DNA of 64,000 nt. Source: Pseudomonas pergaminensis. Lineage in GTDB: Bacteria; Pseudomonadota; Gammaproteobacteria; Pseudomonadales; Pseudomonadaceae. The translations under genes were made by a program, and so were the position numbers. The notes beneath the pieces were generated by a model. The model did not search any database and was not told where the DNA came from. It saw only the letters and a program-made list of their open reading frames with translations. Positions 1-64,000 of this stretch are shown here, piece by piece (positions within the stretch are counted from its first letter, which is position 1; each line of letters starts with the position of its first letter). The stretch is taken from the NCBI RefSeq assembly GCF_024112395.2, contig NZ_CP078013.2, positions 1,116,001 to 1,180,000 on the forward strand, read 5' to 3'.

Positions 1-1
1 G

Positions 2-1258
2 GCCATGGCCGCCGCGCGGGTGCGTGAAGCACGGGCCATGGCCGGGATCGCCGAGGCGGCCGAGTCGTTGCAGATCAACAGCGACACCACCCTCAAGCGC
101 CACAACTGGCCGAAGGATCAGTTCTACGGCCCCGGCGAGCTGAGCGGAGCCAACACCTGGGACAACAATGCCTCCCTGGGCCTGAGCTACGCCCTCGACC
201 TGTGGGGCCGCGAAAGCAACACCACCGAACGTGCCGTCGACTTGGCGCACATGAGCGCCGCCGAAGCGCGCCAGGCCCAGCTCGAATTGCAGAACAACGT
301 GGTGCGCGCCTATATCCAGCTGTCGTTGCAGTACGCCAATCGCGATATCGTCGCGGCCACCTTGGCGCAACAGCAGCAGATTCTCGACCTGGCCAACAAA
401 CGCCTGAACGCCGGGATCGGCACCCACTTTGATGTCAGCCAGGCCGAAACGCCGTTGCCGGAAACCCATCGCCAACTGGACGCCCTGGACGAAGAGATCG
501 CCCTGAGCCGCAACCAACTCGCAGCGCTGGCGGGCAAGGGGCCGGGGGAGGGCGCGACATTGCAACGCCCGACCCTGTCCCTCGCCGCGCCCCTGAAACT
601 GCCGTCGCGACTGCCTGCGCAATTGCTCGGCCAACGCCCGGACGTGGTCGCCAGCCGCTGGCAAGTTGCGGCCCAGGCCCGTGGCATCGATGTGGCCCAC
701 GCCGGTTTCTACCCCAACGTCGACTTGGTCGGCAGCCTCGGCTACGTGGCCACCGGCGGCGGCATGCTGGAGTTCCTGGCCGGCAAGAAATTCAACTACA
801 GCGTCGGTCCTGCGATCACCTTGCCGATCTTCGACGGCGGGCGCCTGCGCGCAGAGCTGGGCGAAGCCAGCGCCGGTTATGACATCGCTGTCGCCAAGTA
901 CAACCAGACCCTGGTCAACGCGCTCAAGGGCATCAGCGACCAGTTGATCCGCCGCGAATCCATGGATAAGCAATCCGCCTTCGCCGCGCAATCGGTGGCC
1001 TCGGCGCAGAAGACCTACGACATCGCGATGATCGCCTACCAGCGCGGCCTTACCGACTACCTCAATGTGCTGAATGCGCAGACGTTGCTGTTCCATCAGC
1101 AGCAGATCGAGCAACAGGTCCAGGCCGCGCGCCTGAGTGCCCACGCTGAATTGGTCACGGCCCTGGGCGGCGGCCTCGGTGCCGGCAACGATGTGCCTCA
1201 AGACGCCAAGACCCTTCCGAGCAAGACCCCGGCGGCGCTTGCCGCGTTCGATCACTGA
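2..1258 (+). CDS. Outer-membrane efflux factor (NodT/OprM-type), 5' end cut by window
   Basis: Outer-membrane channel of a tripartite efflux system; it would connect the adaptor and the inner-membrane pump encoded just downstream to the exterior. The visible part, about 418 residues, has the two repeated alpha-hairpin halves typical of TolC/OprM proteins (for example a stretch with YIQLSLQYANRD and the later AYQRGLTDYLNVLNAQ, a hallmark of this family). The reading frame is open to the window edge and there is no signal peptide or lipobox, so the ATG at position 5 is internal and the true start lies upstream. It ends 7 bp before the FUSC gene, so the four genes form one operon. Family assignment is firm; substrate is unknown. 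Confidence 0.9.
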   Translation, partial: AMAAARVREARAMAGIAEAAESLQINSDTTLKRHNWPKDQFYGPGELSGANTWDNNASLGLSYALDLWGRESNTTERAVDLAHMSAAEARQAQLELQNNVVRAYIQLSLQYANRDIVAATLAQQQQILDLANKRLNAGIGTHFDVSQAETPLPETHRQLDALDEEIALSRNQLAALAGKGPGEGATLQRPTLSLAAPLKLPSRLPAQLLGQRPDVVASRWQVAAQARGIDVAHAGFYPNVDLVGSLGYVATGGGMLEFLAGKKFNYSVGPAITLPIFDGGRLRAELGEASAGYDIAVAKYNQTLVNALKGISDQLIRRESMDKQSAFAAQSVASAQKTYDIAMIAYQRGLTDYLNVLNAQTLLFHQQQIEQQVQAARLSAHAELVTALGGGLGAGNDVPQDAKTLPSKTPAALAAFDH

Positions 1259-1265
1259 GTAGGAT

Positions 1266-3446
1266 TTGATGACGCCCTTGCCTGCACCGCTGCGCTGGCT
1301 GTATGCCCTTGAGTGGCGCCGTGGTTTTTTCGACTGGGCACGCAGTGATGGCGTGACCTGGGTGTATATCTTCAAGGTGCTGGTCGCCGCGTTCCTCACG
1401 CTGTGGTTGGCCATGCGCCTGGAGCTGCCGCAACCGCGCACGGCGATGATCACCGTGTTTATCGTGATGCAGCCCCAGAGCGGCCAGGTGTTTGCCAAGA
1501 GCTTCTATCGCTTCCTCGGCACCCTGGCGGGGTCGGCGGTGATGGTGCTGTTGATCGCCTTGTTTGCGCAGAACACGGAGCTGTTTCTCGGCGCGCTGGC
1601 GATCTGGGTGGGCATCTGCACGGCGGGCGCGACGCGCAATCGCAACTTCCGCGCCTACGGCTTTGTGTTGGCCGGCTACACGGCGGCGATGGTCGGCCTG
1701 CCGGCCCTGGCGCATCCGGATGGGGCCTTTATGGCGGCGGTTTGGCGAGTGCTGGAAATTTCCCTGGGGATTCTGTGTTCCACTCTGGTCAGCGCCGCGA
1801 TCCTGCCGCAAACCTCCAGCGCCGCCATGCGCAACGCCTTGTACCAGCGCTTTGGCGTGTTCGCGCTGTTCGTCACCGATGGCCTGCGTGGGCGCAGCCA
1901 GCGCGAAGGTTTCGAGGCCAGCAATGTGCGTTTCATCGCCGAAGCGGTGGGCCTGGAAGGGCTGCGCAGTGTCACGGTGTTCGAAGACCCACATATGCGT
2001 CGACGCAACGGCCGGCTCAGCCGCCTCAACAGCGAGTTCATGAGCATCACCACGCGCTTCAATGCCTTGCACCAGTTGCTTGAACGGCTGCGCACGGACG
2101 AAGCGGACCATGTGGTGGCGGCGATCAAGCCCGGCCTGCAAGACCTTGCCGACGTGCTCGATGGTTTCTCCGCTCGCGCGCTCACCAGCCCTGATGCCGC
2201 AAGGTTGGTGGCGCAATTGAGCGCCTACAAGGACGGCTTGCCCGCCAAGGTCCGCAGCCTGCGTGCGGCGTTCCAGGGGGGGGAGCCTACCGAAGCCGAA
2301 CAACTGGACTTCCACACCGCCTACGAGCTGCTTTACCGCTTTGTCGATGACCTGCACAACTACGCGCAAACCCACGCGTCCCTTGCCGATCACAGCCATG
2401 CGCGCGAGCAGTGGGACGAAACCTTTATCCCTAAGACCAACTGGCTGGCCTGCGCCGCCTCGGGCATCCGTGCGTCGTTCATCCTGATCGTGCTCGGCAG
2501 TTACTGGGTGGCCACCGCCTGGCCCAGCGGCGCCACCATGACCTTGATCGCCGCCGCCACGGTCGGCCTGTCCGCCGCCACGCCCAACCCCAAGCGCATG
2601 GCGTTCCAGATGGCCTGCGGCACGTTGATCGGCGCGTTGGTGGGGTTTGTCGAAATGTTCTTCGTGTTCCCCTGGATCGACGGTTTCCCGCTGTTGTGCG
2701 TGATGCTTGCGCCGGTGATCATCTTTGGCGCATTCCTCGCTTCGCGCCCGCAATACGCGGGTGTCGGCGTGGGGCTGCTGATCTTCTTCAGCACCGGCTC
2801 GGTGCCGGACAACCTGACGGTCTACAACCCCTACACCTTCATCAACGACTACATCGCCATGGTCATCGGCATGCTGGTGTGCGCGGCGGCGGGGGCGATC
2901 ATTTTGCCGCCCAACAGCCGCTGGCTATGGCGCCGGTTGGAGCAGGACCTGCGCGAGCAAGTGGTGTACGCGATCAGTGGCAAGCTCAAGGGCCTGGCCT
3001 CAAGTTTCGAAAGCCGTACCCGTGACCTGCTGCACCAGGCCTATGGCCTCGCCGTCGGCCAGCCGCAAGTGCAACGCGACCTGCTGCGCTGGATGTTCGT
3101 GGTGCTGGAGGTCGGCCACGCGATCATCGAGTTGCGCAAGGAACAGGCGATTTTGCCGGTGCACCCGGCGTACGCGGAGTCCCAGCCGTGGCGCCAGGCG
3201 ATCCGCGTGATGGGCCGCTCGCTGGTGCGGCTGTTCCTGCAACCCAGCGCGAGCAACCTGGAGCGCGGCCTGATCGCCGTCGACCACGCTATCAGCCGCG
3301 TGCAGGCCACCGACGAGCCTTTTGCCCCGCACTTCGATACCTCGGCCCTGCGTCGGGTGAAGAGCTACCTGCACTTTATCCGCACTTCGCTTTTGGACCC
3401 GCAATCGCCGCTGGCCGCCCTTAAAGGATCCCCGCATGCCCCGTGA
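1266..3446 (+). CDS. FUSC-family inner-membrane efflux pump (AaeB-like)
   Basis: A 726-residue membrane protein with the duplicated layout of the FUSC/AaeB aromatic-acid exporters: a hydrophobic block at about residues 25-190, a long cytoplasmic segment at about 190-385, a second hydrophobic block at about 390-555, and a C-terminal soluble part. AaeB relatives export aromatic carboxylic acids (p-hydroxybenzoate type) across the inner membrane. It sits between an outer-membrane factor and the DUF1656 and HlyD genes; this set is the usual composition of such systems in pseudomonads. The next gene starts inside its last codons, implying translational coupling. The substrate cannot be read from the sequence. 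Confidence 0.9.
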   Translation: MMTPLPAPLRWLYALEWRRGFFDWARSDGVTWVYIFKVLVAAFLTLWLAMRLELPQPRTAMITVFIVMQPQSGQVFAKSFYRFLGTLAGSAVMVLLIALFAQNTELFLGALAIWVGICTAGATRNRNFRAYGFVLAGYTAAMVGLPALAHPDGAFMAAVWRVLEISLGILCSTLVSAAILPQTSSAAMRNALYQRFGVFALFVTDGLRGRSQREGFEASNVRFIAEAVGLEGLRSVTVFEDPHMRRRNGRLSRLNSEFMSITTRFNALHQLLERLRTDEADHVVAAIKPGLQDLADVLDGFSARALTSPDAARLVAQLSAYKDGLPAKVRSLRAAFQGGEPTEAEQLDFHTAYELLYRFVDDLHNYAQTHASLADHSHAREQWDETFIPKTNWLACAASGIRASFILIVLGSYWVATAWPSGATMTLIAAATVGLSAATPNPKRMAFQMACGTLIGALVGFVEMFFVFPWIDGFPLLCVMLAPVIIFGAFLASRPQYAGVGVGLLIFFSTGSVPDNLTVYNPYTFINDYIAMVIGMLVCAAAGAIILPPNSRWLWRRLEQDLREQVVYAISGKLKGLASSFESRTRDLLHQAYGLAVGQPQVQRDLLRWMFVVLEVGHAIIELRKEQAILPVHPAYAESQPWRQAIRVMGRSLVRLFLQPSASNLERGLIAVDHAISRVQATDEPFAPHFDTSALRRVKSYLHFIRTSLLDPQSPLAALKGSPHAP

Positions 3447-3636
3447 AATCGCCTTCCATGGCGTGTACATGCCAACCATGACCCTGATGTTCCTGATCGC
3501 GGCCGTGTTGGCCTGGGCGCTTGATCGCTTCCTGGCCGGGTTCGACCTGTACCGTTTTTTCTGGCACCCGGCGTTGCTGCGCCTGAGCCTGTTCGTTTGC
3601 CTGTTCGGCGCCCTGGCGCTGACCGTCTACCGTTGA
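3436..3636 (+). CDS. DUF1656 small membrane protein (AaeX-like)
   Basis: A 66-residue protein with two predicted membrane helices (about residues 14-32 and 42-62), the standard DUF1656 size and shape. Such proteins accompany FUSC pumps and HlyD adaptors in AaeXAB-type operons; their exact role is unsettled. It overlaps the 3' end of the FUSC gene by 11 bp and is followed 10 bp later by the adaptor gene, so it is part of the same transcript. The product begins MPREIAFHGVYMP, a usual DUF1656 start. Confidence 0.88.
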   Translation: MPREIAFHGVYMPTMTLMFLIAAVLAWALDRFLAGFDLYRFFWHPALLRLSLFVCLFGALALTVYR

Positions 3637-3646
3637 GAATGCCCCG

Positions 3647-4498
3647 ATGAAAAAGTTTTTCAGCCTGCTCGCGACCTTGCTGGTACTGGCCTTGGCGATC
3701 TGGATTGGCCGCACGTTGTGGGTGCACTACATGCAAACCCCGTGGACCCGCGACGGGCGTGTGCGCGCCGATATCATCAACGTCGCCGCCGACGTCACCG
3801 GCGAAGTGGTCGACGTGCCGGTGCGTGACAACCAACTGGTAAAAAAGGGCGACCTGTTGATGCAGATCGACCCCGAGCACTACCGCATTGCGGTCAAGCA
3901 GGCGCAATCGCTGGTGGCGTCGCGCAAAGCCACCTGGGAGATGCGCAAGGTCAACGCCCATCGCCGGGCTGACCTCGATGCGCTGGTGATCTCCAAGGAA
4001 AACCGCGACGACGCCAGCAACATCGCCGACTCGGCACTGGCCGATTACCAACACGCGCTGGCGCAACTGGAAGCAGCCGAACTCAATTTGAAACGCACGC
4101 AGGTGGTGGCGGCGGTGGATGGTTATGTCACCAATCTGAACGTGCATCGCGGTGACTACGCCCGCATCGGCGAAGCCAAAATGGCTGTGGTGGATATGAA
4201 CTCGTTCTGGGTTTATGGCTTCTTCGAAGAAACCAAGCTGCCCCATGTGAAAGTTGGCGATAAAGCCGATATGCAATTGATGAGCGGCGAGACCTTGAAG
4301 GGTCATGTGGAAAGCATCTCGCGCGGCATTTACGACCGCGACAACCCCGAAAGCCGCGAACTGATTGCCGATGTGAACCCGACCTTCAACTGGGTGCGCC
4401 TGGCCCAGCGGGTGCCGGTGCGGATTCATATCGATGAGGTGCCGGAAGGGGTGTTGTTGGCGGCGGGCATCACCTGCACCGTCATCGTCAACCCATAA
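3647..4498 (+). CDS. HlyD-family periplasmic adaptor (AaeA-like)
   Basis: A 283-residue membrane-fusion protein. An N-terminal helix (about residues 5-25) anchors it in the inner membrane. It is followed by a barrel-sandwich half (DVTGEVVDVPVRDNQLVKKGD, VDGYVTNLNVHRGDYARIG), an alpha-hairpin between these halves, and a C-terminal beta-barrel. It bridges the FUSC pump and the outer-membrane factor of the same operon. Length and motifs match short AaeA/EmrA-like adaptors that pair with FUSC pumps. It is the last gene of the operon; a palindromic repeat follows directly. Confidence 0.9.
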   Translation: MKKFFSLLATLLVLALAIWIGRTLWVHYMQTPWTRDGRVRADIINVAADVTGEVVDVPVRDNQLVKKGDLLMQIDPEHYRIAVKQAQSLVASRKATWEMRKVNAHRRADLDALVISKENRDDASNIADSALADYQHALAQLEAAELNLKRTQVVAAVDGYVTNLNVHRGDYARIGEAKMAVVDMNSFWVYGFFEETKLPHVKVGDKADMQLMSGETLKGHVESISRGIYDRDNPESRELIADVNPTFNWVRLAQRVPVRIHIDEVPEGVLLAAGITCTVIVNP

Positions 4499-4504
4499 CC
4501 CTGT

Positions 4505-4580
4505 GGAGCCGGCTTGCCGGCGATGGGGCCCTTGAGGCTTGCGCAACATGACAGGTCGCTATCGCCGGCCAGCCGGCGCC
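4505..4580. repeat. REP-type inverted repeat between convergent genes
   Basis: Imperfect inverted repeat: GGAGCCGGCTTGCCGGCGAT on the left is answered by ATCGCCGGCCAGCCGGCGCC on the right, with a loop of about 35 bases. It belongs to the palindromic extragenic elements common in pseudomonads and lies between the efflux operon and the convergent NTF2-like gene, where it could serve as a bidirectional RNA hairpin. Confidence 0.75.
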
Positions 4581-4595
4581 TACTGCTTGACCGCG

Positions 4596-4997
4596 TTATG
4601 CCTTGATGAACGTTTCGTGCAGGTGGCGCCACAGCAGCGCGCCGCTGGCCTGCTTCTCGAACACTACCGTGGCGCGGCGATCGGTCTGGGTGCCGCTGGC
4701 ATCGATCTGATGCTCGCGATAGGTCACCGTTGCGCCGCGCGCATGCCGGTCAATCCCGGTCATTTCACTCAAGGTGATCTTCAACCCCGGGCGCATGCCG
4801 CCCAGACGCGTGAATAAAGCATTGACCCCAGCCGCATTCACCCTGGTGCCAGTGGCGGGGGCGACCATGCTGAACTCAGGCGAGAAACGCGCGAGCAAGC
4901 TCTCCAGGGTGCCTTGCGGCGCAACGCCGGCAAACCACTGTTCGATCTCGACGTGGGTCTGGATCACTTCTTCAAAAAAATCGCTGTAGTCGATCAT
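4596..4997 (-). CDS. NTF2-like/SnoaL-type protein of unknown function
   Basis: A 133-residue protein starting MIDYSDFFEEV, with the size and cone-fold pattern of the NTF2-like superfamily (DUF4440/SnoaL type): N-terminal helices, a VNAAGVNALFTRLGG segment and C-terminal strands ending in WRHLHETF. No catalytic residues can be assigned. The frame stays open further upstream, but the ATG at 4997 overlaps the MFS stop codon in an ATGA arrangement, so this start is preferred and the two genes are translationally coupled. A stress or detoxification role with the MFS pump is only a guess. Confidence 0.7.
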   Translation of the reverse strand: MIDYSDFFEEVIQTHVEIEQWFAGVAPQGTLESLLARFSPEFSMVAPATGTRVNAAGVNALFTRLGGMRPGLKITLSEMTGIDRHARGATVTYREHQIDASGTQTDRRATVVFEKQASGALLWRHLHETFIKA

Positions 4998-6178
4998 GGG
5001 TGAGGCTCGCTGGCAGGGTGAAGCAATGTGCGGACTCTGGAAGTGTCCAGGCGCAGCACTGCAAAAAAAGGCAGCAGGGTCAGGCCAGCCGCCATCGTGA
5101 AGGTTATGGCGAAAGAATCCAAGGCCGACAACAGCGCACTCAGTGCGGCCGCGCCGAGACAGAAACTCACCTGTCGGTTGATGTTCCACAAGGCACTGGC
5201 GTGGCCCATGCGTTCGGCAGGGGTGTCGAGAAACGCCAGGGTCTGCGCAGTACTGCTGCACAGGCTGCCGCCCAACCCCATTAACAGATAGGCCGGCACA
5301 ATCAGGGTCGGTACGTTGAGCAACAGAATGCCGACGCATTGCAAGGCCATGCCGGCCAACAGCAATGGCTTCGGCCCGCAGCGATTGAACAGCTTCTTGC
5401 TGAGGTAAATCGCCAGGGCTGAAGCCAGCGCCCACGGCAGCATCAATGCGCCAGTCTGTGTGGCGTCATAGCCGAGCCCGCGCAGGTAGAGGATGGCAAT
5501 GAGGCTGGTGCCGATGAATACGCCAGGGATACACAGGTAAATCAGCATCGTGGTGCGCAGCATCGGGCTGCGGGCCTGTTGGAAAATACTGCCCACGTCC
5601 AAGGCAGGTCGGGCATTCGTGGGCCTGTCAGGTTTTATCCACAGCAGGGCCAGCAGCAGCGTGATCAACGCCAAGGGCAAGTTGGCGTAGAAGATCCAGC
5701 GCCAAGACACGCTGTCGACAATCAACCCGCCCAATGCAGGGGACAGCGCCGGCACGAGTAACGCCACCGACATCACCCGCGCCGTCAGTTGGCTGCGCTC
5801 AGCGGGCGGAAAATACCGATAGGCCATCGCCTGGCCCACGGGAATCAGCAAGCCACCGCCCACCCCTTGCAGGCCGCGCCAACCGATCAGCGCTTCAATC
5901 GAACTCGCCTGGCCCACCAGTAAGGAGGCGCCGGCGAACAACAGCAAGCTGGCGGCAATCAAGCCGCGTTCACCCACCATCGCTGCCAGCCACACGCTGA
6001 ACGGAATGATCACGGTGAGGCCAAGCATGTAGGCATTGCTGATCCACGCCAGTTGCGTGACCGAGGCCTGCAGTTCGCGAGCGATATCCGGGTAGGCAAC
6101 CGTGGCGACAAACATGTTCACCAGGTCCAGGGCAAAGCCCAGCAAAAAGATCCAGGCGACTTTCGAGCGGTAGGTCAT
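4994..6178 (-). CDS. MFS drug-efflux-type transporter
   Basis: A 394-residue major facilitator with about 12 hydrophobic segments. The first helix carries FALDLVNMFVATVAYPDIA, as in DHA2/Bcr-type exporters, and the motif RGLQGVGGGLLIPVGQAM matches the conserved helix-5 region of drug:proton antiporters. The start at MTYRSKVAW is chosen over an ATG-led extension of 15 residues because the latter adds a polar Arg-rich stretch. It is transcribed away from a LysR regulator across a palindrome, so that regulator probably controls it. Substrate unknown. Confidence 0.85.
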   Translation of the reverse strand: MTYRSKVAWIFLLGFALDLVNMFVATVAYPDIARELQASVTQLAWISNAYMLGLTVIIPFSVWLAAMVGERGLIAASLLLFAGASLLVGQASSIEALIGWRGLQGVGGGLLIPVGQAMAYRYFPPAERSQLTARVMSVALLVPALSPALGGLIVDSVSWRWIFYANLPLALITLLLALLWIKPDRPTNARPALDVGSIFQQARSPMLRTTMLIYLCIPGVFIGTSLIAILYLRGLGYDATQTGALMLPWALASALAIYLSKKLFNRCGPKPLLLAGMALQCVGILLLNVPTLIVPAYLLMGLGGSLCSSTAQTLAFLDTPAERMGHASALWNINRQVSFCLGAAALSALLSALDSFAITFTMAAGLTLLPFFAVLRLDTSRVRTLLHPASEPHP

Positions 6179-6252
6179 GGGTGCGGTCCGGCGAGTGAGG
6201 CGGGCAGGGTAGGCCGCACACAATGTTTTGGATACGCCGGTTTGCCTGCTAG

Positions 6253-6275
6253 TTTGTCAAAAATATTTTGACAAA
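6253..6275. promoter_or_regulatory. Perfect palindrome in LysR/MFS divergent promoter region
   Basis: Arms TTTGTCAAAA and TTTTGACAAA, 10 bp each and exactly complementary, are separated by ATA. The element is 16 bp ahead of the LysR start and 75 bp ahead of the MFS start, the normal place for a LysR autoregulatory site. The symmetry is seen directly; that it is the operator is inference. Confidence 0.7.
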
Positions 6276-6290
6276 AGGGGCGCGCAGCAA

Positions 6291-7148
6291 ATGGTCAGCC
6301 TGGACCGATTCGACACCTTCAAGGCCGTGGTCGAGGCCGGCTCGCTCACCGCGGCCGCCGACCTGCTGGGCCAGACCCGTGCCGTCGTCAGCTTCAACCT
6401 CAAGCGCCTGGAAGCTGAACTGGGCGTCACCTTGTTGATCCGCAACACCCGCCAACTGGCGCTCACCGATGCCGGTGAGCGCTTCTACCTGCGTTGCACG
6501 CGGATGCTCGAAGAGGCGCGATTGGCGGTAGAAGAAGCGCGTTCTGAGCATGCCCAGCTCAAAGGGACATTGCGCATTACCACCACGATCGAGTACGCGT
6601 TGGCCAAGGTTGCACCGGCGGTCGAAGCCTTCCGCCGCCTGCATCCAGACCTGCACATACACTTATCCACATCCTCTACTCACGCGGACCTGATCTCCGA
6701 GCGTTTTGACGTGGCAATTCGCTTGGGGCGCTTGCTGGATTCAAATCATCGCGCGGTGCAACTGTCCACGTTCGAGGTGTTCGCCGTGGCGGCACCCGCG
6801 TTTGCCGCGACGGACTCACTGGACGCGTTGGAGCAGCTCCCCAAGCTGGGGCACGGTCGTTTGACGGAACTGAGTGTGACCGACCCTCAAGGCGGCGAGC
6901 ATCAATACCGCCCCGGCCCAACGGCGCTCATGGCCGACAGCGCGGCAGTGCTCCAGGCCTTTGCCATCCGCGGGCATGGCGTGGCGGTGTTGCCGCAATG
7001 GTTGGTACAGGACGACCTGGACGCGGGACGGTTGGTGCGCCTGTTGCCGGATCATCGCTTCGCCCCACAAGGAATCTACGCACTGTATCCGGACACCCGG
7101 CATTTGCCGCTGAAGGTGCGGGCGTTTATTGATTTTTTGAAGGATTAG
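6291..7148 (+). CDS. LysR-family transcriptional regulator
   Basis: A 285-residue LysR regulator. The N-terminal winged helix is plain: FKAVVEAGSLTAAADLLGQT followed by VVSFNLKRLEAELGVTLLIRNTRQLALTDAG, then an effector-binding domain of the CrgA/DsdC-like subgroup. The ATG at MVSLDRFDTF is chosen because it gives the usual LysR N-terminus; the frame extends 21 codons upstream into the palindromic promoter. It is divergent from the MFS/NTF2-like pair and presumably regulates it. Its 3' end overlaps the convergent SDR gene by a few bases. Confidence 0.88.
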   Translation: MVSLDRFDTFKAVVEAGSLTAAADLLGQTRAVVSFNLKRLEAELGVTLLIRNTRQLALTDAGERFYLRCTRMLEEARLAVEEARSEHAQLKGTLRITTTIEYALAKVAPAVEAFRRLHPDLHIHLSTSSTHADLISERFDVAIRLGRLLDSNHRAVQLSTFEVFAVAAPAFAATDSLDALEQLPKLGHGRLTELSVTDPQGGEHQYRPGPTALMADSAAVLQAFAIRGHGVAVLPQWLVQDDLDAGRLVRLLPDHRFAPQGIYALYPDTRHLPLKVRAFIDFLKD

Positions 7149-7957
7149 AGCGAACCGCCCAGCCCGAAGCGTTTCTTCAATACCGTCTCCAACAACCCTT
7201 TGGGCAACAACGCCGCCATCAACGGCAATGCCCGGCTGCCATTGCCCGAGCGCAACAGCCGAGGCGGGTGTGGCTGTTGCACGGCCTTCAGCACGTGCGC
7301 TGCAAACACGTTGGCCGGGGTTGGTTTGTCCTGGGAGGCCTGGCTGCGTGCGCGGATGCCCTCGCGCAACGGCCACCACGGCGATTGCTCGTTGATCAGC
7401 AGCTCTGCCTGGGCGCCTGCGTTTTTCGCGAAACTCGTATCGATGGCGCCGGGTTGCACTTCCATGACCCGCACGCCAAAGGGTGCCAGTTCCATACGCA
7501 GTGCATCGCTCAAAGCGTGCACGGCCGCTTTTGATGCGCAGTAGGCGCCGGCAAAGGGTGTCACCAGCACACCGGACACACTGCCGATATTCACCACCAG
7601 GCCTTTGCCGCGCCGCAATGCAGGGAACAGCGCCTGCGTCACACCGACGAGGGAGAACACATTGGTTTCGAACTGGCGCTGCATCGCCTCGGTGCCGCCG
7701 TCAAGCAAGGGGCCCATGGCACCGTAGCCGGCATTATTGACCAGCACGTCCAGCTCGCCCCATTGCTCGGCCAAGTGTTTCAAGGCGGCACTGTCGTTGA
7801 CGTCCAGCTGCACCGCATTGAAACCGGCGGCGCGGAGGGCAGCGACATCTTCTTCCCGCCGGGCGCTGGCCCACACGTCATAGCCGGCGGATTTGAACGC
7901 ATCTGCCAGGGCGCGGCCGATGCCGCTGGAACAGCCGGTGATGAGTACGTTGGGCAT
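7145..7957 (-). CDS. Short-chain dehydrogenase/reductase (SDR)
   Basis: A 270-residue classical SDR oxidoreductase, expected to use NAD(P)H. Seen in order: the nucleotide-binding motif ITGCSSGIG near residue 5, NNAG at about residue 80, the catalytic Ser in NIGSVSGV, and YCASK with the catalytic Tyr and Lys at about 150. The start at MPNVLITG fits the family; the longer frame would add 29 residues before the dinucleotide fold. The substrate is not deducible. The gene converges on the LysR gene with overlapping stops. Confidence 0.88.
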   Translation of the reverse strand: MPNVLITGCSSGIGRALADAFKSAGYDVWASARREEDVAALRAAGFNAVQLDVNDSAALKHLAEQWGELDVLVNNAGYGAMGPLLDGGTEAMQRQFETNVFSLVGVTQALFPALRRGKGLVVNIGSVSGVLVTPFAGAYCASKAAVHALSDALRMELAPFGVRVMEVQPGAIDTSFAKNAGAQAELLINEQSPWWPLREGIRARSQASQDKPTPANVFAAHVLKAVQQPHPPRLLRSGNGSRALPLMAALLPKGLLETVLKKRFGLGGSL

Positions 7958-8091
7958 GGGGCAGTCCTTCGGGCAGGTGGGTCGGTGGGCTTGGACGCGT
8001 CCGATTATAGCCAGCCAAGGGAGCATTGCCGTACAACCAGGCACTTAAGCTTCATTCTTAGAGGCTTGCAGATACGCCTGTATGAGGTTTG

Positions 8092-8556
8092 TCAGTCCGA
8101 AAAGCTGCCCTGCAGGTGCTCGGCACGAAATTCCAGGGTTTGCGGGCGATAGCCAGGGCGCAAAGGCGGGGTGGGCAGGCAATCGTCCCATGTGGCGCCG
8201 GCCTGCAGCTCGCCAGGGCCGCGATAGCGCGGGGCGGCGTAGACGTTGTCGGCCAGGTTGACCGAGTCGCCCGGTGCATAGGCGGCGACGCGCCAGCGCA
8301 GTTCGGTCAGTGGTACGTCGTTGCCATTGTTGAGGGTCAGCTTGAGCGGTCGGTCGGCGGGGCATTCTTGCGGGGTGAAGGTGATGCGCAGTTCCAGGTG
8401 TGCCAGCTGCGAGGCTTCGCGGCTGTCCAGCCACACCACCCAGATCGCCACGCAGCCCAGGCCGACAGCGGCAGCGAGGGAAACCGGCAGCGCCTTGGCG
8501 GGGTAGCGCAGTAGCAGGATCAGCCAGGTGATGATCAGGAGAACGCCGAAGAACAT
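8092..8556 (-). CDS. Small membrane protein of unknown function
   Basis: A 154-residue protein with two hydrophobic segments at the N-terminus (about residues 2-16 and 23-43) and then a soluble region of about 110 residues, probably periplasmic, rich in Pro and beta-type sequence (LRITFTPQECPADRPLKLTLNN). I do not recognise a family. Similar small proteins are sometimes labelled multidrug transporters in Pseudomonas genomes, but nothing here supports that. It is monocistronic, between the SDR gene and an unrelated divergent gene. Confidence 0.6.
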   Translation of the reverse strand: MFFGVLLIITWLILLLRYPAKALPVSLAAAVGLGCVAIWVVWLDSREASQLAHLELRITFTPQECPADRPLKLTLNNGNDVPLTELRWRVAAYAPGDSVNLADNVYAAPRYRGPGELQAGATWDDCLPTPPLRPGYRPQTLEFRAEHLQGSFSD

Positions 8557-8735
8557 GGTGACAGTCTCGGATACGGATAAGACATCCTACCTGCGGCATG
8601 GCATTGATGACTATTGGCGGTAGGACTTTTTGATTGGAGGGAACCGGTTCGCTCATTTCTCCCACAGAGCCGTTATAGGGAAATGCAGATTATCCAGGAG
8701 GGTAATAAAAATGTTCTGTTATGTGAGAAAAAACC

Positions 8736-9263
8736 ATGAATGCTTCAGCCCTAACTGCGCCGGTCACTGCATCCCCAGTTGCGTCAGCCTTGACCTCTCT
8801 CATCGCTCCTCAGTCCGCGCCAACGCCTACCAACGCTGGAACTGCCGACCTAAGTGCAGAGAAAGACGTTGATGTGAAGCCCCGCATGCAACATCAAAAG
8901 CTGACCAGCCTGGGACAAACGGTTCTGCGAGGTGCCGGTGCGCTTTTCCCCACAGCGCTGCATAACAATGAGAACAAGGAGAAAGCGCCGGGAGCCGGTT
9001 TTATAGGGGGCGGAGCCCAAAAGGAGAAAGCGACGGGAGCGGGTTTGATGGTGGGCGGAGCCGCCGCGCAAGGCCTTGGGAAAAAGCTTGGTTCAAGTGG
9101 CGGAATAGCCGCAAAAGCCTTTGGTGCGGGCTTGGTCTACTTGGGCAAGGCTGCTCAAGAAGTGGGTAAGGCGCAATATGATAACTCGGGTAGCACCACT
9201 GGCAGTACTGGCAATTACAACGCCTATTCCCCTAAGAACTGGAAGGGGCCGTCACAGGCTTAG
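8736..9263 (+). CDS. Unrecognised Gly/Ala-rich protein
   Basis: A 175-residue protein I do not recognise. The first 45 residues are Ala/Thr/Pro/Ser-rich; the middle contains two copies of a KEKAxGAG...GGA unit (around residues 80-110); then comes a Gly/Ala-rich, weakly amphipathic stretch (AAKAFGAGLVYLGKAAQEVGKA) and a Ser/Gly/Asn tail. There is no obvious signal peptide. Codon use is less GC-rich at third positions than in neighbouring genes. The ATG at 8736 directly follows an in-frame stop and has only a weak ribosome site, whereas a strong AGGAGG at 8697-8702 serves a different frame (see findings). A terminator follows. Confidence 0.5.
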   Translation: MNASALTAPVTASPVASALTSLIAPQSAPTPTNAGTADLSAEKDVDVKPRMQHQKLTSLGQTVLRGAGALFPTALHNNENKEKAPGAGFIGGGAQKEKATGAGLMVGGAAAQGLGKKLGSSGGIAAKAFGAGLVYLGKAAQEVGKAQYDNSGSTTGSTGNYNAYSPKNWKGPSQA

Positions 9264-9278
9264 GTCGTCGCGGAAATG

Positions 9279-9340
9279 AAAAAAGCCCCCACCCAACCCA
9301 CTGCGGATAGGGGACGCAATGGGCTGGGCGAGGGCTTCTT
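9279..9340. terminator. Bidirectional rho-independent terminator
   Basis: A GC-rich hairpin with arms AAGCCCCCACCCAACCCA and TGGGCTGGGCGAGGGCTT, preceded by an A-run and followed by a T-containing stretch. It lies between the convergent ends of the Gly/Ala-rich gene and algA, so it can end both transcripts, including the long alginate mRNA. Confidence 0.8.
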
Positions 9341-9351
9341 GTACGACTGTT

Positions 9352-10803
9352 TTATTGCGCGATAGTTTTCACCGACACGCCACGTTCAACCGGCGTCGAG
9401 CGACCGTAGATATCTTCAAAGCGCTCGATGTCGTCTTCACCCAGGTAGCTGCCCGATTGCACTTCGATGATCTCCAACGGGATCTTGCCCGGGTTGCGCA
9501 GGCGATGCACCGAAGCGATCGGGATGTAGGTGGACTGGTTCTCAGTGAGCAGGAACACGTTCTCGTCACAAGTCACTTCGGCAGTACCGCTGACCACGAT
9601 CCAGTGTTCGGCACGGTGGTGGTGCATCTGCAGCGACAGGCACGCGCCCGGCTTGACCGAGATGTGCTTGACCTGGAAACGCCCGCCCATGTCCACCGAG
9701 TCGTAGGAGCCCCACGGACGATAGACTTCGCAGTGGTTCTGGGTTTCGCTGCGGCCCTGGTCGTTCAGGGTGTTGACCATCTGCTTGACGCCCTGGACCT
9801 TGTCCTTGTGGGCAATCATCATCGCGTCCTTGGTTTCCACCACCACGATGTTATCCAGGCCGATCACCGACACCAGTTTGCCGTTGCCATGGATCATGCA
9901 GTTGCGGCTGTCCTGGATCACCACGTCGCCTTTGCTCACGTTGCCGTGCACGTCTTTGTCGTTGACGGCCCACAGCGATGCCCAGCAACCCACGTCGCTC
10001 CAGCCGGCACTCAGCGGCACCACACAGGCGCGCTGGGTTTTTTCCATCACGGCGTAGTCGATGGAATTGTCCGGGCAGCAGGCGAAGGTGGCTTCGTCGA
10101 AGGTCACGGTGTCGGCGGTCTGTTCGCTGCGCTCAAGCGTCAGCAGGCAGGTGTCGTAGATGTCCGGATCGTGCTTTTTCAGCTCTTCGAGGAAACGGCT
10201 GGCGCGGAACAGGAACATGCCGCTGTTCCAGAAGTAACCGCCGCTTTTGACGAACTCGATGGCGCGTTTTTCATTGGGTTTTTCCACGAACTGCTCGACG
10301 CGGCTCACACCCTCGGGCAGCAGCGAGTCGTTGGTGGACTTGATGTAGCCATAACCGGTTTCCGGACGGGTAGCCGGTACACCGAACAGCACCATCTCGC
10401 CACGCTCGGCGGCCACGGTGGCCAGTGCCAGGGCACGCTGTAGGGCTTTCTGGTCGTCGATCACGTGGTCGGCCGGCAGCACCAGCATCAACTCGTCGCG
10501 GCCTTCATTGACCAGCATCATCGCGGTGAGGGCCACGGCCGGCGCGGTGTTGCGGCCGAACGGCTCCATCAGGATGCGCTGGCTTTCCAGCTTGCGGGCG
10601 GCCAGTTGCTCGTTGACGATAAAGCGGTGGTCCTTGTTGCAGACCACGATTGGAGCGTCCATACCTTCAAACACCAGGCGTTCCAGGGTTTGCTGGAACA
10701 GCGTGTGTTCGCCGGTCAGGGCCAGGAATTGTTTAGGGAACTGTTTACGGGAAAGCGGCCAAAGACGTGAGCCGCTACCACCGGAAAGGATGACTGGAAT
10801 CAT
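9352..10803 (-). CDS. algA: AlgA, mannose-6-phosphate isomerase / GDP-mannose pyrophosphorylase
   Basis: Bifunctional cytoplasmic enzyme of 483 residues supplying GDP-mannose for alginate: fructose-6-P to mannose-6-P and, later, mannose-1-P plus GTP to GDP-mannose. The N-terminal pyrophosphorylase domain opens with the signature SGGSGSRLWPLSRKQFPKQF. The C-terminal cupin domain carries the metal-site region LQMHHHRAEHWIVVSG of type II phosphomannose isomerases. Its length equals that of known AlgA. AGGAG lies just ahead of the ATG at 10803. It is the last gene of the alginate operon, separated from algF by a gap holding a REP element. Confidence 0.97.
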   Translation of the reverse strand: MIPVILSGGSGSRLWPLSRKQFPKQFLALTGEHTLFQQTLERLVFEGMDAPIVVCNKDHRFIVNEQLAARKLESQRILMEPFGRNTAPAVALTAMMLVNEGRDELMLVLPADHVIDDQKALQRALALATVAAERGEMVLFGVPATRPETGYGYIKSTNDSLLPEGVSRVEQFVEKPNEKRAIEFVKSGGYFWNSGMFLFRASRFLEELKKHDPDIYDTCLLTLERSEQTADTVTFDEATFACCPDNSIDYAVMEKTQRACVVPLSAGWSDVGCWASLWAVNDKDVHGNVSKGDVVIQDSRNCMIHGNGKLVSVIGLDNIVVVETKDAMMIAHKDKVQGVKQMVNTLNDQGRSETQNHCEVYRPWGSYDSVDMGGRFQVKHISVKPGACLSLQMHHHRAEHWIVVSGTAEVTCDENVFLLTENQSTYIPIASVHRLRNPGKIPLEIIEVQSGSYLGEDDIERFEDIYGRSTPVERGVSVKTIAQ

Positions 10804-10894
10804 GGGTGTTTCTCCTTGAATCGATTTGGGTCAGAGCTACGAAGGTTTGTCGTTTCACTCTTGTTTTTGTCTCGGTCCGACCGGACTCCTCGGT

Positions 10895-10988
10895 CCCTGT
10901 GGGAGCCGGGCTGGCCCGCGATGCAGACGACTCGGTTGGTCAGGGACACCGAGGTGATGCCATCGCAGGCAAGCCAGCTCCCACAGGG
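10895..10988. repeat. REP palindrome between algF and algA
   Basis: Inverted repeat whose outer arms are CCCTGTGGGAGC and GCTCCCACAGGG; the inner arms also pair (GGGCTGGCCCGCGATG with CATCGCAGGCAAGCC, imperfectly). It has the Pseudomonas REP pattern also present elsewhere in this window. Positioned in the 210-bp algF-algA gap, it would form a strong hairpin in the polycistronic mRNA. Confidence 0.85.
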
Positions 10989-11013
10989 GAGCGGAGCCAG
11001 GTCGAAAATCTAA

Positions 11014-11670
11014 TCAGCGGGTCGACACAGGGCGTTTCACCCACACTGGCGACAGGCTCGAACCGGAACCGGTGACGTAGAGCACCGCTGCCTCACCACG
11101 CTCCAGGGCCACTGGCTTCACATCGCCGACTTTCTTGTCGCCGTCATACAGCGCCAGGCTCACCTTCACCGGGTTGATCTCACGCTCGCCACGACCTTTG
11201 GCGGCAACGGCCTTGACCACATCGGTCTTGCCGTCAGCGGTTTTCAGGGTCAGGGCCTTGTCGCTGAGGTTCTGCACGCGCACCAGGGATTTCTGCTTGT
11301 TCTTGAACGGTGGCTCTTCGATCAGCTGTGGCTGGCCGCTGCCGCTGTTGACCAAGGTGTAGTAGTGGTCAGGTGCGAGTTTGACCGGCACCGTCTGGCT
11401 GCCGACCTTGGCGCTGTAGTCACCGCCGGGCATGAAGCTGAAGTCGCTGCTGGCCAGTGGGGCCACATCGCTCAGGTTGGTCGCACCAACGGTGGCGCTG
11501 ACTTCCTGGTTGCTGGCGTTGTAGATCCGCACGAAGCTTGAGCCTTTTGGCGCGGTTGGGCCGTAGAGGGCGGCGTCGCCACCGGCGAAGGCGGACATCG
11601 ATACGAAGCTCAGGCCGGCCGCGATAGCCAGGGTTTTAGCGAGACGACGAGGAGTTGTAGTGAAAGTCAT
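11014..11670 (-). CDS. algF: AlgF, alginate O-acetylation protein
   Basis: Periplasmic protein of 218 residues needed for O-acetylation of alginate together with AlgI and AlgJ. It has a Sec signal peptide (hydrophobic core about residues 12-28, cleavage after SAFA) and a mature all-beta domain. The call rests on position (algJ upstream, algA downstream), length and signal peptide. A spacing of 16 bp from algJ supports co-transcription. Confidence 0.94.
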   Translation of the reverse strand: MTFTTTPRRLAKTLAIAAGLSFVSMSAFAGGDAALYGPTAPKGSSFVRIYNASNQEVSATVGATNLSDVAPLASSDFSFMPGGDYSAKVGSQTVPVKLAPDHYYTLVNSGSGQPQLIEEPPFKNKQKSLVRVQNLSDKALTLKTADGKTDVVKAVAAKGRGEREINPVKVSLALYDGDKKVGDVKPVALERGEAAVLYVTGSGSSLSPVWVKRPVSTR

Positions 11671-11686
11671 GTGAATTACCTCTCTT

Positions 11687-12871
11687 TCAGTTTTGCGCCC
11701 GGTCGGGCGTCTCGGATTTTTCGTGTTTAATCGGGGTGTTCAGTGCCATGTTCTGTTGGCGCGAACCGGCTTGTTTAAGCTGCGCAACCCATGCGGGGTC
11801 GGCATCACCGATTTCGTTGTTTATGGGCAGATAACGTTCAGGAAACTCCCAGATCAGCACCTGTGGCGGGCTGTTCTTGAAGTCATCGCTTTTCAGGTAG
11901 CTGAGCATCGGCAGGATCGGGCCGTGGCCGTCTTCGGCGTAGCTGACCACGTCGCTGCCCAAGGCTTGCTTGAGGGCACCGACGAAGTTCCAGTTGGGGT
12001 TGGCGCTGTAGCTGGTGCCTACCAGGGCCACTGGGGTTTCGCTGTCGCTGAACAGGGCGTCGTCGTCTTTGGTTTCGGCCAGGTGCGTGACGCGTTTTTC
12101 CAGCGGCTCTTTAGGCGGCATCAGGTTTTCGAACAGCGGGTCCAGCGGCAGGAACAGGCGCAGGTCGCCTTTGTGCGGTTCGGTCTTCTCGGCCTCGGTG
12201 ACGAAGCGTTGCGGCTCACCGCTCAGCGGGGTCTTGTCGGCAATGGTCTTGGCCAACTGCTTGGCGGCGATTTCAGCGCCGTCCGGGGTCCAGTGGGTGT
12301 CGGTGCGCAGGAACACTTGCTTGCCGCCGAGCTTGGCCTGTTGCAGCGGGCCGAGCAGGTCCGGGGCGATGATCTTGTCGGCAGCCACACGGGCGTGGAA
12401 GTCCTGGTACAGGTTGGCGTGGATGCTGGCCGGTTTCACTTCACCCAAATGTTCCGGGTAGAGGCGCACCTTGGCCGGCACGATTGCCATCACCAGTTGA
12501 ATGCCCTGGGCCTTGAGTTTCTGGCGCACGCCTTCGACCAGCGCGTAGTTGCCTTGCAGGTTCTGGTCTTCATTGACGGCGGGGTTGAACTCCTCGTCGC
12601 TGTACAACCAGTGATCGCGGCCCAGCACTACGCCGGGGCGGCCTTCATTGAACAGCTTGTAGTCCAGCGCCGCCCACAGGTTGGTACCGATGCGCTTGAT
12701 CGGGAACTGGTCGTCGTAGTGCGTCTCGACGGCCTTGGTCCAGCGGCCGTTGAGCACGGTGGCGTCGGCATTGGTGCTGAAGCCAAAGAAACTGCGCAGC
12801 GACCAGGCGCCGAGCGCCAGCAGCACCACCAGGAACAGGCCGATATAGAGGACGCGCAATGATCGTGTCAT
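11687..12871 (-). CDS. algJ: AlgJ, alginate O-acetyltransferase
   Basis: Membrane-anchored periplasmic acetyltransferase of the AlgX/AlgJ SGNH-like family, 394 residues. An N-terminal anchor lies at about residues 8-28. The catalytic DxH motif is visible in RTDTHWTPDG, and the nucleophile block in VGTSYSANPNWNF. It passes acetyl groups, delivered across the membrane by AlgI, toward the polymer. Related in sequence to algX in the same operon. The start lies 11 bp after algI. Confidence 0.95.
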   Translation of the reverse strand: MTRSLRVLYIGLFLVVLLALGAWSLRSFFGFSTNADATVLNGRWTKAVETHYDDQFPIKRIGTNLWAALDYKLFNEGRPGVVLGRDHWLYSDEEFNPAVNEDQNLQGNYALVEGVRQKLKAQGIQLVMAIVPAKVRLYPEHLGEVKPASIHANLYQDFHARVAADKIIAPDLLGPLQQAKLGGKQVFLRTDTHWTPDGAEIAAKQLAKTIADKTPLSGEPQRFVTEAEKTEPHKGDLRLFLPLDPLFENLMPPKEPLEKRVTHLAETKDDDALFSDSETPVALVGTSYSANPNWNFVGALKQALGSDVVSYAEDGHGPILPMLSYLKSDDFKNSPPQVLIWEFPERYLPINNEIGDADPAWVAQLKQAGSRQQNMALNTPIKHEKSETPDRAQN

Positions 12872-12882
12872 GGTCGGCTCCC

Positions 12883-14415
12883 TCAGAATTGGAAGTAAAG
12901 GAACGGCGAGAAACTCTGCGCCGACAGTTTGAGAATCGACGCCACGAACAGCAGCAGCACCGCAGCGCGCATGGCGTAGCGTGGCCAGTCAGCGGTCCAG
13001 TAGGCCGGTTGCACAGCGGCATCCTGGCCAACGGTGAAGCCTGGCTCGTGGATGTTGCCGGGGTTGTCGCCCGGTACGGCCTTGATCAGGCTCGGGTCGG
13101 CAGGCTTGGCTTTTTCCGCAGGGCGATTGGTGTAGAAATCGCGCAGGCCGAAGAACGCCAGCGTTGCATACGCCACCACCAGGGTTGCCACTTGCAGGCC
13201 GGTGAGGTTGGCGCGGTTGAGTTCCGACAGCGACCACTCGCCAAAGCTGAACATCGCACCGTACATACGGCCGGCGACGTGCAGGTTCTCGGCGCGGAAG
13301 ATCACCCAGCCCATCACCACCAGCAGGAAGGTGAAGGCCCAACGCACCGGGTTGAAGCTGCGCGGCGAGGTGTTGAGGCCGATGGCTTTTTCAATCGCCA
13401 GCCACATGCCGTGCCACGCACCCCACACGATGTAGGTGATGTTCGCACCGTGCCACAGGCCACCGAGCAGCATGGTCAGGAACAGGTTGCGGTAGGTGGT
13501 CAGCGTGCCTTTGCGGTTGCCGCCCAGAGTGATGTACAGGTAGTCACGCAGCCAGGTGGAGAGGCTGATGTGCCAGCGCCGCCAGAACTCGGTGATCGAC
13601 TGGCTGATGTAGGGCTGTTTGAAGTTTTCCATGAAGCGGAAACCCATCATCAAGCCCAGGCCGATGGCCATGTCGCTGTAGCCGGAGAAGTCGAAGTACA
13701 GCTGCGCGGTATAGGCCAGCGCACCGAGCCAGGCATCGCCGGTGGTGGGGTTTTGCAGGGCGAAGCAATGGTCGGCCACCACCGCCAGCGTGTCGGCGAT
13801 AAAGACTTTCTTGATGAAACCCTGCATGAACCGCGTGCAGCCCTCGGAGAATTTGTCGAGGGTGTGGGTGCGGTTGTTGAACTGGTCGGCCAGGTCGCGA
13901 AAACGCAACACCGGGCCGGCGATCAGGTGCGGGAAGATCGCCACGAACGCCGCAAAGTCGATGAGGTTGCGGGTTGCTGGGGTATCACCGCGGTACACGT
14001 CGATGATGTAGCTGATGGACTCGAAGATGTAGAACGAGATCCCGATCGGCAACAGCACGTGGGTGAGGATAAAGGGCTCCAGGCCCGCCGACTTCATCAT
14101 CACGTTGATGCTGTCGACGCCGAAGTTGGCGTACTTGAAGTAGCCGAGGATGCACAGGTCGACCGCCACGCCGAGCAACAGCCAGCGTTGGGCCGGCTTG
14201 GTGCGCACACCGGCTGCCCCGACCTTGAGGCCGATCCAGTAGTTCCACAGCGTCACGGCGGCGAACAGCGCCAGGAAGTCCACTCGCCACCAGGCGTAGA
14301 ACACATAGCTGGCAATCAGCAGCAGCAGGTTGCGATAGCGTTGCCCGCTCAAGTAGTACAAGCCGAGAAAGATCGGCAAGAACAGAAACAGGAACACATT
14401 GGACGAGAAAACCAT
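12883..14415 (-). CDS. algI: AlgI, MBOAT-family O-acetyl transfer protein
   Basis: Multi-pass inner-membrane protein of 510 residues, a membrane-bound O-acyltransferase that moves acetyl groups to the periplasm for alginate acetylation. The MBOAT active-site region with the conserved His is seen in GGLWHGANITYIVWGAWHG. I place the start at MVFSSNVFLF (14415), which has GGAGA upstream at proper spacing; an ATG eight codons earlier would put charged residues first. The 180-bp gap to algL upstream holds a REP element. Confidence 0.95.
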   Translation of the reverse strand: MVFSSNVFLFLFLPIFLGLYYLSGQRYRNLLLLIASYVFYAWWRVDFLALFAAVTLWNYWIGLKVGAAGVRTKPAQRWLLLGVAVDLCILGYFKYANFGVDSINVMMKSAGLEPFILTHVLLPIGISFYIFESISYIIDVYRGDTPATRNLIDFAAFVAIFPHLIAGPVLRFRDLADQFNNRTHTLDKFSEGCTRFMQGFIKKVFIADTLAVVADHCFALQNPTTGDAWLGALAYTAQLYFDFSGYSDMAIGLGLMMGFRFMENFKQPYISQSITEFWRRWHISLSTWLRDYLYITLGGNRKGTLTTYRNLFLTMLLGGLWHGANITYIVWGAWHGMWLAIEKAIGLNTSPRSFNPVRWAFTFLLVVMGWVIFRAENLHVAGRMYGAMFSFGEWSLSELNRANLTGLQVATLVVAYATLAFFGLRDFYTNRPAEKAKPADPSLIKAVPGDNPGNIHEPGFTVGQDAAVQPAYWTADWPRYAMRAAVLLLFVASILKLSAQSFSPFLYFQF

Positions 14416-14502
14416 CCCGATCTCTCCATGTTTAACCAACAGTCAAGGGCCAGAGCCCCCCCAAACCCCCCCATCAAATCCGGGAGGGTGTACATGTTTC
14501 AG

Positions 14503-14592
14503 TGTGGGAGCTGGCTTGCCTGCGATAGCGGTGTGTCAGTCGACATCCATGTAGGATGTCAGATAGCTATCGCGGGCAAGCCCGCTCCCCCA
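14503..14592. repeat. REP palindrome between algL and algI
   Basis: Left arm TGTGGGAGCTGGCTTGCC, right arm GGGCAAGCCCGCTCCCCCA, with a second inner pairing (GCGATAGC with GCTATCGC) and a short ATCC...GGAT stem at the tip. Same family as the other REP elements of this window. It fills most of the algL-algI gap. Confidence 0.85.
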
Positions 14593-14595
14593 GGT

Positions 14596-15705
14596 TCAGG
14601 AACCTTTATTGCCCTTTTCATGCGTCGGGTCGTAGACCTTGGTCAGGTCGCCCCCGAGGCGGAAAGTCTTGAACGGTTGCATCCCGTGCTTGCGCTCGAT
14701 CACATCCGGGGCGCAGGTGTAGAGGGTGCAGAACGGTTCGAGCCAGGCAAACTTCATGTCTTCCTTCAGGTCTTTCATGTCCTGCTCTTTGCCGTTCTTC
14801 TGCTCGAAGATCTCCGGGTCTTTCACCCCGGCGAGCACTTTGTCACCCAAGCGTTTGAGTGCGCCGTTGTTTTCCTGGCGCAGGTCCACACCGTTGACCA
14901 GGGCAAAACTGGCGATCATCGACAGCGGCGGCAGCGCGTAGTTGTGGTACGACAAGGCGCGTTGCTGACGCTTCAGTTCGTTCGGCAGGAAGCCCTGGTC
15001 ATCGACCTGGTTCGCGCCGACCTTGTATTCCTTCACGGCCCAATCAAACAGGTCGCGACGGTTGGTGGCGATGGACGTTGCCATCACCGACCAGGCGGCC
15101 CAGTAGGAGTGGTTGTTGGTTTTTTCCAGCGGCAGGTTGTCCCAGTCGCTCACCACCTGATCGGCCAGTTTGTTGAACCAGGCTTCGATCAGTTGCGCTT
15201 CCTGCTGGTGGTTGGCCAGCGGGTGCGACTCGGAGAACTTCAGGCGCACATAGGCCGACGCCATGCTGCCCAGCGCCCATTTGCGCATGGACTTGCCGGT
15301 GTGGTTGAAGTCCTTGGACATCAACGCATCCGCCTTGGCCCAGCTGGTCAGCCAGTTGAGCGTGCATTCCAATTGCTCCGGACGACCGTCGCGCATGAAC
15401 TGCATCACACGCTTGCTGGTGTCTTTTTCCAGCTTGGTGATGTCGGCGGTGCTGTCGCGAAAGGCTTTTTCGGATTGCACATTCAGCGTGGAACGGGCCT
15501 TGTCCGAACCTTCGTACTTGCTGCGAAATTGCAGCGAGCCGGTGTACGGCGCCGGCATGGCGTCGCAGTCATTCTTGAAGTCGCCGGTCTTGAACGCTTC
15601 CACCGGGGCGAAGTAGCCCTGGGGTGGACGCAGTGGCGCGGCGGCGTTGACTGAGCCGGCGAACATCGCCAGGCCCAGCAGCGTTGGAATCAATATGTTC
15701 TGCAT
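14596..15705 (-). CDS. algL: AlgL, alginate lyase
   Basis: Periplasmic poly(beta-D-mannuronate) lyase (polysaccharide lyase family 5), 369 residues, which degrades alginate left in the periplasm and supports secretion. The family's active-site motif NNHSYW is present in [12 protein letters not shown] Sec signal peptide ends near VNAAAP. The ATG at 15705 is preferred because TGAGG sits at normal spacing; an ATG four codons earlier overlaps that ribosome site. Lies 24 bp after algX. Confidence 0.95.
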
Positions 15706-15729
15706 AGGTAACCTCATTGCGCACTTACT

Positions 15730-17184
15730 TCACGGCAGCGAAGCAGTCTTCTGACCGCCGCTAGGGAATACGTTGCGTGTGCAAATTTTCGCTTCGACTT
15801 TCTGCGCGGCAGCGCCCGCTTCCGGACCCTGCACTTCCACGGCCAGCAAGTTCTGCGAGGCCCAGTCTTCATCGGTGCGCAGTTCAAAGGCGAAACGCCC
15901 GTCTGTATCGGATGTTTCGGGTTTCTCGATCTTGATGTCCTCGTGGCGCCCGTTCATGTACCAGAGGGTGGCTTGCAGGGTTTTCACCGACGGGTCGGCG
16001 AAGCGGATATCAACCTGGTGATTGGCGTTACGCAGGTCTTTGTTCGAACTGTTAACCAGCAATTCGTTCTTGCCGGGTTTCAAGGTGGTGCTGGCTGTCA
16101 TCTGCGCGGTCTTGCCTTCGCAGCCGTTGTCGAGCAGCGACATCATCTGGCGATAGATGGTCTCCTGGTCGAGGCGGTACAGCGGCGAGAACTCCCAGAT
16201 CAGGATCTTTGGCGGGGTCTTCTGGAATTCATCGCTGCCCAGGTACTGGATCATCGAGCCTTCGAGGCCACCGCCGGGGAAGGCGACGTTGAGGATGTCA
16301 GCACCGATTTCCTGTTCCAGGAAGCCGGCGAAGTTGTAGTTCTTGCCGCTGTGGCTGGTACCCACCAGGGTGATCTGCGGGTTGCCCGAATCGCCGAACA
16401 GGTCGCCGTCGCCCGCTTCGCCCTTGGGCTCGGTGGTGAACTGGTCCATGTACTGGATCGCGTAGCTGGTGCCGCACAGCTGGCCGGCCATGTTGTGCAG
16501 GGTGCCGGTCTTACCCATGCGCCCGGAGCGCTTGGTTTCGAATTCGCGCTTGGGAATATCGGCGAACTCAGGCATGGCACGCACTTTGGCACCGACGATT
16601 TTTGCGGTGCGCTGGGCGCCGTACGGCGTCCAGTGTTGGTCGCCACGGAAGTAGAAATCGTGGGCCGGCAGTTCATCCGGAAGCTGTTCGTTGGTCAGCG
16701 GCGACAGGTCCGGCACTACGTAACCCATCTTGGCGAAACGCCCGAGCATGGTTTTGTAGTTACCCAGCGCCTTGTCAAAGTCGAACTTGGCCTTCTCTTC
16801 CGGGTTGAGCTTGTTGCGATTCACCAGGCCACGGGTCGGCTGGTAGACCACCACCAGTTCAACACCCTTGGCCTTGAACGCATCGTGCAACTGCTGCATG
16901 CGTTTGTAGCCGGACGGGGTGGTGTCGAACTCGGTACGCAGGTCTTCCTGGGTACGGAACAGCCAGTCGCCCTGGGCTTGCACCAGGGTGGTGAAGTTCT
17001 GCTGGTAGCGTGTGGTGTAGTTCTTTGCATCGTGGGCGGCCGGGCACAGGCTGCAGCACGGCTCGGCGGTGAAGGTCGGTGCCTTGACTTCGTCGGCGCG
17101 TACGCCTTGGCTGGCCGCGAGCAGGCCGAGGGTCAGACCCGAGAGGCTCAGCAGTTTGATCATGTGTGGGTGCATAAGGGTCAT
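15730..17184 (-). CDS. algX: AlgX, alginate O-acetyltransferase / scaffold
   Basis: Periplasmic protein of 484 residues with an N-terminal SGNH-like acetyltransferase domain (DxH motif in FRGDQHWTPYG, nucleophile in VGTSHSGKNYNF) and a C-terminal carbohydrate-binding domain. It acetylates mannuronate and belongs to the secretion complex with AlgK and MucD-type partners. A Sec signal peptide ends near GVRADE. Two starts are plausible: 17184, or 17175 (MHPHMIKLL), each with an AGGA/GAGG element. It starts 2 bp after the algG stop. Confidence 0.95.
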   Translation of the reverse strand: MTLMHPHMIKLLSLSGLTLGLLAASQGVRADEVKAPTFTAEPCCSLCPAAHDAKNYTTRYQQNFTTLVQAQGDWLFRTQEDLRTEFDTTPSGYKRMQQLHDAFKAKGVELVVVYQPTRGLVNRNKLNPEEKAKFDFDKALGNYKTMLGRFAKMGYVVPDLSPLTNEQLPDELPAHDFYFRGDQHWTPYGAQRTAKIVGAKVRAMPEFADIPKREFETKRSGRMGKTGTLHNMAGQLCGTSYAIQYMDQFTTEPKGEAGDGDLFGDSGNPQITLVGTSHSGKNYNFAGFLEQEIGADILNVAFPGGGLEGSMIQYLGSDEFQKTPPKILIWEFSPLYRLDQETIYRQMMSLLDNGCEGKTAQMTASTTLKPGKNELLVNSSNKDLRNANHQVDIRFADPSVKTLQATLWYMNGRHEDIKIEKPETSDTDGRFAFELRTDEDWASQNLLAVEVQGPEAGAAAQKVEAKICTRNVFPSGGQKTASLP

Positions 17185-17186
17185 CC

Positions 17187-18761
17187 TCAGTCCTGCAATT
17201 CGGTCTGGCGTTCGACAGGGTCGATCAGCACGGCTTTCTGCTGGCGTACCAGCAGGTCGAGAATCTCTTCCTGGCGATCGCCCAGCACGCCGTTGAAGCT
17301 GATGCCGCTGGACTTGGTCGGCGCCAGCATCGACACGCGGTACAGCTCAACGCTCAATGGCGAGTCGATGGACAGCGGGCCACTCCCGTTACCCGCCAGT
17401 TCACCGCCGACCACGATCAGCGAGACCTTGGCGTCGAACGGGTCGAGGGCGATGTCACGGTCGGTGTCGGTCAAGTCCTTGATGTGGCCGTACAAACCCG
17501 TCAGGCCGTTGGCCATCGAGGTGTTCTCGTACAACTTGATGTTCACGCTGTTACGCACGCGGATACCGTGGCGACGGTTGGCAATCACCTTGTTGCCCCA
17601 CAGCAGGTTGTCACCGCTCTCATAGAGCGTGATGCCGTCGGTGTGGTTACGGTAGAACTCGTTGTCAGCCACGATGTTGTTGACGCTGTTACGGTCGAGC
17701 ACCAGGCCCGAGAGCTTGTTGTCGTAGCTGCGGTTGTTGAAGATGAAGCTGTCGTTCACTTCACGGGAAATGATGATGCCGTGCTTCTTCTTGGTGCCGT
17801 AGACGGTGTTGTCCGCGATGATCAGGCCGTGGGAACGGTCGTGGGGGTCAATGCCGTAGACGATGTTGTCCTTGTAGGTATTGCCCTTGATCACGAAGTT
17901 CGTGGTCTCGTAGCAGTAGAAGCCGTACCACATGTCCGAGAACTCGGAGTCGATGATCCAACCGGTCGGCTCGGGACGCTTGAGCACCTTGGCCATGTTC
18001 GGCGTGTACTGGGAAATACTCACCCCGTACGACTTACTGTTGGCGTAGCCGAAGCTGGCCATCTTGGTCTTGGAGATGTAAGTCTCGGTGCCGCCCCAGG
18101 CCAGCAGGAACGGGCGAAACTCCTTGGGCGACTTGAACAGCGCCGGGCCGTTGGCCTTTTCGCTCCAGCCGGTGACTTTGGTGTCACGCACGAACAACTG
18201 GCCGTCGTTGATCAGGAACGAACCGGCTTCCTGGGACAGACGCAGCTCCTGGGTCTTTTTGTCGATTTCCAGGATGCCCTTGCGCCCGACCACGATCGGC
18301 AGCTTGGCGAGGAACACGCCCGGCGAGGTCTCGCTCAGGTACTGCTTGGGCACCTTGCCCAGCAAGTCCTTGAGGTTCATGTAGCCGTCGTCGACAAAGA
18401 TCGCCTGGGGAATACCATGCTGGCGCACCACCCATTCGGCCATCTTGTTGTCACCGCCGATGAAGTCCTTGAGGGCGTCTTCCTGCATCATGCGGCGGAT
18501 GCTGATCTTGCCCGGCTTGGCGCGCACGATCTTCTTTTCCATCGCCGCGTCGGTGTAGCCCGACAGGTCCGGCAGGGCCGGCTTGGCCATTTCCAGCTGC
18601 GCGGTCGGCGGGCTGGAGATGGTGTAGGTCTTGGCCTGTTGCAGCTCTTTGGCGATGGTCGGCGCTTTAGCCTGCGGCGCGACATCGGCCAGGGCAGCGC
18701 CGCTTGCCAGCAGCATCGCTGCCGCCAGCAGGGCCGAGCCTTTGAGGGCTTGAGGGTTCAT
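17187..18761 (-). CDS. algG: AlgG, mannuronan C5-epimerase
   Basis: Periplasmic right-handed beta-helix enzyme of 524 residues that converts mannuronate to guluronate in the polymer. The catalytic motif DPHDRS is seen in YGIDPHDRSHGL, followed by the repeated Asn-rich beta-helix turns (NNRSYDNKLSG, NSVNNIVADNEFYRN, NSVNIKLYENTS). The start at MNPQALKGS (18761) has GGGAGCC upstream and gives a clean signal peptide ending near AALADV. It overlaps the end of algE when longer starts are considered, but not from this start. Confidence 0.96.
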   Translation of the reverse strand: MNPQALKGSALLAAAMLLASGAALADVAPQAKAPTIAKELQQAKTYTISSPPTAQLEMAKPALPDLSGYTDAAMEKKIVRAKPGKISIRRMMQEDALKDFIGGDNKMAEWVVRQHGIPQAIFVDDGYMNLKDLLGKVPKQYLSETSPGVFLAKLPIVVGRKGILEIDKKTQELRLSQEAGSFLINDGQLFVRDTKVTGWSEKANGPALFKSPKEFRPFLLAWGGTETYISKTKMASFGYANSKSYGVSISQYTPNMAKVLKRPEPTGWIIDSEFSDMWYGFYCYETTNFVIKGNTYKDNIVYGIDPHDRSHGLIIADNTVYGTKKKHGIIISREVNDSFIFNNRSYDNKLSGLVLDRNSVNNIVADNEFYRNHTDGITLYESGDNLLWGNKVIANRRHGIRVRNSVNIKLYENTSMANGLTGLYGHIKDLTDTDRDIALDPFDAKVSLIVVGGELAGNGSGPLSIDSPLSVELYRVSMLAPTKSSGISFNGVLGDRQEEILDLLVRQQKAVLIDPVERQTELQD

Positions 18762-18775
18762 TGCGCAGGCTCCCA

Positions 18776-20263
18776 TCAGAACTTCCAAATCACGTCGACA
18801 AACGCGCGATGCATGTACGAGTCAACCTGGGAGCCATAGGCATCGCCCGGCTTGAACACGCCTGCACGGAAACGCACCAGGGCCGACGGCTCGTCGATCG
18901 ATTGGCTGAGCGCAGCCGGCAACAGGCCGGTCTTGAAGTACTTGGTGACCACCAGGTCCATCTCCTGGCCCAGGTCCTTCTTGCCGTCTTCAAGCGGCAG
19001 GGAAGTGCTGGACAGGATCGCGCCGGTCACGTCGTCGGTGTTGTTCTGCACGGCGTCGATACCGTTGCTGCCCACCGGCTTGTTGCCGTCGACACGCCAG
19101 AACTTGTGGTACACCAGGCTGGCGTCGTAGTCCTCGCGCAGCTGCCAGGAACCGAACAGGCTCATGGACTGCATGTTGTTCATTTCGCCACGGAAGGCTT
19201 CACCGAAGCGATGCACGCGGGACTGGGTGCCGGTCCAGTTCGAACGGTTGCTTTGCAGGCCGTTCTGCTCGTACTCGGCGCTGGCGCGTGAGTAGGCCGC
19301 GCCCACTTGCCACTGCGGGTCAAGGCGCAGGCGCACGCCGAGGTCAGTGGCCCAGCCACTGACATCGTCGCTGCGCTTGGCGTTGGTCGGGCGAGTGCCG
19401 TCGGCGTTCAGGGCATTGACCGAATCACGGTCGCCGCGCATGCCGGTGACGCTGGCCCAGTAGTTGACGGTGTTGGTGTTGCGCCAGTTGTAGGCGTCGC
19501 TGTTGGCTTCGATACCGAGCCAGCTCAGGTCGCCGTTTTCGCGCTTGTCCAACGAGTCGGTCGGTACGCCGGGTTCCGGGTAGTCGAGCTTGCCGTTGTC
19601 ATGGGTGTGGTGACCGCGCAGGCCGATCCACTGGCCTGGCGTCCACTGGTAGGCGGCGTCGGCATAGAGGTGCTGGCGGTCCTTGTCCTTGGGCGACAGC
19701 TCCTTGAGGTCGGTGCGGTACTCGCTGAAACGTTCGGCGACGCCGACATTGGCCTTGAGCAGGGTGGTGTCGAAGGTCCAGTTCAGCGCTTCGATGTTGG
19801 TGTCGCGCCATTGGCCGTCGTCATTGCGCAGGCGCTGGCGGCCCAGCTTGAGGATCTCGCCAGGGTAGGGCGTGAAGCCGCTGTAGCCGACCCAGAATTC
19901 GCGCATGGCCAAGTAGTTTTTCTTGGCCTTGCGGTCGTTGTTGGTGGTCTGCTGGTTTTCGTCGTCGGCCGACTGTTGCAGGGTGTCGGTCTCGATGATG
20001 TCGCTCGATACCACCGCCTGGCCCATGGCGTAGGCGCTCCAGTTGCCGCTTTCACCGTAGATCCACGGGCGCAGGTCGAGGCCGATACCGTTGACGTCGC
20101 CGCCTTTCTGCGTGCCGAGGTCGCGGTCATCTTCGGACTGCGCGGTGGCTTTGACTTCCAGGCCGAAGTTCTTGGCTTCGGTCAGCGCGGCCAGGGTCGG
20201 GCACGACCACAGCAGGGCGAAGGTCAGGCCGATACCGGCCTTGACGAATGGGTTGAGCTTCAT
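18776..20263 (-). CDS. algE: AlgE, outer-membrane alginate export porin
   Basis: Outer-membrane beta-barrel of 495 residues through which alginate leaves the cell. A signal peptide ends near PTLAAL; the mature part shows alternating amphipathic strands and ends with the aromatic residue Phe (VIWKF), as outer-membrane proteins do. Length matches known AlgE (18-stranded family). Its ATG overlaps the algK stop (ATGA), implying coupled synthesis with its lipoprotein partner AlgK. Confidence 0.96.
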
Positions 20264-21756
20264 AGGGATTCCTCGCCGTCTTCTTCTTCCAGGGCGTGCA
20301 GTTGCAGCGTGCTCTGGGCCAGGGTGCCGCGGGCGGCCAGTTCCTGTTGCACCAGGCGTTGGCCTTGGGCGCGTTGCTCCGGAGTGAGCGGGGTTTCGAG
20401 CTGCGTGGCCAAGTCATTGGCCTCTGGCGTGTCCTGGGCTTTAGCCAATTGGCTGAAGACATAGGCATTCAACGGGTCGGGCTTGGTGCCCTTGCCTTGG
20501 GAAAACAACTGGGCGATGGCGAAATCGGCGCTGTTCTGGCCGTTGCGTGCAGCGGTCAGCAAGTGGTCCAGGGCTTTTTGCGGGTAGACCTTGCCCAGGT
20601 AGCCACGGCGATAGATCTGGCCGAGGTAGTAATCGGCGGCCACTTCCTTGCCCACGGCTTTTTCGAAGTGGGCTTCAGCGGCCTTGGCGTCGGCCGGCAC
20701 CCATTTGCCTTCGTAGTAGAGCTTGCCCAGCAACAGCTCGGCGCGCGGTTGGTCGGCGGCGCGGCCGTTGTCCAGGTACTTCATCATCTGGTCGACGTCG
20801 CCCAGTTCGGGGAAGTCGTAGAGCAGTTGCGCCAGGCTGACCCACGATGCCGGGTAGCCAGGTGCGATTTTTTCCAGCAGGGCCTGGGCGGTTTTTTCAT
20901 CCGTCTTGCCCAGCGAAGCGTCGCCCAGCACGCGTGCCACGCTATCAACACGTTGTGCGGTAACGGTGCCACGGCTGTAGCCGGCTTCCATCTGCTTGAG
21001 CAGCTCGGCCTGTTTCTCTGGCTCGGCTTTTTTCTGGTAGACCGTGGCCAGCTCGACGTAGCAGATATCGGTGGTGTTCAGCGCGGCTTTACAGATGCGC
21101 TCCACATCATCCAGATGCTGGTCGTAGGTGTCCTGGGTGCGATACAGCAGCACTTGGGCCAGGCCGGCTTCCGGATAACCGGCGGCCTGCCACTTGCTGA
21201 TCTGCTGCTGGGCATTCACGTTCGGGAAGCTGTGCGGGTATTGCAGGTACAGCATCGCCAGCGGGATCAGGGTGTTGCCTTCGCCATTGGCAAAGGCTTT
21301 TTTCAGCAGGCCTTCGGCTTCATGGTGTTCGGCTTCGGTGCTGCCAGGCTTGGCCACCAGCAGGCGACCAAGACGGGCCTGGGCGCGTGGCGAGGTGTCC
21401 GCCGCCGCACGGTAGGTGGCTTCAGCCTGTTTGATTTGCGCCGGATCGCGGGTGCCTACCTGGATGTCGGCCAGGCCCACCTGGGCCTCGCTGTAACCCA
21501 GGTCTGCCAGCTGCTGGTAATTCTGCTGCGCGGTGACGGTGTCGCCACGTTTCAAAGCTTCGTTAGCCAGGCGTTGGTCGGGCAGGCCGGCGCAACCGGC
21601 CAGGCTGACCGCAACAGCTAGCAACGCTACAGTTCCCATGTGGGAGCGGGCTTGCTCGCGAAGGGGCCCTGTCAGTTGATGCATGTGTTGGCTGACACAC
21701 TGCTTTCGCGAGCAAGCCCGCTCCCACAGGGATTGTGGTGTTTTTGAGAGAGTCAT
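20260..21756 (-). CDS. algK: AlgK, TPR/Sel1-repeat outer-membrane lipoprotein, REP inserted in signal region
   Basis: Lipoprotein of about 498 residues made of Sel1/TPR-like helical repeats, needed to place AlgE and to complete the alginate secretion complex. The lipobox is LAGC with Cys at about residue 55. The start at MTLSKTPQS (21756) has GAGGAG nine bases upstream, next to the alg44 stop. Between this start and the hydrophobic core ([16 protein letters not shown]) lies a complete REP palindrome that is open in frame, adding about 30 residues to the n-region. An alternative start at the internal ATG (21639) would give a normal 16-residue signal but lacks a ribosome site. See findings. Confidence 0.93.
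21639..21728. repeat. REP palindrome inside the algK coding region
   Basis: Perfect 24-bp arms at 21639-21662 and 21705-21728 (left arm begins TGTGGGAGCGGGCTTGC, right arm ends GCAAGCCCGCTCCCACA), with an inner GTCAG...CTGAC stem. It is the same element that is intergenic at other places in this window, notably between moaE and rhlB, but here it is translated in frame within the algK N-terminus. Confidence 0.92.
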
Positions 21757-21773
21757 CACAGGCATCTCCTCGC

Positions 21774-22940
21774 TTACAGACCGTGAGCCATGGCTTTATC
21801 GATCAGCCAGTTCAGGGACGGGCCACGGTCGCTGGTCACTTCCACCGGACGACCGGCGTAGGTGCTGTCCAGCGGTGCGTCAGGCTTGATCTGCACGCGG
21901 ATATCGGAGGACAGGTCGGCGCTGTTCAGGCTGGTGCTGCTGACGATGGTGCCGGTGCGGATCTGTTCTTCGTCGGCCACCTGGAAGGTCACCGGTGTAC
22001 CTGGGCGAACGTCGGCGAACTGGCGGTAGGTAAAGCGTGCTTCAACGTTGGCCAGGCTGCCGCGTGGTACCAGTTGGAAGATCACGTCGCCTTTGTTGGC
22101 GTACTGACCGTCGGCGACCATTTGCTGGGCCACCACGCAATCGCAGGGCGACGTCAGGGTGCCGGTCATTTGCTTGCCGAACAGCTCTTCAACCTTGGCC
22201 GGTTGCAGTTGGTCTTCGTCCAGGTGGCCCTTGAGCACATCGAGCATGCTGGTGCTGAAGGTCGCCAGTGGCGCGCCTTTGGCAGCGATCCCGTCACCCT
22301 TGAGCAGGCTTTGCACAGTGCCGTCGCGCGGCATGGTCACGTTCATGCCCGGTACGCTGACCAGGCCTGCCTGGGCGTGGCTGACGAAGTACATGCCGTA
22401 CACCGACTTGAAGACAAAACCGAACGCCGCGAGGCCGACCAGGAAGATCGCCAGGCTGAACGTCACGGCGCGCAGGCGGCCGAAGGCGCTCATGTTGCTG
22501 CCGCCGTCCTTGACCTTGCGCGCCTTGGTGAAGTTGTCGCGTTGCAGGGTCGCCAGCACGTCGCCCATGGTCACGATGTCACCGGACAGGTGCGAGGTGA
22601 TCAGGTGGCGCAGGGTGGAAATATCCTGCTGTTCCAGGTTCTGGAACTGGCAACCGGTGCGACCTGTCTGGCGGTCGTAGGAGCGGATCTGCAGTTCCAC
22701 GTCCATGGCCAGGCCGAGGTTGTCGATGACGAACTGCAGGCGACCCTTGTGCACTTCACCCACGGTCAATGGCTGGGTGGCGGTGAACGCCAGGCCGCCG
22801 GCGGACAGGTCGATCACCCGTGCTTCGGTCTGGGTACGGTCGGTGTTGAAGAAGCGCAGCTTGGCCGGGATTTTTACGCGGGCATGTTGGCGCTGGGCTT
22901 CGGATTCGTGGACAACATTGGCATTTACTTGGCTGTTCAT
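21774..22940 (-). CDS. alg44: Alg44, c-di-GMP-binding PilZ co-polymerase
   Basis: Inner-membrane protein of 388 residues that activates alginate polymerisation by Alg8 on binding c-di-GMP. The PilZ domain occupies about residues 15-125, with both ligand motifs visible: RQHAR and DLSAGG. A single membrane helix follows (about 165-190) and then a periplasmic HlyD-like domain with VTMPRDGTVQSLL and LTSPCDCVVAQQMV. Starts after a ribosome site 38 bp past alg8. Alginate output is therefore c-di-GMP dependent in this strain. Confidence 0.96.
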   Translation of the reverse strand: MNSQVNANVVHESEAQRQHARVKIPAKLRFFNTDRTQTEARVIDLSAGGLAFTATQPLTVGEVHKGRLQFVIDNLGLAMDVELQIRSYDRQTGRTGCQFQNLEQQDISTLRHLITSHLSGDIVTMGDVLATLQRDNFTKARKVKDGGSNMSAFGRLRAVTFSLAIFLVGLAAFGFVFKSVYGMYFVSHAQAGLVSVPGMNVTMPRDGTVQSLLKGDGIAAKGAPLATFSTSMLDVLKGHLDEDQLQPAKVEELFGKQMTGTLTSPCDCVVAQQMVADGQYANKGDVIFQLVPRGSLANVEARFTYRQFADVRPGTPVTFQVADEEQIRTGTIVSSTSLNSADLSSDIRVQIKPDAPLDSTYAGRPVEVTSDRGPSLNWLIDKAMAHGL

Positions 22941-22978
22941 CAGGGCAATTTCCTAGAGTTAATTCAGGCTTGGCAGGG

Positions 22979-24460
22979 TCAGACCATCATCAGCAACACG
23001 GCAACGAAGATGCTGCCGGCTGAGAAGGTCATGGTCCGAGACGACCAGGTGTTGAACCAACGTTGAAAGCTGGCCAAATCGCGGGTCAGTTTGGTGTCCT
23101 GGCGGGTCCAGGACTGTTGATCAAGGCGGAAGAACACGTAGATCTTCACCAGCGCGCCCATGATCTGGTTGTAATAGAGAATCACCGGGTACGCCGGGCC
23201 GATCTTGTGACCGGAGCACGACAGCAGCAGGGTCAGAATCAGGCGGGTGATGCCGATCCACAGCAGGTACGCGAGGATGAACGCGCCGCCGTACTTGAAG
23301 GTGGCGATGATTGCCACGGTCAGGCCGAGCAGGGAGGTCCACATCGATACGCGCTGGTCGAACAACACGATGCTGGTGAACAGGCCCAACCGACGCATAC
23401 CCAGGCCCAGGGCACGGGAGTTCTGGCGCAGGTTGTTGCCGTACCAGCGGAACATCAGCTTGCGGCTGGCCTTGATGAAGCTCTTTTCCGGCGGGTGTTC
23501 CACGGTGTGGATCGCCGCGTCCGGCACGTAGAAGGTGTCGTAGCCCAGGCGCATCAGGCTGAACCAACTGGACTTGTCGTCACCGGTGAGAAACTTGAAG
23601 CGGCCCAGGCGCCAGTGTTGCAGCGAGTCGCTTTCCACGTCGGCGATAAAGCCCGGGTCGGTCACCACGTTGGCGCGGAACACCGACATGCGACCGGTCA
23701 TGGTCAGTACGCGCTTGGACAGGGCCATGGAGCACATGTTGATGTGGCGCTGGGCGAAGCGCAGCTTGTGCCACTCGCTCATGATGTAGCCGCCGCGCAC
23801 TTCGCAGAACTCGTTGGTGGTCAGGCCGCCGACATTGCCGAACAGCTGGAACCACGGCACGGTCTTGCGTACCACGCCTTCGGCGAGCACGGTGTCGCCA
23901 TCGATCACCGCAACCACCGCGCGTTCATCCGGCAGGTGGCGGGAGATGGCGCGGAAACCGAAGGCCAGGCCGTCGCGCTTGCCGGTACCGGCGATACGCA
24001 CGAAATCGAGCTTCACATGCTCCGGCGGATTCATGCGTTCCCACAGGCTTTTCACCAGCAGCTCATCGGACATTTCCACCAGCGAGCAGACCACGGTGGT
24101 GGGGAAGCCGCATTCGATGGCTTCACGGATCACCGAGCTGTACACCTGCGCAGTGGTCAGCGCGTCGATACGGAAGCTGGTGACCATCAGGAACACATGG
24201 GACGGGTCGGCGGCCTTGCCCAGCTTGCGCACTTTACGGCGCAGGTGCGGGTAGACCACGTACAGGAACAGCATGCCGCGAAAGAAATGCGTAGCACCCA
24301 TCGAGTAGCGCCAGATACCGACGGCGCCAATCAGGAAAATAAAATTCTTCGACTCGGAGTCGAACGTACTCGCCGGCAAAAGCAGGGCGAGTCCCATCAG
24401 CAGGCTCAGAAAGAACAGCCAGCCGGCGGATTGGAGCAGTACGTGTTTTAACTTGGACAT
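22979..24460 (-). CDS. alg8: Alg8, alginate polymerase (GT2)
   Basis: Processive family-2 glycosyltransferase of 493 residues that polymerises GDP-mannuronate at the inner membrane. N-terminal membrane segments (about residues 10-65) precede the GT-A domain with the metal-binding motif in AVIDGDTVL and a conserved block around [17 protein letters not shown]; further membrane helices close the protein. The start at MSKLKHVLL (24460) matches the known N-terminus and length of Alg8 better than the ATGs at 24469 and 24505, the last of which lies in the repeat upstream. Confidence 0.95.
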
Positions 24461-24484
24461 AAGCGTCATCCGAAGGTGATGAAA

Positions 24485-24556
24485 GCGGCAAGTTGCAAGC
24501 CGCAAGCTGCAAGTGGAAGTGCGTTTACTTGCAGCTTGCGGCTCGAAACTTGCCGC
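24485..24556. repeat. Long imperfect palindrome between algD and alg8
   Basis: Outer arms GCGGCAAGTT and AACTTGCCGC, inner arms AGCCGCAAGCTGCAAGT and ACTTGCAGCTTGCGGCT, which pair fully, with a loop of about 10 bases. This differs in sequence from the GTGGGAGC-type REPs and represents another Pseudomonas palindromic family. It would form a very stable hairpin in the mRNA between the first and second operon genes. Confidence 0.85.
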
Positions 24557-24566
24557 TGCTCTTCTG

Positions 24567-25883
24567 TTACCAGCAAATGCCTTCGGTACGACCGCTCGTG
24601 CTGGTGGCCTTGGACATGAAGCCCACCAGGTCGATCACTTGCTTGCCGTGTGGTGCGTTCTGCGCCAGGGCACGGAACTTCTCATCGCGGTTGCCCAGGA
24701 TGATCACGTCGGAGTTGTTGATCACGTCGTCGAAGTCCGAGTTGAGCAGGGACGACACGTGCGGGATCTTGCCTTCGATGTAGTCTTTGTTCGCGCCGTG
24801 GACACGGGCGTACTCGACGTTGCTGTCGTAGATGCTCAGGTCGTAGCCCTTGCCGATCAGCATTTCGGCCAGCTCGACCAGCGGGCTTTCGCGCAGGTCA
24901 TCGGTGCCGGCCTTGAAGCTCAGGCCCAGCAGTGCGACTTTGCGTTTGTCGTGGCTGGAGACGATGTCGAAGGCGTTCTGTACCTGGGACTCGTTGCTGC
25001 GCATCAGCGAGTTGAGCAGCGGCGCTTCCACGTCCAGGGAGCTGGCGCGGTAGGTGAGGGCGCGCACGTCTTTAGGCAGGCACGAACCACCGAAGGCGAA
25101 GCCTGGGCGCATGTAGTACTGGGACAGGTTGAGGGTCTTGTCCTGGCAGACCACTTCCATCACTTCGCGACCGTCGACGCCGACGGCCTTGGCAATGTTG
25201 CCGATCTCGTTGGCGAAGGTCACTTTGGTGGCGTGCCACACGTTGCAGGTGTACTTGATCATCTCGGCAACGGCGATGTCCTTGCGGATGATCGGTGCGT
25301 CGAGTTCTTCGTACAGCGACTGCAGGACATCGCCTGAGGCTTTGTCGAACTCGCCGATGACGGTCATCGGTGGCAGGTCGTAGTCGGCGATGGCGGTGGA
25401 TTCACGCAGGAATTCCGGGTTGACTGCAACGCCGAAGTCGACGCCGGCTTTTTTGCCGGAGCAGTCTTCGAGGATCGGGATGACCACGTTGGCCACAGTG
25501 CCCGGCAGTACGGTGCTGCGCACAACCACGGTGTGGCGGGTGGCTTTGTCACGCAGGACCAGACCGATTTCGCGGCATACCGCTTCGATGTAGTCCAGCT
25601 CCAGATCGCCGTTTTTCTTGCTTGGCGTACCGACGCAAATCATCGACAGGTCGGTATCGCGGATGGCTTCGGCGAAGTTGGTGGTGCCACGCAGTCGGCC
25701 AGTTTCGATACCCTGGCTCAACAGCTCGCCCAGACCTGGTTCAACGATTGGCGATTTGCCCGCATTGATCAGGTCAATCTTGTCCTTGGAGATGTCTACG
25801 CCAACCACTTCGTGGCCGCGGGCAGACAGGCAACCGGCACATACTGCGCCAACGTAACCGAGACCAAATATGCTGATGCGCAT
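24567..25883 (-). CDS. algD: AlgD, GDP-mannose 6-dehydrogenase
   Basis: Cytoplasmic enzyme of 438 residues that oxidises GDP-mannose to GDP-mannuronate with two NAD+, the committed step of alginate synthesis. The N-terminal Rossmann motif is FGLGYVGAV; the catalytic Cys is in [11 protein letters not shown] at about residue 268. Length is that of known AlgD. The start MRISIFGLG at 25883 has GAGGT upstream; a longer frame adds 13 residues without merit. First gene of the 12-gene operon, preceded by a long leader and an AlgU-type promoter. Confidence 0.97.
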
Positions 25884-26368
25884 CGCATTTACCTCTTTGT
25901 CATTCAAGACTGTGTTAATCATGCCAATTAATGGCCGGAGTTCATGTTTGCAAGCGTCACTGATGCCACGGAAGTTGAGCGAATAGACGCCGACTTACCG
26001 CGTACAGGCATGTTAAATAGTGAGTGAATAACTATTGCACTCAAGTTGTGCGCAACTTGGCCTTGTTATTGGGGCTTGCCCTGAAATGCAGCCAGCCTTC
26101 CTGGGAGAAGGGCTCGGCGCCAGTGCCGCATGGCTTTGATAGGGGGCTTTAAGCCTTAAATATCAATGCCTTGGGTTGTCTCACTGACCCATTAGGGTAA
26201 GCACAGCCTTGGCCTTATAGTTCGTGGCAATTGATCCTTATCGCCGCTCTCAACTAATCGGTTGGTAATGTGACCACTGAGTCAAAGTTAATGTGACAAC
26301 TTCGCTACTTCCGTTGGTCTGCCGTGTAAGTCATCTCCTACAGAAACAGAGAATTTCGTTACCGGTGG

Positions 26369-26395
26369 TATGAGCGGTGCTTTAGGACGAAGTTC
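26369..26395 (-). promoter_or_regulatory. Candidate AlgU (sigma-22) promoter of the alginate operon
   Basis: On the minus strand GGAACTT (-35 core GAACTT, 26395-26390) is followed after 16 bases by TCATA (26373-26369). AlgU promoters have GAACTT, a 16-17 bp gap and a TCTGA-like -10; the P. aeruginosa algD promoter has GAACTT and TCCTA. The start of transcription would fall near 26363, giving a leader of about 480 nt before algD, comparable with the long algD leader in P. aeruginosa. The -35 is exact and the -10 approximate. Confidence 0.7.
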
Positions 26396-26433
26396 CAGCC
26401 CACTCATCCTGTTTCCTGAAATTTCTTGAAATA

Positions 26434-26552
26434 TTGGCAAAGATGGCACTGGTACTATATTGATAGCACTTGCTATTTGGGCCAGTAGTTATAGGGAGTT
26501 GGCACGCTGGGATAGTTTTGTGCCACTAGTGTTTTAAAAAAGTGGTGCCACT
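26434..26552. promoter_or_regulatory. Cluster of TGGCA/TGCCA elements upstream of the algD promoter
   Basis: Five copies in about 120 bp: TTGGCAA at 26434, TGGCAC at 26444, TTGGCAC at 26499, TGCCAC at 26521 and GTGCCACT at 26545. They lie 40-160 bp upstream of the AlgU-type promoter, where regulators such as AmrZ act on algD in other pseudomonads. The repeats are seen; which protein binds, if any, is inference. Confidence 0.35.
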
Positions 26553-26658
26553 ACGAAAAAAATCGACGAATGTCGAGTGAAAGAATTGTTAGAGATGAGC
26601 CAGGATATTTTTTGACGCCAAAATAATGACGATTCCCTGGTTGAAATGCGCAAAAAAA

Positions 26659-26747
26659 TGTGGGAGCTGGCTTGCCTGCGATGCCGGTGTATCAGTCAGA
26701 AATGAATCGACTGATGCACCGCCATCGCAGGCAAGCCAGCTCCCACA
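26659..26747. repeat. REP palindrome upstream of the algD control region
   Basis: Arms TGTGGGAGCTGGCTTGCC / GGCAAGCCAGCTCCCACA, extended by CTGCGATG/CATCGCAG, with an inner ATCAGTC...GACTGAT stem. It lies after the yaaA stop and before the AT-rich alginate control region. Confidence 0.88.
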
Positions 26748-26781
26748 GTTGAGATTCAGTGCGGCGAAAGGAGCGGCCGCT

Positions 26782-27561
26782 TTATTCCGGTGCGTGATCG
26801 CGCAAGAACACCAAATTGTCCGGCTTCGACTGCTCGGCATTGAAGCGATAGCCCTGCACGTCAAACTGCTTGAGCTTGGCCGGGTCGTTGATGCGCTCTT
26901 CGATCACAAAGCGGCTCATCATGCCCCGCGCCTTCTTGGCGTAGAAACTGATGATCTTGTACTGGCCGTTCTTCAGGTCCTTGAACTCGGTATTGATGAT
27001 TCGCGCATTCAACGCAGTGCGCTTGACCGCCGAAAAGTATTCGTTGGAGGCCAGGTTGAGCAGCACGTCGTCGCCTTGTTCGGCCAGCGCTTCGTTGAGC
27101 CATTCGCTGATGCGCGTGCCCCAGAAGGCGTACAGGTCCTTGCCACGGGCGTTGGGCAGCTTGGTGCCCATCTCCAGGCGGTACGGCATCATCAAGTCCA
27201 AGGGCCGCAGCAGACCGTATAGGCCCGAGAGCATGCGCAAGTGATCCTGGGCGTAGGAGAAGTCGGCATCGCTGAAGGTTTCGGCATTCAAGCCGGTGTA
27301 CACATCGCCTTTGAACGCCAGCAACGCCTGCTTGGCATTGGCGGGGGTGAAGGCAGGGGTCCAACTGCCGAAGCGGGCGGCGTTGAGGCCGCCGATTTTG
27401 TCGGATACGTGCATCAGTTCGCTGATTTGCGCCGGGCTGAAGGTGCGCAGTTGCTCGATCAGCTCCTGGGAGTGGTCCAGGTACTGCGGCAGGGTAAAGC
27501 GCTGCGTCGCTGGCGCGGTCTCGAAATCGAGGGTCTTGGCGGGGGAAATCACCATCAGCAT
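26782..27561 (-). CDS. yaaA: YaaA-family peroxide-stress protein
   Basis: Cytoplasmic protein of 259 residues of the YaaA/DUF328 family, which in E. coli lowers free iron during peroxide stress. The family start [14 protein letters not shown] is exact, and the family's [20 protein letters not shown] block is present near the middle. AGGAG lies seven bases before the ATG at 27561. It is a single-gene unit, divergent from the deacetylase-like gene. It is not a known part of alginate synthesis. Confidence 0.93.
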
Positions 27562-27680
27562 GAAGTCGTCTCCTGTAAACGTGGGGGGATTCTAGGGGGT
27601 TGGGCGGTTTGACTCCACCTATGATGGCGATAGGCGCGATCCGCTATGATGGCCGGTGACTCTGGAGAGGGAGACCCCGT

Positions 27681-28805
27681 GTGCGAATAGCGCTTTTGTT
27701 GTCGGCTTGCTTGTTGTGCCTCAATGCCCACGCGGCGCCCGTGGATGTGGCCAGCCTGGACCGCAGCACCTGGCCGGAAAAACTCGGCAGCCCGGCGCTG
27801 TTCGATGTGGCCTCGCGCGCGGAAATCCTCATGTTCGCCCACAGCCTGCTGGCCAGCGAGAACCAGGACGAGGCCGCGCTCAAGCAGCGCCTGGGCCTGA
27901 AGATCATCAACCTGGCCGCCATCGATGACCTGCGCCGCCAGCTCTGGCAGCGTCTGCTGGAGAACTACACCTTCGCCCAGCAAAGCTGCGAGGAGGACGC
28001 CTCATTCTGCTACCTGGTCGAGAGCATGGACGACCTGCGCGAGCAGGCCGGCAAGTTCGAGGTCAGCGAAAACTCCTTCTATATAGGCTGGGCCGGCCCC
28101 AGCCATGTCTTCCACGAACGTTATCTGGACGAGTTGCTGCGCAAGGCCGCGCTGTTCCCGCAGATCAGCAGCGAAATCGCGCGCTTCGGCGACCATGAAC
28201 GTAATGGCGACGAATTCAACGATCGCTTGTTCCTGCTCACGTTCGACGGCGGCCCGGCACCGGTCAGCGGCAACACCGATTGGCTCACCGACTATTTGCG
28301 CAAGCAGAAGATGAATGCGACGTTCTTTGCCCTCGGCAGCAGCCTGCAAACCCGTGTGGAGCGTAGTTCGGTCGCCGATGTGCAGGCGTTGTACCAAGGC
28401 CAGTGCGTCGGCACCCAGGGCTGGCAGTATCGCTCCCACAGCCATTGGGTGGATTGGCAGGGTTCGATTACCCGCAGCGCCTCGCTGGCGCAAAACCTGA
28501 TGCCGGAAAACTACGTGCCGCTGTTCCGTCCGCCCTATGGCCAACGCCGTGCGGACAGCCAGGGCTTTTTCCAGGCACAGGGCCTGCAAGTGGCGTTGTG
28601 GGACATTGATTCCCAGGACGAACCGGGCAAGCTCAAGGCCGAAGAATCGGCGCAACGGGTGCTGACGTTGATGCTGCTGTGGCGCAAGGGTGTGATTGTT
28701 TTTCATGACACCCAGGACAAGGCACGGGTGGCGTTGCCGATCTTGTTGCAGGCGACGGCGCAGAGTGGTCTGGGTTGGCAGGACTGCCGAGAGGCGTTTC
28801 GCTGA
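27681..28805 (+). CDS. Polysaccharide-deacetylase-like secreted protein with altered metal site
   Basis: A 374-residue exported protein with a signal peptide (about residues 1-19, ending NAHAAP) and a C-terminal NodB/CE4-type domain. Motifs seen: TFDGGP at 187-192 where the family has TFDDGP; HSHWV at 253-257 where the family has H(S/T)xxH; an intact RPPYG at 283; and VIVFHD near 330. Thus the catalytic-base Asp189 is kept, but one metal Asp (now Gly190) and one metal His (now Val257) are missing. It may be a variant enzyme or a binding protein. Start is GTG at 27681, preceded by GGAGAGGGAG. The N-terminal 160 residues match nothing I know. Confidence 0.75.
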   Translation: MRIALLLSACLLCLNAHAAPVDVASLDRSTWPEKLGSPALFDVASRAEILMFAHSLLASENQDEAALKQRLGLKIINLAAIDDLRRQLWQRLLENYTFAQQSCEEDASFCYLVESMDDLREQAGKFEVSENSFYIGWAGPSHVFHERYLDELLRKAALFPQISSEIARFGDHERNGDEFNDRLFLLTFDGGPAPVSGNTDWLTDYLRKQKMNATFFALGSSLQTRVERSSVADVQALYQGQCVGTQGWQYRSHSHWVDWQGSITRSASLAQNLMPENYVPLFRPPYGQRRADSQGFFQAQGLQVALWDIDSQDEPGKLKAEESAQRVLTLMLLWRKGVIVFHDTQDKARVALPILLQATAQSGLGWQDCREAFR

Positions 28806-29145
28806 AAATGCCCGGCCCTGTTGGGGATGAGGCCTTTTTGGGGTGATTTTTTACGATATTTCGATGCAGGCGGACTTCCGACTTTAGCGGGGTACGTGGC
28901 ACTCGACTAGTGCTATTCGTCATCCTGAAAAATAAACTTCAAAAAAGCGTCAAAGTGCTTTTTCCTGTCATGGGTTTTGCGGTATTACGAAGTCAGATCG
29001 CCGAAACCTGCAGCACAGGTGGCGTCTTCCAAGACTCCTCATGTGGGCACTGCGCTTGACGTCACTCAGGTGCAGTCGGTGGTCGAATCGAGGCGCAGCA
29101 CCGCCCAGGTATTGCGTCGACTGGCTCCCACAAAGGTGACCGAGT
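28806..29145. other. Intergenic stretch without a gene
   Basis: 340 bp between the deacetylase-like gene and the PhoH-family gene. A short GGCC...GGCC hairpin followed by TTTTT near 28815-28842 could be a weak terminator. Near 29040-29140, GTGGG and CTGGCTCCCACA suggest a decayed REP element. No open frame looks coding. Confidence 0.5.
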
Positions 29146-30540
29146 ATGGATGATCATGGACGTAACCCTTCTTCCGACCAGCCAATCCTTTATGTGCTTG
29201 ATACCAACGTACTGATTCACGATCCAAACGCACTGCTCAACTTCGAAGAACACCACGTCGCCATCCCGATGATCGTGCTTGAGGAGCTCGACAAACTCAA
29301 AAGCGGGCACCACAGCGTTGCCGCCGAATGCCGCCAGGCTATCCGCCTGATCGACAAGACATTGGGCGAAGCGTCGCCGGAGGACGTCGAAGTCGGCGTA
29401 CCGATCCAGCGCGGCAAAAGCGGACCCAAGGGGTTGCTGTCGATTCTGATGAGCAAGCGCAGCGAGCCCAATAGCCTGCTGCCGGAAAATCTGAACGACA
29501 ACAAAATCATCAACCAATTGATCGACCTGCATGCACGCGACAAGGACCTGCGCCTGGTGCTGGTGACCAAAGACATCAATATGCGCCTCAAGGCACGAGC
29601 GTGTGGGATCGCTGCCGAGGACTACAGCACCGACCAACTGGTCGACGACGTGTCGATGCTCTCCCGTGGGTATCACACGGTGACGGGCTCCTTCTGGGAC
29701 CTGGTCAGCAAAGTCGAAACCCGTCAGGACCATGGCCGCACCTGGCACCAGGTGCAGTTGATCGACAACCTGCCGGCCGTGCACATCAACGAGTTCATCA
29801 TCGACGAGCAGGGCTTCGTGGGCTGGATCAAAGAGATCCAGGTCGACAAGTTGCTGATCCTCGACCTGCATCAGGAACCCCTGTTGCACCAGGAAGCCTG
29901 GGGCCTGAAACCGCGTGATATCTACCAGAGCCTGGCGCTGTACGCGCTGCTCGACCCGGACATTCACCTGGTCAACCTGACCGGCGCCGCAGGCTCGGGG
30001 AAAACCATCCTCGCCCTGGCCGCCGCCATCGAGCAGACCATGGTGACCAAGCGCTATCGCCGCATCATCGCCACCCGCAGCGTGCAGGGCCTGGACCAGG
30101 AAATCGGTTTCCTGCCCGGCACCGAAGCGGAAAAAATGGAGCCGTGGCTGGGGGCGATCACCGACAACCTCGAAGCCTTGCACATGGATGACGAAAACAC
30201 CCATGGCAGCGTCGACTACATCCTCAGCAAAGTGCCGTTGCAGTTCAAATCCCTCAACTACATCCGAGGTCGCAGCTTCCAGCAGAGCCTGATTTTGATC
30301 GATGAATGCCAGAACCTTACCCCGCACCAGATGAAAACCATCATCACCCGTGCCGGCGCCGGTTCCAAAGTGGTGTGCCTGGGGAACCTGGCACAGATCG
30401 ACACCCCTTACCTGTCCGCGACCAGCTCCGGGCTGACGTACCTGACGGAACGCTTCAAAGACTTCCCGAACGGCGTGCACATTGCGCTGCAAGGGGTTCC
30501 ACGTTCGATTCTGGCCGAATACGCCGAGTCTCACCTGTAA
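29146..30540 (+). CDS. PIN-PhoH ATPase (PhoH2-type)
   Basis: A 464-residue two-domain protein: an N-terminal PIN ribonuclease domain (LDTNVLIHDP at residue 18 and the acidic EELDKLK at about 46) and a C-terminal PhoH ATPase with Walker A GAAGSGKT near 282 and Walker B LILIDECQN near 385. PhoH2-type proteins are RNA-unwinding, RNA-cutting enzymes. No small antitoxin-like gene precedes it, as one does in mycobacterial PhoAT-PhoH2. A GGTGA element precedes the ATG. It is followed by a REP element and moaCDE. Confidence 0.92.
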   Translation: MDDHGRNPSSDQPILYVLDTNVLIHDPNALLNFEEHHVAIPMIVLEELDKLKSGHHSVAAECRQAIRLIDKTLGEASPEDVEVGVPIQRGKSGPKGLLSILMSKRSEPNSLLPENLNDNKIINQLIDLHARDKDLRLVLVTKDINMRLKARACGIAAEDYSTDQLVDDVSMLSRGYHTVTGSFWDLVSKVETRQDHGRTWHQVQLIDNLPAVHINEFIIDEQGFVGWIKEIQVDKLLILDLHQEPLLHQEAWGLKPRDIYQSLALYALLDPDIHLVNLTGAAGSGKTILALAAAIEQTMVTKRYRRIIATRSVQGLDQEIGFLPGTEAEKMEPWLGAITDNLEALHMDDENTHGSVDYILSKVPLQFKSLNYIRGRSFQQSLILIDECQNLTPHQMKTIITRAGAGSKVVCLGNLAQIDTPYLSATSSGLTYLTERFKDFPNGVHIALQGVPRSILAEYAESHL

Positions 30541-30568
30541 AAACACAGCCAGTGCAGGAGCTGGCTTT

Positions 30569-30655
30569 TGTGGGAGCTGGCTTGCCTGCGATAGCATCAC
30601 CGCGATGTGACTGACACACCGAGGTGCCTGCATCGCAGGCAAGCCCGCTCCCACA
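30569..30655. repeat. REP palindrome between the PhoH-family gene and moaC
   Basis: Arms TGTGGGAGCTGGCTTGCC and GGCAAGCCCGCTCCCACA with flanking CTGCGAT/ATCGCAG and an inner GTGACTGACAC segment. A partial extra arm (CAGGAGCTGGCTTTT) lies just before it at about 30555. Confidence 0.86.
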
Positions 30656-30705
30656 TTTGATCTGCGTTGGGTTTACAATCGATGCTCCTGATCAGGAGTA
30701 TCCCT

Positions 30706-31179
30706 GTGCTGACTCATCTCGATTCCCAAGGCCGCGCCCATATGGTCGACGTCACCGACAAGTCCGTGACCTTCCGTGAGGCGGTGGCTGAAGCGCGTGT
30801 GCGCATGCTACCCGAGACCCTGAAAATGATTGTCGACGGCGCCCACCCCAAGGGCGACGTGTTTGCCGTGGCCCGTATTGCCGGAATCCAGGCGGCGAAA
30901 AAAACCAGCGACTTGATCCCCCTGTGCCACCCGCTGATGCTCACGGGCGTCAAGGTCGAGCTGAGTGCCGATGGCGTGGACGCTGTGCACATCCTGGCGC
31001 GCTGCAAACTCTCCGGCCAGACCGGCGTGGAGATGGAAGCCCTCACCGCCGCCAGCGTCGCGGCATTGACAATCTACGACATGTGCAAGGCCGTGGATCG
31101 CGGTATGACCATCGAAAGCATTCGCCTGCTGGAAAAGCTCGGCGGTAAAAGCGGGCACTTCAAGGCGGACCAGGCATGA
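30706..31179 (+). CDS. moaC: MoaC, cyclic pyranopterin monophosphate synthase
   Basis: Molybdenum-cofactor biosynthesis enzyme of 157 residues that forms cPMP from 3',8-cyclo-GTP. Conserved parts are visible: [23 protein letters not shown] and [10 protein letters not shown]. The start is GTG at 30706 with AGGAG seven bases ahead; the longer frame would begin at an ATG with no ribosome site. It overlaps moaD (ATGA), forming a moaCDE operon. Confidence 0.96.
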
Positions 31180-31418
31180 GTATCAACGTATTGTTTTTTG
31201 CGCGTTACGCCGAAGCGGTGGGCTTTGACTCGCTGGAGATGGAAGGCGATTTCGCCACTGTCGAGGCTGTGCGCCTGGCCCTTGCCAGTGATCCGGAGTT
31301 CGCGGTGCTCAACGAGAGCAGCCTCATGTGCGCGCGCAACGAGGAATTGTGTGGTCTCGATGAGCCGGTGCAAGCCGGTGATGAAGTGGCCTTTTTCCCG
31401 CCCGTGACCGGAGGCTGA
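31176..31418 (+). CDS. moaD: MoaD, molybdopterin synthase small subunit
   Basis: An 80-residue ubiquitin-fold sulfur carrier ending in the required Gly-Gly (PPVTGG), which is adenylated and thiocarboxylated, then donates sulfur to cPMP in complex with MoaE. The start overlaps the moaC stop and the gene is 2 bp ahead of moaE. Confidence 0.96.
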
Positions 31419-31420
31419 AC

Positions 31421-31870
31421 ATGGCCATTCGTGTACAGGCTGAGCCGTTCGACCCCGGCGCCGAAGTCAACGCGATGCATGCGGCCAATGTCGGCGTGGG
31501 CGCGGTAGTGAGTTTTGTCGGCTATGTGCGCGACTTCAACGATGGCCGCGACGTGTCGGGAATGTTCCTTGAACACTACCCCGGCATGACCGAGAAAGCC
31601 TTGCTCAAGATCGCCGTGGAGGCCGAGCAGCGCTGGCCGTTGCTCAAGCTGGAGGTGCTGCACCGTGTGGGCGCGCTGGAACCGGGTGAGCCGATTGTGT
31701 TCGTCGCGGCAGCCAGCGCCCATCGCCAGGCTGCATTTGATGCCTGTGCGTTTGTGATGGATTACTTGAAGACGCGGGCGCCGTTTTGGAAGAAGGAAAA
31801 TACCAGTGAGGGGCCGCGTTGGGTGGAAGGGCGCAGTAGCGACCACGCCGCTGCAGACCGCTGGAAGTAG
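31421..31870 (+). CDS. moaE: MoaE, molybdopterin synthase catalytic subunit
   Basis: A 149-residue catalytic subunit of molybdopterin synthase. Family motifs visible are VGAVVSFVGYVRDFN, LEHYPGMTEK, HRVGALEPGEPIVFVAAAS and the active-site Lys region MDYLKTRAPFWKKE. Directly follows moaD, completing the moaCDE operon. A REP element follows. Confidence 0.96.
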   Translation: MAIRVQAEPFDPGAEVNAMHAANVGVGAVVSFVGYVRDFNDGRDVSGMFLEHYPGMTEKALLKIAVEAEQRWPLLKLEVLHRVGALEPGEPIVFVAAASAHRQAAFDACAFVMDYLKTRAPFWKKENTSEGPRWVEGRSSDHAAADRWK

Positions 31871-31891
31871 CTGGCTAAACACAAAACCCAA

Positions 31892-31981
31892 TTTGGGAGC
31901 GGGCTTGCTCGCGAATGCGCAGTGTCAGTCAATGAATCTGGTACTGATACACCGCATTCGCGAGCAAGCCCGCTCCCACAT
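31892..31981. repeat. REP palindrome between moaE and rhlB
   Basis: Arms TTTGGGAGCGGGCTTGCTCG and CGAGCAAGCCCGCTCCCACA (one mismatch), extended by CGAATGC/GCATTCG and an inner GTGTCAGT...ACTGATAC stem. Nearly the same arms as the element inside algK. It separates the convergent moaE and rhlB genes. Confidence 0.88.
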
Positions 31982-32001
31982 TTGTTTACTGCATTCCAGC
32001 T

Positions 32002-33483
32002 TTAGGGGCGTTTGCGTTCCACCGGGCGCAACAGATGCGTCGGCGGCGTCTCGCAGCTGATCTTGCGCCCCAACAGCGCCTCGATCGACGGCAGCTGATA
32101 CGAGTCATCTTCCCCAGCAAAGCTGATCGACACCCCCGCAGCCCCGGCACGGCCAGTGCGGCCAATGCGGTGCACGTAGTCGTCCGGCACTTCCGGCAGG
32201 GTGAAGTTGATCACGTGGCTGATGCCGTCGATGTGAATCCCGCGACCTGCCACGTCAGTGGCCACCAGCACGCGAATTTTGCCTTCGCGGAAACCTTCCA
32301 GGGTCTTGATGCGCTTGTGTTGCGGCACATCGCCCGACAGTTGCGCAGCGTTCACACCATCGCGTACCAGGCGTTCTTCGATGCGGCGAACTTCGTCCTT
32401 GCGGTTGGCGAACACCATCACCCGCTCCCAGCCATTGTCGTTGACCAGGTTGTAGAGCAGTTTGTATTTGTCGGCACCGGCCACGGCGTAGATGTGTTGC
32501 TCGACGTTTTCGCTGGCAACGTTAAGCGCCTCGATCTCGACGATGGACGGGTCGGTGGTCCATTGCTTGGCGAGGTTCATCACGTCTTCGGTGAAGGTCG
32601 CGGAGAACAGCAGGGTTTGGCGTTCGCTTTTCGGCGGGGTCTGGCGAATGATCTGACGCACTTGTGGGATAAAGCCCATGTCGAGCATGCGGTCGGCTTC
32701 GTCCAGTACCATCACTTCGACCATGTCCAGGTGCACGTCGCCGCGCTGGTTGAAGTCCAGCAGGCGGCCCGGTGTCGCCACCAGGATGTCGCAATGGCGG
32801 GCTTCGAGGTGCTTGAGCTGCTTGTCGAAGTCCATGCCACCGACGAACGTCATCACGTTGAGGCCGGTGTACTTGGTCAGGTCGGCGGCGTCCTTGGCGA
32901 TCTGTACCACCAGCTCCCGGGTCGGGGCGATGATCAGTGCGCGCGGTTCACCCATGTAGCGCTCTTTCGGCGGCGGCGTCTGCAGCAGCTGGGTGATGAT
33001 CGAGATCAGGAACGCGGCGGTCTTGCCGGTACCGGTCTGGGCGCGGCCAATGGCGTCTTTGCCCGCCAGGGTAAAGCCCAGCACCTGCGCCTGGATCGGC
33101 GTGCAGTACGGGAAGCCCAGGTCCTGGATGGCGTGCATCAGTTCCGGGGCCAGTTTGAAATCGTGGAAGCGAGTCTTGCCTTCCTGGGGCTCGACGACGA
33201 AATCTTCGAGCTTCCATGGGGTCACGGGCGGTTTTGGCGCACGTTCGCGACGCGGCTTGGGGGCGACGGGCGCGGCGGCTGCGACTGGCACGGGAGCGGC
33301 TTCAACCGGTTGCGCCGGTTCAGGCGGCGTCACGGTCGGCTTCTTCGGCTGGGCGGCAGGTGCGGTCCGGCCGGGCTGTTGACCGTCGTTGCGGCTGCCG
33401 GGTGTCGGGACAGGAGCACTGGGAACTGGCGCGAGCGGCTCAGCCTCGCTTTTGCCGAACATCTTCTTAAGTGCTTTGAGCAC
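32002..33483 (-). CDS. rhlB: DEAD-box RNA helicase RhlB
   Basis: ATP-dependent RNA helicase of 493 residues. An N-terminal Ala/Pro-rich linker of about 85 residues is followed by the helicase core, with Q motif [10 protein letters not shown], Walker [22 protein letters not shown] in [12 protein letters not shown] and [10 protein letters not shown]. RhlB acts with the RNA degradosome in gamma-proteobacteria. Family membership is certain; the RhlB name rests on overall layout and the basic C-terminus (LRPVERKRP). Confidence 0.9.
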
Positions 33484-33585
33484 GGTGATCTCATTAATTG
33501 GTTAAGGAATGTACGCCGGCCAGTGTAATGCAAGAATCGGGCGCGGCGTAGTGCGTCTGTCATACGGCTACATAAACGGCAGTGT

Positions 33586-34588
<1,003 letters not shown>

Positions 34589-35620
34589 ATGAAGGTATTG
34601 AAATCCACCCTGGCCATCGTTTCCGCGGCGGCTGTACTGGGTGTCAGTGGTTTCGCCCAAGCCGGCGCCACCCTGGACGCCGTGCAGAAGAAAGGCTTTG
34701 TGCAATGTGGCGTGAGTGACGGCCTGCCGGGTTTCTCGGTGCCGGATGCCAGCGGCAAGATCCTGGGGATCGACGCTGACGTGTGCCGCGCTGTGGCCGC
34801 TGCCGTTTTCGGCGACGCTACCAAGGTCAAATTCAGCCAGTTGAATGCCAAGGAGCGTTTCACCGCGCTTCAATCCGGCGAAGTCGACATTCTGTCCCGT
34901 AACACCACCATGACCAGCTCCCGCGATGCCGGCATGGGCCTGAAATTCCCGGGCTTCATCACTTACTACGACGGCATCGGCTTCCTGGTAAACAACAAGC
35001 TGGGCGTGAAAAGTGCCAAGGAACTGGACGGTGCAACCATCTGCATCCAGGCCGGTACCACCACTGAGCTGAACGTTTCCGACTACTTCCGTGGCAACGG
35101 CCTCAAATACACCCCGATCACCTTCGACACCTCCGACGAAAGCGCCAAGTCGCTGGAATCCGGTCGTTGCGACGTGCTGACCTCCGACAAGTCCCAACTG
35201 TTCGCCCAGCGCAGCAAGCTGGCCGCACCGAAGGACTACGTCGTTCTGCCGGAAACCATTTCCAAAGAACCGTTGGGCCCAGTCGTGCGTAACGGCGACG
35301 ACGAGTGGCTGGCCATCGTGCGCTGGGTGGGCTACGCCATGCTCAACGCTGAAGAAGCCGGTATCACCTCCAAAAACGTTGAAGCTGAAGCCAAGTCCAC
35401 CAAGAACCCGGACGTTGCCCGTCTGCTCGGTGCTGACGGCGAATACGGCAAAGACTTGAAAGTGAAGAAAGACTGGGTCGTACAGATCGTCAAGCAAGTC
35501 GGTAACTACGGTGAAGTGTTCGAGCGCAACCTGGGCAAGAGCACCCCGCTGGAAATCGACCGTGGCCTGAACGCGCTGTGGAACGCTGGCGGCATTCAAT
35601 ACGCACCACCTGTGCGCTGA
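34589..35620 (+). CDS. aapJ: AapJ, general L-amino-acid binding protein
   Basis: Periplasmic substrate-binding protein of 343 residues for a polar amino-acid ABC transporter (family 3). A Sec signal peptide ends near FAQAGA; then VQKKGFVQCGVSDGLPGFS begins lobe I, and LGIDADVCRAVAAAVFGD is typical of Aap/glutamate-type binding proteins. GGAGG lies seven bases before the ATG. First gene of the aapJQMP operon; broad L-amino-acid specificity is inferred from homology to rhizobial and pseudomonad Aap systems. Confidence 0.93.
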   Translation: MKVLKSTLAIVSAAAVLGVSGFAQAGATLDAVQKKGFVQCGVSDGLPGFSVPDASGKILGIDADVCRAVAAAVFGDATKVKFSQLNAKERFTALQSGEVDILSRNTTMTSSRDAGMGLKFPGFITYYDGIGFLVNNKLGVKSAKELDGATICIQAGTTTELNVSDYFRGNGLKYTPITFDTSDESAKSLESGRCDVLTSDKSQLFAQRSKLAAPKDYVVLPETISKEPLGPVVRNGDDEWLAIVRWVGYAMLNAEEAGITSKNVEAEAKSTKNPDVARLLGADGEYGKDLKVKKDWVVQIVKQVGNYGEVFERNLGKSTPLEIDRGLNALWNAGGIQYAPPVR

Positions 35621-35692
35621 TCGCTGATGGTTCTGTCACCCGGTGGGCCAACCGCCGGGTGATGTTCTGTTCCATTATTTCCGGGGCACTTC

Positions 35693-36874
35693 ATGCAAAA
35701 TCAAATCGGCGCACCCAAGCAGAAGCTCAGCTTCAGCGATCCCAAAGTGCGTGCGTGGCTCTTCCAGATCATCACGATTGTGGCGGTGGTCTCGCTGGGC
35801 TGGTACCTCTTCAACAATACCCAGACCAACCTTCAGCACCGAGGCATTACCTCGGGTTTCGACTTTCTTGAGCGCAGTGCCGGCTTCGGCATCGCGCAGC
35901 ATTTGATCGATTACACCGAATCGGACAGTTATGCCCGGGTGTTTGTGATCGGTTTGCTCAACACCTTGCTGGTGACGTTTATCGGCGTGATCCTGGCGAC
36001 GCTGCTCGGGTTCGTCATCGGCGTGGCGCGGCTGTCGCCGAACTGGATGATTAACAAGCTGGCGACCGTGTATGTGGAGGTGTTCCGCAACATTCCGCCA
36101 CTGCTGCAAATCCTGTTCTGGTACTTCGCGGTGTTCCTGACCATGCCGGGGCCGCGCAACAGCCATAACTTCGGCGATACCTTCTTTGTCAGCAGCCGTG
36201 GCCTGAACATGCCGGCAGCGATTGCCGCTGACGGTTTCTGGCCGTTCGTGGTCAGCATCGTCGTTGCCATCGTGGCAATCGTGCTGATGGCGCGCTGGGC
36301 CAACAAGCGCTTTGAAGCCACCGGCGTCCCCTTCCATAAGTTCTGGGCGGGCCTGGCGCTGTTCATCGTGATCCCGGCGTTGTGCGCCTTGATCTTCGGT
36401 GCACCGCTGCACTGGGAAATGCCCAAGCTGCAGGGCTTCAACTTTGTCGGCGGCTGGGTACTCATCCCTGAACTGCTGGCACTGACCCTGGCGCTTACTG
36501 TCTACACGGCAGCGTTTATTGCCGAGATCGTGCGTTCGGGCATCAAGTCCGTCAGCCATGGCCAGACCGAAGCCGCGCGCTCCCTGGGCCTGCGCCCTGG
36601 GCCGACGCTGCGCAAGGTCATCATTCCGCAGGCACTGCGAGTGATCATCCCGCCGCTGACCAGCCAATACCTGAACCTGGCGAAAAACTCGTCGCTGGCT
36701 GCCGGTATCGGTTACCCGGAAATGGTTTCGCTGTTTGCCGGCACGGTGCTCAACCAGACCGGCCAGGCCATCGAAGTCATTGCCATCACCATGAGCGTGT
36801 ACCTGGCGATCAGCATCAGCATTTCCTTGCTGATGAACTGGTACAACAAGCGCATTGCGCTGATCGAGCGGTGA
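35693..36874 (+). CDS. aapQ: AapQ, amino-acid ABC permease
   Basis: Inner-membrane permease of 393 residues, longer than simple His/Glu permeases, as is normal for AapQ. Several membrane helices are visible, and the cytoplasmic coupling motif with EAARSLGLRPGPTLRKVIIPQA near residue 285-305 contacts the ATPase. Pairs with AapM as a heterodimer. The 72-bp gap after aapJ has a short inverted repeat (CACCCGGTGGG...CCGGGTG) that may modulate downstream expression. Confidence 0.93.
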   Translation: MQNQIGAPKQKLSFSDPKVRAWLFQIITIVAVVSLGWYLFNNTQTNLQHRGITSGFDFLERSAGFGIAQHLIDYTESDSYARVFVIGLLNTLLVTFIGVILATLLGFVIGVARLSPNWMINKLATVYVEVFRNIPPLLQILFWYFAVFLTMPGPRNSHNFGDTFFVSSRGLNMPAAIAADGFWPFVVSIVVAIVAIVLMARWANKRFEATGVPFHKFWAGLALFIVIPALCALIFGAPLHWEMPKLQGFNFVGGWVLIPELLALTLALTVYTAAFIAEIVRSGIKSVSHGQTEAARSLGLRPGPTLRKVIIPQALRVIIPPLTSQYLNLAKNSSLAAGIGYPEMVSLFAGTVLNQTGQAIEVIAITMSVYLAISISISLLMNWYNKRIALIER

Positions 36875-36884
36875 GGAAACACGC

Positions 36885-37982
36885 ATGAGTACGCATACGT
36901 TCAAACCTGATATGCCACCGCCGAACAAAGTGTTCGGGCCGATGGCATGGATGCGCGCCAACCTGTTTTCCAGCTGGCTCAACACCCTGCTGACCCTGTT
37001 GGCGTTTTACCTGATCTACCTGGTGGTGCCACCAATCCTGCATTGGGCAATCCTGGACGCCAACTGGGTCGGCACCACGCGCGCCGATTGCACTAAGGAA
37101 GGCGCCTGCTGGGTGTTTATCCAACAGCGCTTCGGGCAGTTCATGTACGGCTACTACCCCGGCGACCTGCGCTGGCGCGTAGACCTCACCGTGTGGCTGG
37201 CCATTGTCGGCGTGGCGCCGTTGTTCATCTCGCGCTTCCAGCGCAAGGCGGTCTACGGCCTGAGCTTTCTGGTGCTGTACCCGATCATTGCCTACTTCCT
37301 GCTGCACGGCGGGATCTTCGGCCTGACCAACGTGGCGACCAGCCAATGGGGCGGCCTGATGCTGACCTTGGTGATCGCCACTGTCGGCATCGCCGGCGCG
37401 TTGCCACTGGGCATCATGCTGGCGTTGGGACGGCGTTCGAATATGCCGGCGATTCGAGTGGTCTGCGTGACCTTCATCGAATTCTGGCGTGGCGTGCCGT
37501 TGATCACCGTGCTGTTCATGTCCTCGGTGATGCTGCCGTTGTTCCTGCCTGAGGGCATGGGCATCGACAAATTGCTGCGTGCATTGATTGGCGTGATCCT
37601 GTTCCAGTCGGCCTACGTGGCCGAGGTGGTGCGCGGTGGCCTGCAGGCGATTCCAAAAGGTCAGTACGAAGCCGCTGCGGCGATGGGCCTGGGTTACTGG
37701 CGCAGCATGGGCCTGGTGATTCTGCCGCAAGCCCTGAAGCTGGTGATCCCTGGCATCGTCAACACGTTCATTGCGCTGTTCAAGGACACCAGCCTGGTGA
37801 TCATCATCGGCTTGTTCGACCTGCTCAACAGCGTCAAGCAAGCCGCCGCCGACCCCAAATGGTTGGGCATGGCCACCGAAGGCTACGTGTTCGCGGCCCT
37901 GGTGTTCTGGATTTTCTGTTTTGGTATGTCGCGCTATTCCATTCATTTGGAACACAAGCTCGACACAGGCCACAAGCGTTAG
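36885..37982 (+). CDS. aapM: AapM, amino-acid ABC permease
   Basis: Inner-membrane permease of 365 residues, partner of AapQ. The EAA-type loop [22 protein letters not shown] is present near residue 262-283, and a preceding [15 protein letters not shown] block is typical of amino-acid permeases. Ten bases separate it from aapQ and 11 from aapP. Confidence 0.93.
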
Positions 37983-37993
37983 GAGTTGTTGTT

Positions 37994-38758
37994 ATGAGCG
38001 AAGCGATCAAACAGCCTGTGAGCCCTGAAGGCATTATCCAGATGCAGGGCGTCAACAAGTGGTACGGCCAGTTCCACGTGTTGAAAGACATCAACCTCAA
38101 CGTCAAGCAGGGCGAGCGTATCGTGCTGTGCGGCCCATCGGGTTCGGGCAAGTCCACCACCATCCGCTGCCTCAACCGCCTGGAAGAACACCAGCAAGGC
38201 CGCATCGTGGTCGATGGCGTGGAACTGACCAACGACCTCAAGCAGATCGAAGCGATCCGCCGCGAAGTCGGCATGGTGTTCCAGCACTTCAACCTGTTCC
38301 CGCACCTGACCATCCTGCAGAACTGCACGCTGGCACCGATGTGGGTGCGCAAGATGCCCAAGCGCAAGGCCGAGGAAATCGCCATGCACTACCTGGAGCG
38401 CGTGCGCATCCCGGAGCAGGCCCACAAGTTTCCGGGGCAACTGTCCGGCGGCCAGCAACAGCGTGTGGCGATTGCCCGTGCGCTGTGCATGAAGCCGAAA
38501 ATCATGCTGTTCGACGAGCCGACCTCGGCACTCGACCCGGAAATGGTGAAAGAGGTGCTGGACACCATGATCGGCTTGGCCGAAGACGGCATGACCATGT
38601 TGTGCGTGACCCACGAAATGGGCTTTGCCCGTACCGTGGCCAACCGCGTGATCTTCATGGACAAGGGCGAAATCGTGGAACAGGCAGCGCCGAATGACTT
38701 CTTCGACAACCCGCAGAACGATCGGACCAAGTTGTTCTTGAGCCAGATTTTGCATTGA
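37994..38758 (+). CDS. aapP: AapP, amino-acid ABC ATPase
   Basis: ATP-binding subunit of 254 residues: Walker [10 protein letters not shown] near residue 47, Q-loop [11 protein letters not shown], signature [15 protein letters not shown], Walker [14 protein letters not shown] and the switch His in CVTHEMGFA. The start at 37994 (MSEAIKQPV) has AGGAG upstream; a longer frame runs back into aapM. Ends the operon; a strong terminator follows. Confidence 0.95.
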
Positions 38759-38773
38759 TCGATGGTTGAACAA

Positions 38774-38806
38774 ACAAACCCGGCCCTGTGCCGGGTTTGT
38801 TTTTTT
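38774..38806. terminator. Rho-independent terminator after aapP
   Basis: Perfect 11-bp stem ACAAACCCGGC / GCCGGGTTTGT with a CCTGT loop, then a run of T. An A-rich stretch on the left side allows it to act also on the convergent mqsRA transcript. Confidence 0.93.
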
Positions 38807-38810
38807 GGGG

Positions 38811-39302
38811 CTAGGACGCTTTGAGTGCTTCAGCGTCGTTGTTCACGGTGTAGGTGAAGGCGCCACGCATATCCGCACCGTCTGCCAACGCTTTTGCGTC
38901 CGCAAGCAAATGCGGGTGACGATCCAATAACCGCATCAGCAGCACCAAGGGTTTGGGGGCGAGAAGCTCGCCGCGCTCATACCGAGAGAATGCGTTGTGA
39001 CCGCCACCGGACAGTAATTCCACTGCTTCCTTTTGGGTAAGGTGCAGTTTGCGACGGGTACGTTTCATTTCGGTGCCGATCATTTTTCGGGCGGCAAGTG
39101 CCAGTGCATCTTTGGCCTCACCGAAGCGGTCGGCGCTGTCGTTGTCCGGGTCCCAGAAGCCGTCGCCGCAGACTGTACATTCCCAGCCTGAAAGATTGTC
39201 GACCCGGCGCTCCAGGTTTTTGATCCTGATGGTCTCGCTGCGCCCCTCGTAGTATGACAATCCATTGGGGGCGCCGCAGATGTAGCAGTCTTTTGTCTTC
39301 AT
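38811..39302 (-). CDS. mqsA: MqsA-type antitoxin (zinc finger plus HTH)
   Basis: Antitoxin and autorepressor of 163 residues. The N-terminal zinc domain has two Cys pairs (CYIC at residue 6 and CTVC near 42) as in MqsA/YgiT. The C-terminal half has an XRE-type helix-turn-helix (LTQKEAVELLSGGGHNAFSRYERGE), the classical MqsA sequence. It follows mqsR with a 4-bp ATGA overlap. It is about 30 residues longer than E. coli MqsA, the extra part being a C-terminal tail rich in Ala and Asp. Confidence 0.93.
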   Translation of the reverse strand: MKTKDCYICGAPNGLSYYEGRSETIRIKNLERRVDNLSGWECTVCGDGFWDPDNDSADRFGEAKDALALAARKMIGTEMKRTRRKLHLTQKEAVELLSGGGHNAFSRYERGELLAPKPLVLLMRLLDRHPHLLADAKALADGADMRGAFTYTVNNDAEALKAS

Positions 39303-39610
39303 ATGTTCTTCTCCTTAAAGGAGATCACCGGGGGGGCACCGTCGGGGGAGTAAGTGACCTTGATGTAAATCTCCCTGCCTTTTGAGTGTGTGTGATACAC
39401 GTCTTGCCATACCCGATGGTCTCTATAGGTAGTCATCGACTTGTACAACATCCAGTTTTGCAACTCATAGATGACCTCCTGCATATCCTCGATGCTAAAG
39501 CCAAGAGCGTCGCCGCATGCTTCTGCTGTGCGGGTAAACGCTCGCCTGCCAAGCCGCCTCACATCCGCCTTTATCACCGCCAAATCGTAATGAGGTGTGT
39601 ACTTGTCCAT
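39299..39610 (-). CDS. mqsR: MqsR-type mRNA-interferase toxin
   Basis: A 103-residue toxin of the MqsR family (RelE-like fold), which cleaves mRNA mainly at GCU in E. coli. The family's core YKSMTTYRDHRVWQDVY and the terminal VISFKEK are present. The start at MDKYTPHYDL matches E. coli MqsR (MEKRTPH); the frame opens further upstream but runs into the operator. Gene order toxin-antitoxin and the ATGA overlap are as in mqsRA. Activity appears intact on inspection. Confidence 0.93.
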   Translation of the reverse strand: MDKYTPHYDLAVIKADVRRLGRRAFTRTAEACGDALGFSIEDMQEVIYELQNWMLYKSMTTYRDHRVWQDVYHTHSKGREIYIKVTYSPDGAPPVISFKEKNI

Positions 39611-39627
39611 AAGACACCTGAGTCCAT

Positions 39628-39648
39628 AATTACCCTCAGAGGGTAATT
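39628..39648. promoter_or_regulatory. Candidate MqsA operator upstream of mqsR
   Basis: Perfect palindrome with 9-bp arms AATTACCCT and AGGGTAATT separated by CAG, 17 bp ahead of the mqsR start. MqsA of E. coli binds AACCT/AGGTT-type palindromes in the same place. The core here (ACCCT/AGGGT) resembles it in length and symmetry. Function is inferred from position. Confidence 0.75.
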
Positions 39649-39727
39649 TTACCAATCGAAAATACTGCTCCTTTGCTTGCCTAAGAACCCTAGTGCGTTG
39701 CCTTCGTAGGAAAGTCCGAATAGGCTG

Positions 39728-39744
39728 TAGGAAAATTCATCCTA
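39728..39744. promoter_or_regulatory. Possible GntR/FCD operator
   Basis: Inverted repeat TAGGA, seven bases, TCCTA, 24 bp ahead of the GntR-family start. Such placement suits autoregulation, but the sequence does not match the FadR-type consensus well. Confidence 0.3.
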
Positions 39745-39768
39745 TGATTGGACGAAAGCGCAAAACTC

Positions 39769-40428
39769 ATGACAGACATCGCCCCACTGATCAAACGCTC
39801 CCTGGTCGACCAGGCCCTGGAGCAGTTGCGCCTGCGCATCACTGAAGGCCGATGGGCCATTGGTGAACGCTTGCCCACCGAGCCCGAGCTGTCCGCCGAG
39901 CTGGGTATCAGCCGTAATACCGTGCGCGAGGCCATGCGGGTGTTGGCGTTCTCCGGGTTGATCGAAGTCCGACAGGGTGACGGCAGTTACCTGCGCTCGA
40001 TGACCGACCCGTTGGGTGCGATGCGGGCGCTGTCGCACTGCACGCTTGAGCAGGCGCAAGAGACGCGGCAGATCCTGGAAGTGGAGGCCATCGGCCTGGC
40101 TGCACAGCGGCGTACCGCGCAAGATTTGAAGCTGTTGCGCAGCGCACTGGACGCCAGCGCCGAGTTGTACCACGGTGATTTGGAGGCCTATATCAGCGCC
40201 GACCTGGTGTTCCACAAACACTTGGTCGACGCTGCGCACAACCCTGCCTTGAGCGAGCTGTACCAATATTTCTCCGCCATCGTCGGCGCGCAGTTGCGCC
40301 AGACCCTGAATATCTCACCGCGCCGCCAGGCCGTATTCGACCTGCATATCGCCTTGCTCGACGCGGTCGAAAACCAAGACCCGGAACGCGCCAAATCCCT
40401 CTGCCGGCAGTTGATCAATGAACCTTGA
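39769..40428 (+). CDS. GntR-family regulator with FCD domain
   Basis: A 219-residue regulator: an N-terminal winged helix (LRLRITEGRWAIGERLPTEPELSAELGISRNTVREAMRVL region) and a C-terminal FCD ligand domain with conserved Asp/His residues (DLVFHKHLVDAAHNP). The start is ATG 39769, as the upstream TTG has no ribosome site. Overlaps the CynX-type transporter gene by 11 bp, so it probably regulates its own operon and that transporter. Ligand unknown. Confidence 0.9.
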   Translation: MTDIAPLIKRSLVDQALEQLRLRITEGRWAIGERLPTEPELSAELGISRNTVREAMRVLAFSGLIEVRQGDGSYLRSMTDPLGAMRALSHCTLEQAQETRQILEVEAIGLAAQRRTAQDLKLLRSALDASAELYHGDLEAYISADLVFHKHLVDAAHNPALSELYQYFSAIVGAQLRQTLNISPRRQAVFDLHIALLDAVENQDPERAKSLCRQLINEP

Positions 40429-41683
40429 AGCCAAACGCACGACCGAACTTGAAGAGCTGCTGATCGACGCCGAAGCCGATGACGAGGAAGTGCAGCACGC
40501 CCACCCCGTGGTAAGCCGCCCGTGGCTGTTGCTGCTGGGCCTGATCCTGGTGGCGCTGAACCTGCGCCCGGCACTGTCGAGCATGTCGCCGCTGCTGGCT
40601 GAGGTCTCACAAAGCCTTGGGCTGTCGGCGGCCAAGGCCGGTTTACTGACCACTTTGCCGGTGCTGTGCCTGGGGCTATTCGCGCCCACGGCGCCGATCC
40701 TGGCCCGACGTTTCGGTGCCGAGCGCGTGGTGCTGGGGATTCTGCTGACGTTGGCCGCAGGGATCATCCTGCGCAGCTCATTCGGTGAGCTTGGCCTGTT
40801 CGCCGGCAGCCTGATCGCCGGGGCAAGTATCGGCATCATTGGTGTGTTGCTGCCGGGCATCGTCAAGCGCGACTTTGCCAAACAGGCGGGCGCGATGACC
40901 GGCGTCTACACCATGGCGCTGTGCCTGGGTGCGGCGTTGGCGGCGGGCTCGACGGTGCCACTCAGTCATTACTTCGGCGACCGTTGGCGCATTGGCTTGG
41001 GATTCTGGATTGTGCCGGCGTTGGTCGCGGCGTTGTTCTGGTTACCGCAAGTCGGGCACAAACACGGTGCCCATCGGGTCGCCTACCGCGTGAAGGGGTT
41101 GCTGCGCGACCCTCTAGCCTGGCAGGTGACCTTGTACATGGGCCTGCAATCGTCGTTGGCGTACATCGTGTTCGGCTGGCTGCCGTCGATCCTGATCGGT
41201 CGTGGCCTGACGGCCACCGAAGCCGGCTTGGCATTGTCGGGCTCGATCATTGTGCAATTGCTGAGCTCCCTCGCCGCACCGTGGCTGGCCACCCGTGGCA
41301 AGGACCAGCGCCTGGCAATCGTGGTGGTGATGCTGCTGACCCTCGGCGGCTTGTTCGGCTGCCTGTATGCGCCGCTCGACGGGCTGTGGGGCTGGGCGAT
41401 TTTGCTGGGGCTGGGCCAGGGCGGCACGTTCAGCCTGGCGCTGACCTTGATCGTACTGCGCTCGCGGGACGCCCATGTCGCCGCCAACCTGTCGAGCATG
41501 GCCCAGGGCATCGGGTACACGCTGGCGTCCATGGGGCCGTTCGCAGTCGGCCTGGTGCATGACTGGACCGGCGGCTGGACGGCAGTGGGCTGGATCTTCG
41601 CGGTGATCGGCGTGGGCGCCATCGTTGCCGGCCTGGGCGCCGGCCGTGCGCGCTATGTGGCGGTCAGCAGCGAGCGGGTGTAA
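40418..41683 (+). CDS. CynX/NimT-type MFS transporter
   Basis: A 421-residue 12-helix transporter. After a charged N-terminal tail of about 40 residues, the first helix reads LLLGLILVALNLRPALSSMSPLL, the hallmark of CynX/NimT (cyanate/nitroimidazole) transporters; GVLLPGIVKRDFAKQ is another family block. Overlaps the GntR/FCD gene, forming a two-gene operon. Actual substrate unknown; cyanate is unsupported because no cyanase is nearby. Confidence 0.88.
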   Translation: MNLEAKRTTELEELLIDAEADDEEVQHAHPVVSRPWLLLLGLILVALNLRPALSSMSPLLAEVSQSLGLSAAKAGLLTTLPVLCLGLFAPTAPILARRFGAERVVLGILLTLAAGIILRSSFGELGLFAGSLIAGASIGIIGVLLPGIVKRDFAKQAGAMTGVYTMALCLGAALAAGSTVPLSHYFGDRWRIGLGFWIVPALVAALFWLPQVGHKHGAHRVAYRVKGLLRDPLAWQVTLYMGLQSSLAYIVFGWLPSILIGRGLTATEAGLALSGSIIVQLLSSLAAPWLATRGKDQRLAIVVVMLLTLGGLFGCLYAPLDGLWGWAILLGLGQGGTFSLALTLIVLRSRDAHVAANLSSMAQGIGYTLASMGPFAVGLVHDWTGGWTAVGWIFAVIGVGAIVAGLGAGRARYVAVSSERV

Positions 41684-41778
41684 CGGCTACAGGCACACCG
41701 CCTTGATCGTTGCCGCTCAAGGTCGGTGTACAGACGCTGGGCTTGGTTGGAACGCCAGTGCCGCCACGCCTTTTCGTC

Positions 41779-42402
41779 TTACAAGTATCTGACTGTGATG
41801 GTCACGGAGCCGTCCATGTTCACCTCGTTGTCCAAGGTCAGGTTTTGCGTCGGAGCGATTACCCCCGAGACAGACAGGTCGGTGGTCAGCAGCGTTACCG
41901 GTATCGGAGTCAATGAGCCCAAGGGGGCGACGGAGTAAAGGCCGTTATCCACTATCATGGGCTCCCGCTCCCAGGTCGTCCCGCCGTCCCATGAAACAAT
42001 ACCGCTGACGCCGACCCCGTCAGCGACGCGATTCATCGGACTTATGGTCAGGTAGCCCAGTCTCTCTGTGCCATTGATCAGGCCAAGTCCAAAGTTGTAA
42101 TAGTCATTGGAGGACTCGGTGCCTTCGCGGTTGTCTTTGGCCTCCAGGGCCATCATCGTCGCGCCTTCGCACGTCACCGTCATTTGCAGCGTTTGTCGCG
42201 GCAGGTAGGTGGGCCGGTCCTTGCGTAGGTCACTGGAGGAAATCTTGCCAAAGTCCAACGATCCGCCGTTGGACAACGCGGGGCTGCAAGCGCTAGGCGT
42301 GATCATGCCCTTGACCGTGAGGTCGGTGCTGCTGGCCGCCTGCACAATGGAGGCGGCAGCCAGCAACAGGGTGGCCGTGCAAGTAGGGAAAAATGCTTTC
42401 AT
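41779..42402 (-). CDS. DUF1120 pilin-like subunit (most downstream copy)
   Basis: A 207-residue exported protein, with a signal peptide ending at about residue 22 (VQAAS). The mature part has the layout shared by all DUF1120 proteins here: a donor-strand-like start SSTDLTVKGMITPSAC with the pilin spacing GxIxxxxC, a second Cys in TVTCEGA (likely disulfide), the core DNREG, and a C-terminal strand ending TVRYL with penultimate Tyr, as in chaperone-usher pilins. Last gene of the minus-strand fimbrial operon. Structural or minor subunit role is inference. Confidence 0.85.
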   Translation of the reverse strand: MKAFFPTCTATLLLAAASIVQAASSTDLTVKGMITPSACSPALSNGGSLDFGKISSSDLRKDRPTYLPRQTLQMTVTCEGATMMALEAKDNREGTESSNDYYNFGLGLINGTERLGYLTISPMNRVADGVGVSGIVSWDGGTTWEREPMIVDNGLYSVAPLGSLTPIPVTLLTTDLSVSGVIAPTQNLTLDNEVNMDGSVTITVRYL

Positions 42403-42450
42403 TTAAAGGTCTTCCTTCAGTGATGGGTGGAACTAGGGGTCAAGGGGGGA

Positions 42451-43101
42451 TTACAGGTAAACAACTTCCAGGGTGGCTGAGCCGTCCATCCGCACGTCGT
42501 GACTCAGGTCCAGGTTCTGCTTGGCGTTGATCACCGCTTCCAGGGTCAGCGTGCTGCTCAGCACCTGGATCGGTGAAGGGCCGGCGGTGCTGCCCTCGGT
42601 CTCAGTGAATCCCAGCAGGCTGCGCGAACCGATATCGATCGGGTTGCTATTGGCGGTGCGCCACGCCACGCCGCCGGTGGTGGATTCGGTGCCGTAGAGT
42701 TGCGTGACGCTGTCGGCGACGGTCTGTTTTGGGTCGAATTTCACCGAATACACACCGATCTTGTTGCCGCTGCCGTCCAGGCCCAGCCCATAGAAAATTT
42801 CGCTGTCGACGTGGGCGGTGCCGTCGCGGTTATCGCGCATGCGCAGGGCGTAGCGGCCCGGGGCGTTGCAGCTGACGGTCAAGGTCAGGGATTTGAGTGG
42901 CAGCCGCGTGCCGGTGGATTGGTTGAGGTCTTGCTGGGAAATCTTGCCGAAATCGACCACCCCGCCGCCGGAGAACACCGGAGTGCAGGCCATGGGGGTG
43001 ATCAAGCCGCCGACAGTGAGTTCGACAGTGGACGCAGCGTGGGTGGCGGCGGCACTGGCAAGCCAGGCGAAGGCGGCCACGAGAATCAATAACGTCTTCA
43101 T
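42451..43101 (-). CDS. DUF1120 pilin-like subunit
   Basis: A 216-residue relative: signal peptide to about residue 23, VELTVGGLITPMACTP (GxIxxxxC), second Cys in TVSCNAP, MRDNRDG, and a C-terminus ending LEVVYL. Its middle (SVKFDPKQTVADSVTQLYGTESTTGGVAWRT) resembles the long tip-type protein (next but one upstream) rather than the other pilins, including a shared STTG...W pattern. 10 bp from the preceding gene. Confidence 0.84.
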   Translation of the reverse strand: MKTLLILVAAFAWLASAAATHAASTVELTVGGLITPMACTPVFSGGGVVDFGKISQQDLNQSTGTRLPLKSLTLTVSCNAPGRYALRMRDNRDGTAHVDSEIFYGLGLDGSGNKIGVYSVKFDPKQTVADSVTQLYGTESTTGGVAWRTANSNPIDIGSRSLLGFTETEGSTAGPSPIQVLSSTLTLEAVINAKQNLDLSHDVRMDGSATLEVVYL

Positions 43102-43111
43102 GATTCAGCTC

Positions 43112-43732
43112 CTATAGGTACTTGATGCTCAGGGTCGCTGAGGCTTCGAAGTGCACTTCTTCGGTAAGCGGCAGGGTGTTAGTGGGGGCGAGGTAGGGAA
43201 TGAACTGTAGGTCGCCCGTCAGATGTTGTATCGCTGCTGGGACATGAGTCCGATCAGGGGTGAACGCAGTCAGGAAGTGGTGCGACAACACGGCTGATGG
43301 GGCCCAGGTATCGGGCCCCGTCGAGCCAATAGGATTCATGTCAACGTCGTCGGCCACCACCGACTCGAGGGTGATTTGCAGGAAACCGATTTTGGCGCTG
43401 TTGCCAGCCAGTCCCAGGCCGAACGTGCTGGAGTATTCGCTGTAGCTGGAACCGAGGCGGTTATCCTTGGGTTCCAGGGCCAGCAAGGTCATGGCTTCAC
43501 AGTTGATTGCAAAGTGCAGGCTGGAGGCGGGCAGCCGTGTGGGTTGATCGCTGTTCAGGTCCTTGGCTGCAAGCTTGCCCAAGTCATACACACCGCCATT
43601 GGACAAGCTGGGTGTGCAGGCACTGGGAGTGATCACGCCGCTGACGCTCAGGTCGACGGTCGAGGCGGCCTGGGCCTGTAACGCGCAGGCCAGCCCTACG
43701 CAGGCGGCCAGTGGAATCTGTATTGCTTTCAT
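43112..43732 (-). CDS. DUF1120 pilin-like subunit
   Basis: A 206-residue exported protein: signal peptide ending ALQAQA, VDLSVSGVITPSACTPSLSNGG, second Cys in AINCEA, KDNRLG, C-terminus LSIKYL. It is among the more divergent copies in its C-terminal half. Gaps of only 10 bp on both sides show it is inside the operon. Confidence 0.84.
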   Translation of the reverse strand: MKAIQIPLAACVGLACALQAQAASTVDLSVSGVITPSACTPSLSNGGVYDLGKLAAKDLNSDQPTRLPASSLHFAINCEAMTLLALEPKDNRLGSSYSEYSSTFGLGLAGNSAKIGFLQITLESVVADDVDMNPIGSTGPDTWAPSAVLSHHFLTAFTPDRTHVPAAIQHLTGDLQFIPYLAPTNTLPLTEEVHFEASATLSIKYL

Positions 43733-43742
43733 GCTTGAGTTC

Positions 43743-44870
43743 CTACAAGTAGTGAATTTCGAGAGTGCCCGAGCCGTCGAGGCGTACCTCGTTGCCCAGG
43801 TCCAGGGAGCCCAGGGGGGCGACAGTCGCCTCCAGGCTCAGCGTGGCATTGAGGTTTTGAATGGCGCTGGGCCCGCCGGTACTGCCGGATGTGCTGCTGA
43901 AACCCAGGTAACGATTGGCGCCTATTGCCGTGATGCGTGCGCCGGCGTTGCTCCACGGCAGGCTGCCGGTGGTGGAGTCGGTGCTGAAAACCTGGGCAAA
44001 GCTGTCGGCGGTGATGTGCGCGGGGTTGAACAGCAGCCGGTAGCGCCCGATTTTCTGTCGGCTGGCGTCCAGGCCCAGGCCATAACTGGTTTCATCGCCG
44101 GTACCGGTGGCCGAGCCCTGACGGTTGTCCTGCATGCGCATGGCAAATGCGGTGGGTGCATCGCAAGTCACGCTGAGCGATAACGCACGTGGCGCCAGAG
44201 CGGTGTCCTTGTCGACGGACAGATCGCCGACTGACAATTTGCCCAGCTCCACGTGGCCGCCGTTGGACAGGGTGGGCGTACACGCCGCCGGTGCAAAACG
44301 TGCCTGCCAGCGCAATTCCCGCGAGCGGCCGGCGCCGAGGGCATCGAACAGTCCAGCGGTGTCCCAGGTGACCGCGTCGCGCACCCGGGCAGCGTCTTCA
44401 CTGGCCCAGGCACTGGCGTCCAATTGCAGCGACAGGTTGCGCCCGGTTACCGCGACGCCACCGCGCATCGGCACCACGCCGTGGTCAGGCTGCCATTCCA
44501 ATGGAGCACCGACTGCGGACGGTGCTTGCCCAGGGCCTGCGATCAGACCGAGCTCGACTGCCTGGCCGTCCAGCACCGCTTCGCGCACTTGCAAGGCGTA
44601 ACTGCCGCGTTCGGTGAAGCGAAACCGCCCAGGCCCCGCGCCCAACCCGCGATAAAACACACTCATGTCGGTGGGCTGCGGGCAGTTCAGCGTGAGGCTC
44701 AACTGCCGCTCCCCCAACAATCGCTCGGGCGCGGGCACCAAGGCCACGGCGCGGTTCATCAAGCCGAAGTCCAACTGCGTCTGGCTGAGATTGAGCTGGC
44801 ATTCTTCGACGGCCAGGGCGTGGGGGCTGATCAACACGCCCAAGACGTACAAGACCGGTTTCAGGTCCAT
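43743..44870 (-). CDS. Two-domain DUF1120 protein, probable fimbrial tip adhesin
   Basis: A 375-residue exported protein. After the signal peptide (to about residue 21) comes a unique N-terminal domain of about 190 residues beginning EECQLNLSQTQLDFGLMNRA. The C-terminal half is a DUF1120 domain (AACTPTLSNGGHVELG, TVTCDAP with its Cys, MQDNRQG, ending LEIHYL). It lacks the free SSVDLTVKG donor-strand start of the pilins, as expected for the first, tip-located subunit. The start at 44870 has GAGGA upstream and follows the usher stop. Ligand unknown. Confidence 0.82.
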   Translation of the reverse strand: MDLKPVLYVLGVLISPHALAVEECQLNLSQTQLDFGLMNRAVALVPAPERLLGERQLSLTLNCPQPTDMSVFYRGLGAGPGRFRFTERGSYALQVREAVLDGQAVELGLIAGPGQAPSAVGAPLEWQPDHGVVPMRGGVAVTGRNLSLQLDASAWASEDAARVRDAVTWDTAGLFDALGAGRSRELRWQARFAPAACTPTLSNGGHVELGKLSVGDLSVDKDTALAPRALSLSVTCDAPTAFAMRMQDNRQGSATGTGDETSYGLGLDASRQKIGRYRLLFNPAHITADSFAQVFSTDSTTGSLPWSNAGARITAIGANRYLGFSSTSGSTGGPSAIQNLNATLSLEATVAPLGSLDLGNEVRLDGSGTLEIHYL

Positions 44871-44881
44871 GGTCAGAGTCC

Positions 44882-47338
44882 TCATGGTTGGCGGCACCGG
44901 GCTGGTGCGGTCTCGAAATACACATCCGGGTCACTGTTTTTCGGCAGTGCAAAGTCGAGTCGGCAGCGCGCCTGGCCTGGGGCTTTGACCCACAGGGGGC
45001 GCGTGTCGAGCACGTCGGGCAGGAACACCTGGCTGCCTTCCTGCACCAGGGTGATGAACTCGCCATCGGCGGTGCTCACCGCCGCGCCGCGGGGCAGGGG
45101 CTGGCCGTCGTCGGTGGTCACGTTCAGCAGGGCGCGACGCGTCAGATGCACGCCAAACTGCACGCTGTCGACGGCCCCGCGCCCAGCGGAAATCACCGCC
45201 AGCCCATTGCTGATATCGGCATTGCGCGGCAGCGAACGGGTTTGCACTTCCACCGGGCTGCGGCCATAGGCGCTGACCTGCGGCACCACCGCCTGGCCTT
45301 GCCAGTCGGTCCATACCGGGCCGCTGGGGGTGTTGACCTTGACGCCGGCCATTTCGCCCACGGACATCACCGCGAAGGTATCGCGCACCGGGTAGGGCGA
45401 GAACGTCACGCCGTCGCCATGCACCACCACGCCGCCGCGCGCGCCGCCTTGGTAGCTGGAGCGTTCGCGGTCGGAGCGGGTGTAGTTGAAGTCGAGCTGG
45501 CTGTAATACGGCAAGGCGGACATACCGAGGGACGACTCCACCTCGCGGTCACGGCTGTCGCGCTCCACGCCCACGCGGTAACTCAACTGGTCGTTGAGTT
45601 GCTCGCTGAGGCCGACGCCCAGGCGGTGTTCTCCGCCGGTGTTGCGCGCCCAGGCGCGGCCGCGACGGCTCTCGCCCAGGGGCACGCTGACGGTGAGGTA
45701 CAGGCTGTCATCGCTCTGCTGCCGGCCACCGACCTGCCATTCGGCACTCGCGGACACCGAGACGTTGCCGAAACTGGTGCCCCATGACGCCAGCGCGCGG
45801 CTGCTGCTGAAACCCGCATAGGAGGCCGAGCGCGAGAAGCCGGCGCTGAACGCACCTAATGACGGGTGTGACCAGGACGCGGTGGCGCTTTGCTGGTCGC
45901 GGTAGCGCGAGCGTTGCTGTTCATGGGTGTAGGTGGAATAGGTCGATTCATCCAGGTCGCGGTAGCCCAGGGAACGCCACGACAGGGCGGTGCTGACAGC
46001 CCAGCGCTCGCTCAAGCGCTGGGACCATGACAGGTCAGTCTGTACGCCCTGTTCGGTATCGGTGCGACTGGCTTGGGCTGCCTGCGCGGAGAATTGAAAC
46101 TGGCTGTCCTGCCAGGGCAACCAGCCCAGGCTCAAGCCCGCCGAGCGATAGGCATCCGCTACCAACAGTCCGGCGCCTAGGCTGGCTTGGGGGTGTACCG
46201 CGCCGTTCCAGCCGGCGCTGACCACCCAGGGTTCGGCGCCGTCGCTGTCGCCGATCTTGCGCACGCGTCCCGCCGCCACCGAATAGCCCGGGGCCGGTAA
46301 CCCGAGGCCAAGCATCGCCGCCGGCACAGTAAAGCGCCGCTCCTCGCCGGTGCTTTCCTTGACCGTGACTTCCACGTCCGAGCGATTGTTCAAGCGACGC
46401 ACATCGCGCAGCGAAAACGGCCCGGCCGGCACCACGGTGGAATGGATCAGCGTGCCGTTCTGGCGGATCTCGACCTGGGCCGGGCTGTTGGCAATGCCAT
46501 CGATGGTTGCGCCCTGGTTCTGTTCCTGCAAGGCGGTTTCGGTCAGCACCTGCGCGCCGGTGATCTGCGTGCCTGCCAGTACCGGGTTGTAGAGGCTGAT
46601 CTGCCCGGCCTGCAACACCGCCTGCTGGGCAGCGAAGGTGCGTTGGGCATAGGCATCCAGGTGGGTGCTGCGTGATTGGCTGTCTTGCCAGGTCTGTACC
46701 TGGCGGCTGCGCACGATCCAGTCACCGGCGTTGAAACCCACTTCGGTATTGGCCGAGCCGAAGTGCGACGTGTCGTCACCGTATTCGTTGTAGAGGCCGG
46801 TCAAATCGTAGTTGAGCAGGCCGGCAAAGCCACCGGTCTGGTAGCCGGAAATGTCCTGTTCCACCGGGCGCAGGGCCTCGGTTGACACCACCAGCGACAG
46901 GCTCAGGTTAGCCGGGTCCTGCTCGATCACGGTGCGCGGGTGGGCGTCGAGAAACCCGGTGCAATCCGTATCACCCGTGTCGCCAGGCACCACCAGGTTG
47001 CCGGCGTCGAGCAAGGCACGGTTGAAGCACAGCGTGCCCTGACCGTCGAACAGCACATCCACGCGACCGCGCCGCTGACCGTTGACGATCAGGTTGACTG
47101 CATGCCGGCCGGCCCCGAAGCGTGGCGCCTGCAACAGCATGTTTGCCAGTTCCGGATCGATGCCGCGCTGGGACAGGGTCTGGGGGTCGAAGGAGCCGGC
47201 CAGCAGCAGCTCATCGGCGAGAATCTCGCCCGCCGGCAGTGCGCAGCTCAGTGCCAGGCCGGCCAGGAGTGCGCGGGAACGGCGGGATGAAACGTCGGGC
47301 AGGGCTTCGCCGCCACGATCAGTTATTAGTGTGTTCAC
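44882..47338 (-). CDS. Fimbrial outer-membrane usher
   Basis: An 818-residue usher (FimD/PapC family): N-terminal periplasmic domain from about residue 42 (LLLAGSFDPQTLSQRGIDPELANMLL region), a beta-barrel of about 500 residues including the plug domain region (PAQVEIRQNGTLIHSTVVPAGPFSLRD), and C-terminal domains ending with a Cys pair. It forms the secretion and assembly pore for the DUF1120 subunits. Its 3' end is adjacent to the tip-type gene, and its 5' end is 54 bp from the chaperone gene. Confidence 0.95.
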   Translation of the reverse strand: MNTLITDRGGEALPDVSSRRSRALLAGLALSCALPAGEILADELLLAGSFDPQTLSQRGIDPELANMLLQAPRFGAGRHAVNLIVNGQRRGRVDVLFDGQGTLCFNRALLDAGNLVVPGDTGDTDCTGFLDAHPRTVIEQDPANLSLSLVVSTEALRPVEQDISGYQTGGFAGLLNYDLTGLYNEYGDDTSHFGSANTEVGFNAGDWIVRSRQVQTWQDSQSRSTHLDAYAQRTFAAQQAVLQAGQISLYNPVLAGTQITGAQVLTETALQEQNQGATIDGIANSPAQVEIRQNGTLIHSTVVPAGPFSLRDVRRLNNRSDVEVTVKESTGEERRFTVPAAMLGLGLPAPGYSVAAGRVRKIGDSDGAEPWVVSAGWNGAVHPQASLGAGLLVADAYRSAGLSLGWLPWQDSQFQFSAQAAQASRTDTEQGVQTDLSWSQRLSERWAVSTALSWRSLGYRDLDESTYSTYTHEQQRSRYRDQQSATASWSHPSLGAFSAGFSRSASYAGFSSSRALASWGTSFGNVSVSASAEWQVGGRQQSDDSLYLTVSVPLGESRRGRAWARNTGGEHRLGVGLSEQLNDQLSYRVGVERDSRDREVESSLGMSALPYYSQLDFNYTRSDRERSSYQGGARGGVVVHGDGVTFSPYPVRDTFAVMSVGEMAGVKVNTPSGPVWTDWQGQAVVPQVSAYGRSPVEVQTRSLPRNADISNGLAVISAGRGAVDSVQFGVHLTRRALLNVTTDDGQPLPRGAAVSTADGEFITLVQEGSQVFLPDVLDTRPLWVKAPGQARCRLDFALPKNSDPDVYFETAPARCRQP

Positions 47339-47392
47339 AGGTCGTACTCAAAGGGTGTCGGCCGCCCTCTTGCGGGGCGGTACGCAGGGGCG

Positions 47393-48094
47393 CTAAAGCG
47401 TGATCGGTGCTTCGTAAGGCGCCACGGCAAAGCCGTAGACGGTGGCCGGTTGCAGTTGCACGCGGGTGGCCCCGGCTGCACTGGCCGTTACGCTCAGGGT
47501 TTCCCCCGGCAGTACATAAGTGCGCGGCAACAGCGCCGAGCCCGTGCCTGGCAACAGCCGCAGTTCCTGGGCCAGACGCACCACGTACGGCGTCGGGTTG
47601 TGCACCGTCAACTGAGTCTGGTCCAGGCTCCAGCTCAAGCCGGTCCAGGGCGTGCGGTTCGGTGCCAGGCCCTTGGGATGCACAATCACCGGCAGGTTCT
47701 GGCGCACGGTCACGCCGACGCGGGCATGCCCGGCCTCGGTGGTCGAACGGCCCTGGGGCATGCCTTCGAAAATCACCCGCTTGAGGCGCTGGGTTTCCAG
47801 CGGCTTGGGCGATTGCAGGATGAAGCGGATCAGTTGGCTCTTGGACGGTTCGACCCGAGCCAGGGGCGGCGTGACAAACAGCAGCGGTTCCGGGTCTTCG
47901 GGAATGTCTTCCAGGGTGACGTGCAGCAGGGCCAGCTTGTCGTCGGTGTTGGTCACCGACACTGAGGCTTCACCGTCGTCTTCGTTGACGATCACCACGG
48001 AGGTGTCCGGCACCATGCCGTCGGCCAGCAGTGGGCCGCAGAACAGCAGAACAAGACAGGCGCCCAGGCGTCGGGCGCGGTTCGGGGAAATCAT
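47393..48094 (-). CDS. Fimbrial periplasmic chaperone
   Basis: A 233-residue PapD/FimC-type chaperone with signal peptide (ending GPLLAD) and two Ig-like domains. The basic groove region QLIRFILQ and the chaperone pattern LKRVIFEGMP are visible, the latter aligning with the G1-F1 strand area. The start at MISPNRARR (48094) gives a standard signal peptide; a frame start at 48139 would add 15 residues. Located between four upstream pilin genes and the usher. Confidence 0.9.
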   Translation of the reverse strand: MISPNRARRLGACLVLLFCGPLLADGMVPDTSVVIVNEDDGEASVSVTNTDDKLALLHVTLEDIPEDPEPLLFVTPPLARVEPSKSQLIRFILQSPKPLETQRLKRVIFEGMPQGRSTTEAGHARVGVTVRQNLPVIVHPKGLAPNRTPWTGLSWSLDQTQLTVHNPTPYVVRLAQELRLLPGTGSALLPRTYVLPGETLSVTASAAGATRVQLQPATVYGFAVAPYEAPITL

Positions 48095-48141
48095 GGGGTT
48101 CACCGGTTGGGAAAAGTGAGGGTTGGGAAGAGGTGACATGG

Positions 48142-48768
48142 CTACAGGTACCTCAGGTCGAGCACGATGGAACCGTCCAGCGGCACCTCTTGTTTGAGGG
48201 TCAGGAATGCTGACGCGTTGATCGATGTATTCACCTGCAAGGTGGCGGTCAGCAGGCGGTGGGCTTCGGGTATCAGCGTGCCCGGCTTGGCGAAGCCCAT
48301 GTAGGTGTCCGGGTAGGCATTGGACTCCGGGAACCAGGTCTGGCCCTGGTTGCTGGACGCCAGTACCAGCGCGGGTTCGCCATCTACCACCACGTCACGG
48401 AACCCCAGGGACACGGTGCCCAAGCGCTCGCTAGGCTCATGGATGTTGTTCCCCAGGCCGTAATAAAACCCGGGGCCCAGGGAGGAGCTGGCGCGGTTGT
48501 CCAGACCCACCAGCACGAACAGCACCGACTCGTTGCAGCTCACACTCAGGTCCAGAGTCTGGGTGGGCAGGGCGCTGAACTCATGCTGATTGAGACTGCG
48601 CGCCGGGATCCGGCCATGATCGACGATGCCGTCGGCCGAAAGCAGCGGTGTGCAGGCGCTGGGTGTGATCAGGCCCCGGACCGTGAGATCGACAGAGGAT
48701 GCGCCAAAGGCAGGCGCGGCAGTCAGGCAGAAAGCGAGTGTCACCAGGCGGCGTGAAAAGGTGTTCAT
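48142..48768 (-). CDS. DUF1120 pilin-like subunit
   Basis: A 208-residue exported protein: signal peptide ending PAFGAS, VDLTVRGLITPSACTPLLSADG, second Cys in SVSCNES, LDNRAS, C-terminus IVLDLRYL. It begins MNTFSRRL; the fossil fragment at 49510-49566 starts almost the same way, marking a past duplicate of this gene. Ends 47 bp before the preferred chaperone start. Confidence 0.85.
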   Translation of the reverse strand: MNTFSRRLVTLAFCLTAAPAFGASSVDLTVRGLITPSACTPLLSADGIVDHGRIPARSLNQHEFSALPTQTLDLSVSCNESVLFVLVGLDNRASSSLGPGFYYGLGNNIHEPSERLGTVSLGFRDVVVDGEPALVLASSNQGQTWFPESNAYPDTYMGFAKPGTLIPEAHRLLTATLQVNTSINASAFLTLKQEVPLDGSIVLDLRYL

Positions 48769-48851
48769 GGCTGTGTCTTGTGACCGTGGTTAAGGGGCAA
48801 CGGGGATGACAGCGTTGCGCGCAATGGCGGGGGCCGTCGTGCGCGACTGGC

Positions 48852-49475
48852 TTACAGGTACCTGACCGTCAGGGTCACGGAGCCGTCGATGCTGGCTTCG
48901 TTATCCAGGGTCAGTTGGTTTGTCGGGGCAATGGTTGGGGAGATCTGCAAATCTGCGCTGAGCAACTGGACAGGTTTCGGCGTGATACTGTTCATGTCTG
49001 CTACCGAAGTGATGCTGTCGCGCGCTAGCTGGCGGTCGGGGTGCCAGGCGGTACCGCCGTCGTAGGACGCAATGAATCTGACTGCGATGCCATCGGCGAC
49101 AGGGGGCGCTAGCCTCATCTCCATGAGGCCGAGTTTCTCGCTGCCGTTGATCAGCCCCAGGCCGTAGTACTGCACGCCGTCGATGTAGCTCGAGCCTTCG
49201 CGGTTGTCCTTGCTTTCCATGGCGATCAAGGTGGCTGCCTCGCACGTGACGGTCAGTTGCAGGGTTTGAACGGGGAGGGCGGTCGATTTATCGACGTTGA
49301 GGTCCTTGGCCGAGAGCTTGCCGTAGTCCACCGCGCCACCGTTGGACAGGGTCGGGGTGCAGGAACTCGGTGTGATCAGGCCCTTGACCGCGAGGTCGAC
49401 GCTGGAGGCGGCGATCGCCTGGGTAGCACCTGCCAGCAGCAGGCTGGCAACGAGGGGCTTGATGGGGAGGTGCAT
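48852..49475 (-). CDS. DUF1120 pilin-like subunit (tandem duplicate A)
   Basis: A 207-residue exported protein: signal ending ATQAIAAS, VDLAVKGLITPSSCTPTLSN, second Cys in TVTCEAA, KDNREG, C-terminus LTVRYL. The first 55 residues are nearly the same as those of the gene at 49615-50238 and the DNA is close too, so the two arose by recent tandem duplication. ACTCC-type (rc GGAGT) ribosome site precedes the ATG. Confidence 0.87.
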   Translation of the reverse strand: MHLPIKPLVASLLLAGATQAIAASSVDLAVKGLITPSSCTPTLSNGGAVDYGKLSAKDLNVDKSTALPVQTLQLTVTCEAATLIAMESKDNREGSSYIDGVQYYGLGLINGSEKLGLMEMRLAPPVADGIAVRFIASYDGGTAWHPDRQLARDSITSVADMNSITPKPVQLLSADLQISPTIAPTNQLTLDNEASIDGSVTLTVRYL

Positions 49476-49509
49476 GTCGGTACTCCTGTAGAAAAAGGTG
49501 AAAGCGCGC

Positions 49510-49566
49510 TTACCCAGACTTGAGTTGCAAAGTGGCGTGCCCCAGGCGGCGTGAACGGGTGTTCAT
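49510..49566 (-). pseudogene. Fossil of a deleted DUF1120 gene (18 codons left)
   Basis: An 18-codon remnant reading MNTRSRRLGHATLQLKSG then stop. The first eight residues match the start of the DUF1120 gene at 48142-48768 (MNTFSRRL) and the last ten match the end of the gene at 50277-50900 (GHATLQLKYW). The DNA on both sides also resembles the flanks of those genes. It appears to be a pilin gene whose whole interior was lost. No ribosome site is seen. Confidence 0.75.
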
Positions 49567-49614
49567 GGGCAACGGCAATGGCCGCGATGCGCGCAACAGC
49601 GGCGAGCTGTCGGC

Positions 49615-50238
49615 TTACAAATACTTGACCGTTAGGGTCACGGAGCCGTCGATGGCGGCTTCGTTGGTCAGGGTCAGTTGGTTCGTCGGGGCAATGAACG
49701 GGTTGATCTGCAGGTCGGCGTTGAACATTTGGACCGGCATTGGTGCCACGGTGCTCGCGTCGGCCACCGAAAGAAGGGTGTCGTCCATGAACATGTAATC
49801 GGGAGCCCAAGTGTTACCACTGTCATAGGAAATGATGGTTCTGGCCGCCACGCCGTCCGCCACCGGGTTGCGCAGCCCCAGTGTCATGCCGCCGAGCTTT
49901 TCAGTGCCGTTGATCAGCCCCAGTCCGTACTCCATCTGGTCGTTTTCGTAATCTGAGCCTGCGCGGTTGTCCTTGCCCTCTATGGCCATCAGGGTCGCTG
50001 CGTCGCAGGTGACCGTCAGTTGCAGGGTTTGCATGGGCAGGAGCGTCTTGCGGTCCGCGTTGAGATCCTTGGCCGAGATCTTGCCGTAATCCACCGCGCC
50101 ACCATTGGACAGGGTCGGTGTGCAGGAACTCGGTGTGATCAGGCCCTTGACCGCGAGGTCGACGCTGGAGGCGGCGATCGCCTGGGTGGCACCTACCAGC
50201 AGCAGGGTGACAACGAGGGGCTTGATGGAGAGGTTCAT
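49615..50238 (-). CDS. DUF1120 pilin-like subunit (tandem duplicate B)
   Basis: A 207-residue protein, close relative of the gene at 48852-49475: signal ending ATQAIAAS, VDLAVKGLITPSSCTPTLSN, TVTCDAA, KDNRAG, C-terminus LTVKYL. Differences concentrate in the middle (surface-exposed) part. The start at MNLSIKPL (50238) has AGGAG upstream; a frame extension of 15 residues overlaps the previous gene's stop. Confidence 0.87.
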   Translation of the reverse strand: MNLSIKPLVVTLLLVGATQAIAASSVDLAVKGLITPSSCTPTLSNGGAVDYGKISAKDLNADRKTLLPMQTLQLTVTCDAATLMAIEGKDNRAGSDYENDQMEYGLGLINGTEKLGGMTLGLRNPVADGVAARTIISYDSGNTWAPDYMFMDDTLLSVADASTVAPMPVQMFNADLQINPFIAPTNQLTLTNEAAIDGSVTLTVKYL

Positions 50239-50276
50239 GGTGGGACTCCTGTGGGAAGAAAAGTGAAAAAGCCGGC

Positions 50277-50900
50277 TTACCAATACTTGAGTTGCAAGGT
50301 GGCGTGCCCGTCGATGGGCACCTCATCGAGCAGCGTCAGGTCGCTGGCCGGAACCACGATGGTGAAGGCGCGCAAGCGCGCGCTCAGGTCCTGCATGGCA
50401 ATGGGCGTGCTGGTGTCGCCGGGCGCGGCGAATGAGGTCAACGCGGCGTGCCCCAGGTACGAAGACGGCCCCCAACTGCCGCCCCCATCGCGGGACATGA
50501 TGGCGGTCACCGGCACGCTGTCGGCGATCGGCTCGAACACCCCGAAAGCCACACTGCCCAGGTCCTGGTCTTCGTTGACCTTGCCCAGCCCGTGGAACAC
50601 CGGGTTGATCGCCGAGCTTCCCGAGCGGTTGTCGACGGTGCTCAGGGTGAAGAACGTCGCGCCTTCGCAATGCACGGCCAGGTTCATCTCACCGACGGGC
50701 AGGCGGGTGGGTTGGTCGCGATCCAGGTCCTTGACCGTCAATTTGCCGTGATCCACCACACCACCTTCCGAAAGCGTCGGCGTGCAGGAGCTCGGGGTGA
50801 TGATCCCGGTGACGCTCACGTCGGTAGTGCTGGCGGCGAAGACCGCCGGCGTGCAAGCCGCCATCAGCAGGGCAAAAACAGCGGGGGTGGGGCTATTCAT
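50277..50900 (-). CDS. DUF1120 pilin-like subunit (first full-length copy)
   Basis: A 207-residue exported protein: signal ending PAVFAAS, TTDVSVTGIITPSSCTPTLSEGG, Cys in AVHCEGA, VDNRSG, C-terminus ATLQLKYW. The last residue is Trp instead of Leu. It starts at 50900 with AAGGA upstream; the GTG six bases earlier is less likely. It is the first full-length pilin of the operon and may be the major subunit, which is inference. Confidence 0.84.
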   Translation of the reverse strand: MNSPTPAVFALLMAACTPAVFAASTTDVSVTGIITPSSCTPTLSEGGVVDHGKLTVKDLDRDQPTRLPVGEMNLAVHCEGATFFTLSTVDNRSGSSAINPVFHGLGKVNEDQDLGSVAFGVFEPIADSVPVTAIMSRDGGGSWGPSSYLGHAALTSFAAPGDTSTPIAMQDLSARLRAFTIVVPASDLTLLDEVPIDGHATLQLKYW

Positions 50901-50930
50901 GGGCACAAATCCTTGTGAGAGGCTGGTGGG

Positions 50931-51116
50931 TTACAGGTAGCGCAATTCCAGGGGGGATGAGCCGTGGATCGGCTGCTCCTCGGTCAGGGTCAGGTTGCAG
51001 GCGTTGGGTGTTATCAGCCCCTTGACGGTCAAGTCGACGCTACTGGCGGCCAGTGCGTCAGATGAGCCACCGACGATCAGCAAGGCTGTCAGGGCGGCGG
51101 TGAGTGAGGCGTTCAT
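50931..51116 (-). CDS. Mini DUF1120 protein: two pilin ends without the body
   Basis: A 61-residue protein: signal peptide (about residues 1-23), then SSVDLTVKGLITPNAC exactly as in the full-length pilins, joined directly to NLTLTEEQPIHGSSPLELRYL, which aligns with the last 21 residues of them. About 145 residues of Ig-like body are missing, in frame. The ribosome site AGGA at proper spacing (before ATG 51116) and the stop are intact, so it should be made and exported. It is the first gene of the fimbrial operon. Either a decaying gene or a functional mini-pilin; not decidable from sequence. Confidence 0.75.
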   Translation of the reverse strand: MNASLTAALTALLIVGGSSDALAASSVDLTVKGLITPNACNLTLTEEQPIHGSSPLELRYL

Positions 51117-51449
51117 ATCAATGTTCCTGGAATAAAGGCGTGCTAGGGCACGATTTGCCGGCAGTGGCAAAAGACCTCTATTTGGGTTGTTTTGAAGTGG
51201 GGAGCAATGTATCGCTAGCCCTGGGAAAGGAGGAATACAACAAATACGAAAGGCGGGAGGCTGGGTTGCTTGAGAGGGAGGAGGCGTGGGGAAAGTGGCG
51301 GGCCGCTTGTAGGAAAAACTTAAATCTCGTAGTAGTTGTATCGCTGAAAAAGATCCACTCGGATACGTTCTTACCCAACTATCGCTCTGACTCAATCCCA
51401 CGAGTCGAGCTGCTTTTAGTACGCGAAAAGTTCGAGAAACGCTGGCGCC
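51117..51449. other. Divergent control region of the DUF1120 locus
   Basis: A 333-bp gap between the mini-pilin and the REC-Hpt gene, lower in GC than its neighbours. It should contain the fimbrial operon promoter on the minus strand and that of the regulators on the plus strand, but I recognise no clear -35/-10 pair. A plus-strand open frame of about 127 codons crosses it (51104-51487), rich in rare AGG, TTA and GTA codons and without a ribosome site; I do not call it a gene. Confidence 0.55.
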
Positions 51450-51524
51450 TTGCGTTGGCACACTTCAACCAACTCCTTGCTCCATGAGGGACCTGGTGGG
51501 CTTGTCGCTCTGCATGAGGTTATT

Positions 51525-52304
51525 TTGCCGGGCAAATATCCAGGCCATTGGCAACACGTCAACGTACTGGTAGTAGATGACCACCGGGTCTATCGGCTAT
51601 TGATCGGCGGGTTACTGCACAAATTGGGCGTGCCCCATGAAGTCCACTGCGATGGGCAAGCTGCCCTGGACGCAATGGCTGGCAGCACGTTTGATTTGGT
51701 GATCACTGACTGCCGCATGCCGCTCATGGATGGCTACACCCTTGCCCGTGAACTGCGGCGCCGCGAGCGTGAGGCCGGGAGACCCCGCGTGCCAGTCATT
51801 TCCCTGACCGGCCGGCTCGGCCAGCAAGAAGTCCGGCGTTGCCTGGACAGTGGCATGGACGGCTGGCTGATCAAACCCATCACGCTCGAACAACTCAAGG
51901 AAGTGTTGATGTACTGGCTGCCGGACCCCCGGCAGCGTCTACGCAAAGGACCTATAACCGTGCATGAGCGTTCTCAGGAAACACGGCCCACCCGAGCAGG
52001 ACTGATCGCTGCCTTCGGCTCTTGGGGCGTGGTGCAACCTCTGTTGGAGAGCCTGTTGCAGGAAGCACGGGAAGACCTGGAGGCACTGGAGCAGGCGCGA
52101 GTCAGTGGCGATATTTCGCTCACGACACAGCGCCTGCATCGCCTGGTGGGTAGCATCGCGTTCCTGGGGGCGACGGGGTTGGAGCGCCGTGCGATCCAGT
52201 TGACCGACCGCGTCAATCTCTCGGGTGTTGCCTTTAACGGCGCGGCTTTGCAGGCGCTTTGCCAAGAGGTCGAGCGGTATTTGGAAGAACTGGCGTTCCT
52301 TTGA
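51525..52304 (+). CDS. REC-Hpt phosphorelay protein without kinase domain
   Basis: About 259 residues: a receiver domain (VLVVDDHR, phosphorylated Asp in DLVITDCRMPLMDGY, SLT, and Lys in IKP) and, from about residue 160, an Hpt domain with the phospho-His in LHRLVGSIAFLGATGLERRA. This sequence resembles the C-terminal end of BvgS/EvgS-type hybrid kinases (VITDCxMPxMDG), but no sensor, HisKA or ATPase part precedes it. The start is uncertain: there is no in-frame ATG. TTG at 51525 with TGAGG five bases ahead is preferred; the frame stays open back to 51450. Confidence 0.78.
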   Translation: MPGKYPGHWQHVNVLVVDDHRVYRLLIGGLLHKLGVPHEVHCDGQAALDAMAGSTFDLVITDCRMPLMDGYTLARELRRREREAGRPRVPVISLTGRLGQQEVRRCLDSGMDGWLIKPITLEQLKEVLMYWLPDPRQRLRKGPITVHERSQETRPTRAGLIAAFGSWGVVQPLLESLLQEAREDLEALEQARVSGDISLTTQRLHRLVGSIAFLGATGLERRAIQLTDRVNLSGVAFNGAALQALCQEVERYLEELAFL

Positions 52305-52505
52305 TTACCTCTGATAAAGCTGAAGGAAATCATCCGTCTAAGTTGTAGTACTTTTCTGAGGGTTGATTCTTTTTATTCTGTAGGTGAACTGCTTGAAGTC
52401 CTAAAATACGGGGCTCTCGCTTTAAGGGGTTAATTATTTCCGGTTGTTGCTTAAAGACCTCCGAGGTATTTTGCCCGACTCACACTTCTATCTTGGATAG
52501 CGCCG

Positions 52506-53141
52506 ATGATTCGCATCATTATTGCTGACGATCACCCTATTGTCCGAGTCGGTCAGAGAGTGGTGATCGAGGCGAGTGGTAAGTGCAAAGTCGTGGGGGA
52601 GGCCAATGGCCCGGACCAACTGCTGACCCTGGTCGGCAGCACACCTTGCGATGTTATTGTCACGGACTTCGCCATGCCCGGCGACCATCAAGCCGATGGG
52701 TATGGATTGCTGGGATTGTTGCATCGCCAATACCCGAAATTGCCGGTGGTACTGGTGACCATGTTTGCCAATGTCTCGACCCTGCGTTCGGCATTTTCCC
52801 ATGGGGCGCAGGCCGTCGTGGCCAAAAGCGCGTCAGCGCGGGAGCTGCCGCTGGCACTCAAGGCCGTGAGCGAAGGCCGCACCTTTGTCAGCGAATGCCT
52901 GCGCGTGCAACTGGATGAAGCCTGCCATGCGCAGCCAACGCAGCCGGCACGGCTGTCCGGTAAAGAACACGAAGTGGTGCGCATGCTCGCCAGCGGCATG
53001 ACCGTCAGCCAGATTGCCGCGCGGGTCAATCGCAGCATCTCGACCATCAGCAAGCAAAAGAGTACGGCGATGCAGCGGTTATGCATTTCTACCGATGTGG
53101 ATCTGTTTACCTATGCGCGGGAAAGTGGAATGGTGCCCTAG
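52506..53141 (+). CDS. NarL/FixJ-type response regulator (BvgA/EvgA/RcsB-like)
   Basis: A 211-residue two-domain regulator: receiver (IIIADDHPIVRVG, phospho-Asp in VIVTDFAMPG, Lys in VVAKSAS) and a C-terminal LuxR-type helix-turn-helix (LSGKEHEVVRMLASGMTVSQIAARVNRSISTISKQKSTAMQRL). It is probably the final acceptor of the phosphorelay through the REC-Hpt protein 201 bp upstream and a regulator of the flanking DUF1120 genes. Related regulators control fimbriae and biofilm (BvgA, RcsB, CupD PvrR region). Target and cognate kinase are inference. Confidence 0.88.
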   Translation: MIRIIIADDHPIVRVGQRVVIEASGKCKVVGEANGPDQLLTLVGSTPCDVIVTDFAMPGDHQADGYGLLGLLHRQYPKLPVVLVTMFANVSTLRSAFSHGAQAVVAKSASARELPLALKAVSEGRTFVSECLRVQLDEACHAQPTQPARLSGKEHEVVRMLASGMTVSQIAARVNRSISTISKQKSTAMQRLCISTDVDLFTYARESGMVP

Positions 53142-53351
53142 CAACTTTGCAAGTGCTTAAGTTGCAGATTTATTACAGGGGGAAGTGCGCGATTCGTAAT
53201 ACTTGCATTGGGTTAAAGTTGGACGCGCGTTAAATTTGACTCACGTACCCGGCAGCTATAAGTCGGGGCCTATATACCCTCTGTCCAACACTTAGTCGAA
53301 CTGGCGCGGCAGTCTTTTGTCGTGCCAAGTTCGATGTTTAATGAGTCTTTT

Positions 53352-53996
53352 ATGATGAAACATTCCCTGTCCCTTATTGCTGCCGTGTTTCTACTGTCCG
53401 GTGCGTCCAACTTGCTTGCCGCATCCGCGGTTGACCTGAGTGTCAAGGGCACCATTACGCCTTCCGCCTGCACCCCGACCTTGTCAAGTGGTGGTGTGGT
53501 CGAGCATGGAAAGATTTCCATGCAAGACCTGCATCCGTACCAGTCGACCAGACTGGCGGATGCCACGCTACAACTGACGGTCAACTGCGCTGCGTCGACT
53601 TTGTTTGCCATACAGAGCCATGACAACCGCGAAGGCACTTCAGCAGAATGGAACGGCGCTCGTCCCAATTATGGCCTTGGGTTGGCCAATGGCGATGTAA
53701 AAATTGGCTGGTACATGCTCAAAATGATCAACCCACTGGCTGATAGCGTGCCACGGGCAGTCATTGAATCAATCGACGGCAAGACCTGGCTTGATGCCCC
53801 CACTGGCACTGTCTGGCAACCGGGCTGGATGAGGTCGTTCAACGGCGCCGCCGGTGGCGATCCAGTGCCGCTTTCAATGGTGACCATGCAGGTGGATGTG
53901 GTGGTGGAGACCACCATCGCCGACAAACGCAAGTTGCCCGCTGACCAGGAAATCCCCCTCGACGGCAGTGCAACCCTGGATGTCGTCTACCTCTAA
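53352..53996 (+). CDS. DUF1120 pilin-like subunit on the opposite strand
   Basis: A 214-residue exported protein with signal ending NLLAAS, VDLSVKGTITPSACTPTLSSGG (GxIxxxxC), second Cys in TVNCAAS, HDNREG, and C-terminus LDVVYL. It follows the response regulator on the plus strand, 210 bp away, with its own presumed promoter. The ATG at 53352 or 53355 starts a good signal peptide; no strong ribosome site is seen. It could be a minor subunit made under different conditions from the main operon. Confidence 0.83.
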   Translation: MMKHSLSLIAAVFLLSGASNLLAASAVDLSVKGTITPSACTPTLSSGGVVEHGKISMQDLHPYQSTRLADATLQLTVNCAASTLFAIQSHDNREGTSAEWNGARPNYGLGLANGDVKIGWYMLKMINPLADSVPRAVIESIDGKTWLDAPTGTVWQPGWMRSFNGAAGGDPVPLSMVTMQVDVVVETTIADKRKLPADQEIPLDGSATLDVVYL

Positions 53997-54092
53997 CCTC
54001 GCCATGCTCCATTTATGCGGTGAATGACCATGGTGTTCCCAGGCTTCGCGGCTTATCGTGCACCCCTACAGCGATAACCGCGGAGCCTGCCC

Positions 54093-54563
54093 ATGAGTGA
54101 TGCCCATAACCTGTTGATCACCCGCTTCTACGAAGCCTTCCAACGCCTGGACGCCGAGGCCATGGCCGCCTGCTACACCGATGATGTGGTGTTCAGCGAC
54201 CCGGCCTTTGGCGAACTGCGCGGCCGCGATGCCGGTGACATGTGGCGCATGCTCACCACACGGGCCAAGGACTTTTCGCTGACCTTCGACCATGTGCGCA
54301 GCGATGACACCACCGGCAGTGCGCATTGGGTGGCGACGTACCTGTTCAGCGCCACCGGCAATACCGTAGTCAATGACATTGGTGCGCGCTTTGTGTTTCG
54401 CGACGGCAAGATCTGCGAGCATCACGATCACTTTGACTTGTGGCGCTGGTCGCGTCAGGCGCTGGGCCTCAAGGGGCTGTTGCTGGGCTGGTCGCCGGCC
54501 CTGAAAAACGCCGTGCGTGCCCAGGCCTTGAAAGGTCTGAAGGCATTTCAGGCCGGTCGTTGA
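54093..54563 (+). CDS. NTF2-like/SnoaL-family protein
   Basis: A 156-residue protein of the nuclear-transport-factor-2-like superfamily: ITRFYEAFQRLDAEAMAACYTDDVVFSDPAFG at the N-terminus is typical of SnoaL-like and ketosteroid-isomerase-like proteins, and ends in HHDHFDLWRWSRQAL. Cytoplasmic. No catalytic function can be assigned. GGAG lies seven bases before the ATG. A separate unit from the DUF1120 genes. Confidence 0.82.
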   Translation: MSDAHNLLITRFYEAFQRLDAEAMAACYTDDVVFSDPAFGELRGRDAGDMWRMLTTRAKDFSLTFDHVRSDDTTGSAHWVATYLFSATGNTVVNDIGARFVFRDGKICEHHDHFDLWRWSRQALGLKGLLLGWSPALKNAVRAQALKGLKAFQAGR

Positions 54564-54599
54564 TAAGCTTGGCGCTCCCCTGGTTTGCCGACACTGCCC

Positions 54600-54875
54600 G
54601 TGACTGATCTTCCTGACCCCAAACCCTGGTTTGTCTACCTGGTGCGTGCCGCCAACGGCTCGTTGTACTGTGGCATCAGCAATGACCCGGTGCGCCGCTT
54701 TGCCTCGCACCAGAGCGGCAAGGGCGCGCGGTTCTTCCTCTCCAGCCCCGCAGTGGCGCTGGTGTACACCGAGCAATGCGCGAGCAAAGGCGAGGCGCTG
54801 CGCCAGGAACGGCTGATCAAGAAGCTCAGGAAGAGCGCCAAGGAATGCCTGGCGGCGAGTGGCTCATTGATTTGA
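54600..54875 (+). CDS. GIY-YIG nuclease-domain protein (UPF0213/YhbQ-like)
   Basis: A 91-residue single-domain GIY-YIG protein. Motifs: [24 protein letters not shown] (the GIY-YIG signature as VYLV...YCGI, then the conserved Arg) and [20 protein letters not shown] with the conserved Glu and Lys/Arg. YhbQ-type proteins are small DNA-acting enzymes of uncertain role. GTG at 54600 is used; TTG at 54585 is in frame. No clear ribosome site was seen. Confidence 0.85.
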
Positions 54876-54950
54876 CTGATGGGTTCCCATCGCACCGAAC
54901 CGCCGTATCGCAGGCTAAGCTAGCGGCTCATCCATTGAGCGGAGCCTGGC

Positions 54951-55886
54951 ATGTCTGAGTTGATCCTGCACCACTACCCGCAATCCCCTTTCGCTGAGAA
55001 AGCCCGCCTGCTGCTGGGCTTCAAAGGCTTGCCCTGGCGCTCTGTGTTTATTTCACCGGTGATGCCCAAGCCCGACCTGACCGCCTTGACCGGTGGCTAT
55101 CGCAAGACGCCGGTGCTGCAAGTCGGCGCGGATATCTACTGCGACACTGCATTGATCGCCCGGCGTCTGGAGCAAGAAAAGGCTGCGCCGGCGCTGTTCC
55201 CCCAAGGCCTGGAGTTGATCACCCAGGGCTTCGCGGCGTGGGCCGATTCAGTGGTGTTCTCCCATGCCGTGGCGCTGGTGTTCCAGCCGGAATCCCTGGC
55301 GGTCAAGTTCGCCAAGGTGCCGCCGCAAATGCTCCAGGTGCTGGTGGCCGACCGTGCCAAGTTGTTCAGTGGTGGCACCGCGACCCGGGTGCAATTGGAG
55401 GTGGTCAAGCATCAGTGGCCGGCGATTGTCAGCCGTATCGACCAACAATTGCAGCACCAGGCCGGGGATTTCCTGTTCGGCGAGCCGTCGATTGCCGACT
55501 TTGCCCTGGCCCACCCGTTGTGGTTCCTCAAAGGTTCGTCGGTGACGGCGCCGCTGGTGGACGCGTACCCGGCTGTCGCCGCGTGGCTGGAACGGGTCCT
55601 GGGCTTTGGCCATGGCACGGCCAGCGAGATGAGCGCCGAGCAAGCGTTGGAAGTCGCTCGCAATGCCACACCTGCCGCCTTGCCCGAGGAACTGTTCGAG
55701 GACTTGAACGGCTTCAAGGCCGGCCAGCAGGTGACGATTTCAGCCACTGATTACGGGACCGACCCTGTGGCGGGCGAACTGCTGTTTGTGGGGCGCGAGG
55801 AGCTGATCCTGCGCCGTAGCGATGAACGTGCTGGCACCGTGCATGTGCATTTCCCACGCATTGGGTTTTGCATCCAGGCGCAATAA
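54951..55886 (+). CDS. Glutathione S-transferase-like protein with C-terminal extension
   Basis: A 311-residue protein. The N-terminal thioredoxin-like GST domain is plain (LILHHYPQSPFAEKARLLLGFKGL, YRKTPVLQVGADIYCDTALIARRLE), followed by a helical GST C-terminal domain (SIADFALAHPLWFL). It is about 100 residues longer than a standard GST; the additional C-terminal part, from about residue 235, is mostly beta (GQQVTISATDYGTDPVAGELLFVGREELIL). Cytoplasmic. GGAG precedes the ATG. Substrate unknown. Confidence 0.85.
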   Translation: MSELILHHYPQSPFAEKARLLLGFKGLPWRSVFISPVMPKPDLTALTGGYRKTPVLQVGADIYCDTALIARRLEQEKAAPALFPQGLELITQGFAAWADSVVFSHAVALVFQPESLAVKFAKVPPQMLQVLVADRAKLFSGGTATRVQLEVVKHQWPAIVSRIDQQLQHQAGDFLFGEPSIADFALAHPLWFLKGSSVTAPLVDAYPAVAAWLERVLGFGHGTASEMSAEQALEVARNATPAALPEELFEDLNGFKAGQQVTISATDYGTDPVAGELLFVGREELILRRSDERAGTVHVHFPRIGFCIQAQ

Positions 55887-55994
55887 ACAAAATATTTGCA
55901 AATAAAAGTGAGGTAAATCCACCGCCCAACCGTGTAGTGCTTGAAACTGCGATCTATTCGCATTAACAGCGTTTTCTACACGGGTTCTCACAGC

Positions 55995-58418
55995 ATGAAG
56001 TCGACGGCGGGCGGTTGGGTAAAACAGTGGCTGGGAGCCTCGGCATTGGCAGTATCGGGGCTGGCGTTGCTGCCCCTGAGCGTGGCGCAGGCGCAGGAGC
56101 AGCAAAGCGCCCAGTTCAACTTTGCCCTGGCGGCCAAACCGCTGCCCCAGGCCCTGAGCGATTTCAGCCGGGTCACCGGGATCAGCGTGATCTACACCGA
56201 CGAAGCGCCCTATGGTCTCCAGGCCCCGGCGGTCAGCGGGCAGATGAGTGCGACCCAGGCCCTGCAACGGTTGCTCGGCAACACCGGCTTTACCTTCCGC
56301 CAGATCGACGCGCGTACCCTGGCCCTGGAACCGGTGCCTACCGACGGCGCGGTCAACCTTGGCGCGACCACTATCAGCGGTGTCGGCCAGCAGGACAAGG
56401 ACGGCACCAGCTACCAGCCGCCGCCCACCAGTTCGGTGATGCGCTCCCATGGCCTGCTGCTGGAAACCCCGCAAACCGTCAACGTGGTTCCGGCCCAAGT
56501 GCTGCGCGACCAGACCCCGCGCAACCTGGATGACGCCCTGGGCAATATCAGTGGCATCACCCAGGCCAACACCCTGGCCAGCACCCAGGACGCGGTGATG
56601 CTGCGCGGTTTTGGCGACAACCGTAACGGCTCGATCATGCGCGACGGCATGCCTATCGTGCAGGGGCGTGCGCTGAATGCCACGGCGGAGCGGGTCGAAG
56701 TCCTCAAGGGGCCCGCCTCCTTGTTGTACGGCATCCAGGACCCGGGCGGCGTGGTGAACATCGTCAGCAAAAAGCCTGAGCTGGTCCAATCCACCGCCCT
56801 GACCGTGCGTGGCTCCACTTTCGGTGACGGCAAGAATGGCAGCGGCGGCAGCCTCGACACCACCGGCCCGATTGGCGACAGCGGCCTGGCCTATCGGCTG
56901 ATCGTCGACCATGAAGACGAGGATTACTGGCGCAACTTCGGTACCCACCGCGAGAGCCTGATCGCGCCGTCGCTGGCCTGGTATGGCGACACCACCAAGC
57001 TGTTGTTCGCCTACGAGCACCGCGAGTTTCTCACGCCGTTCGACCGTGGCACCGCCATCGATCCAAAGACCAACCATCCGCTGGACATCCCGGCCACCCG
57101 CCGGCTGGACGAACCCTTCAACAACATGGAAGGCCGGTCCGACCTGTACCGCTTCGAAGCCGACCACGACCTGAACGACGACTGGAAGGCTCACTTCGGC
57201 TACAGCTGGAACCGCGAAACCTACGATGCCAGCCAAGTGCGCGTGAGCGCGGTGAACACCAACGGCACCCTGACCCGCAAGATGGATGGCACCAAGGGGG
57301 CGATCACCACCGACCGTTTCGCCACCGCGAGCCTGGAAGGCAAGGTCAATGTGTTCGGCTTGCAGAATGATGTGGTATTCGGCCTGGATGACGAGTACCG
57401 CAAGATCTATCGCGCCGATCTGATTCGCCAGAACTCCCGTGGCACCTTTAACTACAACAACCCGGTGTATGGCAACGAAGTGGCGGGCACCACCGTCAGC
57501 CCTGCTGACAGTGCGCAAACCGACCTGCTGCGCAGCGACTCGCTGTTCTTCCAGGACGCGATTCACCTGAACGAGCAGTGGATTTTTGTCGCCGGTGCGC
57601 GCTACCAGATGTATGACCAATACGCCGGCAAGGGCGTGCCATTCAAGGCCAACACCAACGGCAACGGCCAGGCCTGGGTGCCGCGTGCGGGGCTGGTGTA
57701 TCGCTACACCGACGAACTGTCGTTCTATGGCAGCTACACCGAGTCGTTCAAACCCAACTCCACCATTGCCGCCTTGGCTGACGGCAGTACGCTGACCGGC
57801 GACCTGACACCCGAGGAGTCCAAGTCCTGGGAGCTGGGGGCCAAGCTCGATATCCCAGGGCGCATCACCGCCAGCGCGGCGTTGTTTACCATCGACAAGC
57901 GCAATGTGCTGGTGTCGGTCGGTTCCGGCGCGAACACCGTCTACAGCATTGCCGGCCAGGTGCGTTCCCGTGGCCTGGAGCTGGACGCCACCGGCCAACT
58001 GACCGACAAGTGGAGCCTGATCGGCAGCTATGCCTACACCGATGCCGAAGACATCAAGGACAAGGACCCGACCCTGGAAGGCAACCGCCTGCAGAACGTT
58101 GCCAAGCACACAGGCTCGCTGTCGGTGGCCTATGACTTCGGCAATGTCTTTGGTGGCGATCAGTTGCGGGTGGGAACCGGTGCGCGGTATGTCGGCGAGC
58201 GTGCGGGGGATGCTGCCAACGATTTCACGCTGCCGGGGTATACCGTGGCGGATGCCTTTGCCACCTACGACACCAGGATCGATGGGCAGAAGGTCAAGTT
58301 CCAGCTCAACGTGAAGAACATGTTCGACCGCGTCTACTACACCTCGGCGGCCAGCCGGCTGTTTGTGTCCATGGGGGATGCGCGGCAGGTGTCGGTGTCG
58401 AGCACCCTGGAGTTCTAA
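55995..58418 (+). CDS. TonB-dependent siderophore receptor with STN signalling domain
   Basis: An 807-residue outer-membrane receptor. After a signal peptide (ending VAQAQE) come a secretin/TonB short N-terminal (STN) domain (about residues 45-105: PLPQALSDFSRVTGISVIYTDE), a plug (RNLDDALGNISGITQAN, RVEVLKGPASLLYGIQDPGGVVNIVSK) and a 22-stranded barrel ending in Phe. The STN domain is typical of transducers that signal to an anti-sigma/ECF-sigma pair, yet none lies next to it. The FpvA/FoxA-like group binds ferric siderophores; the ligand is unknown. The ATG at 55995 is preferred over a TTG 18 codons earlier. Confidence 0.9.
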   Translation: MKSTAGGWVKQWLGASALAVSGLALLPLSVAQAQEQQSAQFNFALAAKPLPQALSDFSRVTGISVIYTDEAPYGLQAPAVSGQMSATQALQRLLGNTGFTFRQIDARTLALEPVPTDGAVNLGATTISGVGQQDKDGTSYQPPPTSSVMRSHGLLLETPQTVNVVPAQVLRDQTPRNLDDALGNISGITQANTLASTQDAVMLRGFGDNRNGSIMRDGMPIVQGRALNATAERVEVLKGPASLLYGIQDPGGVVNIVSKKPELVQSTALTVRGSTFGDGKNGSGGSLDTTGPIGDSGLAYRLIVDHEDEDYWRNFGTHRESLIAPSLAWYGDTTKLLFAYEHREFLTPFDRGTAIDPKTNHPLDIPATRRLDEPFNNMEGRSDLYRFEADHDLNDDWKAHFGYSWNRETYDASQVRVSAVNTNGTLTRKMDGTKGAITTDRFATASLEGKVNVFGLQNDVVFGLDDEYRKIYRADLIRQNSRGTFNYNNPVYGNEVAGTTVSPADSAQTDLLRSDSLFFQDAIHLNEQWIFVAGARYQMYDQYAGKGVPFKANTNGNGQAWVPRAGLVYRYTDELSFYGSYTESFKPNSTIAALADGSTLTGDLTPEESKSWELGAKLDIPGRITASAALFTIDKRNVLVSVGSGANTVYSIAGQVRSRGLELDATGQLTDKWSLIGSYAYTDAEDIKDKDPTLEGNRLQNVAKHTGSLSVAYDFGNVFGGDQLRVGTGARYVGERAGDAANDFTLPGYTVADAFATYDTRIDGQKVKFQLNVKNMFDRVYYTSAASRLFVSMGDARQVSVSSTLEF

Positions 58419-58475
58419 TGCAGGAGCCGGCTTGCGATGTCCGCCGGTTTTTTCGCCAGCAAGCCGGCTCCTACA
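58419..58475. repeat. Short REP-type inverted repeat after the receptor gene
   Basis: Arms TGCAGGAGCCGGCTTGC and GCAAGCCGGCTCCTACA, nearly perfect, with a 23-base loop containing CGATGTCCGCCGG. Starts at the receptor stop codon; may act as a transcript-end hairpin. Confidence 0.83.
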
Positions 58476-58518
58476 GTGGTAGCGTTGTCGCTCAGTTTTT
58501 TGCGGAAACCAATCACCG

Positions 58519-59964
58519 ATGCAATTTGGAAAGTGGATATACACCGGCACAATGTTGTTTCTGCTGGGTGGCTGCGCGAGTGTTTCACTGACTTCCACCC
58601 CGGCACGCCTGGACCAGCTCCTGACTGACCCGGCCCTTAACGGCGCTACCGTCTCCCTGATGGTGCGCGACGCCCGCAGCGGCAGCACGCTGTACCAGCA
58701 CAACCCGCGAACCCGTCTGATTCCGGCGTCCAACCTCAAACTGCTCACCACCGCAGCGGCAATGGATGTGCTGGGGCCGCAGTACCGTTTCTCCACCCAA
58801 CTGCTGGGCAATGGCACGCAACAAGGCGAGCGGCTGAGCGGCAACCTGTACCTGCGTGGCCTGGGCGACCCGACCACGCAGTTCGCCGACTACCAGGCGT
58901 TGGCTGCACAACTGGCGGAGCAGGGCGTGCGCCAGGTCCAGGGCGATCTTGTCTTCGATGACACCTGGTTCGACGCGGAACGGCTTGGCGTGGATTGGGC
59001 CCAGGACGATGAAAGCACCTATTACGGCGCGCAGATTTCGGCGCTGACCGTGTCACCCAACACCGATTTTGATGCGGGCACCTTGCTGGTCACGGCGAAG
59101 GCGCCGGTAATGGCGGGCCAGCCGGTGAGCGTGGTCATCAGCCCGCCCACGGACTACGTGCAACTCAGCAATCGCGCCGTCAGCGGCCCTGGCAACAACT
59201 ACGGCATCACCCGTCAGCACGGCACCAACCTGCTGCAACTCAGCGGCGCACTGGCGCCGGGCAAGCAGAGCCGGCAGTGGGTGAGCGTGTGGGAGCCGAC
59301 CCAACTGGTGGCGAACCTGTTTGAACAGGCGCTGGCGCAGCAGGGCATCACGGTGATGGGGCGGCGTGTGATCGGCGGTGTGAGCCCGGCGACGGCGAGG
59401 GTGCTGGCGGAACATCAATCGGCACCTTTGCAGGCACTGATCACGCCGCTGCTCAAACTCTCGAACAACAACATGTCCGAAGCCTTGCTCAAGGCCATGG
59501 GGCGCAAGACCGCCAACGCGGGCACGGCGCAGGCCGGTGTCGCGGCCGTGGCGGACTTCATGCGGCGCCAGGGGCTGGACCCGACGACGCTGAGCCAGGT
59601 CGATGGCTCGGGGCTGTCACGGCGTAACCTGGTGTCGTCGCAAAACCTCACCGATCTGCTGCTGGCCACGGCCAAACAGCCCTGGTTCGATGCCTGGTAC
59701 AACGCCTTGCCCATTGCCGGCAACCCGGACCGCATGACCGGTGGCAGCCTGCGCTACCGCTTGCGCGGCACGGCGGCTGAAAACAACCTGCATGCCAAGA
59801 CCGGCTCCATGGCCGGTGTGTCTTCGTTGAGCGGCTACATCACCGACGCCGAGGGCCGGCGCCTGGTGTTTTCAATCATCAGCAACAACTACGTCAGTAG
59901 CACTGCACCCGTGCGTGCGCTGGAGAACCGCGTGGCGCTGGCCCTGACCCAGTGGCACGACTAG
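58519..59964 (+). CDS. dacB: DacB, D-Ala-D-Ala carboxypeptidase/endopeptidase (PBP4)
   Basis: Class C penicillin-binding protein of 481 residues for peptidoglycan trimming. The active-site triad of motifs is intact: SxxK in PASNLKLLT (Ser near residue 72), SxN in LSNNNMSEALLKAM and KTG in HAKTGSMAG. The N-terminus ends with a lipobox (LLGGC, Cys near residue 17), so it is a lipoprotein, whereas E. coli DacB is not. Its stop is one base from that of the convergent IclR-family gene. A short REP repeat lies upstream. Confidence 0.93.
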   Translation: MQFGKWIYTGTMLFLLGGCASVSLTSTPARLDQLLTDPALNGATVSLMVRDARSGSTLYQHNPRTRLIPASNLKLLTTAAAMDVLGPQYRFSTQLLGNGTQQGERLSGNLYLRGLGDPTTQFADYQALAAQLAEQGVRQVQGDLVFDDTWFDAERLGVDWAQDDESTYYGAQISALTVSPNTDFDAGTLLVTAKAPVMAGQPVSVVISPPTDYVQLSNRAVSGPGNNYGITRQHGTNLLQLSGALAPGKQSRQWVSVWEPTQLVANLFEQALAQQGITVMGRRVIGGVSPATARVLAEHQSAPLQALITPLLKLSNNNMSEALLKAMGRKTANAGTAQAGVAAVADFMRRQGLDPTTLSQVDGSGLSRRNLVSSQNLTDLLLATAKQPWFDAWYNALPIAGNPDRMTGGSLRYRLRGTAAENNLHAKTGSMAGVSSLSGYITDAEGRRLVFSIISNNYVSSTAPVRALENRVALALTQWHD

Positions 59965-59965
59965 C

Positions 59966-60745
59966 TCAGGGCTGGTAGCCCATGCGCCAACTCACGGCCC
60001 GGGTCGCCGCCAGCAAGCGCTGCGCCGCCGGGCCGTCCTCGTCGGCGTGGAACAACGAGGTGGGGCCGACCACGGTCATCACTGCCGCCACTTGACCGAC
60101 GGCGTTGAACACCGGCGCCGACAACGCATCAACGCCGGGCATCAACAAGCCATGCACAAAATGCAGGCCACGGCTGCGGATTTGTGCGCAGGCGGTGGCG
60201 TACGCCTGGTCATCCGCCAGGGCATGGGCGGTGCCGGCCTGGATCTCGCGCTCACGCAACTCCACGGTTTCCCGCGACGGCAGGAAGGCGCTGAACACCA
60301 GCCCGGTGGATGAACTGAGCAGCGGCAGCACCGAACCCAATTGCGTCACCACCGTCACGGCACGCACTGCCGGTTCGATCTGCACCACGGTCGCGCCCTG
60401 GTTGCCCCACACCGCCAGGAAGCAGGTTTCATTCAATTCATCGCGCAGCTCAGCCAGGGGCATCGCGCCAACCTTCAACACATCCATGCTGCCCAGTGCC
60501 GCCAGGCCCACGCGCAAGGCTTCACGGCCCAGGCCGTAGTGGTTGGTGGCCGTGTTCTGTTCGGCGAACCCCGAGGCGATCAGTGCTTGGAGGTAGCGGT
60601 GCACCTTGCTCGCCGGCATCTGCACGTGCTCGGCCAGGCGCGACAACGAAGTGGCCGGGGACAGTTCGGCCAGGGCCTTGAGGATATCGGTGCCCACTTC
60701 GGCCGAGCGGACTTTCTGTTTACCGGTGTCGCGGGGCTTTTCCAT
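59966..60745 (-). CDS. hmgR: IclR-family regulator, probable HmgR
   Basis: A 259-residue IclR regulator: N-terminal winged helix (VGTDILKALAELSPATSLSRLAEHVQMPASKVHRYLQALIASGFAE region) and C-terminal GAF-like effector domain (GLVFSAFLP). In Pseudomonas putida HmgR represses hmgABC and responds to homogentisate; the divergent position next to hmgA here supports the same role. The ATG at 60745 (MEKPRDTGK) is used; the longer frame reaches into the promoter. The gene symbol rests on context. Confidence 0.85.
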   Translation of the reverse strand: MEKPRDTGKQKVRSAEVGTDILKALAELSPATSLSRLAEHVQMPASKVHRYLQALIASGFAEQNTATNHYGLGREALRVGLAALGSMDVLKVGAMPLAELRDELNETCFLAVWGNQGATVVQIEPAVRAVTVVTQLGSVLPLLSSSTGLVFSAFLPSRETVELREREIQAGTAHALADDQAYATACAQIRSRGLHFVHGLLMPGVDALSAPVFNAVGQVAAVMTVVGPTSLFHADEDGPAAQRLLAATRAVSWRMGYQP

Positions 60746-60787
60746 GGAGGAGCGAGAATCCGAGAGATGAATGGGCGTCTTTATAGC

Positions 60788-60834
60788 TTGACGGTCGATA
60801 GTGATCAAATTACGTTATGCGTAACTGGATTACG
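60788..60834 (+). promoter_or_regulatory. hmgA promoter with candidate HmgR operator
   Basis: TTGACG at 60788-60793 is followed after 17 bases by a weak -10 (TACGTT, 60811-60816). Over this -10 lies an inverted repeat TTACG, five bases, CGTAA (60810-60824), and a third TTACG follows at 60830-60834. An operator on top of the -10 would fit repression by the divergent HmgR-like protein. Symmetry is seen; binding is inferred. Confidence 0.6.
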
Positions 60835-60865
60835 ATAAAAACAACTTCCGCTCAGAGGACGATCC

Positions 60866-62149
60866 ATGAACCTCGAATACCTGTCGGGCTTCGGCAATGA
60901 ATTCGCCAGCGAAGCCCTACCCGGCGCACTGCCCGTCGGCCAGAACTCCCCGCAAAAAGCGCCCTATGGGCTGTACACCGAACTGTTTTCCGGCACGGCC
61001 TTCACCATGGTGCGCAGCGAAGCCCGCCGCACTTGGCTGTACCGCATCCAGCCATCGGCCAATCACCCGGCGTTCAGCAGACTTGAACGGCAGTTGGCCG
61101 GTGGGCCGTTGGGGGCAGTGACGCCCAATCGCTTACGCTGGAACCCGCTGGATATTCCGAGCGAGCCGACGGACTTTATCGATGGCCTCGTGGGAATGGT
61201 CGCTAATTCCGGGTCGGAAAAACCCTCGGGCATCAGCGTCTATAACTACCGCGCCAATCGCTCGATGGAGCGCGTGTTCTTCAACGCCGACGGCGAATTA
61301 TTGATCGTGCCGGAACAGGGCCGCCTGCGCATCGCCACCGAGCTTGGCGTGCTTGACGTCGAACCGCTGGAAATCGTCGTGCTGCCGCGCGGCCTCAAAT
61401 TCCGCGTTGAGCTGCTGGACGCCCAGGCGCGTGGCTACGTCGCCGAGAACCACGGCGCCCCGCTGCGCCTGCCGGACCTGGGGCCCATCGGCAGCAATGG
61501 CCTGGCCAACCCGCGCGATTTCCTGACGCCGGTGGCCCACTACGAAGACCTCAAGCAACCCACCACACTGGTACAGAAGTTCCTCGGCGAACTCTGGGCC
61601 TGTGAGCTGGACCATTCCCCGCTCAACGTGGTCGCCTGGCATGGCAATAACGTGCCATACAAATACGACCTGCGCCGCTTCAACACCCTCGGCACCGTGA
61701 GCTTTGACCACCCGGACCCGTCGATTTTTACCGTATTGACCTCGCCCACCAGCACCCATGGCCTGGCCAACCTCGACTTTGTGATCTTCCCGCCGCGCTG
61801 GATGGTGGCCGAGAACACCTTCCGTCCGCCGTGGTTCCATCGCAACCTGATGAACGAATACATGGGCCTGATCCAGGGCGCCTACGACGCCAAGGCCGAA
61901 GGCTTCCTGCCCGGCGGTGCGTCCTTGCACAGCTGCATGAGCGCCCACGGCCCGGACGGCGAAACCTGCACCAAGGCCATCAATGTGGACCTGGCGCCGC
62001 ACAAGATCGATAACACCATGGCCTTCATGTTCGAGACCAGCCAAGTGCTGCGTCCGACCCAGTTCGCCCTGGACTGCCCGCAACTGCAACCGTCTTATGA
62101 CGCGTGCTGGGCCTCGTTGCCCGCCACCTTCAACCCGAACCGGAGATAA
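60866..62149 (+). CDS. hmgA: HmgA, homogentisate 1,2-dioxygenase
   Basis: Iron(II) ring-cleaving dioxygenase of 427 residues that opens homogentisate to maleylacetoacetate in tyrosine and phenylalanine breakdown. Metal-ligand regions are visible: [16 protein letters not shown] (His and Glu) and [15 protein letters not shown] (His). N-terminus [13 protein letters not shown] is the family signature. AGAGGA precedes the ATG. Three bases separate it from fahA. Confidence 0.97.
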
Positions 62150-62152
62150 CCC

Positions 62153-63439
62153 ATGACGCAGCCGACACCTACCCGCAGCTGGGTGGCCTCCGCCAATGGT
62201 CACAGCGATTTTCCCCTGCAAAACCTGCCGCTGGGCGTGTTCAGTATCAACGGCTCTGCACCGCGCGCTGGCGTGGCGATTGGCGACTCGATCCTGGACC
62301 TGCACGCCGCCATCGATGAGTTCGACGGTGAAGCCCGTCGCGCCGTCGACGCGACAGCCGGTGGCCAGCTGAACGCCTTTTTCGAACTGGGTCGAGGCCC
62401 GCGCGTGGCCCTGCGCGAGCGCCTGCTGGAACTGTTGACCGAAGGCAGCACACTGCAGACGCGTGAAGCGCAAGTGCTGCACCGCGCTGCTGATTGCCAG
62501 ATGCACCTGCCGGCGCGGATCAATGACTACACCGACTTCTATGTCGGTATCGAACATGCGCAAAACGTCGGCAAATTGTTCCGCCCTGATAACCCTCTGC
62601 TGCCGAACTACAAGTACGTGCCGATCGGTTATCACGGTCGTGCCTCGACCATCCGCACCTCGGGCACCGACGTGCGCCGCCCCAAGGGCCAGACCTTGCC
62701 CGCCGGCCAGACCGAACCGACCTTCGGCCCATGCGCACGCCTGGACTACGAACTGGAGCTGGGCGTGTGGATCGGCCAGGGCAATGCGATGGGCGATTCG
62801 ATTGCCATTGGCGACGCGGCGGAGCATATCGCCGGTTTCTGCCTGCTCAATGACTGGTCGGCGCGGGATATCCAGGCCTGGGAATACCAGCCGTTGGGGC
62901 CGTTCCTGTCGAAGAGCTTCATCACCACCATTTCACCGTGGGTGGTGACGGCCGAGGCACTTGAGCCGTTCCGCGCAGCGCAACCGGCGCGGCCTGAGGG
63001 CGACCCGCAGCCGCTGTCATACTTGCTGGACAAACGTGACCAGGCCGCTGGCGCCCTGGACATCGAATTGGAAGTGCTGCTCACCACCGCCGCCATGCGC
63101 GAGCAGAACCTGCCGGCTCATCGCCTGGCCCTGAGCAACAGCCTGTATATGTACTGGACCGTCGCGCAATTGGTGGCCCACCACAGCGTCAACGGCTGCC
63201 AGTTGCAGGCCGGTGACCTGTTTGGTACGGGCACCTTGTCGGGCCCGCAAGCCGGTCAGTTCGGCAGCCTGTTGGAAATGACCGAGGGCGGTAAAAAGCC
63301 TGTCGAGTTACCGTCCGGCGAAGTGCGCAAGTTCCTCGAAGACGGCGACGAAATCATCCTGCGCGCCCGCTGCAGCCGCGAAGGGTTTGCGTCCATCGGC
63401 TTCGGCGAGTGCCGTGGCACCGTGGTCGCAGCGCGCTAG
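62153..63439 (+). CDS. fahA: FahA, fumarylacetoacetase
   Basis: Hydrolase of 428 residues that splits fumarylacetoacetate into fumarate and acetoacetate. Metal-site and catalytic regions of the family are seen: NDYTDFYVGIEHAQNVG, YKYVPIGYHGR, YELELGVWIG and LLNDWSARDIQAWEY. Follows hmgA and precedes maiA with close spacing, as in the homogentisate operon of pseudomonads. Confidence 0.97.
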   Translation: MTQPTPTRSWVASANGHSDFPLQNLPLGVFSINGSAPRAGVAIGDSILDLHAAIDEFDGEARRAVDATAGGQLNAFFELGRGPRVALRERLLELLTEGSTLQTREAQVLHRAADCQMHLPARINDYTDFYVGIEHAQNVGKLFRPDNPLLPNYKYVPIGYHGRASTIRTSGTDVRRPKGQTLPAGQTEPTFGPCARLDYELELGVWIGQGNAMGDSIAIGDAAEHIAGFCLLNDWSARDIQAWEYQPLGPFLSKSFITTISPWVVTAEALEPFRAAQPARPEGDPQPLSYLLDKRDQAAGALDIELEVLLTTAAMREQNLPAHRLALSNSLYMYWTVAQLVAHHSVNGCQLQAGDLFGTGTLSGPQAGQFGSLLEMTEGGKKPVELPSGEVRKFLEDGDEIILRARCSREGFASIGFGECRGTVVAAR

Positions 63440-63451
63440 GAGGGCAGGGTG

Positions 63452-64000
63452 ATGGAGCTCTATACCTACTACCGTTCCACCGCGTCGTACCGGGTGCGCA
63501 TTGCCCTGGCGCTCAAGGGCCTGGATTTCTCCGCTGTGCCGGTCAACCTGTTGGTGCCGGCGGGCGGTGCGAATCGCCAGCCCGAGTACCTGGCGATCAA
63601 CCCGCAAGGCCGCGTGCCGGCCTTGCGCACCGATGAGGGTGAGTTGTTGATCCAGTCGCTGGCGATCATCGAGTACCTGGAGGAACGTTATCCACAGGTG
63701 CCGTTGCTCTCCAACGACCTGGTGGCCCGTGCGCATGCGCGTGCGGTGGCGGCGATCATCGGCTGCGATGTCCACCCGCTGCACAACTCCAGCACCCAGA
63801 ACCTGCTGCGCCAGTGGGGGCATGACGAGGCGCAACTGCTGGAGTGGATTGGCCATTGGATCAGCCAGGGGTTGGGGGCAGTGGAGCAGTTGATTGGCGA
63901 TCAGGGGTATTGCTTCGGCGATACGCCGGGGCTGGCTGATGCGTTCCTGATTCCGCAGTTGTATGCGGCTGAGCGCTTCAAGGTGTCGTTGGCGGCGTAC
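63452..64000 (+). CDS. maiA: MaiA, maleylacetoacetate isomerase, cut by window end
   Basis: First 183 residues of a zeta-class GST that isomerises maleylacetoacetate to fumarylacetoacetate using glutathione. Starts MELYTYYRSTASYRVRIALA; the zeta motif SSCxxxVRIAL appears as STASYRVRIAL, so its catalytic Ser is kept but the Cys is Ala. NPQGRVPAL and the ALKGL segment are normal. AGGAGGG lies 11 bases before the ATG. No stop codon occurs before the window end. Confidence 0.93.
   Translation, partial: MELYTYYRSTASYRVRIALALKGLDFSAVPVNLLVPAGGANRQPEYLAINPQGRVPALRTDEGELLIQSLAIIEYLEERYPQVPLLSNDLVARAHARAVAAIIGCDVHPLHNSSTQNLLRQWGHDEAQLLEWIGHWISQGLGAVEQLIGDQGYCFGDTPGLADAFLIPQLYAAERFKVSLAAY

Follow-up and report, generated by a model that had tools for sequence, protein, structure and literature searches.

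Among described chaperone-usher systems, Yhc of Escherichia coli (gltF-yhcADEF) most closely resembles the locus reported here, sharing its place in the usher clade, a YhcA-type chaperone, DUF1120 subunits and a gene that overlaps the end of the usher gene. In K-12, however, the post-usher gene yhcE is a short one that IS5 interrupts, and the operon has two pilin genes, whereas the corresponding gene here is fused to a pilin domain and accompanied by eight pilin genes. Salmonella Stj is linked to the locus by the likeness of its usher, via an NCBIfam model. A third relative, the beta-fimbriae of Cronobacter sakazakii BAA-894 (ESA_03512 to ESA_03521), comprises a chaperone, an usher and seven ‘major subunit’ genes in the accessible part of the source (PMC7545074); by their locus numbers the subunit genes flank both sides, as in our window, although that locus is enterobacterial and ours is not. 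The accessible portions of the sources describe beta-fimbriae as being without a typical adhesin, one of them adding that structural and functional information is absent. The literature searched, with most subscription papers outside its scope, showed no work on Pseudomonas DUF1120 fimbriae; nor were a candidate post-usher tip protein, donor-strand conservation among paralogues, or an apparent pilin remnant plus duplication scar found in print there.

A beta-clade locus in Pseudomonas pergaminensis

The window, a 64,000-nucleotide stretch of the P. pergaminensis genome (NZ_CP078013.2), contains the following features:

41779..42402, minus: DUF1120 pilin D3, accessory (PF06551, 57.6 bits)
42451..43101, minus: DUF1120 pilin D2, core group (44/52 loci; PF06551), closest paralogue of tip domain 2
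43112..43732, minus: DUF1120 pilin D1, accessory, group in 9/52 loci (PF06551)
43743..44885, minus: putative two-domain tip protein (NF011829 on first half, PF06551 on second)
44331..44807, minus: tip domain 1 (residues 25-183 of the model), with homologues in the free-standing one-domain tips
44283..44327, minus: donor-strand-like tip linker (model residues 185-199)
43746..44282, minus: tip domain 2, a DUF1120 pilin core (residues 200-378 of the model)
44882..47338, minus: outer-membrane usher, beta clade (PF00577, PF13953, PF13954; NF011832; tree)
47393..48139, minus: periplasmic chaperone, YhcA family (NF007392; PF00345, PF02753)
48142..48768, minus: DUF1120 pilin U1, core group (32/52 loci; PF06551)
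48852..49475, minus: DUF1120 pilin U2, duplicated in tandem with 49615 (71% amino acid identity; PF06551)
49510..49566, minus: 18-codon ORF, duplication junction (alignment of the two duplicated units)
49615..50238, minus: DUF1120 pilin U3, duplicate partner of 48852 (PF06551)
50277..50900, minus: DUF1120 pilin U4, core group (40/52 loci; PF06551)
50931..51116, minus: 61-codon pilin remnant (in-frame loss of the middle; signal peptide, donor strand and final strand kept)
51558..52304, plus: receiver-Hpt protein, divergent from the operon (PF00072, PF01627; listed ORF start 51450)
52506..53141, plus: RcsB-like LuxR-family response regulator (PF00072, PF00196; NF008098 below cut-off)
53352..53996, plus: DUF1120 pilin O1, on the divergent strand, accessory, group in 13/52 loci (PF06551, 61.5 bits)

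A first-pass annotation had already placed the pilin, usher and chaperone genes, and an open reading frame was found at each position. Its assignment of one usher and one chaperone agrees with Pfam domains above cut-off, and the DUF1120 identity that it gave the subunits with PF06551 matches above cut-off in all nine proteins (the eight pilins and the two-domain 43743). Genome-wide there are ten DUF1120 matches: one lies elsewhere, and the other nine belong to this locus. Rfam returned no match.

By sequence criteria, the locus is a beta-clade chaperone-usher fimbria of the Yhc/Stj kind. This membership rests on the usher, which falls with YhcD in a 27-row clade supported at 100/100 (StjB itself being outside the row set) and whose best NCBIfam model, NF011832, scores 663.8 bits, under its curated cut-off of 723 (next model, 207.9). 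The chaperone matches the YhcA-type model NF007392 at 245.9 bits (cut-off 183). Domain matches, the usher tree, the fold of the tip model and the donor-strand motif of the pilins all support the earlier reading of a chaperone-usher fimbria with donor-strand pilins. The missing adhesin is a published description of the clade, not a criterion for it, and the description does not suit this locus, where a two-domain tip-type protein, a putative adhesin, follows the usher.

The gene after the usher

We started this gene at ATG 44885, which overlaps the usher stop (the listed ORF starts at GTG 44897), and built the structure model on 43743-44879. What it encodes looks like a tip protein: the AF2 model (mean pLDDT 83.8) resembles solved two-domain tips in VIA-align, the nearest known counterparts being CupB6 of P. 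aeruginosa (5cyl) and also FimH and CfaE, although a PDB sequence search with the tip profile found no match up to E 1. Pilin structures were also among the VIA-align matches, and domain 2 has a pilin-like fold. This fold, together with the equal slot after the usher in relatives, bears out the tip-type assignment of the first-pass annotation.

Each half of the protein has its own relatives. The first half matches NF011829 (PRK15301) at 72.7 bits, below the cut-off of 226, and domain 1 is homologous to one-domain tips both by profile comparison (probability 100, E 7.8e-42) and by alignments with 26 and then all 45 one-domain rows. PF06551 covers the second half, and domain 2 matches the pilins with probability 100 and E 7.3e-60. 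The post-usher gene is a single domain in 45 loci, one of them (L026) doubtful, and is fused to a DUF1120 pilin in 52 Pseudomonas loci, these two classes having been called from the reach of the next DUF1120-like ORF past the usher end. L026 is one-domain by position, yet its post-usher gene ends pilin-like and a tip-like gene precedes the usher. The joint in the 52 fused proteins is a donor-strand-like linker; in the model, its strand spans residues 185-196, and the donor-strand-like register was counted across the 52 tips. The donor-strand motif of the pilins occurs ahead of the first Cys in only 2 of 97 tips, and the architecture is that of two-domain tip adhesins, a tip domain followed by a pilin domain without a free donor strand of its own. 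On these comparisons, the tip protein looks like a fusion of two older genes.

By sequence, the protein combines a YhcE/PRK15301-like domain with a DUF1120 pilin domain. We propose that it forms the tip, and that the donor strand of the fused pilin, now a linker, occupies the tip-domain groove within one chain, a placement deduced from the aligned ranges together with the model's strand list, not from coordinates. If the linker fills this groove, the tip would leave the usher already complemented, with one open groove. The comparison gives the beta clade a likely tip protein, and hints at what yhcE, a gene without an explanation so far, may do.

Pilin number and turnover

The number of pilins, earlier called exceptional, is not. 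Across the 52 loci whose tip has two domains, the count of full pilins (stop-to-stop ORFs of 170 aa or more) runs from 1 to 9, with a median of 5, and seven loci besides the window's score 8 or 9; by this rule the window scores 9, because the stop-to-stop frame of the remnant is counted, the actual number being 8. Many pilins are usual for the Pseudomonas sub-clade with a two-domain tip. The census began with 101 loci: the window, 20 loci from relatives (19 of 23 DUF1120-positive relatives plus a second locus of the window's own genome) and 80 others, which were the best 80 of 282 for a query headed by E. coli YhcD and thus no random sample. Dropping L035 (no intact usher) and the duplicates L067 and L122 left 98, including L112, which has no tip at threshold. 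A class-wide DUF1120 search matched 1 of 274 genomes, the window's own.

The first-pass annotation also recognized two deletion products, the second without coordinates. One holds: the ORF at 50931-51116 is a deletion remnant. Among the relatives fetched, G017 has the tip most like this one (87%), and over 68 nt the 3′ part of the remnant is 84% identical to the final upstream pilin gene of that relative. The sole other odd piece found by a motif scan of 40000-55000 and a repeat scan, the 18-codon ORF at 49510-49566, may be the second product meant but has a different origin. Here the beginning of a gene like 48142 runs into the end of one like 50277, between units that align over 805 columns at 74.5% identity, and the ORF is a tandem-duplication scar. 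We considered the 61-codon remnant as a retained mini-pilin and rejected this, as the corresponding position in G017 is occupied by a full-length gene, with no remnant seen there. D3 (41779) has no clear orthologue in G017; its best match (56%) is the G017 counterpart of the 48852/49615 pair.

We suggest that the core pilins 48142, 50277 and 42451 have been kept across species, while tandem duplication and deletion would add and remove the accessory pilins 48852/49615, 43112, 41779 and 53352, which would account for most of the variation.

Donor strands and the composition of the fibre

All eight pilins have the donor-strand-like N-terminus described in the first pass, with minor departures from its pattern in 42451 (VELTVGGLITPMAC), 50277 (TDVSVTGIITPSSC) and 41779 (STDLTVKGMITPSAC). 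The second Cys is invariant in the pilin alignment, and the penultimate Tyr is confirmed in the translations (50277 ends in YW). The motif (Nte: alternating hydrophobics and Gly, then Cys) is found in 260 of the 270 pilins collected from two-domain loci; two window/relative fragments were skipped in grouping, and 268 were anchored for the Nte comparison. A PDB sequence search with one pilin gave chance-level matches only, and one with the pilin profile gave 15 sequences, sialidase-type by name or appearance, matched over a short motif (best E 0.0023).

Among the window's paralogues the donor strand is much better conserved than the remaining sequence and is nearly identical in all eight, in contrast to the K-12 fim, yad, elf and yfc operons; the yardstick was six K-12 operons under a looser anchoring rule, and in a sliding-window comparison four of the six lay near their own median, not below it. 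In the beta-clade yhc operon of K-12, GltF and YhcF share 0% of the Nte window. The conservation in the window is mostly a family-wide trait: Nte identity is 67.9% within loci versus 65.1% between loci, and in one-domain loci, too, the Nte is the better conserved part (66.1 versus 47.8, the Nte being higher in 16 of 18). At matched core identity the within-locus excess is 2.6 points and was reached by 0 of 200 label shuffles, which ignore relatedness; the excess is small and we give it no weight. Gene conversion was rejected as the general cause, codon identity given amino acid identity being 0.499 within and 0.490 between loci (between-locus pairs sampled at 15%); an exception is the 48852/49615 pair, 99% identical over 69 nt at the donor strand.

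Near-identical donor strands suggest that the pilins may be mixable within one fibre. Since these strands are nearly alike and the groove strands similar, any pilin could join the next, and the fibre would therefore be a mixed polymer. Taken as a whole, a mixed-polymer beta-clade fimbria with a fused, pre-complemented tip is the explanation we favour and consider probable. The conserved donor strand makes the mosaic fibre raised in the first pass likelier, but because the conservation is mostly family-wide it speaks for compatibility and not for co-assembly. Co-expressed variants of one subunit, engineered Caf1, form mixed fibres (accessible part of PMC6582577); those mosaics were engineered from one gene, whereas a mosaic here would be natural and built of paralogues about 40% identical. 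We more tentatively put forward, as a conjecture with clearly less than an even chance, that Pseudomonas beta-fimbriae in general are natural mosaic polymers with a universal donor strand, one usher and up to nine pilins, in which the fused, pre-complemented tip would let pilins be gained and lost by tandem duplication and deletion without disturbing assembly. The comparison makes mixed fibres from one usher easy to test and, if true, a natural mixed fibre would bear on surface-antigen diversification and on how mixed protein polymers are designed.

An ordered fibre, in which each pilin is specialized for a set place such as adaptor, rod or anchor, on the pattern of type 1 and P pili but with more subunits, is the strongest competitor, though we think it unlikely. 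In 32-44 of 52 loci the three core groups sit at roughly constant gene positions, and in 43 of 49 loci the pilins nearest to tip domain 2 are of the 42451 type, as would fit an adaptor beside the tip; this closeness rests on pairwise alignment scores, because a tree of tip domain 2 and pilins was poorly supported and did not resolve them, tip domain 2 not being monophyletic. The near-equality of all eight donor strands, unlike those of the K-12 operons, argues against such specialization, as does the wide variation in number and kind of the other pilins. The fixed positions of some pilins are also compatible with an ordered fibre.

The other reading offered in the first pass, a repertoire expressed one or a few at a time for antigenic, ligand or phage-receptor variation between cells, appears improbable. 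It draws on visible pilin gain and loss, on the one pilin on the opposite strand, and on the faster divergence of accessory pilins from G017 (50-66% identity, versus 76-82% for core pilins and 81-86% for usher, chaperone and tip). Part of the set thus turns over, but simple scans recognized no switch: neither an invertible element nor silent cassettes were recognized among the repeats listed (25 of 47 inverted repeats). Spacing between the ten minus-strand genes is tight, terminator-like sites do not exceed chance (10 found, 10.1 expected), promoter-like sites hardly exceed it (4 found, 2.8 expected), and the donor strand bears no general sign of gene conversion.

That most accessory pilins are neutral copies drifting towards loss is less credible still: one remnant and one scar lie in the window, and short pilin ORFs occur in 6 of 52 two-domain loci by the census rule (one, L120, on a 6.8-kb contig), but none of the eight pilin genes in the window is interrupted, each product keeps its Cys pair, Nte and C-terminus, and donor strands are conserved as protein, not through DNA conversion. 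Soluble periplasmic proteins with no link to a fibre, as the periplasmic annotation of K-12 GltF might imply, can practically be dismissed, given pilins close to the usher in 92 of 98 loci (themselves selected via the usher or a DUF1120 cluster), the prevalence of the Nte motif and the fold of tip domain 2, a homologue of the pilins, which is pilin-like.

The divergent receiver-Hpt protein and RcsB-like regulator probably control fimbrial expression, with a kinase encoded elsewhere. RcsB and PvrR control CupD in P. aeruginosa, where an RcsB-like regulator likewise lies beside a chaperone-usher locus; here, a domain search of the receiver-Hpt protein (51558..52304) found neither a kinase nor an EAL domain. 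This protein matches the RcsC and BarA models over their receiver part, far below cut-off, and the RcsB-like regulator matches NF008098 at 146.6 bits (cut-off 235).

Locus layout and clade assignment

Nine DUF1120 genes (named here by start coordinate) surround a single usher and a single chaperone at 41779-53996; eight encode full pilins, and the ninth, 43743, encodes a two-domain protein. Eight of the nine lie head to tail with the usher and chaperone on the minus strand, and the plus strand carries a receiver-Hpt gene, an RcsB-like gene and pilin 53352. The genome's tenth DUF1120 gene lies outside the window, in a second, simple beta-fimbrial locus (L038).

44882-47338, minus strand: usher
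47393-48139, minus strand: chaperone
G000:C1:6338000-6354000 (L038): minimal beta-fimbrial locus with one pilin, chaperone, usher and one-domain tip

The chaperone scores above the cut-off of a YhcA-type model; the top usher model, NF011832, which represents the Salmonella Stj usher, is far ahead of the runner-up, yet the match falls below its cut-off. Among 35 ushers in an IQ-TREE phylogeny, that of the window groups with E. coli YhcD in a clade of 27 (support 100/100); seven other K-12 ushers and an additional one from Citrobacter lie outside it. The beta clade is defined by YhcD and StjB in PMC3373541, PMC9238391 and PMC5216030, the first of which describes the clade as having no typical adhesin gene and no structural or functional information. 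The assembly system encoded here is of a known type; its tip had gone unrecognised, and the rule for its subunits is unusual.

An MqsR/MqsA toxin-antitoxin pair lies close by (38811-39655). ARAGORN called a tRNA-Trp opposite the usher (46171-46252), probably falsely, since Rfam at the gathering threshold gave no match there.

Probable tip, pilin number and putative regulators

Within the genus, 59 genomes were searched, one of them the window's, and 24 have DUF1120. In a census of 98 loci, drawn mostly from the best 80 of 282, the protein after the usher has two domains in 52, one domain in 45 and is missing in one. Loci with two-domain tips encode a median of 5 full pilins (range 1-9), versus 1 (range 0-5) for one-domain loci, and carry within the fetched stretch an RcsB-like regulator (E < 1e-50; 45/52 versus 0/45) or receiver-Hpt gene (E < 1e-40; 27/52 versus 0/45). 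All named two-domain loci in the census are from Pseudomonas; PMC7545074 already reports a beta locus with seven subunits in Cronobacter. The counts exclude L035, a beta-fimbrial locus fragmented into numerous short frames; its genome is listed as 9% contaminated.

In a FastTree phylogeny of 97 ushers, those of the two-domain loci form a single clade, weakly supported for all 52 (0.557) and fully for 51; the seven sampled by IQ-TREE also form one clade (100/100, 35 ushers). The simplest reading is a single fusion followed by expansion; the association of fusion with pilin number would then rest on one event.

In E. coli K-12 the slot after the usher is occupied by the IS5-interrupted yhcE (L040:8165-9930), whose function is called unclear in published accounts; the ORF covering its first fragment weakly matches tip domain 1 (E 1e-4). 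A domain search of the receiver-Hpt protein (51558-52304) found no kinase domain. Four one-domain loci (L037, L059, L061, L063) contain a long ORF (1041-1237 aa) partly matching this protein, presumably a hybrid kinase, and the window protein may be a cut-down kinase.

Conservation and turnover of the pilins

Across 46 loci with at least three pilins, the donor strand (C-13 to C-3, counted back from the first Cys) averages 67.6% identity within loci versus 39.8% for the rest of the pilin (ratio 1.24-2.1), a figure against whose over-reading count a between-locus identity that is also high (65.1%), the same pattern in one-domain loci, a codon-use comparison showing no general gene conversion, and K-12 GltF and YhcF, which have nothing in common across this strand. 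In six K-12 operons the donor strand is 0-27% identical versus 26-34% for the rest. By sliding window, it exceeds every later window in 25 of the 46 loci and lies close to the median in four K-12 operons. YhcF (L040) and one pilin each in L045, L065, L068 and L073 lack the usual donor-strand Gly; such a pilin is perhaps an anchor or terminator.

Under a rule set for this analysis, 197 of 270 pilins from two-domain loci were assigned to orthologue groups, leaving 73 ungrouped. The groups of 42451, 50277 and 48142 occur in 44, 40 and 32 of the 52 loci (all three in 31), those of 53352 and 43112 in 13 and 9. Between the window and G017, which among the relatives compared has the most similar tip, identity is 81-86% for usher, chaperone and tip, 76-82% for core pilins (those three largest groups), 50-66% for accessory pilins and 58.5% for the receiver-Hpt protein.

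Pilins 48852 and 49615 stem from a tandem duplication of ~770 bp; the unit runs from the end of one gene resembling 50277 to the start of another resembling 48142, and the duplication junction is kept as an 18-codon ORF. A 61-codon remnant retains a pilin's signal peptide, donor strand and last strand, and its 3' part matches G017's last upstream pilin gene.

The pilins carry an Asp-box-like motif, S-x-[DN]-x-G-x-[TSA]-W (e.g. residues 137-144 of 48852-49475); in aligned pilins its W is present in 268/268, S in 256 and G in 245. The strict form was absent from all tips scanned. Two-domain loci have it in 125 of their 270 pilins (mean 0.28 and maximum 1 in shuffles) and one-domain loci in 10 of 67; 2 of the 52 two-domain tips have a loose form in their domain 2.
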